From Magnetococcales bacterium (GTDB taxonomy: Bacteria > Pseudomonadota > Magnetococcia > Magnetococcales > UBA8363): 64,000 nt of DNA. The position numbers and the translations under genes are program-made. The notes under the pieces were generated by a model that was given only the letters and a program-made list of their open reading frames with translations, was not told where the DNA came from and did no database searches. Positions 1 through 64,000 of the stretch are shown here, in pieces. Where the stretch lies: the NCBI GenBank assembly GCA_002753515.1, contig PEAK01000018.1, positions 1 to 64,000 on the forward strand, read 5' to 3'. The first letter of the stretch is position 1, and each line of letters opens with the position of its first letter.

Positions 1-54
1 GCTGATAACGAACAATCTGTGTTGGATGAATTAGCCGTGAAACGCAATGGTTAA
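1..54 (+). CDS. C-terminal end of an unidentified protein (partial)
   Basis: Frame 1 is open from the window edge and ends at a TAA at 52-54, giving a 17-residue tail (…SVLDELAVKRNG). Only this tail is visible, so no family can be assigned. It lies 66 bases upstream of a PIN-domain toxin on the same strand, where an antitoxin or partner gene would be expected. That role is inferred from position only. The reading frame could also be open by chance. Confidence 0.25.
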   Translation, partial: ADNEQSVLDELAVKRNG

Positions 55-120
55 TTGATTTGTACGTGAAAACAATTACCTGCATGAACTTCGCCGGCCT
101 GAGAAATGTGACAAAGTAGA

Positions 121-555
121 ATTAAGTTTGTCGTTCCAGACGTGCTTTTTGAGGAGGAACTGATCGACCTCGGAGAATACAGCCGAGATGACTTGATAAA
201 ATTTGGATTGAATGTTGAGGCGCTTGATTCGGACGACGTCATGAACGCATACACTTATCGATCCAAGTGTCGTCGATTGAGCGTAGTTGACTGTTTTGCC
301 CTCGTTTTGTCGTCGAGCAAAAGATACGCTCTTCTCACAGGCGACCAGACTATGCGAACAAGTGCTGAAGCTGATGGCATCGAAGTCCATGGTGTTTTAT
401 GGATCATAGATCATATGATTTCAAAGAAAATTGTTCCTCCAGAGCGTATTTTAGAAGCTCTCAAAAAAATGTATGCAGACCCAAGATGTCATGTGCCGGA
501 CCTGGAATTGACCCAGCGTATCCATAAACTGTCCACACACCGATTTCCCCCCTGA
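121..555 (+). CDS. PIN-domain protein, probable VapC-like ribonuclease toxin
   Basis: The protein has the features of a short PIN-domain nuclease, the Mg2+-dependent RNase fold of VapC toxins. An early Asp sits in FVVPDVLFEEEL, a second acidic site in SVVDCFAL, and the LLTGDQTMR block is typical of the third acidic position. The first canonical start codon is GTG at 142, but that would remove the N-terminal catalytic Asp (codon 139-141). The frame is open from 112, and the natural N-terminus (IKFVVPD) begins at ATT 121, which I use here. There is no convincing Shine-Dalgarno site. Either a rare ATT start is used or the start codon has been lost. The partner antitoxin would be the gene truncated at the window edge. 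Confidence 0.6.
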   Translation: MKFVVPDVLFEEELIDLGEYSRDDLIKFGLNVEALDSDDVMNAYTYRSKCRRLSVVDCFALVLSSSKRYALLTGDQTMRTSAEADGIEVHGVLWIIDHMISKKIVPPERILEALKKMYADPRCHVPDLELTQRIHKLSTHRFPP

Positions 556-659
556 AAAATCCCGCCTGCCCGACCATCGGACCTTTACAGGACGGGAAAA
601 AAAGATCAAAAGATCAAGGGTGCCTTGTCGTCATCCCATTCGGAGTTCATTTAAAGCCC

Positions 660-2672
660 ATGCTCGGTCCCACTGACAACCCAAGCCTCCATCCCGAAGA
701 ACTCCCAGCCCGTTCCCCCGGGGTGAAAGAGACGGAGTCGAACTATCGCGCTGCAACCACGCCGGGCATACCGTGGTCCATCAAGGATTCCCTGGACCTT
801 TACCATGTCCTGGCCTGGGGTGATGGGTATTTTTGCGCCAACGACAAAGGCAACCTGACCGTCTCCCCCTCCAAGGATCCCAATCGCTCCATCGATCTCA
901 AGGAATTGGCCGACGAAATCCAATCCCAAGGCATCTCCCTGCCGGTCCTGGTGCGTTTTTCCGATATTTTGCGCTCGCGCATCGAACACCTGAACAATTC
1001 CTTCTCCAACGCCATCACGGAATACGGTTATCGTGGCAGGTATGTCGGCATCTACCCCATCAAGGTCAATCAACAACGGCAGGTTGTCGAAGAACTGGTG
1101 CAATTTGGTTGCCCCTACCTCATGGGCCTGGAAGCGGGTTCGCGTCCCGAATTGCAAATTGCCCTGGCCATGCTGGAAAATTTGGAATCGCCCATCGTTT
1201 GCAACGGCTACAAGGATCGTGAGTTCATCCGCCTGGCGCTGATGGGGGTGAAAATGGGACGGAAAGTCCACATCGTCATCGAGAAACCCCAGGAATTATC
1301 CCTGCTCCTGGAAATATCCAAGGAGATGCAAACCCGGCCTCTCATCGGCGTGCGTATCAAACCCGAGGCAACCGGACAAGGCAAATGGATCTCTTCCGGT
1401 GGTCCGTTCTCCAAATTCGGTCTATCAGCAACCGAAGTTCTCGACATGGTCCGGGTGCTGGCCTCCATGGACATGCTGGATTGCCTGCAACTGTTGCATT
1501 TTCACCTGGGCTCACAAATCAGCAACATTCGCCGCTTCAAAAATGGCTTGGCGGAACTGGCGCGCTATTATGTCGAATTGCGCAGCCTGGGCTGCAACCT
1601 GGAATATTGCGATGTCGGCGGTGGTCTGGGGGTCGATTATGACGGTTCCAGTTCCACCAACGATTCCTCCGTCAACTATTCCATCCAGGAATATGCCGAT
1701 GACGTGGTGGGCTATCTGCACGACGTGTGCGAAAAGAAGAACCTGCCCCATCCCAATATTATCACCGAAAGTGGCCGCGCCCTCACCGCCCACCATGCCA
1801 TGCTGCTCATCAACGTCCTGGAAACATCCAGCCTGCCCATCGACGAAGAAAATTTATCCGTCGAAGAAGGGGACGTTCTGGAAATTCGTGAGCTTGCCGA
1901 AATGCTCGATAACCTGAACAACCGCAATGCCCGCGCCATCTGGCACGATACCATGCAGGTACGGGAAGATTTGCAAAAAATGTTCGTTCTCGGTTCCCTG
2001 GATCTGGCCAAACGCTCCAAAGGGGAGCGGATGATCTACCACATCGCCACCAAGATTGGTTCCCTGGCGCGAGACATGATCAATCCCCCCCCGGAACTCG
2101 TGGAGGCCCAGGAGTATTTGATCAACCGGTATTATTGCAATTTTTCCGTATTCCAATCGCTCCCCGATCATTGGGCCATCGACCAATTGTTTCCCATCGC
2201 CCCGATCCACCGCCTGGACGAACGTCCGGGCAATCTGGCCACCCTGCAGGATATCACCTGCGATTCCGATGGTCACATCGACCGCTTCATCGATTGGGAA
2301 CGGGGATGGAAACCGGCGTTGGAACTCCACTCGTTTAAAAAGGGCGAACCTTACGTTCTGGGTATTTTTCTCACCGGGGCCTACCAGGAAATTCTTGGTG
2401 ACCTGCACAACCTGTTCGGCGATACCAACGTGGTCCATGTCTCCCAGTCCGACGATGAGCGCGGATGGAGCTTTTGCCAAGTGGTTTCGGGTCAATTGGT
2501 ACGCGATGTTTTGCGCCACGTCTCCTACGATCCGGAAGATTTGGTGCAAAAGGTGGATAAATTAACCCGCAAGGCCGTCTCCGAGGGGCGCGTCAGCAAG
2601 GAGCAGGGACGCCTCTATCTCCGTGACTATGTCGCCGCCCTGAACGATTATACCTACCTGGAGACAACCTGA
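660..2672 (+). CDS. speA: Biosynthetic arginine decarboxylase
   Basis: This 670-residue protein decarboxylates L-arginine to agmatine plus CO2 using pyridoxal phosphate and Mg2+, the first step of putrescine and spermidine synthesis from arginine. The PLP-binding lysine is Lys135 in IYPIKVNQQ. The barrel motifs HFHLGSQ, DVGGGLGVDYDG (phosphate-binding glycine loop) and ITESGRALTAHH are present, as is the C-terminal Cys534 of CDSDGHID that completes the active site across the dimer. The length is normal for SpeA (about 630-670 residues). The ATG at 660 is the first in frame before the conserved PWSIKDSLDLY block. It stands alone, 121 bases before the Dab cluster. Its CO2 product makes the neighbourhood suggestive, but no functional link is shown. 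Confidence 0.95.
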   Translation: MLGPTDNPSLHPEELPARSPGVKETESNYRAATTPGIPWSIKDSLDLYHVLAWGDGYFCANDKGNLTVSPSKDPNRSIDLKELADEIQSQGISLPVLVRFSDILRSRIEHLNNSFSNAITEYGYRGRYVGIYPIKVNQQRQVVEELVQFGCPYLMGLEAGSRPELQIALAMLENLESPIVCNGYKDREFIRLALMGVKMGRKVHIVIEKPQELSLLLEISKEMQTRPLIGVRIKPEATGQGKWISSGGPFSKFGLSATEVLDMVRVLASMDMLDCLQLLHFHLGSQISNIRRFKNGLAELARYYVELRSLGCNLEYCDVGGGLGVDYDGSSSTNDSSVNYSIQEYADDVVGYLHDVCEKKNLPHPNIITESGRALTAHHAMLLINVLETSSLPIDEENLSVEEGDVLEIRELAEMLDNLNNRNARAIWHDTMQVREDLQKMFVLGSLDLAKRSKGERMIYHIATKIGSLARDMINPPPELVEAQEYLINRYYCNFSVFQSLPDHWAIDQLFPIAPIHRLDERPGNLATLQDITCDSDGHIDRFIDWERGWKPALELHSFKKGEPYVLGIFLTGAYQEILGDLHNLFGDTNVVHVSQSDDERGWSFCQVVSGQLVRDVLRHVSYDPEDLVQKVDKLTRKAVSEGRVSKEQGRLYLRDYVAALNDYTYLETT

Positions 2673-2793
2673 CCGCACCATCGAAGTGTCGGTCGGAGCA
2701 TTATTGAATGCCATACCTTTGCGTTGGCTTCGGTTTTTGGTAGCCTGGATCTCGCTTCTGTGCAACCATTAACGTGCTGAAAGAAATCTGACC

Positions 2794-4260
2794 TTGTTGC
2801 TGCTGAGTTTGTTGTTAATCATCCCCCTTGTCGGTGCCCTGGCAATCGCCATCATCTCGGGAAACAACCCCGGAATGATTCGTGGTATCGCCCTGGTTCA
2901 CGCACTCAGCGCCCTGATCATGTCCCTGGGACTGTGGTATTGGTTTGATCCCGCTTCCAGCGCCATGCAATTAAGTGAACGTTTTTCCTGGAATTCCCAA
3001 CTGGGAACTTACTATGCCCTGGGAATCGATGGTTTCTCCTATCCCATGGTCATCCTGACCACGTTGCTCTGCCTGATCGCCATCATCGCCTCGCGCAGCA
3101 TCCAGCAAGGGATCAAAAGTTATTACGCATTGGTATTGGTCCTGGAAACCGCCATTCTCGGGGTATTCATGGCCCAGGACTGGGCACTGTTCTACCTGTT
3201 TTGGGAGTTGACGCTCATCCCGCTGTTTTTTCTCATCAGCCGCTGGGGTGGAGCCAATCGGGATAGTGCCGCCATCAATTTCGTCCTGTACACCATGGGG
3301 GGATCGGTTTTCATGCTGATGAGCCTTCTGGTGCTGTTCGATACCTCCACCAACCATTCCTTTGAGATGAGTTCCATAGCCAGCGGGGCCGCAAGCTTGT
3401 CCCCGGGAACACAACTGTTGATCTTCTCTGGATTCCTCCTCGGGTTCGGGGTGAAGATTCCCATGGTGCCGCTGCACGGATGGCTCCCCCTGGCCCATGT
3501 TGAAGCCCCCAGCCCCATCAGTATCCTCCTCTCGGGCATCCTTCTGAAAATGGGTGCCTATGGCCTGATCCGCGCCGCCATGACGTTGCCACAGGCCATG
3601 GTGATGCTGCAACCGGCACTGGCCACGGTCGCGTTTGTTGGCCTGCTTTACGGCGGTCTCCTCGCCTGGCGCCAGCAAGACCTGAAACGAATGATCGCCT
3701 ACTCCTCGGTCAGTCACATGGGGGTGGTCGTCCTGGGCATTGCATCCCTGAATCAAACCGCCATGATGGGAGCAACGTTGCAAATGCTCGCCCATGGTCT
3801 GGTCGCCGGCAGCCTGTTTTTGCTGATCGGCCTGCTGTACGAACGAACCCATACCCGGGATATCACCATGTACAGCTCCTTGATCCAAATCACACCCCGC
3901 TTCGCCCTGTTCACCGTCCTGGCCCTGCTGGCCGCCATGGGATTTCCCGGAACCGTGGGTTTCATCGCCGAACTGCACACCCTAATCGGCGGTTACGAAC
4001 GCTGGGGGTGGGTCATCGTCCTGTTATCGCTGTCAGTACTCATCAGCGCCGCCTACGCCTTTCGTACCATTGGCCGGCTCTTTACCGGGCCAGTACGGCC
4101 CAACATGCGTTCCGTAACCGACCTGACCCCCTTTGAACTGACCGCCACCTCCCTCTTGGCAGCCACAACACTCCTGTTCGGTTGGTATCCCGATCCGGTC
4201 ATTCGTATTCTCACCGCTTCGGTGGCCACCTTCAGCGCCTCTTTTCCTCCAGGTTTTTAG
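2794..4260 (+). CDS. NuoM-like proton-channel subunit of the Dab cluster
   Basis: A 488-residue integral membrane protein with about 14 hydrophobic helices, of the complex I antiporter-like (NuoM/MrpD) family. Both core proton-path residues are present: Glu138 in LFWELTLIP and Lys221 in FGVKIPMVPLHGW. The GFPGTVGF loop near the C-terminus is also typical. The start is TTG at 2794, followed directly by the first hydrophobic helix (LLLSLLLIIPLVGAL). No other complex I genes (nuoA-K) are nearby, and the next gene, 11 bases on, encodes DabA. This points to work with that carbon-uptake protein rather than with NADH oxidation. It is not named nuoM here for that reason. Confidence 0.88.
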   Translation: MLLLSLLLIIPLVGALAIAIISGNNPGMIRGIALVHALSALIMSLGLWYWFDPASSAMQLSERFSWNSQLGTYYALGIDGFSYPMVILTTLLCLIAIIASRSIQQGIKSYYALVLVLETAILGVFMAQDWALFYLFWELTLIPLFFLISRWGGANRDSAAINFVLYTMGGSVFMLMSLLVLFDTSTNHSFEMSSIASGAASLSPGTQLLIFSGFLLGFGVKIPMVPLHGWLPLAHVEAPSPISILLSGILLKMGAYGLIRAAMTLPQAMVMLQPALATVAFVGLLYGGLLAWRQQDLKRMIAYSSVSHMGVVVLGIASLNQTAMMGATLQMLAHGLVAGSLFLLIGLLYERTHTRDITMYSSLIQITPRFALFTVLALLAAMGFPGTVGFIAELHTLIGGYERWGWVIVLLSLSVLISAAYAFRTIGRLFTGPVRPNMRSVTDLTPFELTATSLLAATTLLFGWYPDPVIRILTASVATFSASFPPGF

Positions 4261-4271
4261 GGTGGCCGATC

Positions 4272-7200
4272 ATGAGCAACCATCCCCATTCGGAAAACCA
4301 TGAGATTTTGCACCGCCTGCGCCATGCCATTGCCCACATGGAACACCGCCTGACGGCCCAGGCCCCCCTCAAGGATTTCGTCCACCACAACACCTTGCAC
4401 GCCTATCAGGAACACCCCTTTCTCAAGGCGTTATCCCTGGCACGGTCAGAAACCGGCATCATCCCATTTCTCCCTGACCAACGGTTTCGCGAACTGTACG
4501 CCCAGGGACGCATCACCCGGGAGGGATTGTTGCAGGCGATCCACAACATGCCCACTCTGGACGGTGACGCCATGATCGCCCGGTTGGGCAACCGGCAACT
4601 TTACCGAAAAGATGTGATTTTGGCAGGGCTGCTGTGGAATATGGCCCCCATTTCCGCCCTGAAGCTCACCTGGCATTTGGAAGAAAAACAAGCCCGGTAT
4701 CGTTTTCAAGAGGATCTGCCCCCGGAAATCGGACAGAACATTGTACAAGAAAGTGGTCTATCCTCGGAAACCGCAGCCGTATTCGACCTGTGGAACCAAT
4801 GCCTCGCCGTGTTGGGGCTGAACGAAGAGTGGGTCCATGCGGAAGCCTTGTTGGACCTGTCTGCCGATCAGGCCGAAGCGATGATCAGCGATTTCGCCCA
4901 TAAAGACCCCTTACAAGAGGAAGGGGCATTCCGGGTACGTACCCAGGTTCGCATGGAAGCCGATGCCCTGTTGGAAAATATGGTCTACAAAATCGGTCGG
5001 GAATGGACCTTGCGGCGTTTCCTGCTGGCCCTGACCGGACACGATATCCTTGACACCATCCAACCGACATTGATCCGCTATCTGACCCATTACATGGATC
5101 TCGGGGTGGGTGCTTGGCAGGAAAATGTCGGAACACAAGGGTTCTACACTTTCTGGCGCCAAAGAGCGCATACCGATATGGGGTGGGTTTTTGCTGAAAT
5201 GCCCGATTGGGAAGAACAGTTGGGCGAATTGCCCGATGATCCCTTGGATTCCATCATGGCGGAAATGCTCGCCCTGGGACTGGACGAAGAACTGTGGCCC
5301 AATTATCTGGAACGGCTGTGTCAGGAAATTCCCGGTTGGTCAGGCATGTTTGCCTGGCGTCAAAGCCATCCCCACTACGCCGCGACCACCGCCCGTTTTG
5401 ATTTGGCCGAATATCTGGCGGTGCGCCTGATTCTGGAACGGCTGTTTGCCCGGCGTCTGTGTCTGAAAACGTGGAAAATCGCCCCCAATCTTTTTTTCCT
5501 GCGCTGGTATTTTAACAACAACAAATCAGAGCTGCTGGTGCGGCATGCCCTGTTCAACCAGGCTTTGCCTGATTATTTCATCCATCGTGCCCAGGCATTG
5601 ATCAACACGGATCCGCCACCAGACATCGATGAGTGGCGCGCCGTGGCACACGTGATGTGGACCTGGTACCGCAGTCAACCCACCGGTCAAACGGTCACGC
5701 ATACCCTGCACCACAATGGTTGGCGCCTGTTCCGACTGTCGCAACATTTGGGGCTTTGCGGTCGCAGCATCCGCGAACTCTCCCTGCCCGAAATCGAACA
5801 CATGCTGGCTTGCCTGGATCTCCTGACCCCGGAAGTCTCCGGTTTTCTTTGGCTGCAAGCCTATGAATATCACTATCGGGACCACCTGTACGCTGCCGTC
5901 ATCCTTAACCATGGTCAGGGGGCCTGGGCCAGACGCGAAGAGCGCCCCAAAAGTCAGATTGTATTTTGCATGGATGATCGCGAGGAAGGGATACGCCGGC
6001 ATCTGGAAGAACATAATCCCGCCATCGAAACACTGGGTGCCGCCGGTTTTTTTGGCATCGCCATCAATTGGAAAGGGCTGGATGACACGTTTGAATCCGC
6101 CCTTTGTCCCATCGTGGACAAGCCATCGCATCGGGTTCATGAATGCGTCACCCCTCGGGAAGAGGCCCAAAAAGGAATTTATGACCGCGGCCGAACCCAA
6201 CTGTCGCGCTTCAAGGATCTCCTGTTCAACGCCACACGCCATGGATTACTCCGCAGCCTGGGGGTGCTGACCCTTGCGGCACCCTGGCTCCTCGTTGCCC
6301 TGACCCTCAAACAATGGCGTCCGCAACAGCATGGCCGCCTGATACAGGCATTCCATGCCCGTCTGCTGCCCACCTTGGATACCACCATCACGCTGACCGC
6401 CACCGATGATGGCAGTGTCGCCTCTCCGGAACAAAATCGTTCGGGATTTACCGATCAGGAACAGGCGGAACGGGTTGGGCGGTTTTTACGCACCATCGGT
6501 TTGACTTCGGTCTTCGCCCCTTTGGTGATCCTGATGGGCCACGGTTCCGGCAGCAAGAACAATCCCCATCGTGCCGCATACGATTGTGGTGCCTGTTCCG
6601 GTCGCCACGGCGGTCCCAACGCTCGGGTGTTCGCCGCCATGGCCAATCGCCCTGAAGTCCGTTCCCTATTGATCAAAGACGGGATCGTCATCCCGGAGGA
6701 TACCTGGTTCGTCGGTGCCAATCACAATACCTGCGATGAAGAATTCACCTGGTTTGATCGCTCGCTCCTGCCACCATACGCAGTCACAAACTTGGCACAG
6801 TGCATCGCCGATCTGGAACACGCCGCCCGCATGAGCGCCCAGGAACGGTGTCGCAAGGTGGCCTCCGCCCCGGATGATCCCGATCCGGAAACCGCACTCA
6901 AGCATATGCAGGGACGCCGGCTGGATGTCAGTCAGGCGCGTCCGGAATTGGGGCATGCCACCAATGCCGCCGCCTTCGTCGGACGCCGCAGTTTCAGTCG
7001 CGGCTTGTTTCTGGATCGGCGGGTATTCCTGATTTCCTACAACCCGGAAACCGATCCGAGCGGGGAAATTCTGGAACGAATCCTCCTCAACGTCACCCCT
7101 GTCGGTGGTGGCATCAACCTGGAATACTATTTTTCGACCGTCAACAACGAACGCCTGGGATGTGGTTCCAAAGTCACCCACAACCTGACCGGTTTCTTTG

Positions 7201-7559
7201 GCATCATGGATGGTACGGAATCGGATTTACGGACCGGACTGCCGTTGCAGATGATCGAAATTCACGAGGCCATGCGCCTGCAGCTCATTGTTGAAGCGGA
7301 GACGCGCATCCTGACCGAAATCTATTTGCGCCAACCTTTGTTGCAGGAATGGGTGGGAAACGGTTGGGTGCTGTTGGCGGCGAAAAATCCCCATGGCCCG
7401 GAAATTCACGTGTTTGAGCCGCAACGGGGTTGGGTCGTCTGGGAAAACAATTCGATTCCCTTACCCGAGGTCGCATGCTCACCAGACTGGTACCGGGGGC
7501 ATCGCAACCATCTGGGACCAGCACTGGTCCGCCCCGAACAGGAGAGGGTCCATGGTTGA
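4272..7559 (+). CDS. dabA: DabA: DUF2309 (UPF0753) inorganic-carbon transporter subunit
   Basis: This 1095-residue protein belongs to the DUF2309/DabA family. In characterised DAB systems it is a beta-carbonic-anhydrase-like zinc protein that, with a NuoL-like partner, drives energy-dependent conversion of CO2 to bicarbonate. The predicted zinc-site residues are all present: Cys566 and Asp568 in VFCMDDREE, His757 in MGHGSGS and Cys772 in YDCGACSG. The 15-residue His-Cys spacing matches the known protein. It is longer than the roughly 830-residue DAB2 protein. The start is ATG 4272 (MSNHPHSE), 11 bases after the upstream stop. It is flanked on both sides by proton-channel genes, and dabB overlaps its end by 8 bases. 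Confidence 0.95.
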   Translation: MSNHPHSENHEILHRLRHAIAHMEHRLTAQAPLKDFVHHNTLHAYQEHPFLKALSLARSETGIIPFLPDQRFRELYAQGRITREGLLQAIHNMPTLDGDAMIARLGNRQLYRKDVILAGLLWNMAPISALKLTWHLEEKQARYRFQEDLPPEIGQNIVQESGLSSETAAVFDLWNQCLAVLGLNEEWVHAEALLDLSADQAEAMISDFAHKDPLQEEGAFRVRTQVRMEADALLENMVYKIGREWTLRRFLLALTGHDILDTIQPTLIRYLTHYMDLGVGAWQENVGTQGFYTFWRQRAHTDMGWVFAEMPDWEEQLGELPDDPLDSIMAEMLALGLDEELWPNYLERLCQEIPGWSGMFAWRQSHPHYAATTARFDLAEYLAVRLILERLFARRLCLKTWKIAPNLFFLRWYFNNNKSELLVRHALFNQALPDYFIHRAQALINTDPPPDIDEWRAVAHVMWTWYRSQPTGQTVTHTLHHNGWRLFRLSQHLGLCGRSIRELSLPEIEHMLACLDLLTPEVSGFLWLQAYEYHYRDHLYAAVILNHGQGAWARREERPKSQIVFCMDDREEGIRRHLEEHNPAIETLGAAGFFGIAINWKGLDDTFESALCPIVDKPSHRVHECVTPREEAQKGIYDRGRTQLSRFKDLLFNATRHGLLRSLGVLTLAAPWLLVALTLKQWRPQQHGRLIQAFHARLLPTLDTTITLTATDDGSVASPEQNRSGFTDQEQAERVGRFLRTIGLTSVFAPLVILMGHGSGSKNNPHRAAYDCGACSGRHGGPNARVFAAMANRPEVRSLLIKDGIVIPEDTWFVGANHNTCDEEFTWFDRSLLPPYAVTNLAQCIADLEHAARMSAQERCRKVASAPDDPDPETALKHMQGRRLDVSQARPELGHATNAAAFVGRRSFSRGLFLDRRVFLISYNPETDPSGEILERILLNVTPVGGGINLEYYFSTVNNERLGCGSKVTHNLTGFFGIMDGTESDLRTGLPLQMIEIHEAMRLQLIVEAETRILTEIYLRQPLLQEWVGNGWVLLAAKNPHGPEIHVFEPQRGWVVWENNSIPLPEVACSPDWYRGHRNHLGPALVRPEQERVHG

Positions 7560-9108
7560 TCACAGCGCCTGGCTGGCCATCTTTCTCCCCTGGGGAGCAG
7601 CACTGACCCTGGCCGGGGAACGTCTGTTCCACCCGGTTTGGCACGAAGCAAAAGAAAAAACGGTAGGGAAAATCTCCTTTGCAGCCACCCTGGGAGCAGT
7701 GCTCATCCTCCTCCTGCTCGATGCGAAAGCAGTATTGTTCGGTCCCTCAGGAGCACTTCACTCGGGGGAATGGTTTGGCGCAGGAACCTATATCGTTCCC
7801 TTGGGCTTGATGCTGGATGGCTTGGGCCTGTCTCTGGCCACACTGATGGCCTGGATCTCCCTGTTGACTATCCGTTTTTCCATCCCCTACATGCACCGTG
7901 AATCTGGATTTTTAAGATTTTTCATGATCTTGAACCTGTTTATTGGTGCCATGCAATTGATCGTCCTGGCTGGCAACGCCCTTTTGGTCTTTGTAGGGTG
8001 GGAACTGGCAGGGGTCAGCTCCTTTTTGCTGATCGGTTACGCCTTTGAGCGCAACACCGCCACGAAAAACGCCAATCGCGCCCTGATCACCAACCGCTTT
8101 GGCGATGCCGGCTTTCTTTTTGGCATTTTTGCGGCATTCACCTGGTGCGGCGGTGTCGATTGGGGGCAGATAGCCCGTGCGGCACCCCAGGTGGAAACAA
8201 TGGGTGCCACCCTGGTGGGACTGGGGTTTCTGTGTGCCGCCCTCGCCAAATCGGGGCAAATCCCCTTTTCCCCCTGGATTGCCCGCGCCATGGATGGACC
8301 TACGCCATCCAGTGCCATTTTCTACGGCTCCCTGATGGTCCATGCCGGGGTCGTTTTGACTCTGCGCCTGGAACCCATGCTGCAACAAACCCCGAGCCTT
8401 CTGACAGCCATCGCCGTCATCGGCTTTGTCACCGCACTCTATGGCTGGATCACCGCCCAGGGACAAAGCGATGTGAAAAGCTCCCTGATTTTCGCCACCA
8501 TCTCACAAATCGGGCTCATGTTTCTTTGGTGTGGCCTCGGCTGGTTCACCCTGGCGGCATGGCATCTGGGTCTGCATGCCAGTTTCCGTGCCTGGCAATT
8601 CCTGCACGCCCCATCCCTGATGGATGATTTGGAACGTCCCGCCCCGCCGGCCCCACGTTGGCTCACCCGCTGGCAACGATTGCATACGGCTCTCCTGCAA
8701 CGGTTTTGGTTGGAACATCTGGGCGATGCCATGATCGCGGCCCCAACCATGAAACTCGCTGCCGATATGCGTCTCCTGGAACACCGGGTCATCACCCCGT
8801 TGGCAGGGCTGCCCGCCCATGCCAATGCCATTTCTACACTGGCCCAATGGCAAGAACAGCAAACCGGCTCCATCCCCGCTTCCGGCTATGCGGTTGATCG
8901 CAGCACCGGCGTGGCCGGCAAAATGATTCAAGGATTGGCAAGCATCCTGTATTCCTTTGAAGAAAACATGATTCTAAAGGGAGGCGGGGCTGGTTTGATG
9001 GAAGTTTTGCAACTCGTTGGCAAACGCTTGATACTCATTGATCATTTACTCAGCCAACCCCGTTATCTCATCCTCATGATTGCCCTGACCTTTGTGATCA
9101 TTCTTTAA
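7552..9108 (+). CDS. dabB: DabB: NuoL-like proton-channel partner of DabA
   Basis: A 518-residue multi-span membrane protein of the NuoL/MrpA antiporter family. The start is ATG 7552, preceded by AGGAGAGGG, and overlaps the end of dabA by 8 bases, so translational coupling is likely. Glu151 in VGWELAGVSSF and Lys233 in LAKSGQIPFSPW are the conserved proton-path residues. FYGSLMVHAGV resembles the NuoL STMVHAGVYL motif. It lacks the long C-terminal lateral helix of true NuoL, as expected for DabB. In known DAB pumps this protein supplies the cation-gradient coupling for the zinc subunit. The direct overlap with dabA makes it the most likely cognate partner among the four channel proteins here. 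Confidence 0.9.
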   Translation: MVDHSAWLAIFLPWGAALTLAGERLFHPVWHEAKEKTVGKISFAATLGAVLILLLLDAKAVLFGPSGALHSGEWFGAGTYIVPLGLMLDGLGLSLATLMAWISLLTIRFSIPYMHRESGFLRFFMILNLFIGAMQLIVLAGNALLVFVGWELAGVSSFLLIGYAFERNTATKNANRALITNRFGDAGFLFGIFAAFTWCGGVDWGQIARAAPQVETMGATLVGLGFLCAALAKSGQIPFSPWIARAMDGPTPSSAIFYGSLMVHAGVVLTLRLEPMLQQTPSLLTAIAVIGFVTALYGWITAQGQSDVKSSLIFATISQIGLMFLWCGLGWFTLAAWHLGLHASFRAWQFLHAPSLMDDLERPAPPAPRWLTRWQRLHTALLQRFWLEHLGDAMIAAPTMKLAADMRLLEHRVITPLAGLPAHANAISTLAQWQEQQTGSIPASGYAVDRSTGVAGKMIQGLASILYSFEENMILKGGGAGLMEVLQLVGKRLILIDHLLSQPRYLILMIALTFVIIL

Positions 9109-9123
9109 AGAGCAATAAACTCC

Positions 9124-10659
9124 ATGCCCTACAACGAAATCCACTGGTCGCTCCACGCCTCCCTGCCGCTCCTGGGTTTGTTGCAATTGTTTCCCGCTGC
9201 CCTGGCCCTGGCCATTGCCCTGTTACGCAACAAATCCGGATTGTTCTTGCTTGGCATCATGGGATCCATTCTGCACCTGTTCCTCGCCATCACCCTGGTC
9301 GCCGACTTCAATCCGCAAACCGCAACCTTGCAATATGCGGAACGCATTCAACTTTATGGCCCCTTTCAATACCATGCCGCCGTCGATGGCGTTGGTGCCT
9401 TGTTCGCCCTCTTGACCAGCTTTATGACCCTGATGATCATCCTCTACGGGCATTCCCAGCGCATCCAACCCCAATCGCGCTTCCTCATCGTGGTGTTCCT
9501 GCAGGAAGCGACGCTCATGTTCCAGTTCTTTGTCCTCGACATCGTCCTGTTCGCCTGGGGTTCCATGCTCCAGATGATCCTCGTCAGCCTCCTGTTGCAC
9601 TCCTGGTCCACAACCGAAAGCACTATTTTTCCACGTATCCGCTTTACCCAGTTCATGGCCATCAGTCTGCTCCTGTTACTCTTGGGAGCCGGGTTGTTGG
9701 GGTGGCATCACAACCAGGTAACCGGGGGAGTCTGGAGTTTTGACCTGGTGGATCTGCTGAAAACACCCATGGATACCCCCATGCAAATGGTGGTCTTTTT
9801 CCTTTTGTTCTACGGCTTGGCCATACGGATCCCCTTGTTCCCGTTGCATGGTTGGCTGCCGGATGTCATGCAACACGGCATGGTGGCCGTCGTCCCCGTC
9901 TTTCTCCTGAGCTTTAAAATCGGCATCTTTGGCATCCTGCGCTTTGTCCTGCCCCTGGTCCCCAATGCCGTTCAATATTGGCACAAATATGTCGTTGCCT
10001 TTGCCGTTACCGGTATCTTCTATGCCGCCGTTCTCGCCCTGATGCAGGCCAACATTCGCCGCCTGCTCGCTTACGCCGTCATCAGCCACACCGGTATCCT
10101 CACCATCGGACTGTTCAGCCTGGACCACCGCGCCCTGAAAGGAACCGTACTCCTATCGGTCAACCTCGGTCTCGCCACCGCCGGCATGCTCTTTTCCGCC
10201 GGCTTCGTCCACCGTCGCACCAAAACCATGTTCATGGATCGACTCGGCGGTTTGTTCGACCATTTCCCCATCATCGGCAGCGTCTTCCTAATCTCCGGTC
10301 TCTCCATCATCTGCATGCCCGGAACACCCGGTTTTGACGCCGTTCATCTGATATTGGAAGCCGCTATTGGCCGCTTCGGCGCCTTGGTAACCGTTCTCGC
10401 CGCCTTGGGCAACGTGGTCTCCGCCGGCTTTTTGCTCTGGGCCTTTCACCGCACCTTCCTGGCCAAAAACCAGAAAGATCTTAAAATAGCCATGGAGCAA
10501 CCCAAACTTGAGGAGCGCGCCATTGCCGTCATGGTGGTGTTCGCCCTGCTGGCCCTGGGGTTTTACTCCGAACCATGGATACTCCTGATCGATCACTCCT
10601 TGGAAGGACTTGGGGCCTTGTTCACTCACCCCCTGCCGACAGGGAGGTCACCCTGGTGA
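9124..10659 (+). CDS. Divergent NuoM/NuoN-like membrane subunit of the Dab cluster
   Basis: A 511-residue integral membrane protein of the proton-conducting antiporter family, starting at ATG 9124, 15 bases after dabB. The overall pattern is recognisable: RIPLFPLHGWLPDVMQ, AVISHTGIL and CMPGTPGFD. Two key positions are changed. The conserved helix-5 Glu is Gly146 (LFAWGSMLQM) and the conserved helix-7 Lys is Arg235 (LAIRIPLF). A Lys in LSFKIGIFG is kept. It may therefore be a structural or regulatory subunit, or use another proton route. The stop overlaps the GTG start of the next gene, so the operon continues. Confidence 0.85.
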   Translation: MPYNEIHWSLHASLPLLGLLQLFPAALALAIALLRNKSGLFLLGIMGSILHLFLAITLVADFNPQTATLQYAERIQLYGPFQYHAAVDGVGALFALLTSFMTLMIILYGHSQRIQPQSRFLIVVFLQEATLMFQFFVLDIVLFAWGSMLQMILVSLLLHSWSTTESTIFPRIRFTQFMAISLLLLLLGAGLLGWHHNQVTGGVWSFDLVDLLKTPMDTPMQMVVFFLLFYGLAIRIPLFPLHGWLPDVMQHGMVAVVPVFLLSFKIGIFGILRFVLPLVPNAVQYWHKYVVAFAVTGIFYAAVLALMQANIRRLLAYAVISHTGILTIGLFSLDHRALKGTVLLSVNLGLATAGMLFSAGFVHRRTKTMFMDRLGGLFDHFPIIGSVFLISGLSIICMPGTPGFDAVHLILEAAIGRFGALVTVLAALGNVVSAGFLLWAFHRTFLAKNQKDLKIAMEQPKLEERAIAVMVVFALLALGFYSEPWILLIDHSLEGLGALFTHPLPTGRSPW

Positions 10660-12155
10660 ACCCGATGGACAAATTACCCTTGATCAGCCTGCTTCTGGTG
10701 ATGTTCCCCCTTTCGGCCCTCTTCATATGGCGCGCCCGAAATACCTGCCAAATACGCCGGATTGCACTGATCACCGTTATCCTGGAACTCCTGGTCAGTC
10801 TCATCATCCTCCTGGGATTTGACGCCCGGGTGCCGGGGTTCCAATGGGTGGAAACCCACGCATGGATCCCTTCCATTCCTATTTTCTATCGAGTGGGCGT
10901 GGACGGGTTATCGGTCTGGTTCCTGCCGCTGAACGCACTGCTCTTCCTGGGAACCATCCTCAGCTCCTGGAACCGGGTCACAACCATGCCCCGGCTGTAC
11001 TATACCTTGCTGCTGTTGCTCAAAACCGTCACCTACGGAATCTTCTCGGCCCTGGATACCATCCTGTTTTTCTTTTTCTGGGAATTGGCCCTGATCCCCG
11101 TCTACTTTTTGGTCAGTTTGTGGGGGGTGGGTCCCCACAGACGCTACGCAGCGGTGCAATACACCCTGCTGATGATCGCCAGTGGCATTCCCATGCTGAT
11201 GGCCTTTGTCCTGCTCGCAGTGGACCATGCGCACCTGGTCCATGGCCAGCAGTTGGGTTTGACGTTCTCTTTACCCGACCTCCTGGCCACTCCCGCCTCC
11301 AAACCTTTCCAGACGCTGCTGTTCTTTTTGTTGCTGGCATCCTTGGCCCCCAAATTACCCATGGTGCCCCTGCACGTCTGGCTGCCAACCATGGCCAGGG
11401 AAGGGCCTGTTGTCGTACTGGCCATCATGACCGGCCTTAAATTGGGCGCCTACGCCATATTACGCTTTTTAATCCCCCTGGCTCCCCTGGCGATGCGCGA
11501 ATACCATTGGCTGCTCACCGGCCTGGGCACCGCAAGTCTTTTATATGGGGCTTTTCTGGCGTTGTCCCAGACCAATCTGCTGACTCTATTGGCCTATGCC
11601 AGTATCAGCCATGTCGGCTTGGTACTCCTGGGCCTGGCGGCGATGAATCTTTCCGGTCTGCAGGGGGCCATTTTTCAGTTGATCAATTTTTCCCTGATCG
11701 CCTCGGGATTGTTTTTCCTCACCGGTTTCATCCAACACCGCACCCAGTCCACCGAGGCGGTCAACCTGGGGGGACTGGCACGCCGCATGCCCATGTTGAC
11801 CGCACTGTATTTACTCCTGGGCTTGGCCTCCATGGGCATCCCCGGAACCAGTGGTTTTCCCGCCGAATTCCTCCTCCTTATGGGTATCCTTGACGCCCAC
11901 ACCGGCGTCGGCTTGGCAGCCCTGGCAGCCATGATTCTCGGAGCCGGTTATTTTCTGAATCTTTTCAGAAAATGTTTTTTTGGTCCGGCCCTCAGCGAAA
12001 CCGATGGCATCCTGGAAGATTTGACAACACGAGAACTTGGGATTGTCCTGACCTTGGCTGCTGTGGTCATCCTATTGGGTTTTTTCCCCCACCTTCTCCT
12101 GGATCAGATCGCGCCCACTGCCCAATCCTGGCTTTTGCAATCCCAAGCCAGGTAG
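10656..12155 (+). CDS. Second NuoM-like proton-channel subunit of the Dab cluster
   Basis: A 499-residue multi-span membrane protein of the NuoM/MrpD family. The start is GTG 10656, which overlaps the previous stop by 4 bases and is preceded by AGGGAGG at a good distance; ATG 10665 is an alternative. Canonical residues are present: Glu143 in FFWELALIP and Lys233 in LAPKLPMVPLHVWLP. GIPGTSGFPAEF near residue 400 is the usual loop. It is clearly a paralogue of the first gene of the operon (2794-4260). It ends the five-gene plus-strand operon, and no clear terminator hairpin follows before the convergent toxin-antitoxin pair. Confidence 0.88.
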   Translation: MNPMDKLPLISLLLVMFPLSALFIWRARNTCQIRRIALITVILELLVSLIILLGFDARVPGFQWVETHAWIPSIPIFYRVGVDGLSVWFLPLNALLFLGTILSSWNRVTTMPRLYYTLLLLLKTVTYGIFSALDTILFFFFWELALIPVYFLVSLWGVGPHRRYAAVQYTLLMIASGIPMLMAFVLLAVDHAHLVHGQQLGLTFSLPDLLATPASKPFQTLLFFLLLASLAPKLPMVPLHVWLPTMAREGPVVVLAIMTGLKLGAYAILRFLIPLAPLAMREYHWLLTGLGTASLLYGAFLALSQTNLLTLLAYASISHVGLVLLGLAAMNLSGLQGAIFQLINFSLIASGLFFLTGFIQHRTQSTEAVNLGGLARRMPMLTALYLLLGLASMGIPGTSGFPAEFLLLMGILDAHTGVGLAALAAMILGAGYFLNLFRKCFFGPALSETDGILEDLTTRELGIVLTLAAVVILLGFFPHLLLDQIAPTAQSWLLQSQAR

Positions 12156-12186
12156 ACAAGAAACCGCAAAGCCCCATATCCCAAAA

Positions 12187-12477
12187 TCAGGCCAAAGTCA
12201 CCACCGGGTGAACCCGCCGATCAATCTCATCTCCCCGATCTCGCTCTACCACAGCAATCTCATATTGACCCTGTAAGTTAATCCAGAATTGCGCCCCATT
12301 GCCAAAGTAACGACCGAGCCGAACCGCCGTATCCGCACTGATGCTGCGATGGCCGTTCAAAATGTCAATAATGCGTCCAGAAGGAACCCCTAGCTCCAAA
12401 GCCAAGCGGTTGGCACTTAGACAACGTGCTTGCAATTCTCGCTTTAGAAAACGACCAGGGTGTGCTATAGGAGTCAT
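12187..12477 (-). CDS. higA: HigA-family antitoxin (helix-turn-helix)
   Basis: This 96-residue protein starts MTPIAHPGRFLKREL, the standard opening of HigA/VapI antidotes. An XRE helix-turn-helix follows (SANRLALELGVPSGRI then ILNGHRSISADTAVRLGRYFG). It would bind and neutralise the RelE/HigB-type toxin encoded just upstream, three bases before its ATG, and repress the shared promoter. The toxin-first order is the usual higBA layout. The C-terminal end (VHPVVTLA) differs from typical HigA but the length is normal. Confidence 0.9.
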   Translation of the reverse strand: MTPIAHPGRFLKRELQARCLSANRLALELGVPSGRIIDILNGHRSISADTAVRLGRYFGNGAQFWINLQGQYEIAVVERDRGDEIDRRVHPVVTLA

Positions 12478-12480
12478 AGT

Positions 12481-12768
12481 TTACCCCTTGTGGTAGTCGG
12501 TTATTTCCACCAGATAGGCATGGCCATCCCGAAACTCAAAACAAATACGCCAGGGTCCATTGACGGTCATGGCCCATTGGCCTTCACGATCCCCCTTCAG
12601 CTCGTGCAATCCCACGCTCGCCAATGGACTAAGGTCGTTCAAGGATTTTGCTACATTCAGGGCCAACATCCAATCAACCGCAGCATCCACGTCAACACCA
12701 CGAAATTGATTGGTTTTTTTCCCATTCCATACCTTGAGTGTAACAGCATTGCGCCATGACTTAATTAT
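12481..12768 (-). CDS. higB: HigB/RelE-family toxin with no ordinary start codon
   Basis: The reading frame gives a full RelE/HigB-type mRNA interferase ending in WRICFEFRDGHAYLVEITDYHKG. The normal family N-terminus (M-I-K-S-W/F-R…) is found in frame as I-I-K-S-W-R, encoded ATA-ATT-AAG-TCA from 12768. No ATG, GTG or TTG exists between the upstream stop and GTG 12690, and starting at 12690 would remove the first 26 residues. Either ATA or ATT starts translation, or the original ATG has mutated and the toxin is weak or silent. The coordinates given use the homology-based start. The higA antitoxin follows after three bases. Confidence 0.75.
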   Translation of the reverse strand: MIKSWRNAVTLKVWNGKKTNQFRGVDVDAAVDWMLALNVAKSLNDLSPLASVGLHELKGDREGQWAMTVNGPWRICFEFRDGHAYLVEITDYHKG

Positions 12769-12926
12769 GGCAAGATCGTACTACATGATGCGTATAATCG
12801 CAATACTTTATGCCTAGGTGAAACACTTCCAACTCGTGCTATTACGCAATCCTGGCTACAGCATGTCCAAGTAAACCGGCCCTGATCTTTTCATACAAGA
12901 CGTTTCGTAAGGTGTTTCCAATCTGC

Positions 12927-12938
12927 ACCATATATGGT
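12927..12938. promoter_or_regulatory. Perfect 12-base palindrome, candidate toxin-antitoxin operator
   Basis: ACCATATATGGT is a perfect palindrome ending 11 bases before the ATG of the Gp49-like toxin at 12950. Type II toxin-antitoxin operons are usually repressed by their own antitoxin at such a site. The assignment rests on position and symmetry alone. Confidence 0.4.
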
Positions 12939-12949
12939 ACATTTCGAAG

Positions 12950-13315
12950 ATGAACACCTTACCCATCCTCGATGTGGTTTTCTTTCGCACCGCTTCCGGG
13001 AACGAGCCGGTACGGGACTGGTTGCGCGATATGGACCTCGAAAACCGTAAGGCCATCGGCGAGGATCTCAAGCTTACCCAGTTCCGCTGGCCCCTGGGGA
13101 TGCCTCTGGTTCGCAAGCTGGAGTCCGGGTTGTGGGAGGCGCGCAGTCATCTGCGGAGCGGCGGCATCGCCCGGGTGTTTTTCACCGTGCGGGGACGGAA
13201 TATGGTTCTGCTGCATGGTTTTGAGAAAAAGTCCCAGAAAACCCCTAAAGAAGATCTGGAACTGGCCCGAAGCCGCAAACGGCAATACGAGGAGATGGAT
13301 GATGAACAGGCATAA
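12950..13315 (+). CDS. Gp49-like (HigB2-type) RelE-superfamily toxin
   Basis: A 121-residue protein of the phage-derived Gp49-like family, relatives of HigB that cut mRNA on the ribosome. Diagnostic stretches are VRDWLRDMD, the WPLGMPLVRKLESGLWEAR block and ARVFFTVRGRNMVLLHGFEKKSQKTP. The last two are nearly invariant in this family. ATG 12950 starts the conserved domain directly. Its 3' end overlaps the antitoxin gene by 17 bases, so the pair is co-transcribed. A palindrome just upstream may be its operator. Confidence 0.92.
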   Translation: MNTLPILDVVFFRTASGNEPVRDWLRDMDLENRKAIGEDLKLTQFRWPLGMPLVRKLESGLWEARSHLRSGGIARVFFTVRGRNMVLLHGFEKKSQKTPKEDLELARSRKRQYEEMDDEQA

Positions 13316-13580
13316 AGGTGGTTCCCTGGACGACTTCCTGGAAAAAGACGGAATCCTGGATGAGGTTTCCGCCAAGGCCAAGAAGCGTCTGCTGGCGTTG
13401 CAACTGGCGGACATCATGAAACAGGAGCATCTGACCAAAGCTTATTTGGCGCGGGAACTCAACACCAGCCGATCCCAGCTAGACCGCCTGCTTGATCCAG
13501 AGAACACGGCCATCACCCTGGAATCCCTGGAACGGCTGGCCCATGCTGTGGGCAGACAGTTGCGGATTGAGTTCGCATGA
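13299..13580 (+). CDS. XRE-family antitoxin partner of the Gp49-like toxin
   Basis: This 93-residue protein starts at ATG 13299 (a second ATG follows at 13302), preceded by GAGGAG inside the toxin gene. A helix-turn-helix is visible in LTKAYLARELNTSRSQLDRLLDP, followed by ITLESLERLAHAVGRQL. This is the usual architecture of antitoxins paired with Gp49-like toxins. It should neutralise the preceding toxin and repress the operon. Part of the same frame upstream of 13299 is open but is only the shadow of the toxin gene. Confidence 0.88.
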   Translation: MMNRHKGGSLDDFLEKDGILDEVSAKAKKRLLALQLADIMKQEHLTKAYLARELNTSRSQLDRLLDPENTAITLESLERLAHAVGRQLRIEFA

Positions 13581-13673
13581 CAAGGTTGGGATGAGGATTC
13601 CAGAGAATCCCACCCATCCGTTGGAAACGTTGAGCCACTTCTTCAGCTTGCTTTCCCTGACCATGCATGGGTG

Positions 13674-13714
13674 AAAAAAAAACAGGCGACCAGAAAATCT
13701 CCCTGATCGCCTGC
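13674..13714 (-). terminator. Rho-independent terminator of the dsrABL operon
   Basis: Read on the minus strand, GCAGGCGATCAG pairs with CTGGTCGCCTG (one G-T type mismatch) and is followed by nine T residues. It lies 35 bases after the dsrL stop, so it ends the dsrA-dsrB-dsrL transcript. It also separates that transcript from the convergent toxin-antitoxin pair. Confidence 0.85.
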
Positions 13715-13748
13715 TTGAGCATTGAAACTTTCTTGTGCTACCGCTGAC

Positions 13749-15626
13749 CTACAGCCCCATCCCCATCTGAATATAACCGCAGGGACAGGCCTGATGACAC
13801 ACATGACACCCATTACAACGGGTATAGTCGGTATGCATCACTTTGCCCTGAGGACGTTTGAAATCACGCTCAATCGCCTCCCTGGGACAATAGATACGGC
13901 ATTGATCGCACACAAAGCACAATCCACAACTCATGCACCGTTTGGCTTCAGACAAGGCCTGCTCAAAGGGGATGGTCTGCGTTGTTTCCTTGAAGGTTGT
14001 AACCGCCTCGTCCACCGGAATCTGCTTTTCTTCATTCCGTGGCATCGCCGGGTAGAAACCCAAACGCATCTCCGTATGCTTGACTGGACGGGCCTTGTGA
14101 ACCGGATTCATGTTTTCGCCCATCAGAAACGCATGAATGGCCCGTGCCGCAAGACGTCCATGACCCACGGAGCGGGTGGAAATGCCCAAACCGATGACAT
14201 CACCTCCAGCAAAAACCCCCGGAGTCCCCGTGGTAAAGGTTTTGTCAATGTTCAACCATCCCGACTTATCGGCCAACCCTTCCATTCCCTTTTCCAACTC
14301 GGGCACCTGACCGATACCCATGATGATGGTGTCACAGGCAATGGTGAATTCAGATCCCTTGACTGGGACTGGACGCCGCCGTCCCGATTGATCCGGGGCC
14401 CCCAGTTCCATACGGATGCACTTGACACCCGTTGCCCGCCCACCTTCGGTGACAATTTCCACGGGAGCGGTCAACAATTCAAAATGAATCCCTTCGTGTT
14501 CCGCTTCCACCACGTCCTTGGCAATCGCCGGCATTTCATCCTTGGTCCGACGATACAACACGGTCACTTGGGTATACTTTGACACCCTGATGGCCGAACG
14601 TGCTGAATCCAGGGCAGTTTTTTCAATGGAAACGGTCTCTTCATCATGCAACGCTTTTTTGTCGGCTTCTTCCCAAGCCTGATCATAGGCTTTGGCATCC
14701 CCCGAAGCATCGGCGGCATCCAATTCCGCCTGTAACCGCAATGAAACACGTGCGGCGTCCATGGCACTGTCACCACCACCGATGACAATCACCTGGGAAC
14801 CGATTTCCACCTTGGCCCCGGAGTTGACCCGATTGAGGAAGCTGGCGGCAGTGAACACATTCGCGGAATTTTCCCCGGGAATGTTCATGACGCTTCCTTT
14901 GTGGGCACCCAGGCCCAAAAAGACGGCGTCAAATTGTTTCTTCAGGTCGTCGAAAGAAATATCCCGACCGATACGGGTATTGCACTTCAATTCAATACCC
15001 AGATCGAGGATGTTTTGTACTTCTGCATCAAGGATATCGTCCGGAAGACGATAGGAAGGAATGCCATACCTGAGCATGCCGCCGGTCTTCGCAAACGCTT
15101 CAAAGATGGTTACCTTGTGCCCTCTGCGTGCCAGTTGGTAAGCACAAGATAGCCCGGCCGGTCCAGACCCCACCACCGCAACTTTTTTGCCCGACACTTT
15201 GTCGGTCAATTTTTTATACTTCAACTTGCGGTTAAGACCATGGTCGCCAATAAACCGTTCCATGTTGTTGATGGCTACGGAACCATCCGGCAAGTGCTGC
15301 CGATTACATCCTGATTCACACGGATGCGGACAAATGCGCCCGTGGGTGGATGGCAGCGGATTTTTGTCGGTCAAGAGTTCCCATGCCTCATCCAAAGCGG
15401 CATCGTGACTCACTTTGCGCATTCCTGCCTGAGCAATGGTCGTCAGATAGCCACGAATATCCTCACTGCTGGGACATGCATCCCGGCAGGGAGGAATTCT
15501 TTGCACATAGGTGGGACATTTCCAACTAGTGCCATTACGAACAACAATTTCTTCAACAACACCACGCCCGAGCTTGGCTTCCAGATCCTCCCTGGAAATC
15601 TGTGTCAGTATAGTCGACTCTAGCAT
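13749..15626 (-). CDS. dsrL: DsrL: NAD(P)H-linked iron-sulfur flavoprotein
   Basis: A 625-residue protein related to the small subunit of glutamate synthase. It carries an N-terminal Cys-rich segment (CPTYVQRIPPCRDACP, about residues 38-53), FAD and NAD(P)H Rossmann motifs (VAVVGSGPAGLSCAYQLA and VIVIGGGDSAMDAAR), and a C-terminal ferredoxin domain with CMSCGLCFVCDQC and CNGCHVCHQACPCGY. This architecture is DsrL. In sulfur oxidisers it takes electrons from reverse-acting sulfite reductase DsrAB and passes them to NAD(P)+. The start ATG 15626 has AGGAA about nine bases upstream. It lies 41 bases after dsrB, so it is in the same operon. Confidence 0.92.
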   Translation of the reverse strand: MLESTILTQISREDLEAKLGRGVVEEIVVRNGTSWKCPTYVQRIPPCRDACPSSEDIRGYLTTIAQAGMRKVSHDAALDEAWELLTDKNPLPSTHGRICPHPCESGCNRQHLPDGSVAINNMERFIGDHGLNRKLKYKKLTDKVSGKKVAVVGSGPAGLSCAYQLARRGHKVTIFEAFAKTGGMLRYGIPSYRLPDDILDAEVQNILDLGIELKCNTRIGRDISFDDLKKQFDAVFLGLGAHKGSVMNIPGENSANVFTAASFLNRVNSGAKVEIGSQVIVIGGGDSAMDAARVSLRLQAELDAADASGDAKAYDQAWEEADKKALHDEETVSIEKTALDSARSAIRVSKYTQVTVLYRRTKDEMPAIAKDVVEAEHEGIHFELLTAPVEIVTEGGRATGVKCIRMELGAPDQSGRRRPVPVKGSEFTIACDTIIMGIGQVPELEKGMEGLADKSGWLNIDKTFTTGTPGVFAGGDVIGLGISTRSVGHGRLAARAIHAFLMGENMNPVHKARPVKHTEMRLGFYPAMPRNEEKQIPVDEAVTTFKETTQTIPFEQALSEAKRCMSCGLCFVCDQCRIYCPREAIERDFKRPQGKVMHTDYTRCNGCHVCHQACPCGYIQMGMGL

Positions 15627-15667
15627 TAAAGGATTCCTCCCGGAGTGAACAGGTTACCAAACTTTCA

Positions 15668-16741
15668 TCAGAGTCGGAGCATGGCCGATCTGTTGAGAGT
15701 AGAAAGGGCTTCCGGGCTATCATCGATATGATAGCGGGTAAACGGAAAGCCTGTCTTTTCAAAGAATCGTTGCCAACCGATCCTTTCGATCCACTCCCCA
15801 AGACGCTCCCAGGGCTTGCCACCTTCCTTATAGGCCTTCAGGATTATCTTGACTGCGGCAGAAACTTCGGGCCAGCGCGGGGGATTGTTAGGAATACCCC
15901 AGACTGCCAGTTTCATGAAGGTCGGTGCACTGCGGGCGTTGGACATCTTGCCACCGACCCAAATGGAAAGGGTGTCGGTTTGGGCATCCCGGATTTCCAT
16001 GCTGGGACATTGCCCGTGGCACGCGCCGCAATACATGCATTTTTCTTCCACCACTTCCACCGTTTCCACACCATCAACCACCGCTGGGCGGATAGCCGCA
16101 GCGGGGCAGATGGCAACCACCTTGGGCAACTCACAAATTTGCATGTTTTTGTGGTTGATGCGGGGTGGATGATGGTGTTGCACAATGATGGAGATGTCAC
16201 CGTGGCTGGCGCAATTGATCTGGCAGCACGACGAGGAAATATGGACCCGGTTGGGGAGTTCTTCGTGCTTGAAGTCGTGGATGAGATCATCCATCAACGC
16301 CTTCACCGAACCCGCTGCATCGGACCCCGGAAGGTTACAATGCAACCAACCTTGGGTATGGGAAATATTGGACACCGAAGGTCCGGTGCCACCCAGAGGC
16401 CAGCCCAAATCCTTCTCGACGGCTTGAATCAGGGGATCCAGGTTTTCTTTCTTGCCCACCAAAAACTCAATGTTCGACCGGGTGGTGAAACGCAGATGGC
16501 CTTCGCAATATTTGTCGGCGATCGCACACACCTTGCGAACCGTATCGGCACTCATGGTCCGGGGTGAACCAGCCCGGACGGTATAGAGCTTGTCACCATT
16601 TTCGGCTACGTGGACCAGTACGCCTGGGCGCAACCTTTCATGGTAGTCCCACTTGCCATAATTCTTGGCCATGAGTGGGTGCAAATACTTGGTGTAGTCG
16701 GGGGCGCCCTGGTCCCGGGGCGCCAACGTGGGTTGACTCAT
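15668..16741 (-). CDS. dsrB: Dissimilatory sulfite reductase beta subunit DsrB
   Basis: A 357-residue cytoplasmic subunit of the sirohaem sulfite reductase. Visible marks are KYLHPLMAKNYGKWDYHERL at the start, DKYCEGHLRFTTRSNIEF, the sirohaem/cluster-binding region SSSCCQINCASHGDI, and a ferredoxin insert CMYCGACHGQCP. Translation starts at ATG 16741 (MSQPTLAPRDQ); the open frame upstream is not coding in character. It forms the alpha2-beta2 enzyme with DsrA, encoded 55 bases upstream. In this context, with dsrL, it probably oxidises persulfide sulfur to sulfite. Confidence 0.95.
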   Translation of the reverse strand: MSQPTLAPRDQGAPDYTKYLHPLMAKNYGKWDYHERLRPGVLVHVAENGDKLYTVRAGSPRTMSADTVRKVCAIADKYCEGHLRFTTRSNIEFLVGKKENLDPLIQAVEKDLGWPLGGTGPSVSNISHTQGWLHCNLPGSDAAGSVKALMDDLIHDFKHEELPNRVHISSSCCQINCASHGDISIIVQHHHPPRINHKNMQICELPKVVAICPAAAIRPAVVDGVETVEVVEEKCMYCGACHGQCPSMEIRDAQTDTLSIWVGGKMSNARSAPTFMKLAVWGIPNNPPRWPEVSAAVKIILKAYKEGGKPWERLGEWIERIGWQRFFEKTGFPFTRYHIDDSPEALSTLNRSAMLRL

Positions 16742-16796
16742 AACGCTCTTGACTCCTTTATATTGAACCTTACCGTGTTGGCGACAGACGAGAACC

Positions 16797-18065
16797 CTAC
16801 AGGCTTTCCCGAGACTCCGATTCACGATTCCAAACGGGGGGATTTTGCACCCGTTCACCTTCAAATCTGCTTGGCCCCAGCTCTTCAAACTTGATGTACG
16901 ATGTGGTGCGGGGACGGCTGATCATCCGCGGATCAGGCTCGATCTCAACACCTTTGAGGAAAGTCAACATACCGATACGGTAGATGAATTCCCCGATCCG
17001 CTCATGGTCCATACCATTGTCATTCCAGAATTCCCACACCTTCTCGACAAAGTCGGTGAAATTGCTCCGATCCTCGTCGGTTTCAAGCTTCACGAACGGC
17101 ACCAGAACCGATCCCATGGTGTCACCGATCTTGAGGGTCCGCTTGCCGCCGACCAGGATGGTGGCCCCACGATCTTTACCGGGCTTGAGCGCCTTATGCA
17201 TGACATTGATACAGTGCATGCAACGCACGCAATCGCTGTTGTCCACAACCAATTCCTTGCCGCGAACCGACAAGCAGCGGGTGGGACACCGGGTGAGGAC
17301 GTTATCGATCAGGTACTCCATCCCCTTTTGTTCGATGAACTCGGCGACCTTGGCTTGGTTGACCTGCATGTCACCGCGCCAGGTACCGATGATGGGCATG
17401 TCGGAGCGAACGATGGCGTTGGAGCAATCGTTGGGACAGCCGGAAAGTTTAAATTTGAACTTGTAGACGAACTCGGGGCGGTGCAGATAGTGGATGAAGG
17501 TGTCCGTGATATGCTTGGTCATCTTCATGGTGTCGTAGCAGGCCATTTCGCAGCGGGCCTGGCCAACGCAGCACTGCAGGGTCCGCATGGCGGCACCGGA
17601 ACCGCCGATGTCCCAACCATTGCTCATCAGGTCTTCGGCGCATTGCAAGGAGCCGGCATCGTCAAAACCCAACAGGAGGACGTCACCCGACATGCCATGG
17701 AATTGCAGGATGCCGGCGCCATTCTTCTCGGCGATGTCGGCCAGATTGCGCAGGGCATCGGTGCTGTACACCCAACCCGGCGGTTCAATGACGCGCACGG
17801 TGTGGAAATTGGCCAAACCGGGATATTTGCTCGCTTTGTCGGACACCCGGGCGATGATGCCGCCACCGTAGCCGGGGGCATTGAGGATCTTGCCTTGCCA
17901 ATAATTCCATTTATTCTGATAGGATTCTTCCAATTGATTCAAAAGTTGCGCGATAACCGGACGCTTCTTGGAATATTCCTTCAGATCGGTGACAAAGCTT
18001 GGCCACGGACCCGACTCCAATTCATTCAGCATCGTTGTATTCAACGGCATTCTTTCAGTACTCAT
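16797..18065 (-). CDS. dsrA: Dissimilatory sulfite reductase alpha subunit DsrA
   Basis: This 422-residue protein is the first gene of the minus-strand dsrABL operon. GPWPSFVTDLKEYSKKRP near the N-terminus and GGSGAAMRTLQCCVGQARCE (residues about 153-172) are characteristic of DsrA. The four-cysteine sirohaem-cluster site is in CCVGQARCE plus SGCPNDCSN, and a ferredoxin domain has CPTRCLSV and CVRCMHC. The length matches the family. The ATG at 18065 follows GAGGAG. It binds the catalytic sirohaem with DsrB. Neither dsrEFH nor dsrC follows, unlike in classic purple-sulfur-bacterial clusters; these may lie elsewhere. Confidence 0.95.
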   Translation of the reverse strand: MSTERMPLNTTMLNELESGPWPSFVTDLKEYSKKRPVIAQLLNQLEESYQNKWNYWQGKILNAPGYGGGIIARVSDKASKYPGLANFHTVRVIEPPGWVYSTDALRNLADIAEKNGAGILQFHGMSGDVLLLGFDDAGSLQCAEDLMSNGWDIGGSGAAMRTLQCCVGQARCEMACYDTMKMTKHITDTFIHYLHRPEFVYKFKFKLSGCPNDCSNAIVRSDMPIIGTWRGDMQVNQAKVAEFIEQKGMEYLIDNVLTRCPTRCLSVRGKELVVDNSDCVRCMHCINVMHKALKPGKDRGATILVGGKRTLKIGDTMGSVLVPFVKLETDEDRSNFTDFVEKVWEFWNDNGMDHERIGEFIYRIGMLTFLKGVEIEPDPRMISRPRTTSYIKFEELGPSRFEGERVQNPPVWNRESESRESL

Positions 18066-18335
18066 ATCAAAACTCCTCGATAGGTTTCGGCTTCATTGGA
18101 TGCATGCCCCCGCAACATGAAACGCTTCAAGCACGCAAGGGATCCGTCACGCCTTAAGGGCGCGAGAGAATCACAGATACTTCGGTATACCGGGATTCTA
18201 CATGGCTGATGCAGACATGACAACTTTGAAAGATCATTTTCTCCCCGTTTTCGCTATTCTTCTTCAAGATTCCCCATTCTTCAAGGGCCAGCCAAACAAA
18301 TTCCACGCATTTTCACGGCACCCTGTACGCCAACA

Positions 18336-18566
18336 TTACGATATATTATTATTATGTTTGACAAATTTTATAAATTCCATCAGTTCATGGTCCGATGCCA
18401 GGACATCGGCACAGGCACACTGCCCCCCACCGTAAACCTGAATTTCGCCATCATCTCCCACCACCGCCGCCGCATAGCCGGCAAATTCCACGAACAAACG
18501 CGCCAGCTCTTCCCGCTGCAACACTCCCTGAGCCATCCAGGCAACGATCTGTTCCCTACCCCGCAT
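18336..18566 (-). CDS. Hypothetical small protein
   Basis: A 76-residue frame lying 17 bases after the longer unknown gene on the same strand, with a purine-rich stretch (AAGGGGGAG) upstream of its ATG. The sequence reads like a folded helical-then-beta protein: EELARLFVEFAGYAAAVVGDDGEIQVYGGGQCACAD. It has a Cys-Ala-Cys and no hydrophobic segment. I do not recognise a family. Coding is supported by composition and by its tandem position only. The ending FIKFVKHNNNIS is AT-rich, unlike its body. Confidence 0.45.
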   Translation of the reverse strand: MRGREQIVAWMAQGVLQREELARLFVEFAGYAAAVVGDDGEIQVYGGGQCACADVLASDHELMEFIKFVKHNNNIS

Positions 18567-18583
18567 CTTTTGGGCGCTCCCCC

Positions 18584-19444
18584 TTACAAAGGCAATTCAA
18601 TCTGATTGAGTTGACTCAAATCTCCCGGTTTTATCTTTTTAATTTTGCCCTCCCCATGCGCCAGGGGCACCAACTCATACGCATCGACAATCCGCCCACT
18701 GGCATCCATCAAACAGGAGTGCGTCACCCCCGCCGCAAGAGAAAGCAGACCCCGCGCCTGACGCCGGGCCTGGTTACGGCTCCCTTCCATGGCAATCGTT
18801 GAGTTGATCTTTCCATAAGTCCGAATGGTAAACGCCGGGGGATTCGGCACGCACTCGGTAGGAGGGATAAGTGCCTCCTCTTCGACAACTTCAGCAGGCG
18901 GGATAAGAGGCGTCTCTACGACAACGTCGGCGGATGGGTTGGGGGGCATCTCTTCGACAATGTCGGCGGACGGGACGGGAGGCGTCTCTTCAGCAACATC
19001 GGCAGACGGGATGGAAGGCCTCTCTTCGACAACGGTGGCAACAACCGCATCGGGTTCGGGCTCTTCTGATAGAACGGGAGAAGGAATTGGAACTGTTTCC
19101 TGATTGTGACAACCGGGGAAATGCCCGTCACCCAAGCCGCAAAAGCAATGCTCAAAGCCCAGATACCACCGTCCATCACCGATGGTAATGGCGGAACCAT
19201 CTTGAAAAATAAAACGTTTTTTTCCAAATCCCTCATCCACCCGGATGGCCATCCCGCCGCATACGGAATCGAGAAACTCCCCGGCAACGGTTTGAAAAAC
19301 ATGGCCATCATGATTAAATCGTTCGGCTATGGATGCGGCGATCCTCTCCATGACCCTCTCCTCTTCAAAGAGACAAGCGGTCTTTCCACATGCCCGAGCA
19401 ACAGACAGGCTGTCGCTGGAAACAAGATCCTGCCAATCTTTCAT
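18584..19444 (-). CDS. Unknown protein with a Pro/Glu-rich repeat linker
   Basis: I do not recognise this protein. The N-terminal part (about 120 residues) contains AASIAERFNHDGHVFQTV, FIFQDGSAITIGDGRWYLG and a Cys/Gly/His-rich tail FCGLGDGHFPGCH that could hold a metal. A linker follows with five imperfect repeats of the type PSADVVEETPP. The final ~75 residues look globular (FTIRTYGKINSTIAMEG, then HSCLMDASGRIVDAYELV), possibly a roadblock- or profilin-like sensor fold. The start is uncertain. ATG 19444 is used; ATG 19351 has the best Shine-Dalgarno site (GAGGAGAGGG), and the frame stays open up to 19570. Confidence 0.6.
   Translation of the reverse strand: MKDWQDLVSSDSLSVARACGKTACLFEEERVMERIAASIAERFNHDGHVFQTVAGEFLDSVCGGMAIRVDEGFGKKRFIFQDGSAITIGDGRWYLGFEHCFCGLGDGHFPGCHNQETVPIPSPVLSEEPEPDAVVATVVEERPSIPSADVAEETPPVPSADIVEEMPPNPSADVVVETPLIPPAEVVEEEALIPPTECVPNPPAFTIRTYGKINSTIAMEGSRNQARRQARGLLSLAAGVTHSCLMDASGRIVDAYELVPLAHGEGKIKKIKPGDLSQLNQIELPL
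18853..19023 (-). repeat. In-frame Pro/Glu-rich peptide repeats
   Basis: Five imperfect units of about 12-14 codons (for example PSADVAEETPPV, PSADIVEEMPPN, PSADVVVETPLI) encode an acidic, proline-rich linker inside the unknown gene. Codon-level divergence between units argues for an old, selected repeat rather than a recent slip. Confidence 0.7.
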
Positions 19445-19738
19445 AAGGTATCCGCTGAAAATACCGTTCCCCACCCCAAGGGACAACGTAAAAAAATGGT
19501 CGGTTCGTTGATTCCCCATTCCGCACCCGATCCCCATACCCGTGGAAGACACGGCCCGGGACTCACCCATTCCTCACTAAGAGGCAATAATTGCGCAAGG
19601 CCTTTAAAAGAATTATGATGCATTCCACCGCCGTATCCCATCCACCGGCAATCTTCCATGCCAAGCGGCATAGGACCCCATACTGAACACAATAGGGATG
19701 GAACACGCCACTATTGGCATTACAGGAGAGGAAAAAAC

Positions 19739-20212
19739 ATGATGATCAAAAAAATGGGACTTTTGGTAGTCTCCAGCTTATTCGTGTCCACACTCGCGAT
19801 GGCCGCTGCCCCCCAGGAAGATCAAGAAATTGACAAGCGTACCTGCCAAAAATGGGCGCAGGAAGATGGCATTGCCGCCGACAAAATGGAAGGCTACATC
19901 AGTAAGTGTATGGCGGAATTGGCTGGAACTGTAGACACCTATGGTGGTCAGGACGCGATCCCGGACAACGCCCCTCCGACTGGTGGTGCCCCGGCAGCCG
20001 GCAAACCCGCCGGTGCGGCAGCTCCAGCAGCGGCACCCGCAGCTCCAGCAGCCGGTGCCCCGGCAGCAGCCAAACCCGCCACCCCCGCAGCTCCGGCAGC
20101 AGCACCCGCAGCCCCGGCAGCGGCCAAACCCGCCACCCCCGCAGCCCCAGCGGCAGCTCCGGCAGCTCCAGCGGCAGCCAAACCAGACGCAGCCAAGCCA
20201 GACAAAAAATAG
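19739..20212 (+). CDS. Secreted or periplasmic protein with Ala/Pro-rich tail
   Basis: A 157-residue protein starting at ATG 19739 after a strong CAGGAGAGG site. Residues 1-23 form a signal peptide (KKMGLLVVSSLFVSTLAMAAA). A short folded part follows with two cysteines (RTCQKWAQEDGIAADKMEGYISKC, likely a disulfide hairpin), then a low-complexity tail of APAAAPAAPAAAKPATP repeats ending in AAKPDAAKPDKK. Such tails often span the periplasm or cell wall. No enzyme motif is visible. It is a single-gene transcript with its own terminator 24 bases after the stop. Confidence 0.85.
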   Translation: MMIKKMGLLVVSSLFVSTLAMAAAPQEDQEIDKRTCQKWAQEDGIAADKMEGYISKCMAELAGTVDTYGGQDAIPDNAPPTGGAPAAGKPAGAAAPAAAPAAPAAGAPAAAKPATPAAPAAAPAAPAAAKPATPAAPAAAPAAPAAAKPDAAKPDKK

Positions 20213-20235
20213 CCAGTGCGGTCTGGAAGATGGTT

Positions 20236-20279
20236 AAAAAAAAACGGCTTCCAAACACCAATTGGGAGCCGTTTTTTTT
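20236..20279 (+). terminator. Rho-independent terminator after the Ala/Pro-rich protein gene
   Basis: AAAACGGCTTCC pairs with GGGAGCCGTTTT across a short loop and is followed by a run of eight T residues. The A-rich left flank also makes it a possible bidirectional terminator, which would serve the minus-strand small gene at 20370-20522 as well. Confidence 0.9.
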
Positions 20280-20369
20280 GGCGCAGATGTCCCGATCACA
20301 ATAACGGGGCGCTGCCACTCCGAAAAAGACAAAAAACTGACACCTGCGAAAACCCCACCAAAAAACTTG

Positions 20370-20522
20370 TCAGGACTTCACGTGGGACAATTCCTGAATG
20401 GGCTTCTGCCCTTTAAACCTCCCCATGAGAGATTTCATGGAGTACTGGGCTGGATTGGAAATCCCAAGCCCGTAGACAAAACTGATAGCAACAAAGAAGA
20501 CCAGGAAGATAGTAGCGAGCAT
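20370..20522 (-). CDS. Small single-span membrane protein
   Basis: A 50-residue frame from ATG 20522 to TGA 20370, preceded by AAGGA eight bases upstream. The N-terminal half is one hydrophobic helix (LATIFLVFFVAISFVYGLGI). The second half is basic and polar (SMKSLMGRFKGQKPIQEL). It lies 144 bases downstream of the polyferredoxin gene on the same strand and before a possible bidirectional terminator, so it could be the last gene of the metal-efflux operon. No family is recognised. The Shine-Dalgarno site and clean membrane-helix pattern support coding. Confidence 0.55.
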   Translation of the reverse strand: MLATIFLVFFVAISFVYGLGISNPAQYSMKSLMGRFKGQKPIQELSHVKS

Positions 20523-20666
20523 AACCGATCCTTAGTAATGGTTTTTCCCTTGTACCGTGCGTGCCACCTGCGGCTCAAGCCAACGAGCCGGTACAACAAC
20601 CGCTCAGACTTTCGATAGTCTCACGGCAGTCCTACGCAAAGGGCGTACCATTCTTCCCAACTCCGT

Positions 20667-22556
20667 TTAAAACCGCATACCCATGCTTTGTGACATCAAC
20701 CACAGGTTGGCCGCGCTCATGGCGGCAATGAAGGACAGCATGGGAATGAGCCGCCAGCCCGTCAAACGTACCCCACCCGCCTGCAAACCCCATCCCCGAT
20801 GCCGCAAAATCACGACCGCCAACCCCACCCCCAAGGCCATGAGACCCGTCTGTGCCAGGAACAACACCTGTTCCCCTCCCCCACCTCCGGCCATACGCGC
20901 CGCCCTCTCCGCCGCACTCAATGCCGCCATTCCCGTCCCCAACGGATTGGCCAGCACCTCCCAAGCACCTCCCGTCTCACGATACAGATGATCCAGGTTA
21001 TGGGAAAGATGGTATACGAATGCCAACGGCAATGTCGAAAAGGGCAAGGTCACAAACAGACGACGGTAGCCCAACGCCTGCGGCATCAGCATGCGTGTCA
21101 CCCCGATAGCCAGGGCATACACCACCACCGGAAACAAAAAACCTCCCACCATGCCCAGGGTGAAACTGATGATGGGCTTGCCCGTTTCCCCGAGCCATTG
21201 CGCCAAACCCGCCATCCATGTACCCCAAATGGGCATCATGGTCACGCCATGAAAACTGGTGATCCCCAGCAATGCCAACATGAACCAGGCCCCATCCCAC
21301 ATGGGTCGCGCCTCAGCCAACGCCTCCGCTCCCGGAGGACGCAAACGCCAGGAAACATTGCCGTATGGACAACTCAAAGCACATTGGCCACACGAAATAC
21401 AAAAGGTATTTTGGGAAAAACGGCCAATCGTCAGATGGGTGGGACAGGGTTCAATCGTGGCTGATCCATTGTAACACTCCATAGTTGTGCAGTTGGTACA
21501 CAGATCCTGCTCCTGCGCCCGCACCCCAATGGGTGCCAAACGTGAGTAAAAGCCCAACGTCCGTCCCACTGGGCAAAAATAGCGGCAAAAGGCCTTCCGC
21601 TCAAACAACAACAAGGAAACCAAGGACAATATCACCATCAATAAAGCCATCAAGGCTGTTGCCTTGGGAATACCCGTGACACCAATACCCAATTCAAGCC
21701 AAGTCAACCCCATGAACATGACCAGTGCCGGCCAAACACTCCGTAACAGCCGTGGAACCTTCAGATTCAAACCTGGAGGCGGCATAACCCGCTGCCAAAG
21801 CCGCCGCCGCACCAACCAAGTTGCCAGGGTATCCCAGGGGCAAATGGCACACCAAGCCGTTCCGATAAAAAATACCGATACCACCACCAAAGGCCACCAC
21901 AGGTTCCAGACGAAAAAGGTGGCCAGATTGCGCTCCGGCAATGACGTACCCACCAATCCTGCGGTAACGACCACCAAAAAAACGAGCAGGGCAATCATTT
22001 TAAGACCTACCAGCGGCCAGGGGGAACGATTGAGCCAACGAACGACCCTGCCAAACAGGGGCATTCGTGCCAGATTGTACGTGGCTTGTGGACGTTCCTT
22101 GGGCGCTCCGGCCCATACACCCCAAAGCATCATGGCAACCATGATGGCCACAACACTCCAGACATAGACCATCGGCAAACCCGGATGCTGATGACCGCCC
22201 CCGGCACCATGCTCCCCATGTCCTGTTGTCGCATGACTCCCATGGTCGCCCTGCGATGTGCCATGTTCGTGCGCGCTCGGGACAGGTGCGACAATCCCGT
22301 GATTCTCATGTTCGGGCGCGCTTGGGACAGGTGCGACAATCCCATGATTTTCATGTTCGTGCGCGCTCGGGACAGGTGCGACAATCCCGTGATTTTCATG
22401 TTCGTGCGCGCTCGGGACAGGTGCGACAATCCCCTGACTTTCATATTCTTGCGCGCTCTGGGCAAAAGTACCGGGTGCCGTAACCATGGAAACCCATAAA
22501 ACAATCAATGCAATGAAACCAGTGCGTTTCCAGGAACTGCTTTGCGTGATGGTCAT
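20667..22556 (-). CDS. Membrane polyferredoxin (NosR/CcoG-like) with His-rich repeat N-terminus
   Basis: This 629-residue protein has a signal sequence, then a periplasmic stretch of four 15-residue repeats (EHENHGIVAPVPSAH) and a His-rich tail (GHGEHGAGGGHQH). About five to six membrane helices follow with cytoplasmic iron-sulfur sites: WCAICPWDT, CRYFCPVGR, CTNCTTMECYNG…CP and CISCGQCALSCP. The CxxxCP motifs are those of NosR, NapH and CcoG. CcoG is known to reduce Cu(II) to Cu(I). As last large gene of an RND metal-efflux operon, a copper-reducing or copper-sensing role is plausible but inferred. It starts 37 bases after the adaptor gene. Confidence 0.8.
   Translation of the reverse strand: MTITQSSSWKRTGFIALIVLWVSMVTAPGTFAQSAQEYESQGIVAPVPSAHEHENHGIVAPVPSAHEHENHGIVAPVPSAPEHENHGIVAPVPSAHEHGTSQGDHGSHATTGHGEHGAGGGHQHPGLPMVYVWSVVAIMVAMMLWGVWAGAPKERPQATYNLARMPLFGRVVRWLNRSPWPLVGLKMIALLVFLVVVTAGLVGTSLPERNLATFFVWNLWWPLVVVSVFFIGTAWCAICPWDTLATWLVRRRLWQRVMPPPGLNLKVPRLLRSVWPALVMFMGLTWLELGIGVTGIPKATALMALLMVILSLVSLLLFERKAFCRYFCPVGRTLGFYSRLAPIGVRAQEQDLCTNCTTMECYNGSATIEPCPTHLTIGRFSQNTFCISCGQCALSCPYGNVSWRLRPPGAEALAEARPMWDGAWFMLALLGITSFHGVTMMPIWGTWMAGLAQWLGETGKPIISFTLGMVGGFLFPVVVYALAIGVTRMLMPQALGYRRLFVTLPFSTLPLAFVYHLSHNLDHLYRETGGAWEVLANPLGTGMAALSAAERAARMAGGGGGEQVLFLAQTGLMALGVGLAVVILRHRGWGLQAGGVRLTGWRLIPMLSFIAAMSAANLWLMSQSMGMRF
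22257..22448 (-). repeat. 45-base tandem repeats coding for His-rich peptide units
   Basis: Four and a partial copies of a 45-base unit lie in frame in the polyferredoxin gene. The unit reads EHENHGIVAPVPSAH, and the first copy has drifted to EYESQGIVAPVPSAH. Near identity of the inner copies suggests recent expansion by slippage or recombination. The His and Glu residues could bind metal. Confidence 0.9.
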
Positions 22557-22593
22557 TTATTTTCTCCAGACGGCCTGTTTGATAGTGCCACGC

Positions 22594-23694
22594 TCACTGG
22601 ATGGAACGACTCAGTAGGGAGCGTAGATTGGCATCCGCTGCAAACAAAGATCGCACCTGCACCACAACTTTTTCTCCCTCTTTCACTCCTTCCAATATCT
22701 CGATAAATCCATCGCCCTTATTCCCTGCCACAACCGAACGTGGTTCCAATACCCCGGCACCACGCTCCACCAGGACTATCTGGCGGGTACCGTGATCCAG
22801 GAGTGCGGAGTCGGGAATGGCAAGAACCATGGCTCCGGTAGTTGGCGCCGAAAGATGCACAACGGCATACAGAGCGGGCCGCAACAAACCATCAGGGTTG
22901 GCCAGTTCAATACGCACCTGAACCGTGCGGGTCTCAGCGGACAGCGTGGGATAAATCAAGGTCACTTTGCCGTGGAATGTCTTGTTGGGAATCGCCTTTA
23001 GAACAACTTCGGCGGGCACTCCTTCGCGTATCAAGCCCACATCCTGTTCGTACACATCCGCCACCACCCAAACGGTTGTCAAATCGGCAACACGATACAG
23101 CATCTCACCCGGAAGGACGCGCATCCCCTGAATGGCAGCCTTCTCCAAAATGATCCCGTTCACCGGGGAAATGACACTCATGGTCCGCCCAAATTGACGC
23201 GTGTTACGCAAGCGTTTGATCTGATTTTCGGAAATATCCCAGTTGCGCAAGCGCATCAACGCACTTTCAGTCAGCTCATGGGCCGTGGCCCGGGTCTCGG
23301 CATCGGCCCCGTGAAGCGACAGCTCGGACCTGGCCGCAGCCAAATATTCACTTTGCGTCAAAATCAACGCCGGGCTATAGACCTCCATCAACGATTGCCC
23401 TTTCTGCACCACCTGCCCGGTAGTGTTGGCATGGAGCTTTTCAATCCAGGCTTCATACTTCAGATTGATGATCTGGAGCCTGCGCTCATCCACCTGGACA
23501 GTGCCCACAGCCCGGATGGAACGGGCCAAGGATCGCCGAACGACGCCTTCGCTCTTGACCCCCCATTGTTGAATCTTGTCCACATCGATACGGATCAACC
23601 CATCCCCTTTATCAGCCACTTCAGCCGTCGCTGTATCAACCACCATCATGGCCAATACGCATGCCATCATGGAAACAAGCTTGGCGCACTTCAT
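22594..23694 (-). CDS. Periplasmic adaptor (membrane fusion protein) of an RND metal-efflux pump
   Basis: A 366-residue protein with a signal peptide (LVSMMACVLAMMVVDTATA). The HlyD/CusB-type order is seen: a barrel-sandwich half (SIRAVGTVQVDERRLQIINLKYEAWIEKLH), an alpha-hairpin region (SLMEVYSPALILTQSEYLAAARSE) and the second lipoyl half (SVISPVNGIILEKAAIQGMRVLPGEMLYRVADL). A beta-barrel domain follows. It would link the RND pump to the outer-membrane channel. Its start overlaps the end of the channel gene by four bases (ATGA). It is the second adaptor in this operon; the other is at 28534-30084. Confidence 0.9.
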   Translation of the reverse strand: MKCAKLVSMMACVLAMMVVDTATAEVADKGDGLIRIDVDKIQQWGVKSEGVVRRSLARSIRAVGTVQVDERRLQIINLKYEAWIEKLHANTTGQVVQKGQSLMEVYSPALILTQSEYLAAARSELSLHGADAETRATAHELTESALMRLRNWDISENQIKRLRNTRQFGRTMSVISPVNGIILEKAAIQGMRVLPGEMLYRVADLTTVWVVADVYEQDVGLIREGVPAEVVLKAIPNKTFHGKVTLIYPTLSAETRTVQVRIELANPDGLLRPALYAVVHLSAPTTGAMVLAIPDSALLDHGTRQIVLVERGAGVLEPRSVVAGNKGDGFIEILEGVKEGEKVVVQVRSLFAADANLRSLLSRSIQ

Positions 23695-24989
23695 AAATCA
23701 CCCCCGATCAACCGTTCCACTTCTGCCAGACGGATTTGGGCCTCAAATTGAGCCTTGAGCCAATCGATTTGAAATTTTTTCAGTCTTTGGGCTGCATCCA
23801 ATACCGCAACCGACTCCGCAGAACCGGTTTGGTAACTCTTCAAGGCGGATTGCAACGCCATGCGCGCCTGCGGCATCAACGTATTCTCGGTCACTTGCGC
23901 CACTTCCCGAGCCTCTTCCAGGCTTAACAGATTTTCTTTGAGAGTCGATGCGATACGCACGTGTTCCGCTTGCAATTGTGCCTGCACCGCCCCGTTTCGG
24001 GCGACGGCCTCCCGTTGCCGCGCCCGGTACCCGTCCCATGGTACGGGCAGGGTCAATTCCACCTGGGCTTCAAAGCCATCCTTTTCCTCGGGGTTGCGGC
24101 GTTGCACCAACCCCACCCCGAGGGTGATATCGGGATACCACCCTTTCTCAACCAGCCGTTGATTCTCATCGACAGCATCGGCCCGTGCCGCAACCATGCT
24201 CTGCACGGGATTGTCCCTCAACGCACGTTCCAACAATTGGGCATAATCCAACATTTCTGCGGCTGGCAGCGGACGCAATTCAGGATGTTCGACAATGGGC
24301 GCATCCGGCGCACGATTGACCAAGGCATTCAATCGTGCGCGAATGCGACTGCGCTCTTTGCCCAGGCGCACCTTGTCGACTTCCAACGCCCCCCGTTCCG
24401 CTTCCGCCGTTGTCACTTCCGATTGCATAGCCCTGTTTTGCGCATACCGAAATTGCGCCATGCGAACCAAAGTGCGCATGATCTGGATCCATTCCTCCGT
24501 CTGATCCATGGTGAGGTGGACCCGATGGTAGTCGGCATAGGCCGTTTTGATCCGCAGGGCGATGTCCGCCTCGACATCCGCCAGCTTGCCCAACGCCTCG
24601 CGATTTTCCGCCTCGGCAATGGTCCGTTGTGAATCCCGTTTTCCCCACCAGGGCAACTCTTGTTGCATGAGAAATTTTTCCGTCGCCACCCGTCCGGGCA
24701 AACCTTCACGGTTTTTGCTCACATCCTCCAGGGTCATCTGCAATTTGGGATTTGGCAACACCCCCGCCCCTGCCACCCGGGCAGCGGCCGCATCGGCGTC
24801 CAAACGCGAGGCCAACAACTCTGGATTCATTTTTTTGGCTAGTACGAGGAGATCGGCCACCGAAGCGCCCACCACCTGCTCATGCGCATGCGACTCCGCA
24901 GCTTCCGCAACACCAGACAACCCGAGTCCCGTCACCAAAAACAAGACCATCCCGAATAAGTGACAACCTGATCTCTCAGGACACAGCAT
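23691..24989 (-). CDS. TolC/CusC-family outer-membrane efflux channel
   Basis: A 432-residue protein with a cleavable signal (VLFLVTGLGLSGVAEA) and the duplicated helical-barrel pattern of outer-membrane efflux proteins. Motifs include NPKLQMTLEDV near the start, QQELPWWGKR, and the internal second repeat GWYPDITLGVGLVQRRNPEEKDGFEAQVELTLPVPWDG. The LPWWGK and TLPVP pieces are typical of metal-efflux (CusC/CzcC) members. It lies between the 126-residue periplasmic protein (19-base gap) and the second adaptor (4-base overlap), so it is co-transcribed with both. Confidence 0.9.
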   Translation of the reverse strand: MLCPERSGCHLFGMVLFLVTGLGLSGVAEAAESHAHEQVVGASVADLLVLAKKMNPELLASRLDADAAAARVAGAGVLPNPKLQMTLEDVSKNREGLPGRVATEKFLMQQELPWWGKRDSQRTIAEAENREALGKLADVEADIALRIKTAYADYHRVHLTMDQTEEWIQIMRTLVRMAQFRYAQNRAMQSEVTTAEAERGALEVDKVRLGKERSRIRARLNALVNRAPDAPIVEHPELRPLPAAEMLDYAQLLERALRDNPVQSMVAARADAVDENQRLVEKGWYPDITLGVGLVQRRNPEEKDGFEAQVELTLPVPWDGYRARQREAVARNGAVQAQLQAEHVRIASTLKENLLSLEEAREVAQVTENTLMPQARMALQSALKSYQTGSAESVAVLDAAQRLKKFQIDWLKAQFEAQIRLAEVERLIGGDL

Positions 24990-25008
24990 GGCGCACCCCC
25001 AATTCGGT

Positions 25009-25389
25009 TCAATGTTGCGCTGGCAAACGGGCGGAAATCGGTTTTGCCAAACCGGAAACCGTGATCACCGCCGAAAAGGCATCACCAACCGGCGTCTGGG
25101 TCGTACCGGAAAGCAGGTTTCCATCCGCCCCCTGTAAGGCAACCTCCAGTTTCTTCCCCCCCGCCAAAATGACAACTTTAGCCGAAGCCCCTGCGACCGC
25201 TATCGGCTTATCATCGTGGTCGGTCACATACAGATCGACCTTGGTGTCCTTGGCCACCAATTCCAGACGACCACCCTCGGCTTCCACCATGCGTCCCCCA
25301 TGTTGGGGTGCTAGCGAACCATGCGCCCAAGCGGACCAGGATAGAAGCAATCCCACCAACGCCAATATTATTTTTCCAGTATGAAGCAT
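25009..25389 (-). CDS. Small periplasmic protein of the metal-efflux operon
   Basis: This 126-residue protein has a signal peptide (IILALVGLLLSWSAWA) and then AHGSLAPQHGGRMVEAEGGRLELVAKD, a His-containing start to a predicted all-beta domain (VDLYVTDHDDKPIAVAGASAKVV). Similar small proteins accompany Co/Zn/Cd and Cu RND operons, and the GGRMVEA motif is common among them. It may be a periplasmic metal chaperone. The catalytic or binding residues are not established. It sits 30 bases after the RND pump gene. Confidence 0.75.
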   Translation of the reverse strand: MLHTGKIILALVGLLLSWSAWAHGSLAPQHGGRMVEAEGGRLELVAKDTKVDLYVTDHDDKPIAVAGASAKVVILAGGKKLEVALQGADGNLLSGTTQTPVGDAFSAVITVSGLAKPISARLPAQH

Positions 25390-25419
25390 CGCCTGTTTCT
25401 CCTGTAAAGAATTGTCTTA

Positions 25420-28400
25420 TCACGACTTCTCACCCATGTTCCATGACTTGGACCGATCACCCACCCGCAGAAACATGACGGGAGTCACCACGGTATCCAG
25501 CAAGGTGGATGACAACAAACCACCAAAGATCACCACCGCCACCGGGTGCAGGATCTCCTTGCCCGCTGCCCCGGCATCGACAATCAATGGAATCAGGGCC
25601 AGGGCCGCCACCAGGGCCGTCATCAGCACCGGAGTCAATCGTTCCAACGAGCCCCGCACCACCATATCGGGTCCAAACGGCTCGCCTTCCACCCGCATGA
25701 GGTGGAGATAATGGGTTACCTTGAGGATGCCGTTCCTGGCCGCGATGCCGGTCAGGGTGATGAAACCGACCAAACTGGCTACCGACAATGGGGTTTGCGT
25801 CAGCCACAAAGCCAAAACGCTGCCGACCAGGGCCATGGGGATATTGGCCATGATGATCATCGTCAGGACCGACGAACGGAAATGACTGTAAAGGACCAGA
25901 AAAATACCGGCCAAAGAAATAAGGGAGAGCAAAGCCATGGTGCGGGTCGCCTCTTGCTGACTGCGAAACTGTCCCTCGAACGAAATGCGATAGCCCGACG
26001 GCAGGGTCACCCGGGCCACACGCCCCTGGATATCGTTGGCTACCGCAGAGAGGTCACGCCCCTGGGTATTGGCCAATACCACGATACGCCGTTGCCTGTC
26101 GTCCCGGTTGATCATGTTGGGACCGGTGGTTTCCACCACCTCGGCCACCAAATCCAGGGGAATTTTGCCAGCCGGGGTGTCGATAAGGATTGTGTGAAAG
26201 TCCCCGGTTTCAGCACGCCATTCCTCGGCCAAACGCAACACCACGTCATAGCTGCGTTGCCCCTCAAGCACCTGGGACACCACCTTACCGCTCAAAGCCG
26301 TTTGCAAAATCCCGGTCAACTGATTCAAGGAGAGACCATATTTAAGGGCTTCGCGCCGGTCCAACCGGATTTGCAACTGCGGAATGAGGACCTGTTTTTC
26401 CACCTGCAGGTCAGTCACCCCGGGCACAGTCGCCATGTGCTGCCTGACTTCTTCCGCTTTGGCGCGCAGCTCATTCAAATCGTCACCAAAAATTTTGACG
26501 GCAATCTCCGCCCTGACCCCGGACAACAAATGATCCAACCGATGGGAAATCGGCTGCCCGACATTGATACTGACCCCGGGGATCATCCCCAGGTTGCCAC
26601 GCAACTCCCCGAGAATCACCTCACGCTTGCGTCCGGAAACACTGAGATCCACGTCTATTTCGGAAAAATGCACCCCTTCGGCATGTTCATCCAATTCCGC
26701 ACGCCCGGTGCGACGTCCCGTGGAAATCACTTCCGGCGTTCTATGCAACAAACCCTCGGCAATGGTACCAATGCGATTGGACTCCTCCAGGGATGTCCCC
26801 GGGGCCATGATCACGCTGACCGTCACCGTCCCCTCATTGAAGGTGGGAAGGAACGTCCGCCCGAGCAGGGGAACCGAAAGCGCCGCCGCAACCACCAATG
26901 CCAGGGTGGTAGCGATCAAGAACCGGGCATGCCCAAAGGACCAGTACAAAATGCGGCGATCCATCGCCTTGAGGCGTCGCACCAACCAGGAATCACCGTG
27001 GGTCATGATTTTAATACGCGGCAGCAACAAAAAACAAAGCACGGGTGTCACTGTCAGAGAGACCAGGAGTGAGGTCAGAATGGAGACGATATAAGCGATG
27101 CCCAACGGGGCGAAAAGTCGCCCTTCAATGCCCGACAAGGCGAAAACGGGTACAAAAACCAGCAGGACGATGATGGTGGCATAGACAATGGCATTTCTGA
27201 CCTCGCTGGAGGCCTGCCAAACCACATCCAGGGTTGGACGGGGGGCTGCGGAGGACGCATTTTCCCGCAACCGCCGAAACACATTTTCTACATCGACCAC
27301 GGCATCATCCACCAGTTCACCAATGGCCACCGCCAATCCACCCAGGGTCATGGTGTTGATGGATAATCCAAACCATTGAAAAACAAGAGCCGTCACCACC
27401 AAGGAGAGCGGAATGGCCGTCAGACTGATGAAAGTCGTCCGCACGTTCATGAGGAACAGGAACAAGATCACCGCCACCAAGACAGCCCCATCACGCAACG
27501 CCTCCTCGACATTGGCGATGGCACGTTCGATAAAATCGGCTTGTTTGAAAAGAATCGGATCCACTTTCACATCATCGGGCAACGTGCGCTGGATGGTCGC
27601 CAAAACCCCCTCCAGACGCCTCGTCAAGGTCACGGTGTCGGCCCCGGGCTGTTTTTGCACCGCCAGGATGACCGCCGCCTGACCATTGATGCTGGCATCA
27701 CCCCTCTTGACCCCGGCACCGAACCGTACATCAGCCACTTGACCCAACGTAATCGCTTCGCCTTTGTTGACGGCCACCACCGTTTGTTGCAAATCTTCCA
27801 AATCGGTCGTCTGACCCAGATTGCGAATGAGAAACTCCCTCCCGTGCTGCGACAGGAAGCCGCCCGTACTGTTTTTGGCAAAACTGTTGAGGGATTGCTC
27901 CAAGGCTTCAAATGAGAGCCCCAAGGCGATCATGCGCGTCGGATCGACAAGCACCTGGTATTGTTTCACCTCGCCACCGATGGGAATCACCTGGGCCACC
28001 CCGGCCATGCCCAACAATTGCGGACGCAACGTCCAATCGGCGATGGAACGCAACACCATGGGCGAGGTCGCACCCTTGTCGCTTCGGAGGCCGATCAGCA
28101 TGATTTCACCCATGAGAGAACTCACCGGACCCATGACCGGCACCACGTCACGCGGCAAAAATTCAACGGTGGTCGCCAATTTTTCCGCAACCAACTGCCG
28201 GTTGCGATACACATCGGTTCCCCATGAAAACTCAACGAATACAATGGACAGTCCGACACCGGAATTACTGCGCAGACGGGAAACCCCCGGCATGCCATTC
28301 AACACCGACTCAATACGCATGGTCACCAGGGATTCCACCTCCTCGGGTGCCAACCCGGGGGCTTCGGTCATGATGGTCACCGTGGGACGATTCAGGTCAG

Positions 28401-28527
28401 GAAAAATATCAACCGGCAAACCCGCAACCACCAAACCGCCGTAAACCAACAATAAGATCGACGCCGCAACGACAAACAAGCGTTGCTGCAAAGAAAACCG
28501 AATGATCGCGTCCAAGAGACCGGGCAT
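25420..28527 (-). CDS. Heavy-metal efflux RND pump (CusA/CzcA family)
   Basis: A 1035-residue inner-membrane pump of the heavy-metal RND family, with the usual 12 helices and two large periplasmic loops. It drives metal export across the envelope using the proton gradient. LPVDIFPDLNRPTVTIMTEAPGLAPEEVE near the N-terminus and LPSGYRISFEGQF in the second half are family hallmarks. The substrate-class motif in helix 4 (residues 403-415) reads GELVDDAVVDVEN. This differs from the CzcA form (VDGAVVMVEN) and the CusA form (VDAAIVMIEN), so the metal cannot be read from it. Copper or silver is inferred from the neighbouring CusR-like box and polyferredoxin. Confidence 0.92.
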   Translation of the reverse strand: MPGLLDAIIRFSLQQRLFVVAASILLLVYGGLVVAGLPVDIFPDLNRPTVTIMTEAPGLAPEEVESLVTMRIESVLNGMPGVSRLRSNSGVGLSIVFVEFSWGTDVYRNRQLVAEKLATTVEFLPRDVVPVMGPVSSLMGEIMLIGLRSDKGATSPMVLRSIADWTLRPQLLGMAGVAQVIPIGGEVKQYQVLVDPTRMIALGLSFEALEQSLNSFAKNSTGGFLSQHGREFLIRNLGQTTDLEDLQQTVVAVNKGEAITLGQVADVRFGAGVKRGDASINGQAAVILAVQKQPGADTVTLTRRLEGVLATIQRTLPDDVKVDPILFKQADFIERAIANVEEALRDGAVLVAVILFLFLMNVRTTFISLTAIPLSLVVTALVFQWFGLSINTMTLGGLAVAIGELVDDAVVDVENVFRRLRENASSAAPRPTLDVVWQASSEVRNAIVYATIIVLLVFVPVFALSGIEGRLFAPLGIAYIVSILTSLLVSLTVTPVLCFLLLPRIKIMTHGDSWLVRRLKAMDRRILYWSFGHARFLIATTLALVVAAALSVPLLGRTFLPTFNEGTVTVSVIMAPGTSLEESNRIGTIAEGLLHRTPEVISTGRRTGRAELDEHAEGVHFSEIDVDLSVSGRKREVILGELRGNLGMIPGVSINVGQPISHRLDHLLSGVRAEIAVKIFGDDLNELRAKAEEVRQHMATVPGVTDLQVEKQVLIPQLQIRLDRREALKYGLSLNQLTGILQTALSGKVVSQVLEGQRSYDVVLRLAEEWRAETGDFHTILIDTPAGKIPLDLVAEVVETTGPNMINRDDRQRRIVVLANTQGRDLSAVANDIQGRVARVTLPSGYRISFEGQFRSQQEATRTMALLSLISLAGIFLVLYSHFRSSVLTMIIMANIPMALVGSVLALWLTQTPLSVASLVGFITLTGIAARNGILKVTHYLHLMRVEGEPFGPDMVVRGSLERLTPVLMTALVAALALIPLIVDAGAAGKEILHPVAVVIFGGLLSSTLLDTVVTPVMFLRVGDRSKSWNMGEKS

Positions 28528-28533
28528 AACTGG

Positions 28534-30084
28534 TCACCGCATGGCATTGAGCTGGTTGTGACCCTGGACCACAATTTTTTCAGCAGGTCCAACCCCCTGC
28601 AACACTTCCACCCATTCAGCCGTTTTCCGTCCCAGGGCCACCGGACGACTGACGAACCTTTCCGGAGCCGTTTTGACCCAAACCAAGGGGATCCCCCCTT
28701 GTTCAAGGAGCGCCACCCGTGGAATCGCAACGCTAAACAATTCCGCACCGGTATGGGCATACACATCCATGGGCATTCCAACTTTGACCGGTCCACTGTT
28801 GTCACCCAAGGCGAATTGCAGGTGCAAACCTTGATTTTCCGGATTCACCTTGGGACTGATACCCATCAAAACGAGTGGAAACTGTTTTCCCGGAATCTGC
28901 CGCGTCACCGCCGTTCCGCCGATGATCCGCTCCGCCACGGAAATATCGTACAAAACCGCTTCAATCCACAGGTGCGCGGGATCAATGATTTCCGCCAACA
29001 CATCGTTTTGCGTCACCACGTCTCCCGGAACAATGTGGACATCGGTCATTTGCCCGTCGATGGGGGCCAGGACCATTTCCCGGCCAACCGAGGATTCCAT
29101 CTGCTCCCCTTTCAACAAGGATTGACGCTGCCCCGCCTTCTCTCCGAGTGACAACAACGGATCCAGAACCGCCAATGGTTGCCCCCGTTTGATCCATTGT
29201 CCCGACCGGGGCGGCGGAAACAACGGATCATAACCAATGCGGGAGGGTAATTGCGGATGGATGCGCACGTGAAAAGAGGGATCGGCTATCACCCGTCCCA
29301 CCAGGCGAATGGTCTGGATCACTTCACGGCTCGTTGCCGGCGCAGTCCGTACATCCAACAAAAATTGACTCGACTTGGGTAAGGCAACCTCACGGCCCGA
29401 CCCGGGCACAACCATTGATGGTTGCTGCGATGGCGCTTCGTGATCCTCACCGCCATGGGCATGGAGATGACCTGCCGACGCCATGAGCAGCAACCCGACC
29501 AACGTCGCAACCTTCTTTTTCCGTCTTAACAACATGATCATGCAGATGACGACCACGAAAACCACGCCCACCGGAGTGAAAAAATGCTGATACTTCGACT
29601 CCGGGGACCCCGTGGGGGAGGCTGATGGATGGTTGTGGGACGGCACGGCGATCAGGAGCAAGTCGGAACCATCGGCATGGGTCACGGTAATGGTCAACGT
29701 AACCGCCTCCTGCAAAGACAACATGCGTTCCAAACGATACACCCCCGCCACAGGCGTTGGTTTCCATGTGTCCGTCCAGCCCGGATCGCCCGTCGCCTCC
29801 ACTTCGACCGTCGCCCGGGCCAGAGGGGCATTGGTGACCCCATCGGAAAGATAAAGCCACGTCAATGGGCCTTCCGTGGGAACAACCACCCCTTCAAATC
29901 GATCCCCCTGGGCCCCATACCCCAGGCCAGAGGAAACACCTTGCTGCTGTATCACCTTGGCAGCACCATGATCCCCGGCACCATGATCCTCACCACCATG
30001 CCCCCAAGCCAAGCCAGTCGGAAATCCGACCAAACCCAGCATCACCAGGAACAAGGTGACAAATGACATTGCTTTGTTTTCCAT
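28534..30084 (-). CDS. CusB-type periplasmic adaptor fused to a His-rich membrane domain
   Basis: This 516-residue protein is two modules. Residues 1-200 have a signal peptide, His-rich metal-binding stretches (GHGGEDHGAGDHG), a beta domain (TWLYLSDGVTNAPLARATVEVEA), a membrane helix (TPVGVVFVVVICMIMLL) and a positively charged turn (RRKKK). A second hydrophobic segment ends in HLHAHGGEDHE. Residues 210-516 are a CusB-like adaptor (FLLDVRTAPATSREVIQTIRLVGRV; VLAPIDGQMTDVHIVPGDVV). The second hydrophobic segment looks like the old signal peptide of the adaptor, so a gene fusion is likely. It is the first gene of the operon, divergent from the regulator. Confidence 0.85.
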   Translation of the reverse strand: MENKAMSFVTLFLVMLGLVGFPTGLAWGHGGEDHGAGDHGAAKVIQQQGVSSGLGYGAQGDRFEGVVVPTEGPLTWLYLSDGVTNAPLARATVEVEATGDPGWTDTWKPTPVAGVYRLERMLSLQEAVTLTITVTHADGSDLLLIAVPSHNHPSASPTGSPESKYQHFFTPVGVVFVVVICMIMLLRRKKKVATLVGLLLMASAGHLHAHGGEDHEAPSQQPSMVVPGSGREVALPKSSQFLLDVRTAPATSREVIQTIRLVGRVIADPSFHVRIHPQLPSRIGYDPLFPPPRSGQWIKRGQPLAVLDPLLSLGEKAGQRQSLLKGEQMESSVGREMVLAPIDGQMTDVHIVPGDVVTQNDVLAEIIDPAHLWIEAVLYDISVAERIIGGTAVTRQIPGKQFPLVLMGISPKVNPENQGLHLQFALGDNSGPVKVGMPMDVYAHTGAELFSVAIPRVALLEQGGIPLVWVKTAPERFVSRPVALGRKTAEWVEVLQGVGPAEKIVVQGHNQLNAMR

Positions 30085-30151
30085 TGTTGGTAACAATCTC
30101 TGTTCAAGGTCAGTTTCTCGGGTGGACGTTACCACGCCTCTATCACGAATG

Positions 30152-30169
30152 AATGACACAATTGTCACA
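30152..30169. promoter_or_regulatory. CusR/CopR-like box between efflux operon and its regulator
   Basis: TGACA-CAAT-TGTCA (core 30154-30167) is an inverted repeat with the same half-sites and four-base spacing as the E. coli CusR box (TGACAANNTTGTCA). A further TGACA half-site follows at 30176. It sits in the 112-base gap between the divergent adaptor gene and the OmpR-type regulator gene, so one bound regulator could control both directions. Confidence 0.6.
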
Positions 30170-30196
30170 AAAGTATGACACTCTGGAACAATCACC

Positions 30197-30916
30197 GTGG
30201 ACAAACAACCAAGCATTCTGGTGGTGGAAGATAACCGGGAAATCAAGGAACTGGTTGTCCGATATCTGAATGAACACGGTATGATCGCCACAGGAGTGGC
30301 CAATGCCCGTGCCATGCGGGCAATACTGGAAAAGCAATCCATCGATCTCGTCATACTGGATGTCATGCTGCCTGGCGAAGACGGCTTGTCCGTTTGCCGT
30401 AAACTGCGGGAACACACCAGCATCCCGGTCATCATGTTGACCGCCTTGGGCGAACACAGCGACCGGGTCGTCGGTTTGGAGATGGGGGCCGATGATTACA
30501 TCAGCAAACCGTTCGATCCCCGCGAATTACTGGCCCGCATCAAGGCAGTTCTGCGGCGTTGCCACAATCATGACCAACGCGCAACCCCCACCATGGGTTC
30601 GCGGATGCACTTTGCCAACTGGATATTACACCAGGATCGACGAGAACTGGTCAACAGCGAAGGGTTGGTGGAACCTTTGAGTTCCGGAGAGTTTGATTTG
30701 CTTCTGGCCTTCCTCAGTCACCCCGGCAAGGTACTCAGTCGAGAGCGGCTCCTGGACCTGATCCATGGTTCCCGCGTCGAAAAATTCGACCGCAGTATCG
30801 ATACGCAAATCATGCGCTTGCGCCGCAAAATTGAAGCCAACCCCAAAGATCCCCGGATCATCAAAACGATTTGGGGAGGCGGGTACCTGTTCTCAGCCGA
30901 TGTCCACTCGCAATGA
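30197..30916 (+). CDS. OmpR/CusR-family response regulator
   Basis: A 239-residue regulator with a receiver domain (ILVVEDNREIKELV; phosphorylated Asp55 in LVILDVMLPGEDG; Lys in DYISKPFDPRELLARI). A C-terminal winged-helix DNA-binding domain follows (ELLLAFLSHPGKVLSRERLLD… then DRSIDTQIMRLRRKIE and TIWGGGYLF). The start is GTG 30197. It overlaps the kinase gene by four bases. The divergent metal-efflux operon and the CusR-like box between them point to metal-responsive control. Confidence 0.93.
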   Translation: MDKQPSILVVEDNREIKELVVRYLNEHGMIATGVANARAMRAILEKQSIDLVILDVMLPGEDGLSVCRKLREHTSIPVIMLTALGEHSDRVVGLEMGADDYISKPFDPRELLARIKAVLRRCHNHDQRATPTMGSRMHFANWILHQDRRELVNSEGLVEPLSSGEFDLLLAFLSHPGKVLSRERLLDLIHGSRVEKFDRSIDTQIMRLRRKIEANPKDPRIIKTIWGGGYLFSADVHSQ

Positions 30917-32310
30917 GGCCCTTGTTTTCCATCAGTTTGGCGGGACGAACACTGGTCATTTTACTGGTTGGCCTGACTTTTTCCCATATCCTGAGCATCC
31001 TGGTATTCACCAGCGAAAAATTGGAGCCTGCGGTACTCACCAATGAAGAGGAACTGCTGGCACGGATGGCCGTCATTACGCGGTTGCTCCTGGAAACACC
31101 GGCATCCCTGCACGAGACGGTCTTGTCCGCCATCAATCGCCATGACCTGCATGGTCAGCTCATTCCCGCATCGGGACCGCGCCCCAATCCATCCCCGGAA
31201 CAAAACAATGAACACCTGCGACAACGCCTGGAAACCCTGCTGCATGCCCCCCTGGCCCACGTTGCGGCGGTCAACGCCACTCTGCCCGATTGGAACCACC
31301 ACCACGGATCGTTCCACCGCTTTCTGTTCCATCTTGAAATGGACATTATCCGGTTGATGCACGATACCGTCATGGAACGAGAATTACATGCCTGGATCGA
31401 TCTGCCCGGGGAAAACCGACTCCTACTGGAAACACGCCTGGCGGCCAATCATGTCCCTTTGTTTCGCCACGCCACCCTGTCGGTAATCATCATGACGGGA
31501 GCCACCTTGGTCTTTGCCCTGATCATTGCGGGCTATATGACCCACCCCCTGAAACGCATCGTCGCCGCAGCCGACACCATAGGCCAGGATCGTTCCATCG
31601 TTCAACTCCCCGAGAACGGACCATCGGAAGTCGTTGCCGTTGCCCGGGCCTTCAATCGCATGAATCGCCGACTTCGCGAATTCGTCGAAGAGCGGCTACG
31701 GATGATCGCCGCCATTTCCCACGACCTGCGCACCCCATTGACCAAACTCAAACTGATGGCCGAATTTATTGACGACGAAACCACGCGCAAACAAATGAAA
31801 GCCACCCTGGATGAAATGGCCTTCATGCTTTCATCCACCCTGACGTTTGCCCGGGACAGCATGAATAGCGAAGCCAAACAACCCGTCAACATGAACAGCC
31901 TCCTCTCCGCCATCTGTGCCGATATGGTCGATGCCGGACACCAGGTTGTCTTCGTCGAAGCCGACAAACAAACCTGTTCGTGTCGCCCCCTGGCCATGAA
32001 ACGGGCCTTGACGAACCTCATCCATAATGCGGTACAGTACGGGGGGGCGGCCCAAGTTTCGTTACAGGACTCAGGGAAAAAATTGGTCGTTGCCATCCGC
32101 GATCCCGGACCCGGTATCCCCAAGGAAGAGTGGGACCATGTTTTCAAACCATTTCTCCGCCTGGAACCTTCCCGAAGCCCCGATACCGGAGGAGTGGGAC
32201 TCGGTCTCGCCATCGCGGATGCGGTCATTCGCGATCACCAGGGCTCTATCCGATTCAGCTTCCCGGAAGGGGGCGGTTTTATGGCTTGTGTAGAACTGAA
32301 AAAACTCTAA
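30913..32310 (+). CDS. Sensor histidine kinase, partner of the OmpR-type regulator
   Basis: A 465-residue membrane kinase starting at ATG 30913 (overlap with the regulator stop). It has two membrane helices (about 10-32 and 195-215) enclosing a ~160-residue periplasmic sensor with several His clusters (NHHHGSFHRFLFH), which would suit metal binding. A HAMP linker, the phospho-accepting His270 in AAISHDLRTPL and an ATPase domain follow (NLIHNAVQYG, VAIRDPGPGI, GGVGLGLAIADAV). The paired regulator and divergent RND operon suggest it senses periplasmic copper or silver. Confidence 0.92.
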   Translation: MRPLFSISLAGRTLVILLVGLTFSHILSILVFTSEKLEPAVLTNEEELLARMAVITRLLLETPASLHETVLSAINRHDLHGQLIPASGPRPNPSPEQNNEHLRQRLETLLHAPLAHVAAVNATLPDWNHHHGSFHRFLFHLEMDIIRLMHDTVMERELHAWIDLPGENRLLLETRLAANHVPLFRHATLSVIIMTGATLVFALIIAGYMTHPLKRIVAAADTIGQDRSIVQLPENGPSEVVAVARAFNRMNRRLREFVEERLRMIAAISHDLRTPLTKLKLMAEFIDDETTRKQMKATLDEMAFMLSSTLTFARDSMNSEAKQPVNMNSLLSAICADMVDAGHQVVFVEADKQTCSCRPLAMKRALTNLIHNAVQYGGAAQVSLQDSGKKLVVAIRDPGPGIPKEEWDHVFKPFLRLEPSRSPDTGGVGLGLAIADAVIRDHQGSIRFSFPEGGGFMACVELKKL

Positions 32311-32352
32311 TTTACATACAGTACGCACACACTCATTCAAAGCGTTCGCCCT

Positions 32353-33495
32353 ATGCCAGCCATCAAACCCATATCGGTACAGGATTGCATCGCATTTACC
32401 CAGAACAATCGGGATGAAATCAAGGAAGGTATCTTTGACGTACACATCCAAACCTTCTGGATCGCCGACTTACCCGGGGATGTGCTGCTGTTCCTCCTGT
32501 CCCACTGTCCATCCACCAAAAAGGTTGTCGGAACCTTTCTCAACCTGGAACATCCCCAATGTGCCGCCATACTGACCCAATTGGCACAGGATGAAGACCT
32601 GGAAATACGCCAGTGCGTCGCCGGCAACCCCCACACCCCTCAGGAACAACTGGTCCGCCTCACCGGTGACTATTTCAAGGAGGTTCGCCTGGCAGCGGCC
32701 AAAAATCCCGCCCTGCCAGTACAGACCATTGAAACCCTGGCGCGGGAGAATTCAACCACCATCCGCGAAGCCGTCCTGGAAAACGACCATCTGACTCTGA
32801 AAATAATCAATTTATTGGCATCGGATCGCTCCGAAAGGGTACAAAAGAAAGTGGCCCAGCGTGCCCGGGAAGCCAGCCATCCCCCCCTCGTCCAACTGTT
32901 CGCACGCTGCGCCATCCCCGATGTACGGATTTCCGTATGCGCCAACCCAACCATCACACTAGATATATTGGAAATACTCTATCGTGATGACAACCGGGAT
33001 GTCCATCGGGCCGCTGTCGCCCGCATGGAAGCCATGGCGGCCTCCCCGAAAACAATCAGCACCCTTTTGACCTCTCTGGCCGCTTTCCCACAGGAAACCA
33101 TTGGCCTCGCCTTGGCCAGGAATCCCAATACGCCCATGGAAGTGCTGCTCGCTCTCACCCAACAAAAAAATTCCATGGTTAAAATGACGTTGCTGGGTCA
33201 TCCCCGCCTGGATTTGACAATCCTGCAAACATTGGCCCGTGACGCGGATGATCGCGTGCGTACCGCCGTCGCCAGCCTTCCGCAAGCACCGGAAAACATC
33301 CTCACGCTATTCGCCGAAGACCCATCCATCAGTGTCCGCAACGCCCTGGCGGCAAATCCTGCTGAACTCAAGCGCCGGCAACAAAACCGTCTTTGCCTGA
33401 ATTGCGGCCAAACGTTATCCCGCATCAACCAAATGATGGGATCCCATTGCCTGAAGTGCAGCAAGCAAAAAGTCATGGATTCCTTCACCCGCTAG
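32353..33495 (+). CDS. LRV/HEAT-like repeat protein with C-terminal zinc ribbon
   Basis: This 380-residue cytoplasmic protein is built of about ten helical repeats of roughly 23-25 residues with the signature EIRQCVAGNPHTPQEQLVRLT, VRLAAAKNPALPVQTIETLA and VRTAVASLPQAPENILTLFA. This is the leucine-rich-repeat-variant (LRV) pattern, a HEAT relative that serves as a protein-binding scaffold. The C-terminus has two CxxC pairs (LCLNCGQTLSR… and SHCLKCSKQK), a zinc-ribbon arrangement. Partner unknown. It stands alone, 42 bases after the kinase gene, with ATG 32353. Confidence 0.8.
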   Translation: MPAIKPISVQDCIAFTQNNRDEIKEGIFDVHIQTFWIADLPGDVLLFLLSHCPSTKKVVGTFLNLEHPQCAAILTQLAQDEDLEIRQCVAGNPHTPQEQLVRLTGDYFKEVRLAAAKNPALPVQTIETLARENSTTIREAVLENDHLTLKIINLLASDRSERVQKKVAQRAREASHPPLVQLFARCAIPDVRISVCANPTITLDILEILYRDDNRDVHRAAVARMEAMAASPKTISTLLTSLAAFPQETIGLALARNPNTPMEVLLALTQQKNSMVKMTLLGHPRLDLTILQTLARDADDRVRTAVASLPQAPENILTLFAEDPSISVRNALAANPAELKRRQQNRLCLNCGQTLSRINQMMGSHCLKCSKQKVMDSFTR

Positions 33496-33596
33496 GGCCG
33501 TGATACTCACTTTAAGCAACTGGCATCGTCATATTGCCAGCAATACCTGCAATTACGTCTCAATCATGGACGCAACCTTGGCTGAATCATAATGCC

Positions 33597-33887
33597 TCAG
33601 AACTCCGGGCTTACGAGACGTCTCGCCCCATGCCAGACCGTGACGATCCAAACAGTATCATCAGTAACCCGGTAGATGAATCGGTAGGGCGGCACGATAA
33701 CCTCCCGATGCGGCAGGTCGGGGAATTCTGGGAGAGAACGCCCGGAGTATGGAAACAGCTCCAGGCGTTGCAACACATGCTTGGCACGCTGGAAATATGC
33801 CTGAGCTGCCGTGGAATTCTCTTGGCAGATAGTATCGAAGGCCGCCAAAAACTCAGTCCGCGCCGAGGTTGTAAACCGAAGCTTCAT
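33597..33887 (-). CDS. ParE/RelE-family toxin
   Basis: A 96-residue protein with the ParE-type pattern: FTTSARTEFLAAFD at the N-terminus, FPYSGRSLPEFPDLPHREVIVPPYRFIYRV, and TVWHGARR near the end. In this family toxins poison gyrase (ParE) or cut mRNA (RelE); sequence alone does not settle which. Its start overlaps the antitoxin stop by four bases, the usual antitoxin-first layout. Confidence 0.9.
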   Translation of the reverse strand: MKLRFTTSARTEFLAAFDTICQENSTAAQAYFQRAKHVLQRLELFPYSGRSLPEFPDLPHREVIVPPYRFIYRVTDDTVWIVTVWHGARRLVSPEF

Positions 33888-34165
33888 GCAGATTCGCGGT
33901 GCAAAAACGCCTCGGCTTCGCCCAAGACCTCCTCCAGGGAGTGCCCCTGGCCACTCTGGATCTCCTGATCGCCTTTGACCAGACGCCGAAGGAGAAGGCG
34001 TTCTTCTTCACCGCGTTCGTAGGCCTCAATCCCCATCAGGACCGCGGCGGCCCGTCCCCGTTGGGTAATGACGATGGGATCGCGGGAATGCTCCAACCGC
34101 TTAAGAGTAGCAGCGGCATCTTGGCGCAAGTCAGATACGGGAACCATTTCGGGTAGGACAGCCAT
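33884..34165 (-). CDS. Phd/YefM-family antitoxin
   Basis: This 93-residue protein carries the Phd/YefM N-terminal DNA-binding domain (VPVSDLRQDAAATLKRL, then DPIVITQRGRAAAVLMGIEAYE). A charged, flexible C-terminal tail would wrap the toxin. AGGAGG precedes ATG 34165. It should neutralise the ParE-type toxin that follows it and repress the operon. Confidence 0.92.
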   Translation of the reverse strand: MAVLPEMVPVSDLRQDAAATLKRLEHSRDPIVITQRGRAAAVLMGIEAYERGEEERLLLRRLVKGDQEIQSGQGHSLEEVLGEAEAFLHRESA

Positions 34166-34279
34166 GGCAACCTCCTGTTGTACGTTTACCTGTCCTTTCT
34201 AAAGTAGCCACGAACCTCTCCCATGGCAAGCCGAATCTCCTTACCATGTTGGAAAACAACGAGATTTTAGTAGCGCATG

Positions 34280-37000
34280 TCAATGCACCCCCGCCGCACG
34301 CAATACCTGATTGGCTTCCTGGGTCATGCCCCGCGCCAACAGCAGCTCCACATAGTCCGCCTTCAATCGCTTATCACCGGGTTGTTCCCGTAACAATCCC
34401 GCATACCCTTTCAACGCCTCGGCCCAACGGCCCACACGCTCTGTCATGCGCGTCCATGCCACCCGAACCGAGTGCTGTGGTCGGTCCATTTTGTCAATCT
34501 TGGCCAATGCCTTGAGATAAAAAGGTTTGGCCTTCTCTATCATCCCCAGGGAGCGATAGACTTCGGCAAGGAAAAAGAATGGTTCGTAGTTGTCGTCGTA
34601 ACGCGATACATAGCGACCGAGATAACCGACCGTCCGTTCCCATTCGCCAGCATAAAAAGCCATGTATCCAAGACGCTTCAAAGCCTTTTCATCGTTGGCA
34701 TCCACCTTGAGCAGTGTTTGGTAAACCTTTTCCGCCACCCTGGACAACCCACCCCCTTCCGCCAAATCGGCCAAGGCATGCAACCTGGGGACAGTCGATG
34801 TCGCCATCAATTCCCCGTTTAAAATTTCTGCCATTTTTTCATTATTTTTCATCGACCTGTAAGCCCGCACCAAAGCATCCACCAAAGCGGGATTCCGTCC
34901 CGGGGCAGGGCGTTTCGGCTCTGCGATTAACAAAGCCCGCTCTGCCTGGCCAATCCCGGTCATAACATCCACCCAACCCGCCAAATCCTGATCACCCGCG
35001 CCCCGGGTGCGATGCAACAGCCAATCCAAGGCGGCTTTCTCCGGTCTCGGACCCAATACATACAACAATTGCTTCATTTCCGGGCTATCCGGTGTCGCAT
35101 GCGCAGCCGCGTCCATCAAAGCTTTCGCCCCCAACCCACGTTCCCCCACCTCCCAAGCCAACATGCCATAGAGCCGAAGGCGTTCCAGGTCCCCCACCCG
35201 GCCAGGGGTTCCCAGGTGACGCCGCACCAAGGCCAGCACCTCCGGGCGCACCGGCTGTTTGTCGCGCCAAGCCGCGATGACCACGTCCTCATACAACTGG
35301 TGGCCATTCGCATCCAATACAGGGTACAACGGTCGCAATCTTTGCAACGCCGCCATGAATTTGCCATCCGCCCAATCCAACCGCGCCCGCAACAAGGTCC
35401 GCCCCAAACTTTCCTGGCCCACGATCATCCCCCCCTGACCATCATCCTGTCCCAGTCGCTCCACCAACGTGTGGGCCAACTTGAGCTGCCCGGTATCCAA
35501 CGCCCGATTGGCCAAGTCACTGAGAAAGGCTTCGGATAACTCCGTGCGAGCGGCCAACCAAGCCAAAGATTCCCCCTGATGGTCGCCACTGCTGACCAAC
35601 AACAGCATCCAGGCCTCTTCGACGGATGCATTTGTTTGCCCTTGCCTGAGTTGCGCAAAAAACGCAATCCCGCCTTTGATATCCCTGGTTTGGATATAAT
35701 ACCCGGCCAACTCCCGGAATACCGCCGGGGGTACGGTTGTCTCCCTGGCCAGCGCCCGCAACATGCCCCCCCCTTCCGCCAACCGACCGAGACGCAGAAA
35801 TAAAATCGCCAGTCTTACACGCCACTCAGGTTCCAGGGAAACCACTTTCCCACGGTCCAACCAATGCTGCAAATCCTTCTGGCTCACGCCGGCACGTAAT
35901 GAAAGTTCCGCCGCCAATACGGGATAATCTTCCAAGAATTGGGGTTCAGCCACCTGCATGACCCCCCGAGCTGCAAAGCCTCCCCCCGCTGCAAGCACCT
36001 CCTCTCCCAGGGTACGCTGCAACCAATATGGGCGCTGCCCCACGGGCAAACTCGCCATGATCCGCATCGCCTTGCCATACCATTTCAAGCGCACAGCCAC
36101 TTCCGACATCACCATGATCCCCGCTGCCGGTAATTCCCCTCGACGCCAATACCCTTCCAATACCGGCAACACGTTTTCGCCGCGCCCCGTCTGCGCCGCC
36201 AAACGCCCCCAACGCAACATCACGTCCATGGAGTTCGGCAGTTGCCGCCGCACATCCTCCAGCCACAGCCACGCCAACTCCGCGGATCCCCCCTGATACA
36301 ACAATTCTTCGATCATACCGATGGTTTGTTCGTCAATCGGACCGTCCAGCCAGGACCGGGCTTCCGCCAAGGCTTCCCGCTCCTGACCCAGTTTGAGCAA
36401 GGCATACACCAATCGGTGCAAGCTCTCCCCATCCATGCTCCGGCGATGCTGCGTTTTCATAGCCCGTAAGGTGGTCACCACCCGGTCAAACCGGGACTCC
36501 GCCATCAAAACCGCAGCAAGATCCCGATATCCCGCAATCTGCCCAGGGTATCGTTTGACCATCTCCTCAAGGACATGGATCTGCTTCTCGGGATCCGAAT
36601 AAAAGCTGTAGAGATTGGCCAATTGCTGCAAAATTTCCAAGGAGGGCTGCATCTGCCGACTCTCTTCAAGATTGGCCAGATAATCCCTCTCCCTCTGGGC
36701 ATTCTGGTACAGTTTTCCAAGCTCCTGGCGTAACTCATGATGATTTGGATGTTTTTTCACCATTGCTTCCAAAACCAGGATCGCCTGGTCAACCTGGCCG
36801 TTATGCAGGTAAAGGTTGGACAACCGCATGGCTTCCGCAACCGTTGTCACCTGTTCCCCTTCCAATAATTCCAGGGCCCGGCCATAATCATGGTCGCGCA
36901 AATAAATCAACGCCAACGTTTGGGCTGATGGCAGCAACATGTACCCCAGTCCGATGCCCACCATGCACACAACCAAACCTATGAAATAATATCGAGCCAT
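34280..37000 (-). CDS. Large TPR-repeat protein with N-terminal membrane anchor (PelB-like?)
   Basis: A 906-residue protein with one N-terminal hydrophobic segment (YYFIGLVVCMVGIGLGYMLL) followed almost entirely by tetratricopeptide-type helix pairs. Examples are RLSNLYLHNGQVDQAILVLEAMVKKHPNH near residues 60-90 and PFFFLAEVYRSLGMIEKAKPFYLKALA near 820. It ends without a beta-barrel. Start ATG 37000 sits just before the hydrophobic segment. It diverges from a PelA-like hydrolase/deacetylase pair, which suggests the role of PelB's TPR part, guiding an exported polysaccharide through the periplasm. PelB's outer-membrane barrel is missing. The functional link is inference. Confidence 0.75.
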   Translation of the reverse strand: MARYYFIGLVVCMVGIGLGYMLLPSAQTLALIYLRDHDYGRALELLEGEQVTTVAEAMRLSNLYLHNGQVDQAILVLEAMVKKHPNHHELRQELGKLYQNAQRERDYLANLEESRQMQPSLEILQQLANLYSFYSDPEKQIHVLEEMVKRYPGQIAGYRDLAAVLMAESRFDRVVTTLRAMKTQHRRSMDGESLHRLVYALLKLGQEREALAEARSWLDGPIDEQTIGMIEELLYQGGSAELAWLWLEDVRRQLPNSMDVMLRWGRLAAQTGRGENVLPVLEGYWRRGELPAAGIMVMSEVAVRLKWYGKAMRIMASLPVGQRPYWLQRTLGEEVLAAGGGFAARGVMQVAEPQFLEDYPVLAAELSLRAGVSQKDLQHWLDRGKVVSLEPEWRVRLAILFLRLGRLAEGGGMLRALARETTVPPAVFRELAGYYIQTRDIKGGIAFFAQLRQGQTNASVEEAWMLLLVSSGDHQGESLAWLAARTELSEAFLSDLANRALDTGQLKLAHTLVERLGQDDGQGGMIVGQESLGRTLLRARLDWADGKFMAALQRLRPLYPVLDANGHQLYEDVVIAAWRDKQPVRPEVLALVRRHLGTPGRVGDLERLRLYGMLAWEVGERGLGAKALMDAAAHATPDSPEMKQLLYVLGPRPEKAALDWLLHRTRGAGDQDLAGWVDVMTGIGQAERALLIAEPKRPAPGRNPALVDALVRAYRSMKNNEKMAEILNGELMATSTVPRLHALADLAEGGGLSRVAEKVYQTLLKVDANDEKALKRLGYMAFYAGEWERTVGYLGRYVSRYDDNYEPFFFLAEVYRSLGMIEKAKPFYLKALAKIDKMDRPQHSVRVAWTRMTERVGRWAEALKGYAGLLREQPGDKRLKADYVELLLARGMTQEANQVLRAAGVH

Positions 37001-37249
37001 TCGCCCCAACCTGACTTCAGGTAACCCAAAGCCCAATCAGCCCATCCCCTTCCCCATGATACCGTTTGTCGGATAAAACCAGTGCCGGGAACATGAAAAT
37101 CCCTACGCAAGACTCGATGGATGCAATCCAATGCGTGATGGTTAACCGTGATGTGAAAAAATGGCCCTATCCCCACTCGTAATCATTTGCTTTTGCCACC
37201 TTCCCAAGGCATCCTCTTAAGATAAACGCACATTCATGAGTCGAAGACC

Positions 37250-38101
37250 ATGCCTTCCTGTTTCCGAGAAAAGCCCTCTTTCGCACTGGTGTTCCTGTTC
37301 ACCTTTCTGACCTGCATCAACGGTGCATTCGCCAATTCCTGGGTCGTTTATTACGCCGACAAGGAACCCGAATCGCGTTTTGAATCCTACAACCTGATTG
37401 TTTTCGACAGCATGTCCCACCCCCCCCTGCAACGTCTGAAAGAACGGGGCAAGACCATCCTGGGTTATCTGAGTCTGGGAGAAGTGGAAAATCATCGCCC
37501 GTACTATCACACGGCGTTGGAACAAAATCTTTTGCTCATGGAAAACAAGAATTGGCCGGGGAGCTACATGGTGGATGTTCGCAACCCCATTTGGACGCAG
37601 ATGGTCATTGAAACGTTGGTACCCGAGATTTTGCAACAGGGATTTCACGGAATTTTTATCGATACCATGGATAACCCGGGCTATCTGGAATCGTTGGACC
37701 CCGAGCGCTTTGCTGGCATGCGCCAAGGGGGTATCGACCTGATCCGGGCCATCCATCGTCATTATCCCCAGGTTCCGATCATGATCAACCGCGGCTTTGA
37801 CCTCCTGGAACACCTGCTTTACGATGTGGACATGATCCTGGCGGAGTCAATCCGCAGCCAATATGATACCGCAAGCCAAACCTACGTTCTCACCCCCGAT
37901 GCCGAATACAACGCCATCCTGGCCCAACTGCAACGATATAAAGAAATCCGTCCCCATTTAAGCCTGTATTCACTCGACTATTGGCTCCCCAGCGATATCC
38001 CCGGGCTGGTCGCCATTTATCGCCAGCAACGGAGCCATGGTTTGCATCCCTACGTGGCCACCCGGGAATTGAACCAGGTGATCCCCGAGCCCCACCCATG
38101 A
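37250..38101 (+). CDS. Secreted glycoside hydrolase (GH114/GH166, PelA hydrolase-like)
   Basis: A 283-residue protein with a signal peptide (ALVFLFTFLTCINGAFA) and a single TIM-barrel domain. YLSLGEVENHRPYY carries a likely catalytic Glu, and GFHGIFIDTMDN carries the second acid. VRNPIWTQMVIETLVPEIL and PQVPIMINRGFDLLE are typical of endo-alpha-1,4-polygalactosaminidases and the N-terminal hydrolase of PelA. Its stop overlaps the start of the deacetylase gene by four bases. Together they match the two halves of PelA, here as separate proteins. Confidence 0.82.
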   Translation: MPSCFREKPSFALVFLFTFLTCINGAFANSWVVYYADKEPESRFESYNLIVFDSMSHPPLQRLKERGKTILGYLSLGEVENHRPYYHTALEQNLLLMENKNWPGSYMVDVRNPIWTQMVIETLVPEILQQGFHGIFIDTMDNPGYLESLDPERFAGMRQGGIDLIRAIHRHYPQVPIMINRGFDLLEHLLYDVDMILAESIRSQYDTASQTYVLTPDAEYNAILAQLQRYKEIRPHLSLYSLDYWLPSDIPGLVAIYRQQRSHGLHPYVATRELNQVIPEPHP

Positions 38102-40458
38102 TTTTTATTCGTCATTTATTGGTCGTGATCGTGGCGTGCATCGTGTCATCGTCCGCCCGTGCCGATGAGGCTGCGCCCGCACCATCGCTCATTCCCCGCG
38201 ACATCCTGGCTTTCTACAACTCAAAGCAACACAATGGCGAGGCTTGGTTTGGCCGAACACACAAATTCGCCGAAATGCCGCTTAATTATCTTGGATTGCG
38301 TGTCCGTTACCTGGACATCCAAGCCCCTTTGCCCGATCCAACCACTTTGACCGACGTCCGGGGTGCCCTCATCTGGACCGACTTCACGAAGACGGAAAAC
38401 CCGGAAATCCTACTCAACTGGGCGATTCGCTTCATGAATGCGGGCAAAAGGTTGGTCCTGTTCGGAAGTCCCCCCTGGTCCACCAACCTGGAAGATATCC
38501 CCCCCCCACTCCCTTTGACGGTAACATTTTGGCAGGCAATGGGTTTTACTTTCCAGGACCAGTGGGTATCCCTGACCCGGGATGTAGAAATCATTCTCCA
38601 GGACAAAATGATCGTCGGCTTTGAACATCCCCTGCCGAAACAACTCCCTGGCTATTTCGCCATAATACCGGATCAAGCCGATGTCACCCCCCATTTGTTG
38701 GCCCGCAGTGCTGCAACGCCAACACAGGATCATGTCCTCATCGCAACAAGTCCCCGTGGCGGCTTCGTTGCCGGCGACTACGCCCTGTTCATGGATCAGG
38801 ATCCCTTCGAGGATCATAAATTTTTTCAGTGGATCATCAATCCTTTTGAATATTTTCGTCTGGCCTTTGCCACCGACGACCTGCCGAAACCCGATGCCAC
38901 CACCCTGTCCAATCGACGCATCTACTACAGTCATATCGACGGTGATGGGCTGCGTAACCTGACCGAAGTCAAACCTTATAACGATAAACGGATGACCGTA
39001 GCCGAAGTTATCCTCAAAGAGGTCATCGAAGGCTATCCCGAACTCCCTGTAACCGTTGCCCCGGTTGTCGGGGATCTGGATCCCGCCTGGTACGGTTCCG
39101 ACAAATACCGGACGATTGCCAAATCCTTATTCGCCCCCCCCCAGGTTGAAGTGGGCAATCATACCTTGAGTCATCCCTTGGACTGGGCCTTTTTTGAACA
39201 CTATGAACCGGCCCACGAAGCCCCCTATCTGAAAAATTATCCCGAACGGGAGAACGCCCTGTTATCCAACGGTGTCCTTGAATTTCTCGGCTTCAAGAAG
39301 AAAAGCACCGCAGCAGCCATCGATACCTCCCTGTTCCAGGAGAGTACCACCGAGGAAGATATGGATCACAATACTGATGATGCCAAGAATAAAGAAAGCT
39401 ATAGGAATTATAAAACACCCCGTTCCTACGCCAGCAAACCATTCAGTCTGTTCGATGAAATCGAGGGTGCCAACCGAACGATGCAACAACTGCTCCCCGC
39501 CAATAAAACCGTCCGACTCCTGCAATGGTCGGGCAACACCCTGCCATTCCAGGCCGCCCTGGTTGCCACCCGCCAAGCCAAAATGGCCAATCTTAATGGA
39601 GGCAATACCCGATTTGATGCCAAATTCCCCTCCATCGCCTGGATCGCCCCCCTGGGGCGTCAAGTCCAGTCAGAGTGGCAATGTTACGCCTCCGCCAGCA
39701 ACGAAAATACCTATACCAATCTGTGGACCGATCAGTTTTTCGGTTTTAAATATTTAATCCATACCGTCAAGAACACCGAAACACCGCGACGCCTCATTCC
39801 CTTCAATATTTATTACCATCTGTATTCCGGGGAGAAACTGGCCAGCCTCAACGCCCTGAAAAGCAATCTGGACTATGCCCGGTCACAAGCATTGGCCCCG
39901 GTGGCCGCCAGCTTTTACGCATCGATTGCCGAGGGCGCCATTCAGGCCAATCTTTACCGACTGCCATCAGGGGCCGTGGAAATTCGCAATCGAGGCCACC
40001 TGCAAACCATCCGCTTCGACCATGCCACCCTGCAACAGGTCGATTTCGCCCAATCCAACGGGATCATCGGCCAACGGCATTTTCAGGGGAGCCTGTACGT
40101 TGCCCTGGACCAGGCTGTCAACACCCCCCGAATCATGATCATACCCTACCGGACGCCCGCACACCCCCCTCCCGCCCCGCAACCCTATCTGCTCGAAAGT
40201 CGCTGGCGTATTTTCGGGCTCACGATCATCGAACCGCACCGGTTCACCTTCAACGCCCACGGTTTTGGCAAGGGTGACATGACGTGGAAAGTCCCACAAC
40301 CGGGAAATTATCGTGTTGAAACTTTCGACAGCAACAACGTACCCATGCAACAGGGTCGCATTGTCATCGCCTCCGATCATGAGGGATTGTTACGGCTGAC
40401 CCTCCCCGTATCCGCCATGGATGGCGTCACCATTGTCGTCAGTCGCCAAGAACCATGA
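38098..40458 (+). CDS. PelA-like polysaccharide deacetylase
   Basis: A 786-residue exported protein (signal IRHLLVVIVACIVSSSARA) starting at ATG 38098. Residues 40-260 resemble the middle region of PelA. From residue 278 the YSHIDGDG motif (Asp281/Asp283) and VGNHTLSHPLDW (His355, His359) supply the Asp-His-His metal site of family 4-like deacetylases. NRTMQQLLPANKTVRLLQWSGNT continues the PelA pattern, and the last ~150 residues are beta-rich. It probably removes acetyl groups from an amino-sugar polymer in the periplasm. No pelDEFG genes lie nearby. Confidence 0.8.
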   Translation: MIFIRHLLVVIVACIVSSSARADEAAPAPSLIPRDILAFYNSKQHNGEAWFGRTHKFAEMPLNYLGLRVRYLDIQAPLPDPTTLTDVRGALIWTDFTKTENPEILLNWAIRFMNAGKRLVLFGSPPWSTNLEDIPPPLPLTVTFWQAMGFTFQDQWVSLTRDVEIILQDKMIVGFEHPLPKQLPGYFAIIPDQADVTPHLLARSAATPTQDHVLIATSPRGGFVAGDYALFMDQDPFEDHKFFQWIINPFEYFRLAFATDDLPKPDATTLSNRRIYYSHIDGDGLRNLTEVKPYNDKRMTVAEVILKEVIEGYPELPVTVAPVVGDLDPAWYGSDKYRTIAKSLFAPPQVEVGNHTLSHPLDWAFFEHYEPAHEAPYLKNYPERENALLSNGVLEFLGFKKKSTAAAIDTSLFQESTTEEDMDHNTDDAKNKESYRNYKTPRSYASKPFSLFDEIEGANRTMQQLLPANKTVRLLQWSGNTLPFQAALVATRQAKMANLNGGNTRFDAKFPSIAWIAPLGRQVQSEWQCYASASNENTYTNLWTDQFFGFKYLIHTVKNTETPRRLIPFNIYYHLYSGEKLASLNALKSNLDYARSQALAPVAASFYASIAEGAIQANLYRLPSGAVEIRNRGHLQTIRFDHATLQQVDFAQSNGIIGQRHFQGSLYVALDQAVNTPRIMIIPYRTPAHPPPAPQPYLLESRWRIFGLTIIEPHRFTFNAHGFGKGDMTWKVPQPGNYRVETFDSNNVPMQQGRIVIASDHEGLLRLTLPVSAMDGVTIVVSRQEP

Positions 40459-40598
40459 GAATGGACGCGGACCATGGGATCATCCCGTGAAAACCGCTGC
40501 GACCCGGTCCACAACGATGCCATGACGAAAATAGGGTTGCTTCTTTCTGGTCACTATGGCAGAAGGACCCCCAACATCGACCAGGATGAGGAGACGAG

Positions 40599-41237
40599 AT
40601 GGAAGGCCAACGTGCAGATACCGACTTTGGCGTGCCGCCCCGGTGCCCGTCCCCATTCCGGGGAGTTCAAACACCGTATGCCGTCATCCCACTTTTCAAC
40701 GCGGCACTCCTGGTCTCTCTTTTTCTTGCCGCCGCCAACATGCCTCAAGCCCGGGCACAACCTTTCACGACCCCACCAGCTTTTACGGTTGCCAGCCCAT
40801 CCGGTCCCGATAAATGTGCTTCCTGCCACGGTTGGCGCCAAGCCAATCTGGCTCCCAGAACACTGAAAAAGCCTCACGATACCCTTGTTTTCACCCATTG
40901 GCCCCAACCAGGCCCGTGGTGTGATCAGTGCCACAAACCAACCGAACCTCGACGATTGTTTCTGCATCATGATCAAACCGTTGATTTCAATGATGCCCAC
41001 CTGCTATGCGGCCAATGCCATGGTGCCAAAGTCAGGGATTGGCAGTTTGGTGCCCACGGCAAGCGCATCGGCAACTGGCAGGGCACACGGCAAATCCAGC
41101 CCTGTTCCGCCTGCCACAATCCGCATCAACCCAAAACCCAGCCCTTGATCCCCTCCTCACCTCCGGCACAACCGGGTACCATCCGTCCCTGGAAACCCGT
41201 GATACCACCAACCCGAGCGCAGACACGCCAACCATGA
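40599..41237 (+). CDS. Periplasmic tetraheme c-type cytochrome
   Basis: This 212-residue protein has a hydrophobic export signal (IPLFNAALLVSLFLAAANMPQARA, residues about 30-52) and four CxxCH haem-attachment motifs: CASCH, CDQCH, CGQCH and CSACH. Several extra His residues could act as distal ligands. GAGGAGACGAG precedes ATG 40599. Its stop overlaps the start of an exported ferredoxin gene by four bases, so the two probably form one electron-transfer pair. The combination resembles DsrJ-DsrO or QrcA-QrcC-type partners, but the haem number differs from triheme DsrJ. A proline-rich tail follows the last haem site. Confidence 0.85.
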   Translation: MEGQRADTDFGVPPRCPSPFRGVQTPYAVIPLFNAALLVSLFLAAANMPQARAQPFTTPPAFTVASPSGPDKCASCHGWRQANLAPRTLKKPHDTLVFTHWPQPGPWCDQCHKPTEPRRLFLHHDQTVDFNDAHLLCGQCHGAKVRDWQFGAHGKRIGNWQGTRQIQPCSACHNPHQPKTQPLIPSSPPAQPGTIRPWKPVIPPTRAQTRQP

Positions 41238-42154
41238 CACGCCCCCCCCTCTCCCCCCACGCCCACAAGCGTCGTACCTTCCTCAAAGGTATCGCCGTCA
41301 CGGCCACGGCCTCCCTGGGAACCGCATCCGCAACGGGCTCAACGAGTGCCCTCAGTGATACCGTGGATCGCCTTCTGCAACACCATTTCACCAAAATGTC
41401 GCCGACCGAAGTACGGGAGGCTTTGCAACGAATTGAACGTGATGCCCAGCGACACCATGGCCTCGCCCTCACCTGCGAAGCGACTCCCCCCACCCCGCAG
41501 GTCCACTTCGCCCAAGCCCTGAATCTGGCGGTGTGCAAGGGGACCCGACGGTGTGTCGAAGCCTGTGTACGAGAAAACAATTGTGGCCGTGGCGGACACC
41601 TGGAAAACATACGGGTATTGTCCATGCCGCAGACCGCGATTGATCTGGGGCTGGCCAACCCCTATTTCAATCCGCCCCGGGTGCCGGAAACGGGGCAAAA
41701 ATATGTGCCCGTCAGTTGCCAACACTGTGACAATCCACCGTGTGTCCAAGCCTGCCCGGTTCAGGCAACCTGGAAAGAACCCGATGGCATCGTCGTAGTC
41801 GATTATGATTGGTGTATCGGTTGTCGCTACTGTGCCGTGAGTTGCCCCTATGGCGCCCGACATTTCAACTGGGGAAAACCTCACATTCCACCGGATGACT
41901 ATCAAGCGCGAACCGATTACCTGGGCAATCGGCCCCGCCCCGCCGGGGTCATGGAAAAATGTACGTTTTGCTTGCAACGCACCCGCAAGGGATTATTACC
42001 CGCCTGCCTGGAAGCCTGTCCCACCGGGGCACGTATCTTCGGCAATGTACTCGACCCGAACTCTGAAATTCGTTACGTCCTGGAGAACAAATCGGTCTAT
42101 CGGCTTAAGGAAGAGTTGGGAACGTCTCCGAAGTTCTGGTATTTTACGGGCTAA
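41234..42154 (+). CDS. Tat-exported ferredoxin-type protein (HybA/DsrO-like)
   Basis: This 306-residue protein starts at ATG 41234 and has a twin-arginine signal (HKRRTFLKGIAVTATASL). Four [4Fe-4S] clusters are expected from CKGTRRCVEACVRENNC, CQHCDNPPCVQACP, CIGCRYCAVSCPYG and CTFCLQRTRKGLLPACLEACP. This is the pattern of HybA, NrfC, DsrO and QrcC, which pass electrons between periplasmic haem or molybdenum proteins and a membrane NrfD-type quinone subunit. No NrfD-type gene follows, so the quinone-reactive partner must lie elsewhere if it exists. An N-terminal ~80-residue extension after the signal is unusual. Confidence 0.88.
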   Translation: MTRPPLSPHAHKRRTFLKGIAVTATASLGTASATGSTSALSDTVDRLLQHHFTKMSPTEVREALQRIERDAQRHHGLALTCEATPPTPQVHFAQALNLAVCKGTRRCVEACVRENNCGRGGHLENIRVLSMPQTAIDLGLANPYFNPPRVPETGQKYVPVSCQHCDNPPCVQACPVQATWKEPDGIVVVDYDWCIGCRYCAVSCPYGARHFNWGKPHIPPDDYQARTDYLGNRPRPAGVMEKCTFCLQRTRKGLLPACLEACPTGARIFGNVLDPNSEIRYVLENKSVYRLKEELGTSPKFWYFTG

Positions 42155-42161
42155 AGAAGGC

Positions 42162-42311
42162 TAAACCGCAACCAACACGGGAAACGTAGTTTTCTAGTGT
42201 CATTCCCGCGAAAGCGGGAATCCAGAAAGTCAGGGGAGGTAGGAAAGTCCTCTGGATCCCCGCTTTCGCGAGGATGACAATAACTACACATCCCAAGATA
42301 GCTGCGGTTTA
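42162..42311. repeat. 150-base MITE with TA-flanked inverted repeats and internal hairpins
   Basis: The element is bounded by TAAACCGCA on the left and TGCGGTTTA on the right, so AACCGCA inverted ends are flanked by TA on both sides, as in Tc1/mariner-IS630-type insertions. Inside are two opposed copies of GTCAT(C/T)CYCGCGAAAGCGGG (42199-42228 and 42251-42278), each able to fold. It has no coding frame. The right half recurs, inverted, at 63939-64000 with about four differences over 62 bases, showing that it is a mobile family in this genome. Confidence 0.8.
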
Positions 42312-42402
42312 ACTTCAACGATAAAAAGAATTCTCGGAAACTTTTGATTATAATACTGTACACCCATAACAATCCAAAAAAATAGTAATAAACAAAAAAA
42401 CC

Positions 42403-43725
42403 ATGTCGATAAAGCATCGTTATCTCCTCTCCATGTCCCTGATCATGGCCACAGCCCTCCTGTTGCAAACCTTGCTACTGGGACACCTGGAAAAGATCCA
42501 GATGGAGAAACATATCAATCGACACACCGAACTTCTGACCAGTTTTGCCGGGGCTTCGCGTGACTATGTCACCCATGAATTACGCCCGGCCCTGGACGCT
42601 CGGACTCATGAATTCATCCTTCAGGGCAAATCCAGCTCATACGTCACCAACGGCATTTTTGCGCAATTCAATAAAACCTTTCCCGATTACAGCTATCGTC
42701 AACCCGCATTTCATCCCTTGAACCCAAAAAACCAAGCCTCCCCCTTTGAATCTGACATCATCCTCAAGTTCCAGGACGATCCATCCCTGACAACTGTGAG
42801 CGGATTCAGAAAAACGGATGACCAAATTTTTTATTATGTCGCCCATCCCGTATTCGTTGAAAAATCTTGTCTCACCTGTCATGGCGACCCCAAGGAGGCC
42901 CCTTCCGGATTGATTGAAAACTATGGATCGACCTCCGGGTTTCAGTGGCCATTGGGAAAAGTTATCAGCGCCACCATCGTCCAGGTCCCGGTAGAAAATG
43001 AAATCGCCACCCAGCAGGATCGCCATTTATTGTTTGCTGCCAGCGTATTGTTTTTGCTCACCCTGTTCATCGGTGTGCATCACCTGCTCTTCGAACGTTT
43101 GATCCTGCGCCGAATGATGCAAGTGACCACCGCTATCCAGGCCATGGGGGACAATGTTCGGGCCACGAAACAACTCCCCGAAGAGTCCGGGGATGAATTC
43201 GGCTTTCTTATCAGAGCCTTCAACCATATGACCAGCTCCATGCGCGAAGCGTTCCTGGAAATGGAACGCACGGTTCAAGAACGCTCCATCGCCTTACGAA
43301 ACAAAACTGAGGAACAAGCCGATGCCAAAGCCGCCATGAAATCGTTGGAACAACACAACCAATTGCTCTTGCAATCCATCGGCGAAGGGATCTATGGCGT
43401 CGATATGCATGAACGGCTCACGTTCATCAATCCGGTCGGAGCCTCCATGCTGGGCTGGCGCGTGGAGGAGTTGCTCGGGAAACACGGCCACGATCTGTTT
43501 CACCACACCCATCCCGATGGTTCCCCCTATCCCCATACCCAATGTCCCGTTTTGAGTACCTTGACCGATGGTCATACACGCACATTGAGCGACGAACTGT
43601 TTTGGCGTCGGGATGGTTCCAGTTTCCCTGTGGAATACACCTCCACTCCCGTTTTGCAAGATGACCTCATCGTGGGTGCTGTCGTTGTTTTCCACGATGT
43701 GAGCAAGCGGGTCAACAATTCGTAG
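42403..43725 (+). CDS. Membrane haem-c sensor (DUF3365-HAMP-PAS) without an output domain
   Basis: This 440-residue protein has an N-terminal membrane helix, then a periplasmic DUF3365-type sensor with one c-haem site (Cys156-x-x-Cys159-His160 in SCLTCHGD). A second helix (about 205-228), HAMP linker, coiled coil and a PAS domain follow (IGEGIYGVDMHERLTFINPVGASMLGWRVEELLG). It ends at VVFHDVSKR with no kinase, cyclase or phosphodiesterase domain. It may act through the kinase encoded next (43829-46750), which has a similar haem sensor. No clear Shine-Dalgarno site precedes ATG 42403; TATAAT at 42349 is a possible promoter element. Confidence 0.85.
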   Translation: MSIKHRYLLSMSLIMATALLLQTLLLGHLEKIQMEKHINRHTELLTSFAGASRDYVTHELRPALDARTHEFILQGKSSSYVTNGIFAQFNKTFPDYSYRQPAFHPLNPKNQASPFESDIILKFQDDPSLTTVSGFRKTDDQIFYYVAHPVFVEKSCLTCHGDPKEAPSGLIENYGSTSGFQWPLGKVISATIVQVPVENEIATQQDRHLLFAASVLFLLTLFIGVHHLLFERLILRRMMQVTTAIQAMGDNVRATKQLPEESGDEFGFLIRAFNHMTSSMREAFLEMERTVQERSIALRNKTEEQADAKAAMKSLEQHNQLLLQSIGEGIYGVDMHERLTFINPVGASMLGWRVEELLGKHGHDLFHHTHPDGSPYPHTQCPVLSTLTDGHTRTLSDELFWRRDGSSFPVEYTSTPVLQDDLIVGAVVVFHDVSKRVNNS

Positions 43726-43754
43726 AAAAAGGTTGAAAATCTGCGAAGGTTAGT

Positions 43755-43777
43755 GTTAAGCATGAATGATGCTTAAC
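43755..43777. promoter_or_regulatory. Perfect 9-base inverted repeat between the two sensor genes
   Basis: GTTAAGCAT and ATGCTTAAC flank a five-base spacer in the 103-base gap between the orphan sensor and the sensor kinase. No T-run follows, so it is more likely a protein-binding operator or an RNA hairpin than a terminator. Nothing identifies the binding protein. Confidence 0.4.
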
Positions 43778-43828
43778 AAATTGTAAAATTTCCAATAAAC
43801 GAAATATGCGCGGCGGGATCCCATTTCC

Positions 43829-46750
43829 ATGTCATTGGCAACACGACTTCATCGATGGATTGCGGCCTTCGGCGTTGTCCTGCTTGTCGGTATCGTCGGC
43901 GTGGTGGATCATTATCAAAACTTGGACCGGCAACGCGCCTTCCAAATAGAAGCCAACCAGATTTTAAGCCTGGTCCAGCATTTCCGGTCCATGCAATCCA
44001 TCGACGCGACGATTCCGAACGTAAAAAGTCCCTGGTGCAACACGAGCAACTATTCAAACAGCAACAACAAATCGAAATTTTTGATAAAAATTTTAAGTTT
44101 AAAACCAATCAACCCCTTGAACCTCCCGTCCGCCCCCGAACGCACCATCCTGTCCATTCTGTCCGCACAGGGGTTGACCCAATCCCAAGGGGAAATCATC
44201 ACCCTGGATGGTACCCCATGGTACACCGTGGCACGCCCCATACACTTTTCCGCAGGGTGTCAGTCCTGTCATGGCCCTGTCACAACCCATGCAGACGCCG
44301 GTCAGGATACCCCCTCACCCAACAGCCGTTCCGTTGAAGCCGCCACGTTCGTCTACATCGATGTACTCCAATACCCCTCCCGTTCCCTCACATCCCCCCC
44401 GCATATCGTCCTCGCGATCATGATCGCATTGGCGAGTCTCGCATTGTGGGTACTGGCCCGCCAATGGCTACTCAAGCCGCTCTCCATAACCTCCCAGACC
44501 CTGGAACGCTTTGCGGCGGCACCGAACGGGGAGGATCTCGCCCAATCACGCCTGCCCGAAGAATTGCAACGATTGCATCGCGCCTTTGCGAAAATCGGGC
44601 GGAATCTGTTGCATTCCCAGGCCTCCCTCGATGCCGGTTTACAAGAATTGGCCGAGGAGGAAAATCGTTTCCGTGCGCTGACACAGTCCGCAGTGGATGC
44701 CATTGTTTCCGCCGATGAAGATGGGCATGTCAGTTCCTGGAATCGGGGTGCCGAACGTATTTTTGGCTATTCGGAACAGGAAATGATGGGGAAACCGATC
44801 ACCCTGCTGATCCCCCCCAAATTTCTTCCGGGCCACTTGAGCGGCTTCGCCAGCGCCATTGCCAGCGGAAGTACCCGACATCAAGGGGAAACGCAGGAAG
44901 TTCAAGGAATCAGAAAGGACGGTCTCATCGTAGCCCTCGAAGTGGCCCTTTCCACCTGGTCCCTCTCAGGACGGCGCTATTTCACCGCCATTATCCGTGA
45001 TATCAGTAAACGTAAGAAAAATGCCGAGAAAAATCACCGTGATTTCATGTCCCGCATGGCCATCAACAGTATTCTGGAAGTGGCATTGAAATCGATTCCC
45101 CTCCAGGAACAACTGACCAAATCCCTGCAAATCATTCTGGCGGTGCCCTGGCTCTCTTTGCAGTACAAGGGAGCCATATTTCTGTATAATTCCAAGAGTG
45201 GCAAACTGGAAATGTCGGTCAATCAGGGGCTTGGCGAACAGATTGTACATTCCTGTAAAGAAGTTGCCTTGGGTTCCTGCCTGTGTGGTCAGGCAGCCGC
45301 AACCAAGAAAATTGTATTCTCCAGCACGGTGGACGATCAGCATACGGTAGGCTTTGATGGCATGAAGCCCCATGGACACTATTGTGTCCCGATCCTGCTG
45401 GAGGAACGCTTGCTGGGCGTATTAAATCTGTACCTCCAGGTGGGCCATGTGCGGGAAGTTGAAGATATCCGTTTCCTGGAAACCGTAGCCCAAACCTTGG
45501 CCGGATTGATCGAACGCAAAATGAGCGAGCGCAAATTGCGCTATCTCTACCAAGCCATGGAACAAAGTCCGGTCAGCGTCGTCATTACCGATCTTCAGGG
45601 CCATATCGAATACGTTAACCCGTGTTGCTGTCGCGTCTCCGGGTACGAAGCCCACGAGCTATTGGGGCAAAAACCCAGCGTACTCAAATCCGGGGAAATA
45701 CCAATACCCGTGTACAAAGGGTTGTGGGATACGATTCTTTCAGGAAAGGTCTGGCGCGGCGAATTGCGCAACCGCAGGAAAAATGGCGAACACTACTGGG
45801 AAGATATCTCCATCAGTCCCATTCGCTATGACAACGGCAAGGTTCGCTATTTCCTGGCGGTCAAAGAAGATGTCACCCAGCGCAAACAATTGGAAACCGA
45901 CCTGGCCGAACTGCTGAGTACCCTGGACATTCGGGTCATGGAACGAACCCGGGAATTAAAAGATAAAATCGCCGAATTGGAACATACCCGCAATGAATTG
46001 GTGAAAAGCGAAAAAATGGCCTCCCTCGGGCGCCTTGTCGCCGGATTCGCCCATGAAATCAATACCCCGATCGGTGTCGCCGTCACGGGTTTCTCCTTGA
46101 TCGGTGACACCCTGAATACCATGGAGAACCTGCTCATGCAGGAGGAAGTGCGCGAAGACGAGTTTCGCCAAATCATCACCACAACCCGCGAAGCCGCCGA
46201 ACTGGCACTGGCCAACATTAGCCGAGCTGGAGAACTGGTGGCCAGCTTCAAACGTACTTCCGTTGACCAAAGTTCAGATGACCAGAGAATATTCAACGTC
46301 CGTGAAATTTTCACCGATGTCATCCGCTCCTTGCACAACAAGATCAAGAAAACCGGAATCACCTTCCATGTACAGGTGGACCCCGCCCTGAATGTCTTGG
46401 GATGGCCCGGTCTGCTCGATCAGATCGTAACCAACTTCATCATCAACAGTTTGACCCACGGATACCCATCCGATGACCCCAAGGGGCAGATCACCCTTGC
46501 CGCACGCATCGAAAACAACACTATGGTACTGGACTACACCGATGATGGTTGTGGCATGGAAGAATCGGTCCGCAGCTTGGTGTTCGAACCTTTTTTTACC
46601 ACCAGGAGAGCGCAGGGGGGTAGTGGATTGGGGCTCTACTTATGTTACAATATAGTGACGTCCAGGTTGCATGGTGCCATCTCCTGTGAAAGCTCACCGG
46701 GACAAGGAGTTCGGTTCCACATTACTTTTCCCATCGGGGGCACGAACTGA
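43829..46750 (+). CDS. Haem-c sensor histidine kinase (PAS-GAF-PAS-kinase)
   Basis: A 973-residue membrane kinase. The periplasmic part binds one c-haem (Cys144-x-x-Cys147-His148 in CQSCHGPV). Then come a second helix (about 190-210), HAMP, PAS (IVSADEDGHVSSWNRGAERIFGYS), GAF with a Cys cluster (CKEVALGSCLCGQAA), a second PAS (VVITDLQGHIEYVNPCCCRVSGYE), a coiled coil, the phospho-accepting His742 in FAHEINTPIGVA, and the ATPase domain (DYTDDGCGM, GGSGLGLYLCYNIV). Residues about 59-103 read poorly, while the +1-shifted frame reads KKSLVQHEQLFKQQQQIEIF, so two compensating frameshifts are possible. The stop overlaps the next gene's ATG by one base. Confidence 0.88.
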   Translation: MSLATRLHRWIAAFGVVLLVGIVGVVDHYQNLDRQRAFQIEANQILSLVQHFRSMQSIDATIPNVKSPWCNTSNYSNSNNKSKFLIKILSLKPINPLNLPSAPERTILSILSAQGLTQSQGEIITLDGTPWYTVARPIHFSAGCQSCHGPVTTHADAGQDTPSPNSRSVEAATFVYIDVLQYPSRSLTSPPHIVLAIMIALASLALWVLARQWLLKPLSITSQTLERFAAAPNGEDLAQSRLPEELQRLHRAFAKIGRNLLHSQASLDAGLQELAEEENRFRALTQSAVDAIVSADEDGHVSSWNRGAERIFGYSEQEMMGKPITLLIPPKFLPGHLSGFASAIASGSTRHQGETQEVQGIRKDGLIVALEVALSTWSLSGRRYFTAIIRDISKRKKNAEKNHRDFMSRMAINSILEVALKSIPLQEQLTKSLQIILAVPWLSLQYKGAIFLYNSKSGKLEMSVNQGLGEQIVHSCKEVALGSCLCGQAAATKKIVFSSTVDDQHTVGFDGMKPHGHYCVPILLEERLLGVLNLYLQVGHVREVEDIRFLETVAQTLAGLIERKMSERKLRYLYQAMEQSPVSVVITDLQGHIEYVNPCCCRVSGYEAHELLGQKPSVLKSGEIPIPVYKGLWDTILSGKVWRGELRNRRKNGEHYWEDISISPIRYDNGKVRYFLAVKEDVTQRKQLETDLAELLSTLDIRVMERTRELKDKIAELEHTRNELVKSEKMASLGRLVAGFAHEINTPIGVAVTGFSLIGDTLNTMENLLMQEEVREDEFRQIITTTREAAELALANISRAGELVASFKRTSVDQSSDDQRIFNVREIFTDVIRSLHNKIKKTGITFHVQVDPALNVLGWPGLLDQIVTNFIINSLTHGYPSDDPKGQITLAARIENNTMVLDYTDDGCGMEESVRSLVFEPFFTTRRAQGGSGLGLYLCYNIVTSRLHGAISCESSPGQGVRFHITFPIGGTN

Positions 46751-48372
46751 TGAAAATTATCCGCACCCCTTCCCCTGGAGTCCCTGAGTCCGGCACCGTC
46801 CCTGCCCAGCCCTCCTCTTCATCATCACCTGCTGATTCCTGGCCCGTTCTCGTCGTCGACGATGATCCCGATGTCTTGGCCATCACCCGCCTCGCCCTCA
46901 AGGATTGCCGCTTCTCCGGGCGTCCGGTTTGTTTATATTTCGCCCAGAGCGCCAAAGAGGCCCTGGAGATTTACCAACGGGTACCCGAAATCGCCCTGGC
47001 CCTGGTTGATGTAGTCATGGAAACCGACGATGCCGGCCTAAAACTGGTGCAGTCCATCCGCAATGATTTCAAAAATCATACCATTCGCCTGATCATTCGC
47101 ACCGGTCAACCGGGACATGCCCCGGAACGGATGGTCATAGACACCTACGATATCGACGATTACAAAGACAAAACCGAACTGACCGCCAGCAAACTCTACA
47201 CCACTGTGCGTTCCGCCCTGAAATCTTTCCGCGATCTGAAAATGTTGCAACAAAGTCGCCATGGTTTGGAAATGGTCCTCCGGGCCGCACCGGGGATGTA
47301 TCTGCATCCCGTTGATCAACCCGACAAATTTTTCTTGGAAGCTTTGGGGCAAATCATTCGCTTGTGCGAATCAACGTGTACCTTCCTGGAACCCGCGTCA
47401 ACCAAGCACCGAAACATCATTGGCTTCCTGGCCATATTGAATAACCGGGAGACCCTCGAAATTCGCGCCCGTTGGAAATGGGATGAATCGGACAATGCCA
47501 AGTTACATTTACTGCGCGATGAACTGCCAAAAATTAAAAGCACCCAAGCAGGCTTGGTGATTCTGTCTGAAGGCCAAGTCATGTTGCCGCTTCTGGTCCA
47601 TCACAACATCCTTGGCATCATCTACCTCGAAAATATTACCAATATTTCAGAAAATGAACGCTGCCTATTGGAGGTGTACGCCGTACAGTGCGCCGGTGCC
47701 ATGGAAAATTTGCGTCTGTATGAAGCCCTAGCAGCAGCCAATCGCAATGCCATGCGCATGTTGGCGGTAGCGGCGGAATTCAAGGACACGGAAACGGGCG
47801 ATCACGTCAAACGTCTGGCGCGTCAAACGGTTGAGACCGCCCTGGAATTGGGATTTTCCCAAGAAACCGCCCAGGAGATGGGACGGGCCAGCGTCATGCA
47901 CGATATCGGTAAAATCGGGGTACCCGATGCCGTTTTGCTTAAACCGGGCCCCCTGACCAAAGACGAGTTCGAGATAATCAAAACCCACCCTGGCATCGGT
48001 GCCTCCATATTGGCCGAGGACAGCAATTTTAAAATGGCGCTGGACGTGGCCCTATCCCACCATGAACGCTGGGATGGTACCGGCTATCCCATGGGTTTGA
48101 AAGGCGAAGAAATTCCCCTCCCAGCCCGCATCGTAGCCGTGGTTGACGTCTTCGATGCCCTTGTCAGCGACCGCCCTTACAAAAAAGCCTGGTCGGTCAT
48201 GGAAGCCCTGGAAGAAATCAAAAGGGGGGCTGGAACCCATTTTGATCCCCAGGTTGTCGAAGCTTTTCTCAGAACCCACCGCAACCGTCGTGAAAAACGC
48301 GGGCAAATGGAAGCCCGTGCCCCATCGACACGACGCAAAGACGATCCCCAATACTCCCGATCCAATCGTTAG
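46750..48372 (+). CDS. Response regulator with DUF3369 and HD-GYP phosphodiesterase domains
   Basis: This 540-residue protein has a receiver domain (LVVDDDPDVLAITRLAL; Asp87 in ALVDVVMETDD), a DUF3369/GAF-like middle (about 190-335), and an HD-GYP domain. In the HD-GYP domain His384-Asp385 lie in VMHDIGKIGVPD, followed by HHERWDGTGYP and RIVAVVDVFDALVSDRPYK. All HD-GYP signature residues are present, so it should hydrolyse cyclic-di-GMP. The one-base overlap with the haem-c kinase gene makes it the kinase's natural target. The pair would turn a periplasmic redox or gas signal into lower c-di-GMP, affecting motility or biofilm. Confidence 0.93.
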   Translation: MKIIRTPSPGVPESGTVPAQPSSSSSPADSWPVLVVDDDPDVLAITRLALKDCRFSGRPVCLYFAQSAKEALEIYQRVPEIALALVDVVMETDDAGLKLVQSIRNDFKNHTIRLIIRTGQPGHAPERMVIDTYDIDDYKDKTELTASKLYTTVRSALKSFRDLKMLQQSRHGLEMVLRAAPGMYLHPVDQPDKFFLEALGQIIRLCESTCTFLEPASTKHRNIIGFLAILNNRETLEIRARWKWDESDNAKLHLLRDELPKIKSTQAGLVILSEGQVMLPLLVHHNILGIIYLENITNISENERCLLEVYAVQCAGAMENLRLYEALAAANRNAMRMLAVAAEFKDTETGDHVKRLARQTVETALELGFSQETAQEMGRASVMHDIGKIGVPDAVLLKPGPLTKDEFEIIKTHPGIGASILAEDSNFKMALDVALSHHERWDGTGYPMGLKGEEIPLPARIVAVVDVFDALVSDRPYKKAWSVMEALEEIKRGAGTHFDPQVVEAFLRTHRNRREKRGQMEARAPSTRRKDDPQYSRSNR

Positions 48373-48455
48373 CAGGCGCGGTGCGCTTCACAAAGCCCTT
48401 CCGGTTTGGCACACAACGGGAGTGTGTTCCCCTGCCCGGGGAGAAAGCACCGCAA

Positions 48456-49226
48456 CTAGACGTCGATGGCATCGAGAAACGTCCCTTTCAGGGCATGTTC
48501 ACTGACCTGTTGGATGTGATCCTTCAGGGTGGAACAGGAAGGATCTTCTTTACAACCCCATTGGTTGCCATGAATCAAATGCTCCAAGGGCAGACGAGAC
48601 AACCAATTGGCGGTTTGCAGCTCCGGTTGTTCCAAGAAATGCGTCACATACCCGAGGCACAAATAGGCGATGGGGACGATAGCCCGGGGTATGCCCAAGG
48701 CCGAACGCAACACATCGGGATTGATGATACTGACCCAACCCACCCCAAGCCCTTCGGCACGGGCGGCCAACCACAGGTTTTGCACGGCACAGACACTGCT
48801 GTAAAGGTCCATGGCCATATCGTTGGTCCTGCCCAATACAACGGAACCGGTACGATCACGGTCGCAGGTGACGCAAAGATTGACCGGCGCGTCCATGATC
48901 CCCTCCAATTTAAGACGGTGATACAATTCCTGCCGTTCCCCCTGAAACAACTCCGCTTCCCGGGCACGCGCCTGGAGAAAACCGGCACGCACTGCACTTT
49001 TAACCTCGGGATCGGTCACAACGATAAAGTCCCAGGGCTGCATGAATCCCACGGAGGGGGCATGGTGCGCCGCCAGGAGGATACGACTCAGGACGGCATC
49101 GGAAACGGGTTCATTTTTAAACTGGCCGCGCACGTCACGACGGTTAAAAATGGTTTTGTACAGCCCATGACGATCCGCCGACGAAAAATGGTTATCCTTC
49201 TGCCGGGCGGGTTGCTGGTTATCCAT
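48456..49226 (-). CDS. bluB: BluB: 5,6-dimethylbenzimidazole synthase
   Basis: A 256-residue nitroreductase-fold enzyme that fragments reduced FMN with O2 to make the lower ligand of vitamin B12. DRHGLYKTIFNRRDVRGQF, HHAPSVGFMQPWDFIVV and EGLGVGWVSIINPDVLR are close to the BluB consensus. ATG 49226 is preceded by AAGGGGAAAG; the longer frame upstream adds an atypical 20 residues. A C-terminal extension of about 45 residues (HLIHGNQWGCKEDPSC…) goes beyond most BluB proteins. No other cobalamin genes are adjacent. Confidence 0.9.
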   Translation of the reverse strand: MDNQQPARQKDNHFSSADRHGLYKTIFNRRDVRGQFKNEPVSDAVLSRILLAAHHAPSVGFMQPWDFIVVTDPEVKSAVRAGFLQARAREAELFQGERQELYHRLKLEGIMDAPVNLCVTCDRDRTGSVVLGRTNDMAMDLYSSVCAVQNLWLAARAEGLGVGWVSIINPDVLRSALGIPRAIVPIAYLCLGYVTHFLEQPELQTANWLSRLPLEHLIHGNQWGCKEDPSCSTLKDHIQQVSEHALKGTFLDAIDV

Positions 49227-49330
49227 GTCTTTCCCCTTGTACTTGGATCCACGTGACCGGGTGGATAAGGCGAAAAAGTATGGCATACCATCTTATGGGA
49301 AGCAACCAAACGACACATCTTAAAGCTTAT

Positions 49331-51091
49331 TCAAGGTTGGATCAGCGACTGTTTTTCGGCCGCAGTAAGGCGGACAAACAATCGGGCATTACCCACCAAA
49401 GGTGGCCCTGGTGTAGGGAAATCAATGACATAATCGCTTTGGGCCTCTACCATGGTGCGAATGGCTGTTCGATTATCTTTTCCTTTATTGCCCGCAATGG
49501 CATCCCGGGTTTCGCTTGTCGTTACATCGATGACACACCAGCCGGATGCCCCCTGCAAGGTGGAACGCAAACGGTCTTCAGGGAAATAATAGGTGGGACG
49601 TACCACACCGATTTCATTGGGTGCCGGGTGTTGCAGAATGGTATGGATCAATGGGATATAGTCCAGGGTTATTAGTACTTTATCCTGACATTTCCCCGCC
49701 TGGGAGACCTCCTTGAGGACATTGAGTACGGCTGCGTAACGGTTTGTTTCCCGGATCCCCCGGAGTGGTGATACCTGCAAGCTGACGCGATCAGACGAGG
49801 ACAAGTCCAGTCGGCCCACTGGATGATTGTGCGTCAAGGCCAGGATCACAAATACGCCCAGCCAACCCCATTGCAACATTTTGCGGATGTTCGACTGCGA
49901 ATCGATCCGTTCCCAGAGAAAGAAAAGAACACCCAGTACGGGTCCGGCAAAAAAATTCATGCCATGGATGAAGTGCGCATTACTGCCCACGGAAAGTGCC
50001 GAGGGGAGCAATACAAGGCCACAGACCGCGATCATGGTATGGCGTATTTCGGGACGGGAACGAACCACTTCTAACAAAGGTCGATCTATTGACCCATTGT
50101 TCCCAACACTTCGGAGCAGAATAAAATAAAGTAGAAAAAAAGTATATCCTGTCATGACCGAGACATTTTTTATCCATCCATCAAAAGAATATGGTTCTGA
50201 CCCGGTTAATAAAGAGATCGGCACCAAGCAATAAAATGTTACGAATACGCTGGCAACAATATGCGCAACGTCAAACTTTCTTCTTCCAAAAGGGACACAA
50301 ACAAGAAGGATAAGAAAGAATAAGAAAACTGGTGAAATGTGAAAAATACCAATTAGAGCCACACGCAAAACAAGATAGAACCTATCCAAAGTGTGCGCTG
50401 CCGGATCACGTAACAGGAGATCAAGGCCAAGCGATGATATGTAATAATACCATAACAGGAACGAAACCAAATAAAAGACTGGATAGAACAACGAACGCCG
50501 GATTGCGGGATCCACGATCCAATAAATCATTGTCAAGACCAACATGGCAACCATGGCAGCCGCATGCATGAACCCGGCAACGGCGAGCCACAAAGCCGAT
50601 AGCATCACAAGGTGATATTTTCTGGTTCCACAGGCGGAGTCCGAGAAGAAATAAAACCCTGCCGATAACAAGAAAAAGGCCATGGACAATGTATTGGGAT
50701 TCTCGATGGAGCGGACTTGATTCAACAACGTCGCACAGACGGCCAAGGGAACGATGGGTGAATGGAAACGCCGTCGATCCAATCCCAGGAAAAATATCAG
50801 GGAACTGAATAAAGCCATCCCATAATTCACATAACGGAAATGGAGCAGCTCAACCATTCCCATTTTGATCAACAGGGCGTGGAACAAATAACTGGGGGAT
50901 TGAGGCAACATGGTGTCCAATCCATAACCATGCGCCGCATCCCAAGACATGCGCAAGAACAAGGCATCATCGGAATCCCATGGCGCACCACGATTGGGTG
51001 CCACCACCCCCACCAACGTCGCCAGGATCACCAACATGAGAAGCCATGGCAGATACCTGCCCCACAGCACCGCAGAGGGGTTGGTGTTCAC
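49331..51091 (-). CDS. Multi-span membrane protein, possible GT-C glycosyltransferase
   Basis: This 586-residue protein has about a dozen hydrophobic helices. The first periplasmic loop has an acidic APWDSDDALFLRMSWD motif, in the position where GT-C enzymes carry catalytic acids. A ~120-residue soluble C-terminal domain follows. I use GTG 51091, which overlaps the preceding stop as GTGA and has GAGGG upstream. The overlap puts it at the end of the glycan operon. The exact sugar and acceptor cannot be told. It could also be a non-enzymatic O-antigen-type membrane protein. Confidence 0.7.
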   Translation of the reverse strand: MNTNPSAVLWGRYLPWLLMLVILATLVGVVAPNRGAPWDSDDALFLRMSWDAAHGYGLDTMLPQSPSYLFHALLIKMGMVELLHFRYVNYGMALFSSLIFFLGLDRRRFHSPIVPLAVCATLLNQVRSIENPNTLSMAFFLLSAGFYFFSDSACGTRKYHLVMLSALWLAVAGFMHAAAMVAMLVLTMIYWIVDPAIRRSLFYPVFYLVSFLLWYYYISSLGLDLLLRDPAAHTLDRFYLVLRVALIGIFHISPVFLFFLILLVCVPFGRRKFDVAHIVASVFVTFYCLVPISLLTGSEPYSFDGWIKNVSVMTGYTFFLLYFILLRSVGNNGSIDRPLLEVVRSRPEIRHTMIAVCGLVLLPSALSVGSNAHFIHGMNFFAGPVLGVLFFLWERIDSQSNIRKMLQWGWLGVFVILALTHNHPVGRLDLSSSDRVSLQVSPLRGIRETNRYAAVLNVLKEVSQAGKCQDKVLITLDYIPLIHTILQHPAPNEIGVVRPTYYFPEDRLRSTLQGASGWCVIDVTTSETRDAIAGNKGKDNRTAIRTMVEAQSDYVIDFPTPGPPLVGNARLFVRLTAAEKQSLIQP

Positions 51092-52596
51092 GCCCTCAAT
51101 CCCCTGGTTATGTGTGCAGTACGACCAATCAACAGCAGAAAGCAAACGCCAAAAAAACCTGTATAAAATATTTGTTCAATATTAAATTTATATCTTTCGT
51201 TCTCATCGTAAGTCAAAACGCAGGACACCAACGTATTGTAGAGCACGAAGGCATATATGACAAGCAGAGTCGGATTATTATTGATACAACTCACGACAGA
51301 ATACAATGAATAGTTCCCGTCCCGCAGGAGCAATACTAAATACAGTAGAAAGGATAAGGGGAATACAAAGAACAAGATGGACCCCATCTTGAAGCCACCC
51401 TTCTGGTCCACAGAAACCATCCACCCCTTGCCAAGAAATATATTCTCGTAGATGAACACGGGCAACGCCATTTTTTGGGCATTGCCCGTCTCACTTCTCG
51501 TTCGCCCATAAATGTGATATTTATAGACAGTCGAAGGTCGGCAATATTTCTCATAGGATGAGGAAATTGTCTTTAACCATTGCAATGGGTCATATTTGAT
51601 CAGGTTGATAGCACTATGTAAATAAATTTTATACACATCGATAAAATTTATATTAAATATATTTTCTTTGTTCATAAATTCAATCGTAGATGTTTTATTA
51701 AATCCTTCCCTGCGAACGTCTGCCATTCTCGGCATTACATTAAGATGTCGTCCCACCATGGGATGGATGATTCCATTGGCCAGAAGATTGTCAACGTAAC
51801 TCTTGGACCCTGGCGTATCCTGGAATTGATGACCCCCAATAACGGCACTGAAAAGATTGGCCCCAAACCAACTACTGGTACCAAAAAATCCGAACATAAT
51901 ATGATTTTTTGCGTACCACCCCAATGTAGGAAGACACAATAAAATGGAAAGAAGTGACACCCTTAACAAATCTTTCCTGGAAACAATCAGACATGAGAAT
52001 ATCAAACCGGACAAAGGGATAATCAAGTGAAAGCTTCCCCGCGTCAGTGATAAGATATTGAGAGTAAGCACAAACAATATTAGATAAATTGACTTTTTAT
52101 CCTGCGCATACAACGATACAAAAAAAACAGACTGTATTATAAGGTAACTTGTGAGCAATTCATATAAATTCATAGCCTCGTACAAATATATGGATGGATT
52201 GCTTATAATAACCAATGAAACGACAAACGCAAACAGTCGATTGCGTGTAATCGTAAAAAGTATAAAATAGGTCATCCCACATGATATCGCTCCCAATATA
52301 ATATTAAAATAATGCATTATTTCATAGTAATTGGAAGACGATATTTTAAGAATAATTCCTGCAAGAATATTGAATCCAGGGGCTTGCGTATTCAGATGCA
52401 ATATGCTTTCCAATAAATTTCCTTCAAGATCCTCCCTTGGCAACAAGTGAACAGTCCATGAATTATACGAATACTCAATATCCACTCCTGAAATCTCTTT
52501 ATAATAAATTGCAAGAATGAGGCTATAAAGGCAAGCAGCGGCAACAAGATGCCAATCCTTAATTTTCGCAGATATTTTTTGTAAATAAATCGGCAT
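51088..52596 (-). CDS. AT-rich multi-span membrane protein, possible GT-C glycosyltransferase
   Basis: A 502-residue protein with about 11 hydrophobic helices. An early GVDIEYSYNSW loop, and LHLNTQAPGFNILAGIIL after it, resemble the ArnT/PMT-like GT-C layout, in which polyprenyl-phosphate sugars are the donors. GGAGGTGG precedes ATG 52596. Base composition is strikingly AT-rich (AAT, ATA and TTA codons are common) compared with all its neighbours, a sign of recent transfer. It is co-directional with the operon and overlaps the next gene by four bases. Confidence 0.7.
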   Translation of the reverse strand: MPIYLQKISAKIKDWHLVAAACLYSLILAIYYKEISGVDIEYSYNSWTVHLLPREDLEGNLLESILHLNTQAPGFNILAGIILKISSSNYYEIMHYFNIILGAISCGMTYFILFTITRNRLFAFVVSLVIISNPSIYLYEAMNLYELLTSYLIIQSVFFVSLYAQDKKSIYLILFVLTLNILSLTRGSFHLIIPLSGLIFSCLIVSRKDLLRVSLLSILLCLPTLGWYAKNHIMFGFFGTSSWFGANLFSAVIGGHQFQDTPGSKSYVDNLLANGIIHPMVGRHLNVMPRMADVRREGFNKTSTIEFMNKENIFNINFIDVYKIYLHSAINLIKYDPLQWLKTISSSYEKYCRPSTVYKYHIYGRTRSETGNAQKMALPVFIYENIFLGKGWMVSVDQKGGFKMGSILFFVFPLSFLLYLVLLLRDGNYSLYSVVSCINNNPTLLVIYAFVLYNTLVSCVLTYDENERYKFNIEQIFYTGFFGVCFLLLIGRTAHITRGLRA

Positions 52597-52674
52597 GGCC
52601 ACCTCCGATATCCTGTCAGACAATGATGACATATAAACCATGCATAGCATGCAATCCATCATAAAACAGAGTTA

Positions 52675-53580
52675 CTACTTAGATTTAAAACCATAAGCAA
52701 CCAGATTACCAGGGCACAAGGAAAGGTTGCGATTCTCCAGCCCCACGTGTGTCAGCAAGGATAATAGCCGCCGTTTGGCTGTAATGCCCAAAGGCAACAG
52801 ACGTAACCAGTAGGAGAGTGGATAACGATTGCATAAAGGACGTATCGTCACCCGCGTCAATCCCGTGTTTTCCAGTAATCGACCCAGGCTCAGGGGGGAA
52901 AATAGCTGTAAATGCTGAATATCATAAATAGGGGATCGACGCCCCATCAATCGGGCGGGCCAAGCACGATAATTGTGTACGGCAACCAACAGGACCCCAC
53001 CCGGTCGTAACAGGTTGAAGGCTTTACGACACAATTCCAGGGGACGGGTCACATGTTCCAATGTTTGAAAGCAGGTTACCAGACTCAATGAAGCCGGTGC
53101 CACCTCCTCTCCGGTGAACATCTGATTATGGAGCAACGGACGGATCGTTGCACTGGCCTGATCAATCGGAGCCTGCGAAGGTTCCATCCCGGCGACATTC
53201 GAAAAACCAAGATCAAGCAATTCTTGCAAAAAAGCACCGTCCCCGGCACCAATATCCAGGGCACCATCCCTTGATCCCAAATCTGGAAGCAGAGCAGCAA
53301 CCACTTTGGCATAGGACCGGGCTGCCATGATCGATTCCTGACCCGCTGCAAATGCCGCTTGCCGATATTGCGCCATGAGCCAATCGACAGAAGGGGCCGG
53401 ATTGGCGAACACCACATCACATACACCGCAACGTACCAAGTGGAAATGCATGCATTCCGGGGACTTGCGCGATGAAAACGCCAAGGTGCCCAAACCCGCG
53501 AGATCCCAATTGGCTTGAGCCCATTCCTGCAAGGGGGTTACGCGCTCACAAACCGGACAGTCATGCGGGATCAACTCCAT
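52675..53580 (-). CDS. Class I SAM-dependent methyltransferase with zinc-finger-like N-terminus
   Basis: This 301-residue protein opens with two CxxC pairs (CPVCERV and CGVCDVVFANP), a zinc-binding module common in sugar and lipid methyltransferases of glycan clusters. The SAM fold follows: motif I ALDIGAGDGAFLQEL, ASLSLVTCFQTLEHVTRPLE, and LLRPGGVLLVAVHNYRAW. The C-terminal ~90 residues may hold substrate. It probably methylates a sugar or lipid-linked glycan in the same pathway as its neighbours. It lies 19 bases after the epimerase-transferase fusion. Confidence 0.85.
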   Translation of the reverse strand: MELIPHDCPVCERVTPLQEWAQANWDLAGLGTLAFSSRKSPECMHFHLVRCGVCDVVFANPAPSVDWLMAQYRQAAFAAGQESIMAARSYAKVVAALLPDLGSRDGALDIGAGDGAFLQELLDLGFSNVAGMEPSQAPIDQASATIRPLLHNQMFTGEEVAPASLSLVTCFQTLEHVTRPLELCRKAFNLLRPGGVLLVAVHNYRAWPARLMGRRSPIYDIQHLQLFSPLSLGRLLENTGLTRVTIRPLCNRYPLSYWLRLLPLGITAKRRLLSLLTHVGLENRNLSLCPGNLVAYGFKSK

Positions 53581-53599
53581 AGCATCCTACCCCCTCCGC

Positions 53600-55564
53600 T
53601 CAGCGTTTGTCGGTCCCACTGAACGGGCGCACCTCACCATGACGGATAAAATTTCGACGCACAAACAATGGGCGTTGCTTGGTCTCGTTAAAAATTTTCG
53701 CAATGTATTCCCCGACAAGGCTGACGGCCAGCAAATTCACCGACCCGAAAAACATGATCATCAACATCAATGTGGTAATCCCTTTGGGGGCCATGTCAGG
53801 CCAAAGGAGTTTGCTGATGATGACAAAGCCCACCAACAGCATGACGACTAAAACCAGTCCCAGACTGATTGCGGTCAACAGATTCAAAGGGACATTACTG
53901 AAAGAGAGGATACCGATTTTGGCCCAATTCAAATTTTTCAACAGATTATTCGTTGTAACCCCGTACATTCTTTCGGGACGAACATAATCCACACCCGTCT
54001 GGTGAAAACCGACAAACGCCCGCACCCCGCGCAAAAACAAATCCCGCTCGGGAAAACGCAGCATGGCCTCAACAACCGGGCGGGTGAGCAGAGAGAAATC
54101 CCCGGCATCGCGTGGGATATGCAAATAAGAAAACCAGCCAAATACCCGATAAAACAGCTTGTAGGCGATCTGCATGTGCCAAGGGGCCACGCGCTTGACG
54201 CGGCGACCATAGACGACATCATACCCTTCCCGCCATTTGGCCAGGAATTGTTCCAGCAACTCCGGTGGATCCTGCAAATCGCCATCCAAAAGGACACAGG
54301 CCCTTTTGCCAGAAATTTCCATACCACTCATGAAGGCCGCCTGGGAACCAAAATTGCGCGAATGGGTGATACCCATCACCCGGGAATCGGCAAAAGAGAG
54401 ACGACGAATAATCTCCTGGCTGTCGTCGGGGCTGCAATCGTTGACAAAAATGATTTCATAATCAACGCCCATTTTTTGCAATACCTTGGTCAGACGCTCA
54501 TGCATCAGGGGAATGGCCTGCCCATCCTTATAACATGCGATAATGGCGCTGATACTGTAACGATCACTGAGGGTGACCTGTTTGGATGAGGCCTGGTAGG
54601 CCTGCCGATCCGCCAAAGTCGTGTACCATTCCCTGGTTCTTTGCAACCCCTCGAGAAAACTGGTACGGGGTTCCCAGGATAACACCTGTTTCGCCCTGGC
54701 CGGATTGGCACACCATTCGGGCAAATCCCAGGATCGATTGGGCATGGTGAAGTGCGGTTGCTCTGCAATGCCAAACAGTTTTCGCGCCTCCTCGGCCACA
54801 TGACGGATGGTGGTCGAGTGGCCAGAACCAATATTAAAGGAGGCTCCATAATCTTTTGGCGTCAGATGCAGGGCGGCATCGACAAAAGATTCACAGGCAT
54901 CGTCCACAAAAATGAAATCCCGGGCGATATTGGGATCCACAAAGGGTGGCAACTGCCCCCGCTCCCCATGAATGATCAGGTTGGGAATCAAACGTGCGGG
55001 ATCTTCCAGGGGACCATAAACCGAGTAAAGGCGCAAATTGGCGCATGGCAAACCGTGCTGCCGTCCCATGAAGCGAATGGCAGCCGCCGCAGCCACCTTG
55101 GAGACGGCATAGTGACTGTTTGGTTGGCATACCGCCATCTCGTCGGGAGCATTGCACAATTCGCCATACTCCGACGAACTGCCCGCATGGATATAGCAAT
55201 GGATATTACGGCTTTGCAGCTCCTGCAACAGACGAACCACCAGGTTAAAATTGGTCTGATGGATTCGTTCCCATTCCGTCTCAAAAGAATACGCACCATA
55301 GGCGATGCAATCAAAAACGGTTTGTGGTCGAACCCGATCCAATAATTGCTGGATGTGGGACGTCACCAGAAGGTCATAGACCAGGATGTTTTCTTTTGGT
55401 AAATCGTCCAATCGCCAGGGTTGGGCATGGGATGAAACACCGTACACATCCCGCCGTACCCTTAAAAAGGAATGCAGAAGATTGGCGCCAATGAATCCGC
55501 TGGCACCCAGGATCAACACGGGTCCTGGAACCTGGTGATATTTTTCCTGAAGGGAACGGTTCAT
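53600..55564 (-). CDS. Fusion of NAD-dependent sugar epimerase/dehydratase and GT2 polyprenyl-phosphate glycosyltransferase
   Basis: A 654-residue two-enzyme protein. Residues 1-320 are a short-chain epimerase/dehydratase: GASGFIGANLL for NAD(P), the Ser in GSSSEYGE, and Tyr-xxx-Lys in HYAVSKVAAA. Residues 335-654 are a family-2 glycosyltransferase of the DPM1/ArnC type: SAIIACYKDGQAIPLMHERL, FVNDCSPDDSQEI, the DGDLQDPPELL metal site, and two C-terminal helices. Such proteins transfer a nucleotide sugar to undecaprenyl phosphate. Fusion would couple making the sugar to loading it on the carrier for the GT-C-like proteins downstream. The start overlaps the transketolase gene by four bases. Confidence 0.88.
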   Translation of the reverse strand: MNRSLQEKYHQVPGPVLILGASGFIGANLLHSFLRVRRDVYGVSSHAQPWRLDDLPKENILVYDLLVTSHIQQLLDRVRPQTVFDCIAYGAYSFETEWERIHQTNFNLVVRLLQELQSRNIHCYIHAGSSSEYGELCNAPDEMAVCQPNSHYAVSKVAAAAAIRFMGRQHGLPCANLRLYSVYGPLEDPARLIPNLIIHGERGQLPPFVDPNIARDFIFVDDACESFVDAALHLTPKDYGASFNIGSGHSTTIRHVAEEARKLFGIAEQPHFTMPNRSWDLPEWCANPARAKQVLSWEPRTSFLEGLQRTREWYTTLADRQAYQASSKQVTLSDRYSISAIIACYKDGQAIPLMHERLTKVLQKMGVDYEIIFVNDCSPDDSQEIIRRLSFADSRVMGITHSRNFGSQAAFMSGMEISGKRACVLLDGDLQDPPELLEQFLAKWREGYDVVYGRRVKRVAPWHMQIAYKLFYRVFGWFSYLHIPRDAGDFSLLTRPVVEAMLRFPERDLFLRGVRAFVGFHQTGVDYVRPERMYGVTTNNLLKNLNWAKIGILSFSNVPLNLLTAISLGLVLVVMLLVGFVIISKLLWPDMAPKGITTLMLMIMFFGSVNLLAVSLVGEYIAKIFNETKQRPLFVRRNFIRHGEVRPFSGTDKR

Positions 55565-56472
55565 GACCCCAGCCCGAGCAAACGCAGTATGGAAGGGGCG
55601 TCCAAGGCACTCTCCCGGCGATGGAACGCTTGCGAGCCACAGGTGGCGGATGGATAACCATGGGCGTGGGCATGCAGCACGGTATCCATGGAGACCCCCA
55701 TGGTCAATAATTCATGGGCCACCATTTGCCCCACCCCGCCGTGTGCCACATGCTCTTCGACAACACACAGACGACGCTGTTGTCGGACAACCGCCAAAAA
55801 CGCCGCCGGCATTTCCGAACTGCGAACCGGCAATTCCGTCACCCCCCAGATATCGGGCCGAACATCCCGCTCCATAGAGAGACAAGCCGCGAGCAACGGC
55901 CCCGCCACCGGACCCACGACCAATGTGGGAGTCCCCCGACCCGCCAACAACCGGCGCCAGGGGGCATACAGCGGCACCGTATAACCGGGAGGGCATTCGC
56001 AACGACCCAAACGTAAATAACCGGGTGCCGGTGAGACGGACATGCGCGCAACGATGGGCTGCACATCCTTGCCGAAGATGGGCACATGGACCCGCATACC
56101 GGGCAGGGTCAGCAGGATACCGTAGTCCTCAAGGGCATGGTGACTGGGACCCATGGCACCATAGGCATAGCCACCGCCATTACCCACCAGTTTGACCGGA
56201 AGCGATTGCAGGCACACATCATTACGAATCTGTTCAAACGGCCTGGCATACGCGAAAGAACCGAGACTATAAGTCCATGTCAACATCCCCTGTTGCGCCA
56301 ACCCGGCGGCAACAGAGATCATGTTTTGTTCAGAAATACCCGCATTGATGAATTTTTCCCCCATCACGGCCCGCAACGGTTCCAAAGCCTGGAATCCCAG
56401 GTCACCTGTGAGAAAAACAAAGGGGTGACGACCGAATAAAGACAGTAACGCGGAACAGACCGCATTCCTCAC
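55561..56472 (-). CDS. Transketolase C-terminal subunit (pyrimidine-binding and C-terminal domains)
   Basis: This 303-residue protein holds the second half of a transketolase: FLTGDLGFQALEPLR, the pyrimidine-domain Glu in KFINAGISEQNMISVAAGLAQQG, and VCLQSLPVKLVGNGGGYAYGAMGPSHHALEDYG. A C-terminal domain follows with VVEEHVAHGGVGQMVAHELL. With the N-terminal subunit encoded upstream (4-base overlap) it forms a split transketolase that moves two-carbon units between sugars. In a glycan operon it probably supplies a special sugar precursor rather than serving the central pentose pathway. Confidence 0.9.
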   Translation of the reverse strand: MRNAVCSALLSLFGRHPFVFLTGDLGFQALEPLRAVMGEKFINAGISEQNMISVAAGLAQQGMLTWTYSLGSFAYARPFEQIRNDVCLQSLPVKLVGNGGGYAYGAMGPSHHALEDYGILLTLPGMRVHVPIFGKDVQPIVARMSVSPAPGYLRLGRCECPPGYTVPLYAPWRRLLAGRGTPTLVVGPVAGPLLAACLSMERDVRPDIWGVTELPVRSSEMPAAFLAVVRQQRRLCVVEEHVAHGGVGQMVAHELLTMGVSMDTVLHAHAHGYPSATCGSQAFHRRESALDAPSILRLLGLGS

Positions 56473-57305
56473 GATATCGCCCTCCCGGCCAATTCCCGCA
56501 GAGCAAGCTCCAAGCCAGCCTTATCCAACGGCAGATAATGGGATTCCAAACGGTTTTCCATGAAAGAAATGCCATGTCCCTTGATCGTTTCCAGGAGTAA
56601 AACCGCTGGATGACCCGAAACCGCCACCCTTGGTGTGAGTGCCTGATACAGGGCGACGGGATCGTGGCCGTTGACCGAAGGGACCGCGGGACCAAACGCC
56701 GCTATCCTGGGAGCCAGATCCGCCATGGAAGCCACCTCCGTAGTCGAACCAAACCCTTGCCATCCGTTGTGGTCCACCAGGATGGTGAGTTGCTGCAATC
56801 GATTGTGGCAGGCAAAGATCAACGCCTCCCAGTTGGAACCCTCCTGCCACTCGCCATCGGAGGTCAGACAGTAGACCCGCCCGGGCTCGCCCCGTAATTT
56901 TTTGGCCAGGGCCATGCCGACGGCCATGGGCAAACCGTGCCCCAGGCTCCCGGTGGATACCGGAATGCGTGGGTGCCAGTTCGACAAGGGATGCCCCCCC
57001 AGGCGGCTACCATCGGCGTGAAACGTTGTTAACAAAGAGTCATCCAGCTCCCCCAAACTCCACAGGGTGATATAAAGTGCCCCGGCGGCGTGCCCTTTGG
57101 ACAAAACGAAAAGATCATCGTGCTGCATGATGTAATGGTGCAACAGCAACAGGGTATCCAAGCAGGAAAGATTGCCGCCAATATGTCCGATATGGCTGTC
57201 ATAATGCATTTGTAACAGACGGCGCACGGCTGCAGTACGTAACGGGGCAAACGATTCTTTGATTTTTATATATTTCTCCCCCTCGGAACACTCCATAACG
57301 AACAC
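56469..57305 (-). CDS. Transketolase N-terminal subunit (thiamine-diphosphate-binding)
   Basis: A 278-residue protein with the first half of a transketolase. HIGHIGGNLSCLDTLLLLHHYI, LSKGHAAGALY and STGSLGHGLPMAVGMALA are present. The thiamine-diphosphate motif is TSDGEWQEGSNWEA (Asp-Gly … Glu-Gly-x-x-Trp) with VDHNGWQGFGST after it. The start is GTG 57305 with GAGGAA close upstream; ATG 57296 is an alternative. It overlaps the C-terminal subunit by four bases and follows the radical SAM gene after six, so all three are co-transcribed. Confidence 0.9.
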   Translation of the reverse strand: MFVMECSEGEKYIKIKESFAPLRTAAVRRLLQMHYDSHIGHIGGNLSCLDTLLLLHHYIMQHDDLFVLSKGHAAGALYITLWSLGELDDSLLTTFHADGSRLGGHPLSNWHPRIPVSTGSLGHGLPMAVGMALAKKLRGEPGRVYCLTSDGEWQEGSNWEALIFACHNRLQQLTILVDHNGWQGFGSTTEVASMADLAPRIAAFGPAVPSVNGHDPVALYQALTPRVAVSGHPAVLLLETIKGHGISFMENRLESHYLPLDKAGLELALRELAGRAIS

Positions 57306-57311
57306 AATTCC

Positions 57312-58874
57312 TCAATGTTTCAGCAAACCCAGGGACCAGAATCGCCAACCGATCCGCCCTAATACAACCGAAAAATCGAGACAACGCAAGTGGTCATATA
57401 ATCGTTTCGCCAAAAATAGTATACGACATAGTTTCATAAAACCACCGTAAGTTTGTTTATCTTCGTAGAATGGTTTGCAATGGGGCAACAGATGGCCCAG
57501 CAGCCAATCAGGAAGACGCACGGTACCTGACAACAACAGCAAAGAATTGGCCAACGTTGGAGCCAATTCTTCATAATTATTTTCAATATGTGAGATTTTA
57601 TATTCCAATTGTTCCAATTGCTCGACCAGTTCCGTATTGGGAATGGCGCGCAACGAATGAAAGTTGATTGTGAAAGGACGCTTCAGGTCATTAACCATGC
57701 GGAGGGTGGCCTGGACGTCCGCAGCGGTTTCTACTGGTATATCAACGATTAAATCATACGCCGGGGGAATCATGGCCCCACCCCTGGCCAGACCGCTGAC
57801 GATGTCGGTCGCTTCCCGGATCAATCCCGGACGGTTGGGACGCTTGAAAAATTTAAGTACTTTCTCAGAGCCACTCTGAATCCCCATACGCACCCGATTC
57901 AAACCTGCTTTCTGTAATAGTTGTAATTTTTCAAGGTTTACATGCACTGGCGTTAAACCAGATATAACAATTGTTCTTGATATATGCTGCCGCCATTGAT
58001 CGGTGAACTCATGCAACACCGACATAGGGACATCCATGAAACAATCATCATTGAATTGAATGACCTGAATATAGGGATATTTTTTCAAAACAGAAGCGAT
58101 CTCTCCCACCAGGTATGGCACCGAAGGATACCGCACCTTGCCATAGCCTTTATCGAGTTTCAACAATCTTGAGTTGGCGCAAAAGGTACATTTGAAGGGG
58201 CATCCACGGGTCCAGACGGTTTTAAAGGCCATGGCTTCGGAATCCAGGTAGTCACCCAGGGCCACCGGACGAAACCGCTGCTGACGATCATAAAGATAAT
58301 CATCATCCCCATAGGATAAAAAAGGCAAGGTTGACAGCTCACTGTTGGTCAACAACGGGATCGCGGGATTTTTCACGATCCGATCATTATGACGGTACCA
58401 CACATTGGGAACATCGGTAATATCCCGACCCGCCATCCGAGCCGCAAGAAAGCGGGCAAAGGCCACCTCACCCTCGCTGAAACAAATCGCATCGGCATGG
58501 TCCATGGCATCCTCGGGACAGTAAATGGCGTGAACCCCACCCCACAGGATATAGATATCCGGATTGATCCGCCGAACCCGGGCGAGTATGGCCTTGAGAA
58601 CATCGGCGTCCGCGCTCATGGCCGCAACGCCAAGGATGTCAAAAAGGGCCAAATTCTCGGCGATTGCATCAACATCCCGGGGTTGGAGTTGCTCCTGCCC
58701 CCCCAGTTGCATGATGTTCCTGATCGACCGGGTATAGGCATTCATGACAAAAAACAGGGGCACCGCACCCAACATATCCTTGGCCACCCCACCTATTTTA
58801 CGGAATCCATAAGGATTCAATGTGGCGCCCACGTAAAGCAAAGCCAATTTAAGGTCATTGTTGGGTCGTATCAC
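57312..58874 (-). CDS. B12-binding radical SAM enzyme
   Basis: This 520-residue protein has an N-terminal cobalamin-binding-like domain (about 1-170; DILGVAAMSADADVLKAILARVRRINPDIYILWGGVHA). A radical SAM domain follows with the cluster motif CPFKCTFCANSR near residue 230. DDCFMDVPMSVLHEFTDQW and RVRMGIQSGSEKVLKFFKR are typical of B12-dependent members. These enzymes methylate or rearrange unactivated carbons. As first gene of the glycan operon it probably modifies a sugar or lipid. A ~100-residue C-terminal domain is of unknown role. It starts 26 bases after the livF stop, so read-through from the liv operon is possible. Confidence 0.87.
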   Translation of the reverse strand: MIRPNNDLKLALLYVGATLNPYGFRKIGGVAKDMLGAVPLFFVMNAYTRSIRNIMQLGGQEQLQPRDVDAIAENLALFDILGVAAMSADADVLKAILARVRRINPDIYILWGGVHAIYCPEDAMDHADAICFSEGEVAFARFLAARMAGRDITDVPNVWYRHNDRIVKNPAIPLLTNSELSTLPFLSYGDDDYLYDRQQRFRPVALGDYLDSEAMAFKTVWTRGCPFKCTFCANSRLLKLDKGYGKVRYPSVPYLVGEIASVLKKYPYIQVIQFNDDCFMDVPMSVLHEFTDQWRQHISRTIVISGLTPVHVNLEKLQLLQKAGLNRVRMGIQSGSEKVLKFFKRPNRPGLIREATDIVSGLARGGAMIPPAYDLIVDIPVETAADVQATLRMVNDLKRPFTINFHSLRAIPNTELVEQLEQLEYKISHIENNYEELAPTLANSLLLLSGTVRLPDWLLGHLLPHCKPFYEDKQTYGGFMKLCRILFLAKRLYDHLRCLDFSVVLGRIGWRFWSLGLLKH

Positions 58875-58900
58875 CGGTCACCTGTAAGTCGAAGAGCAGG

Positions 58901-59641
58901 CTAACCCTGGGAGGTTACTTTACCCAGATAGGCCTGACGCACCTCTGGATTGGTCAATAATTCTTGACCCGTACCCGTCAGTCGCATGAGACCATTCACC
59001 AGGACATAACCCCGATCAGCCAATTGGAGCGCCTGATTGGCATTTTGTTCCACCAAAAACACCGTGGTACCCGATTGCACGATGGAGCGAATCAAGGCAA
59101 ATATTTTTTTGACGACCATTGGAGCCAATCCCAGGCTGGGTTCATCCAGCAACAGCAACCTGGGTTGCCCCATCAGGGCACGTGCAATGGCCAACATTTG
59201 CTGTTCCCCCCCCGACAGCGTCCCCGCTTTTTGCTGGCGTCTTTCTTTAAGGATAGGGAACAAATCAAAAAGATAATCCGTATTGGCAACCCGACCCCGT
59301 TTTCCCAGGGCAACCTTGCCCAGCTCCATGTTTTCGCTCACCGTCATGCCGGGAAAGATGCGCCGGCCCTCAGGTACCAAGGCCAAACCAAGGGGCGCGA
59401 TGGCATGCGTGGGAAGATGCGTGATATCGGCATCGGCGAAGGAAATCGACCCCCTAGCGGCGCGAGGGATGCCAAACAACGTCATGAGCAAGGTCGATTT
59501 ACCCGCACCATTGGCACCGATCAACGTGACGATCTCCCCCGGATAAACCACCAGGGAAACATCCTCCAAAGCACGCACCGGGCCATAGTAACTCGAAACC
59601 CCCGTCAACTCCAAAAGGGGCGAACGCCGGTTCTCAGCCAA
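58901..59641 (-). CDS. livF: LivF: branched-chain amino-acid ABC transporter ATPase
   Basis: A 246-residue ATPase with Walker A GANGAGKSTLL, signature LSGGEQQMLAIARAL, Walker B LLLLDEPSLGLAP and the switch His region FLVEQNANQAL. ELTGVSSYYGPVRALEDVSL is the standard LivF opening. The start is TTG 59641, which overlaps livG by eight bases and has GGAGG just upstream; the longer frame upstream lies inside livG. It pairs with LivG to power LivHM. It is the last gene of the operon. Confidence 0.95.
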   Translation of the reverse strand: MAENRRSPLLELTGVSSYYGPVRALEDVSLVVYPGEIVTLIGANGAGKSTLLMTLFGIPRAARGSISFADADITHLPTHAIAPLGLALVPEGRRIFPGMTVSENMELGKVALGKRGRVANTDYLFDLFPILKERRQQKAGTLSGGEQQMLAIARALMGQPRLLLLDEPSLGLAPMVVKKIFALIRSIVQSGTTVFLVEQNANQALQLADRGYVLVNGLMRLTGTGQELLTNPEVRQAYLGKVTSQG

Positions 59642-60485
59642 GATACGCCTCCACGACACGGGGATTTCGTTGAATGTCCGCTGGACACCCCTGGGCAATG
59701 ACCTCGCCATGATCCAATACCACGATGTGATCAGACAATTCCATTACCAATCCGATATCGTGTTCGATCAAAAGTATGGTCAGATTGAAATCGTTCTTCA
59801 GGCGACGAATCAGGTGGCTCAACGCCTGGGTTTCCATGGGATTGAGTCCCGCCGCTGGTTCGTCCAGACATAAAACCATGGGGTCGGTACACAAGGAGCG
59901 CGCCATTTCAACGCGACGTTGATGACCATACGGCAGTTGCCCCGCCAGACGATCGGCATCCGCCTCAAGAGAAAAAAAACGTAACCATTCCATGGCCCGG
60001 TTGATCGCCATGTTCTCTTCATCACGAAAATGTCGCGTCCCCAAAAGCCCGCCGAAAAAATAGCGGTTCAATTGCCGATACTGGGCTACCAATAAATTTT
60101 CCAGAACTGTCATTTCTTTGAAAAGACGAATATTTTGAAACGTTCTGGCAATCCCCGCCCGACAAACGCTATGGGGACCGCCAAACATTTTGGCACGCAA
60201 CTTTCCCCATACCTGCCCGGGGTGGACCAGGTCAGACCAGGCAAACGATTGCCCCAACAAATGATGCAGATGGGTTGCGGGGCGATTGGGGGGCGTTAAA
60301 ATGATATGACCATTCTGGGGTTTATAAAATCCGGTGATACAGTTGAACAGGGTCGTTTTTCCGGCACCGTTGGGGCCGATAATGGCCGTAATGTTGCCCC
60401 AGGCAACCTGCAAACTCACCCGATTGAGGGCCACCACGCCACCGAAGCGTAGCGTGACGTCTTGAACGTCCAGGAGCGTGTTCAA
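59634..60485 (-). CDS. livG: LivG: branched-chain amino-acid ABC transporter ATPase
   Basis: A 283-residue ATPase beginning LLDVQDVTLRFGGVVALN. Walker A is GPNGAGKTTLFNCITGFY, the signature region PYGHQRRVEMARSL, Walker B VLCLDEPAAGLNP, and the C-terminal end DHGEVIAQGCPADIQ…VVEAYLG is that of LivG. An insert of about 25 residues (HHLLGQSFAWSDLVHPGQVW) after the Q-loop region is longer than usual. The start is TTG 60485, overlapping the livM stop (TTGA) with GGGGAGGAAAG upstream. Confidence 0.95.
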   Translation of the reverse strand: MNTLLDVQDVTLRFGGVVALNRVSLQVAWGNITAIIGPNGAGKTTLFNCITGFYKPQNGHIILTPPNRPATHLHHLLGQSFAWSDLVHPGQVWGKLRAKMFGGPHSVCRAGIARTFQNIRLFKEMTVLENLLVAQYRQLNRYFFGGLLGTRHFRDEENMAINRAMEWLRFFSLEADADRLAGQLPYGHQRRVEMARSLCTDPMVLCLDEPAAGLNPMETQALSHLIRRLKNDFNLTILLIEHDIGLVMELSDHIVVLDHGEVIAQGCPADIQRNPRVVEAYLG

Positions 60486-61720
60486 GCTTTCCTCCCCTGG
60501 AACACCGGACGCCGTGCCCGCACCAATCCTTGAGGCCGCCATATCATCATGACCACCATGGCCAAACCAAAAACGAGAATGCGGTAGTCAGAGAAATCGC
60601 GCAACATTTCCGGAAGGACGGTCAGGACGACTGCGGCAATCATGACCCCGGGAATGGACCCCAGGCCGCCAAGAACCACAATGGCCAAAATCAATGCTGA
60701 TTCAAAGAAGGTGAACGAAGTCGGATTGACGAACCCTTGTGATGCCGCAAAAAAAACGCCACCGATGCCGCCGATCATGGCACCGAGGGCAAACGCGGAG
60801 AGTTTGACGGTGACATGATTGATACCCAAGGATCGACAGGCGATTTCATCCTCCCGCAACGCCTCCCAGGCCCGCCCCAAAGGCATGGTTTTCAAGCGGC
60901 TGACCAGGGCCAGAATCAGCAATACCACCAAAAACAGTACCAAATAGATGAAAATATTACGGGTATTGCTGGAATAGTCGATACCGAGAAATTCGTGGAT
61001 GGGAATCCCCCCCTCTTTGGCATGGCGTGAAAATTCCAAACCAAAGAATGTGGGGAAATCGACGCGGAGGCCATTGGGACCCCCGGTGAAATCCATCCAA
61101 TTGTTCAGGACCAAACGGATGATTTCACCAAATCCGAGGGTGACGATGGCCAAATAATCCCCATGCATACGCAATACGGGAAAACCCAGCACAATGCCGC
61201 AACAGGCCGCCAACAGGGCCCCCAGGGGGAGGGAAAGCCAAAATCCCAAACCCAGATAATGGTGGCCCAGGGCATAGCCATAGGCACCAACTGCATAAAA
61301 AGCAACAAATCCCAAGTCCAGAAGGCCCGCCAGGCCGACGACAATATTCAAACCCAAGGCCAGCAACACATAAATCAAAGCCAGTATGGCCACGGTCAAT
61401 CCATATTTGCCCAGAAAAAAAGGGAGTACCAAACCAACCACGGGCAGTACAAAGAAAGCCAGCCGATGCACGGACGGACGGGATCCCCAGGATGAAACCC
61501 GTGACCAAGGCGATGGTTTCCCTGTTTTTTCACCAAGACGCCAACGTTTGAACAACAAAATCATCCAATGAATGCAAAAAGCAATCAAGGTCAACCAAAG
61601 GGGAGGTTGCCAGCGCAGGTTGAAATCATAACCATCCAACACCAAACCCGAGACCGGCGCGGTCAGCAACAAAACAAGGATGGCCGTCAGCAAAGGTTGG
61701 GTCAACAATGGATGGCCCAT
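60482..61720 (-). CDS. livM: LivM: branched-chain amino-acid ABC transporter permease
   Basis: This 412-residue membrane protein has the LivM core (LALGLNIVVGLAGLLDLGFVAFYAVGAYGYAL, then YLAIVTLGFGEIIRLVLNNW and GGLGSIPGVMIAAVVL). About 95 extra N-terminal residues hold two further hydrophobic segments, as in some longer LivM proteins. It forms the membrane channel with LivH. It begins three bases after the livH stop and overlaps livG. Confidence 0.93.
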   Translation of the reverse strand: MGHPLLTQPLLTAILVLLLTAPVSGLVLDGYDFNLRWQPPLWLTLIAFCIHWMILLFKRWRLGEKTGKPSPWSRVSSWGSRPSVHRLAFFVLPVVGLVLPFFLGKYGLTVAILALIYVLLALGLNIVVGLAGLLDLGFVAFYAVGAYGYALGHHYLGLGFWLSLPLGALLAACCGIVLGFPVLRMHGDYLAIVTLGFGEIIRLVLNNWMDFTGGPNGLRVDFPTFFGLEFSRHAKEGGIPIHEFLGIDYSSNTRNIFIYLVLFLVVLLILALVSRLKTMPLGRAWEALREDEIACRSLGINHVTVKLSAFALGAMIGGIGGVFFAASQGFVNPTSFTFFESALILAIVVLGGLGSIPGVMIAAVVLTVLPEMLRDFSDYRILVFGLAMVVMMIWRPQGLVRARRPVFQGRKA

Positions 61721-61723
61721 GGG

Positions 61724-62659
61724 TTACACCTTGGTAATCTGCGGTTGGCCCAGGAGGCCGCTGGGACGGAAAATCAACACCAGGACCAGGAGTGAAAAAG
61801 CGAACACATCCTTGTAGTCGGAATTGACGAATCCGGCAAAGAACGACTCGGCCAACCCCAGGATCAATCCACCCAGCATGGCACCCGGAAGGGAACCGAT
61901 CCCCCCTAAAACCGCCGCCGTAAAAGCTTTGATGCCGGTGATGAAGCCGATATGGAAATCAAAGGATCCATAATTGAGGCTGACCAATACCCCGGCAATG
62001 GCCGCCATGGCCGCCCCGATAACGAAAACAATGGCAATGATGCGATTGGTATCGATACCCAGCAATGCCGCCATGATACGATCCTGCTCGGTGGCTCGGC
62101 AGGCCCGTCCCATGGACGTTCCCTGCATGATGAAGGTCAGAACCGCCATACTCAGAAAGGCGACGATGATAATCAACAATTGCACATAGGTGATTTGTAC
62201 CACCCCACCCTGGTCGCCCACCGGCAGTATGAAAGACCCCTGCAACAAGCTGGGCATCCCTTGGGAACGGGCTCCTTGGGCAATACGGACATAATTTTGC
62301 AAAATCAGGGAAACACCGATGGCCGTGATCAATGGTGCCAGGCGGGTGGAATGCCGCAGGGGACGGTAGGCGATCTTTTCCACAAACCAGCCGTACAAGG
62401 CGGTGACCAATACGGTGGCCAGCAGAACGGCCACCAACAATAGAGGAACGGATGTCAATCCGAAAAAGTGCAGGACGGCGAGAAAAATGGCGGCCAGGTA
62501 AGCGGAAACCATATAGATTTCGCCATGCGCAAAATTGATCATGCCGATAATGCCATACACCATGGTATAGCCGATGGCGATCAGGCCATACGTCGCCCCG
62601 AGAATCAGCCCATTGACCGTCTGTTGCGCAAAGATTTCCGCTGCCATGGTCGCAACCAT
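61724..62659 (-). CDS. livH: LivH: branched-chain amino-acid ABC transporter permease
   Basis: A permease of about 310 residues with the LivH pattern QQTVNGLILGATYGLIAIGYTMVYGIIGMINFAHGEIYM, RACRATEQDRIMAALLGID and GGIGSLPGAMLGGLILG. ATG 62659 is used; GTG 62662 and ATG 62647 (MAAEIFAQQ) are alternatives, the last matching the shortest homologues. It sits 12 bases after livK and forms the transport channel with LivM. Confidence 0.93.
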   Translation of the reverse strand: MVATMAAEIFAQQTVNGLILGATYGLIAIGYTMVYGIIGMINFAHGEIYMVSAYLAAIFLAVLHFFGLTSVPLLLVAVLLATVLVTALYGWFVEKIAYRPLRHSTRLAPLITAIGVSLILQNYVRIAQGARSQGMPSLLQGSFILPVGDQGGVVQITYVQLLIIIVAFLSMAVLTFIMQGTSMGRACRATEQDRIMAALLGIDTNRIIAIVFVIGAAMAAIAGVLVSLNYGSFDFHIGFITGIKAFTAAVLGGIGSLPGAMLGGLILGLAESFFAGFVNSDYKDVFAFSLLVLVLIFRPSGLLGQPQITKV

Positions 62660-62671
62660 CACCCGGTGCCG

Positions 62672-63790
62672 CTAGGGAACCTCCTCATAGCCACCCTTGC
62701 CATGCCACCGATACATGACATAGTCGGAAACTTTCAAATCACCCTTGGCATCCCACCCCTTGGACCCCATGACCGTTGGAACATCGTGGCTGTGTAGCCA
62801 GTTGGCGAGGGTGGCACCATCGGTTTTCTTGGTGGCACTGATGGCGGCAGCGATCACCTGCAAGGTGGCATACGAATAGAGGGTATACCCTTCCGGTTCA
62901 TAGCCGATCTTGCGCATCCGTTCCACAACCTCATGTCCTTCCTTGATTTTTCTTGGATCGCGACCGAAAGTCATGTGGACCCCCTCGGCATAGGGGGGAC
63001 CACCCGCCGCCACGACGAAATCCTGGGAGACGATCCCATCGCCCGATACCAGAGTCGCCTTGAGTCCCTGATCCTTCATCTGGTGGATCAAAGGACCCGC
63101 CTCGTTGTGCAAACCACCGAAATAGACCGCATCGGCATTGACCGACTTGAATTTGGTCACCAAAGCATTGAAATCTTTTTCCCCGCGTGTCAGCCCCTCG
63201 TAAAGCACTTCTTTTTTGCCCAAGCGGTGCAATTCATCGCGCATGGCGTTGGCCAATCCCTGCCCGTAGGTATCCTTGTCATGGACAATGGCAACAGCCC
63301 GGGCATGCAAGGCATTGACAACGAATTGCGCCCCCACCGATCCCTGCTGATTGTCCCGCCCACAGGTGCGGAACAACGTTTTGATACCCCGTTCGGTCAC
63401 CATGGGATTGGTCGAACCCGGGGTGATCTGCAAGATACCCGCTTCGGCGTACACCTCAGAAGCCGGAATGGTTGAGGAGGAACAAAAATGACCAATCACC
63501 GCCTTGACGCCGTGGCGTTCAACCAGTTGGTTGGCCACCGCCAGTGCCTGCTTGGGTTCACAGGCATCATCCCCTTTGAAAAGTTCTATCTTTTTGCCAT
63601 CGATACCCCCGGCGGCATTGATATCCTGGGCCGCCTGCTCCGCTCCGCGCCACAATTGTTCACCAAAGGCGGCATAGGGGCCGGTAAAAGGACCACCAAC
63701 GCCAATGGGAATGGTCTCGCCAGCCCGGGCCAATAACGGGTACCCTACCGCTAAAACCAGAACCACCCCATGCAGCCACAACTTTTTCAT
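62672..63790 (-). CDS. livK: LivK/LivJ-type periplasmic amino-acid-binding protein
   Basis: This 372-residue exported protein has a signal peptide (LHGVVLVLAVGYPLLARA) and the type I periplasmic binding fold: GVGGPFTGPYAAFGEQLWRGAEQAAQDINAAGGI, VIGHFCSSSTIPASEVYAEAGI, and FRTCGRDNQQGSVGAQFV. It captures leucine-type amino acids and delivers them to LivHM. First gene of the livKHMGF operon. The promoter should lie in the ~150 bases before the repeat at 63939; I see no clear -35/-10 pair. Confidence 0.94.
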   Translation of the reverse strand: MKKLWLHGVVLVLAVGYPLLARAGETIPIGVGGPFTGPYAAFGEQLWRGAEQAAQDINAAGGIDGKKIELFKGDDACEPKQALAVANQLVERHGVKAVIGHFCSSSTIPASEVYAEAGILQITPGSTNPMVTERGIKTLFRTCGRDNQQGSVGAQFVVNALHARAVAIVHDKDTYGQGLANAMRDELHRLGKKEVLYEGLTRGEKDFNALVTKFKSVNADAVYFGGLHNEAGPLIHQMKDQGLKATLVSGDGIVSQDFVVAAGGPPYAEGVHMTFGRDPRKIKEGHEVVERMRKIGYEPEGYTLYSYATLQVIAAAISATKKTDGATLANWLHSHDVPTVMGSKGWDAKGDLKVSDYVMYRWHGKGGYEEVP

Positions 63791-63938
63791 CGCTCCTCCC
63801 CTTCTTTAAAACAGACTCATCCCATGCTGAAACACCACACCCCTAAGACACCCATGGATTTACCATGAATTTGTTAATGAATACCAGTGAAACCGTTCCC
63901 TTCCCCCGGGTGACACCTATTTTTTTTAAATTCCTACT

Positions 63939-64000
63939 AAACCGCAGCTATCTTGGAATGTGTAGTTATCGTCATCCCCGCGAAGGCGGGGATCCAGAAG
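63939..64000. repeat. Second copy of the MITE (partial, cut by the window edge)
   Basis: From AAACCGCAGCTATCTTGG to the window end this matches the right half of the element at 42162-42311 in inverse orientation, with about four mismatches over 62 bases. It begins after TA, again fitting a TA target, and reaches into the CCCCGCGAAGGCGGGG hairpin. It lies upstream of livK. Confidence 0.85.

Follow-up and report, generated by a model that had tools for sequence, protein, structure and literature searches.

A polyferredoxin with a histidine-rich arm encoded behind the adaptor gene of a copper-linked RND operon in Magnetococcales

The copper efflux systems CusCFBA and CopBAC are encoded by operons that combine an RND pump and its adaptor with a small exported protein and a two-component system. 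In Synechocystis, mutation of copBAC makes cells sensitive to copper (PMC4335983). No polyferredoxin gene belongs to the cus operon of E. coli and none is listed next to the Synechocystis pump. One polyferredoxin with a proposed role in copper chemistry is CcoG, a [4Fe-4S] membrane protein that reduces Cu(II) and whose loss raises copper sensitivity (reviewed in PMC7558416). Oxidation of Cu(I) has been proposed for CopG, which contributes to anaerobic resistance (PMC7558416). Another polyferredoxin, FtrD, belongs to the ferrous iron uptake system FtrABCD. Here we describe a polyferredoxin gene from a 64,000-nucleotide stretch of a Magnetococcales genome (the window). Its operon has the composition of the cus and cop operons but, unlike them, encodes two adaptors (and, in sister genomes, two pumps) together with the polyferredoxin.

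The polyferredoxin gene and its predicted topology

The polyferredoxin open reading frame (20667-22556, minus strand) codes for 629 amino acids comprising a signal peptide, a His-rich arm, ten predicted transmembrane (TM) helices and two [4Fe-4S] motifs. PF12801 (Fer4_5) exceeds its Pfam cut-off and is the sole Pfam domain seen. The gene starts 37 nt past the stop of a CusB-like adaptor gene (mfp2, 22594-23694) on the same strand, and a scan of this gap found no terminator-like site. A sequence-only reading of this DNA had put the gene within an RND operon, directly behind the pump's adaptor; both the open reading frame and this placement were confirmed. Because the operon context is kept in six further genomes, it is not due to chance.

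We predicted the topology of the protein from hydropathy and the positive-inside rule; an AlphaFold2 model made with six sequences had a pLDDT of 39 and was discarded. In the prediction, the arm and residues H436, M440, H516, H519, H523 and M625 lie outside, and all four Cys-rich elements lie inside. Two of these elements are membrane motifs on the minus strand, C236xxC239P240 at the predicted cytoplasmic end of a TM helix (21837-21851) and C324xxxC328P329 on the predicted cytoplasmic side (21570-21587). Hence one of the CxxxCP sites claimed earlier has that spacing, whereas the other membrane motif is CxxCP. The remaining two are the [4Fe-4S] ferredoxin motifs, C353/C356/C361/C371 and C386/C389/C392/C396 (21369-21500, minus strand), which are cytoplasmic by the positive-inside rule. 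All 12 motif cysteines are invariant in an alignment of 30 full-length homologues.

Two further invariant motifs, both on the minus strand, are predicted to lie at periplasmic ends of TM helices: H436-G437-x-x-M440 (21237-21251), a candidate haem or copper ligand, and H516-x-x-H519-N520-x-x-H523-x3-E527 (20976-21011). Across the 30 homologues H436, M440, H516, H519 and H523 never vary, and M625 is nearly invariant. The long His-rich arm noticed in the earlier reading is indeed present, spanning residues 33-128 (22173-22460, minus strand), and falls on the periplasmic side of the predicted topology. Of its roughly 96 residues 16 are His, whereas Lys and Arg do not occur. The underlying DNA is a tandem repeat of 45 bp (22262-22458, minus strand; 4.4 copies, 92% match). 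A relative at 97% identity (locus L020) is 45 residues shorter, so that the copy number differs among close relatives and arm length varies quickly.

Relationship to other polyferredoxins

Of the likeness to NosR and CcoG that had been proposed, the two [4Fe-4S] motifs and the membrane Cys-Pro motifs expected of CcoG are present, but the resemblance to CcoG is weak, and the curated models do not support membership in either family. The CcoG model (TIGR02745, cut-off 316.7 bits) gave no match at E 0.1, and a genuine CcoG, encoded on contig C34 of the same genome, scores 489.7 bits to it; we therefore rejected an identity with CcoG. NosR was rejected at 18.3 bits against a 1000-bit cut-off, the match spanning only 39 residues, and NapH/MauN at 38.1 bits against a 213-bit cut-off, the protein sharing with these families the NapH superfamily signature. 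In the other direction, an HMM of the polyferredoxin family gave 222 bits for a Deinococcus protein, 92 for a haloarchaeal protein, 76 for an FtrD-like protein next to an FTR1 permease, 21 for a NapH-like protein and 10 for the genome's CcoG, making FtrD the best of the named families compared. A phmmer search of the PDB with the polyferredoxin found no convincing relative (best E 0.03).

Because the NapH, NosR and CcoG models are far under their cut-offs or silent, and given the family-HMM scores, sequence comparison places the polyferredoxin in an unnamed family of its own within the NapH superfamily, nearer FtrD than CcoG. It shares with CcoG (RdxA/FixG) a membrane location, CxxxCP-type motifs and two [4Fe-4S] clusters, but has no C-terminal Ig domain and instead carries the N-terminal arm and extra C-terminal TM helices with conserved His and Met. 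The label 'CcoG-type' is thus a functional analogy only. FtrD is likewise encoded with a metal transporter and has a core of comparable length; it differs in that the transporter is an FTR1 uptake permease rather than an RND exporter, in having no arm, and in an identity of 27% over only about 222 residues.

Members of the family without an arm occur in Magnetococcales and other Pseudomonadota. They are 43-51% identical to the polyferredoxin, and their gene clusters also encode a NapA-like molybdoenzyme, ferredoxins of NapG/NapH type and a small exported protein. In one such cluster (L077, 606-8879) the arm-less polyferredoxin is accompanied by the NapA-like enzyme, a diheme cytochrome, three ferredoxins (two NapG-like, one NapH-like) and a small exported protein (HHVMGRPSYKLNEDS...) with no Pfam match. 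The genome of the window itself has two further paralogues. In the first (L005, 8058-10781, 907 aa) three N-terminal cytochrome c domains are fused to the polyferredoxin core; the second (L006, 8555-10840) has a different N-terminal domain (GPGRPLRVEMGYC...), and its gene lies divergently to one for a Zn/Cd-type P1B ATPase. A domain resembling that of the second paralogue is encoded by a separate gene at L028.

The His/Met site and the clusters are conserved just as well in the relatives that lack a copper context, so only the arm is clade-specific: in the family tree it is present in the copper-linked clade and missing from the Nap-type members. Since members adjoin NapA-like enzymes or bear cytochrome c domains, the polyferredoxin core is a general electron conduit that was recruited to copper, with the arm-bearing clade as its copper-linked branch.

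The main non-copper rival follows from these relatives. The polyferredoxin could serve a periplasmic redox enzyme as a general conduit and sit in the copper operon for co-regulation only, without acting on copper. This is what the arm-less homologues beside NapA-like enzymes, the paralogue fused to cytochrome c and the identity of core residues across members would suggest. However, the window operon has no gene for a redox enzyme, the arm is confined to the copper-linked clade, and the gene joined the operon at two different positions. We regard such a role as unlikely, if still to be reckoned with.

The operon and its copper link

The window operon runs in the order mfp1, RND pump, 126-aa protein, TolC, mfp2 and polyferredoxin, all on the minus strand; upstream, an OmpR/EnvZ-type regulator pair is encoded divergently. 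Its members are a response regulator (30197-30916, plus strand) and, completing the two-component system, a sensor histidine kinase (30871-32310, plus strand). The adaptor gene mfp1 (28534-30084) extends to 30435 as a mechanical open reading frame; because this would overlap the regulator, translation more likely starts near 30084. The pump (25420-28527) is followed by the gene for the small exported protein (25009-25389), that for a TolC-family outer membrane channel (23691-24989), and mfp2, whose product fits CusB (1.9e-33) much better than ZneB (2.2e-18) and whose gene lies directly before CusA in sister genomes. No redox enzyme, P1B ATPase, FTR1, FtrA or FtrB gene was found in the operon, and a PADLOC check for an anti-phage role was negative. 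Downstream on the same strand lies a dissimilatory sulfite reductase gene set (13749-18065), with dsrA at 16797-18065 (494 bits) and adjoining dsrB-like and DsrL-like flavoprotein genes named by eye; the interval from the dsr genes to the polyferredoxin gene holds a gene (19658-20212) for an exported protein whose repeat tail is rich in Ala, Pro and Lys.

The pump belongs to the HME-RND CusA/CzcA family (TIGR00914, 784.2 bits against a cut-off of 701.45). The sequence-only reading had taken it for a CusA-type Cu(I) pump, which is not supported: it has Ser, Phe and His at the positions of E. coli CusA M573, M623 and M672. As the methionine triad is missing, CusA-type Cu(I) export should not be assumed for this pump. 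Its identity is 43.5% to Synechocystis CopA, 29.6% to E. coli CusA and 32.1% to CzcA, and a tree of only 11 rows with long branches places it beside Synechocystis CopA and away from CusA, SilA and CzcA, with support of 100/99. Of the characterised pumps in the comparison, CopA of the CopBAC system appears to be the closest relative with experimental work behind it. The gene for the 126-aa protein matches in position the small gene after Synechocystis CopA, and its product shares 41% identity with the N-terminal portion of a fusion to cytochrome c that is encoded beside the same pump in Magnetospirillum XM-1. That fusion gene (L087, 12162-12884) follows the pump and is itself followed by genes for an HD-type phosphohydrolase and CopG; a fragment of an HD gene also precedes the polyferredoxin in L021.

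The window pump by itself does not establish copper as the metal, but sister operons also connect the polyferredoxin to it. In L021 and L023 a true CusA gene lies between mfp2 and the polyferredoxin, and both proteins have all three Cu(I)-binding methionines (the L021 protein gives 1233 bits to E. coli CusA). In L022 a 73-residue C-terminal remnant (8014-8226) is all that is left of CusA, and this true CusA was not found in the window genome. With the remnant as an apparent intermediate, the comparison shows what looks like a stepwise loss of CusA from the operon. A CopG/DUF411 gene stands directly before the polyferredoxin, after CusA in L023 and after the remnant in L022, where its product matches the CopG structure 6WIS at 2.9e-37; CopG is absent from the window genome. 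CopG is a redox-active copper protein encoded beside the polyferredoxin, but is a soluble, thioredoxin-like protein of the periplasm.

Arm-clade polyferredoxins were found in 13 genomes and are in the operon in 7 of them, as the last gene in six and the first in one. The gene-first case (L064) branches apart from the other six on the tree, which suggests that the gene joined the operon at both ends, on two separate branches. The pump is present in 11 of the 13 arm-clade genomes compared with 8 of 35 genomes without the clade (Fisher p = 1.7e-4, uncorrected for relatedness). The gene-neighbourhood survey that the sequence-only reading had called for thus finds a recurrent polyferredoxin-pump operon and a clade that co-occurs with the pump. 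In one further genome (G036) the polyferredoxin adjoins a related regulator pair, and another (G022) was assigned to the clade by its sequence, its contig being too short to give context. Several arm-bearing homologues are encoded at a distance from the pump, in two cases in genomes that show no pump at all. Because some contigs end at the polyferredoxin gene, linked cases may be more numerous than counted; most genomes compared are MAGs, and absences hold for the collections searched.

The double-pump island also exists without the polyferredoxin, in further Magnetococcales genomes (for example L099 and L100) and in Magnetospirillum XM-1. A plasmid collection yielded only distant polyferredoxin relatives; in the four of their regions that were inspected, none adjoined an RND pump. 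No annotated polyferredoxin was present in eight related-pump regions (six with a window-type pump, Synechocystis CopA and Azospirillum CusA), the plasmid gene tables being incomplete, and a wider search of the order of G149 found no new polyferredoxin contexts. Given CusA and CopG in the sister operons, the CopA-like pump, the two operon positions and the co-occurrence with the pump, the copper link of the polyferredoxin is well supported, and the claim that it is tied to a copper RND operon stands.

A possible periplasmic route to Cu(I)

We suggest, at somewhat less than even confidence, that the polyferredoxin is a membrane electron conduit that was recruited to the copper-efflux operon and reduces periplasmic Cu(II) to Cu(I) for export. 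Electrons from a donor in the cytoplasm, or from one linked to quinone, would enter the two predicted cytoplasmic [4Fe-4S] clusters and cross the membrane to the periplasmic His/Met site. Copper collected by the His-rich arm would be reduced at that site, and the resulting Cu(I) taken up by CusB/CusA-type export machinery. With CusA gone from the window genome, the reaction there would supply the CopA-like pump and the CusB-like adaptor left as an orphan. Three observations speak against this reading: the His/Met site and clusters are conserved to the same degree in relatives outside any copper context, several arm-bearing homologues are not linked to the pump, and the window pump has no Cu(I) methionine triad. 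Copper as the substrate, the outward flow of electrons and the dependence of export on the reaction are features that we infer. Ferredoxin-type clusters are usually low in potential, too low to accept electrons from Cu(I), and this, together with the precedent of CcoG, argues for the outward direction.

The main copper rival reverses this direction. The polyferredoxin would remove electrons from the periplasm during oxidation of Cu(I) to Cu(II), for instance with CopG when oxygen is too scarce for an oxygen-dependent copper oxidase. The CopG genes beside the polyferredoxin in two genomes fit such an electron sink, as does the cytochrome c that in Magnetospirillum XM-1 and Peteryoungia adjoins the related pump; the usual potential of the clusters speaks against it, and the window genome is without CopG. 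We consider it distinctly unlikely. Reduction of Cu(II) on the cytoplasmic side, at the CxxCP and CxxxCP motifs, would resemble CcoG, its product going to a P1B ATPase or to the assembly of oxidases and not to the RND pump. Both motifs are cytoplasmic in the predicted topology, one paralogue is divergent from a P1B ATPase, and in CcoG itself two copper sites accompany the two clusters (PMC7558416). Yet the genome has its separate true CcoG, the arm and His/Met site are predicted to be periplasmic, and the operon has no ATPase, so we give this reading little weight. Iron or another metal as the redox partner, with copper incidental, is favoured by the family-HMM score of the FtrD-like protein, above those of NapH and CcoG, but is very improbable in an operon without FTR1, FtrA or FtrB whose neighbours with an assignable metal are copper genes.

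Returning to outward reduction of Cu(II), a search of the literature for a polyferredoxin described in a copper RND operon found none; one paper that came up (PMC10304115) was rejected as chance wording. The arrangement seems to be undescribed. More tentatively, the protein may be a dedicated cupric reductase of an RND operon that faces the periplasm, is distinct from CcoG, gathers copper with an expandable His-rich arm and hands Cu(I) from its His/Met site directly to CusB/CusA. CusA binds Cu(I), and how bacteria supply it with periplasmic Cu(I) has been little studied. A reductase inside an efflux operon would, if true, join redox conversion and export as one regulated unit.
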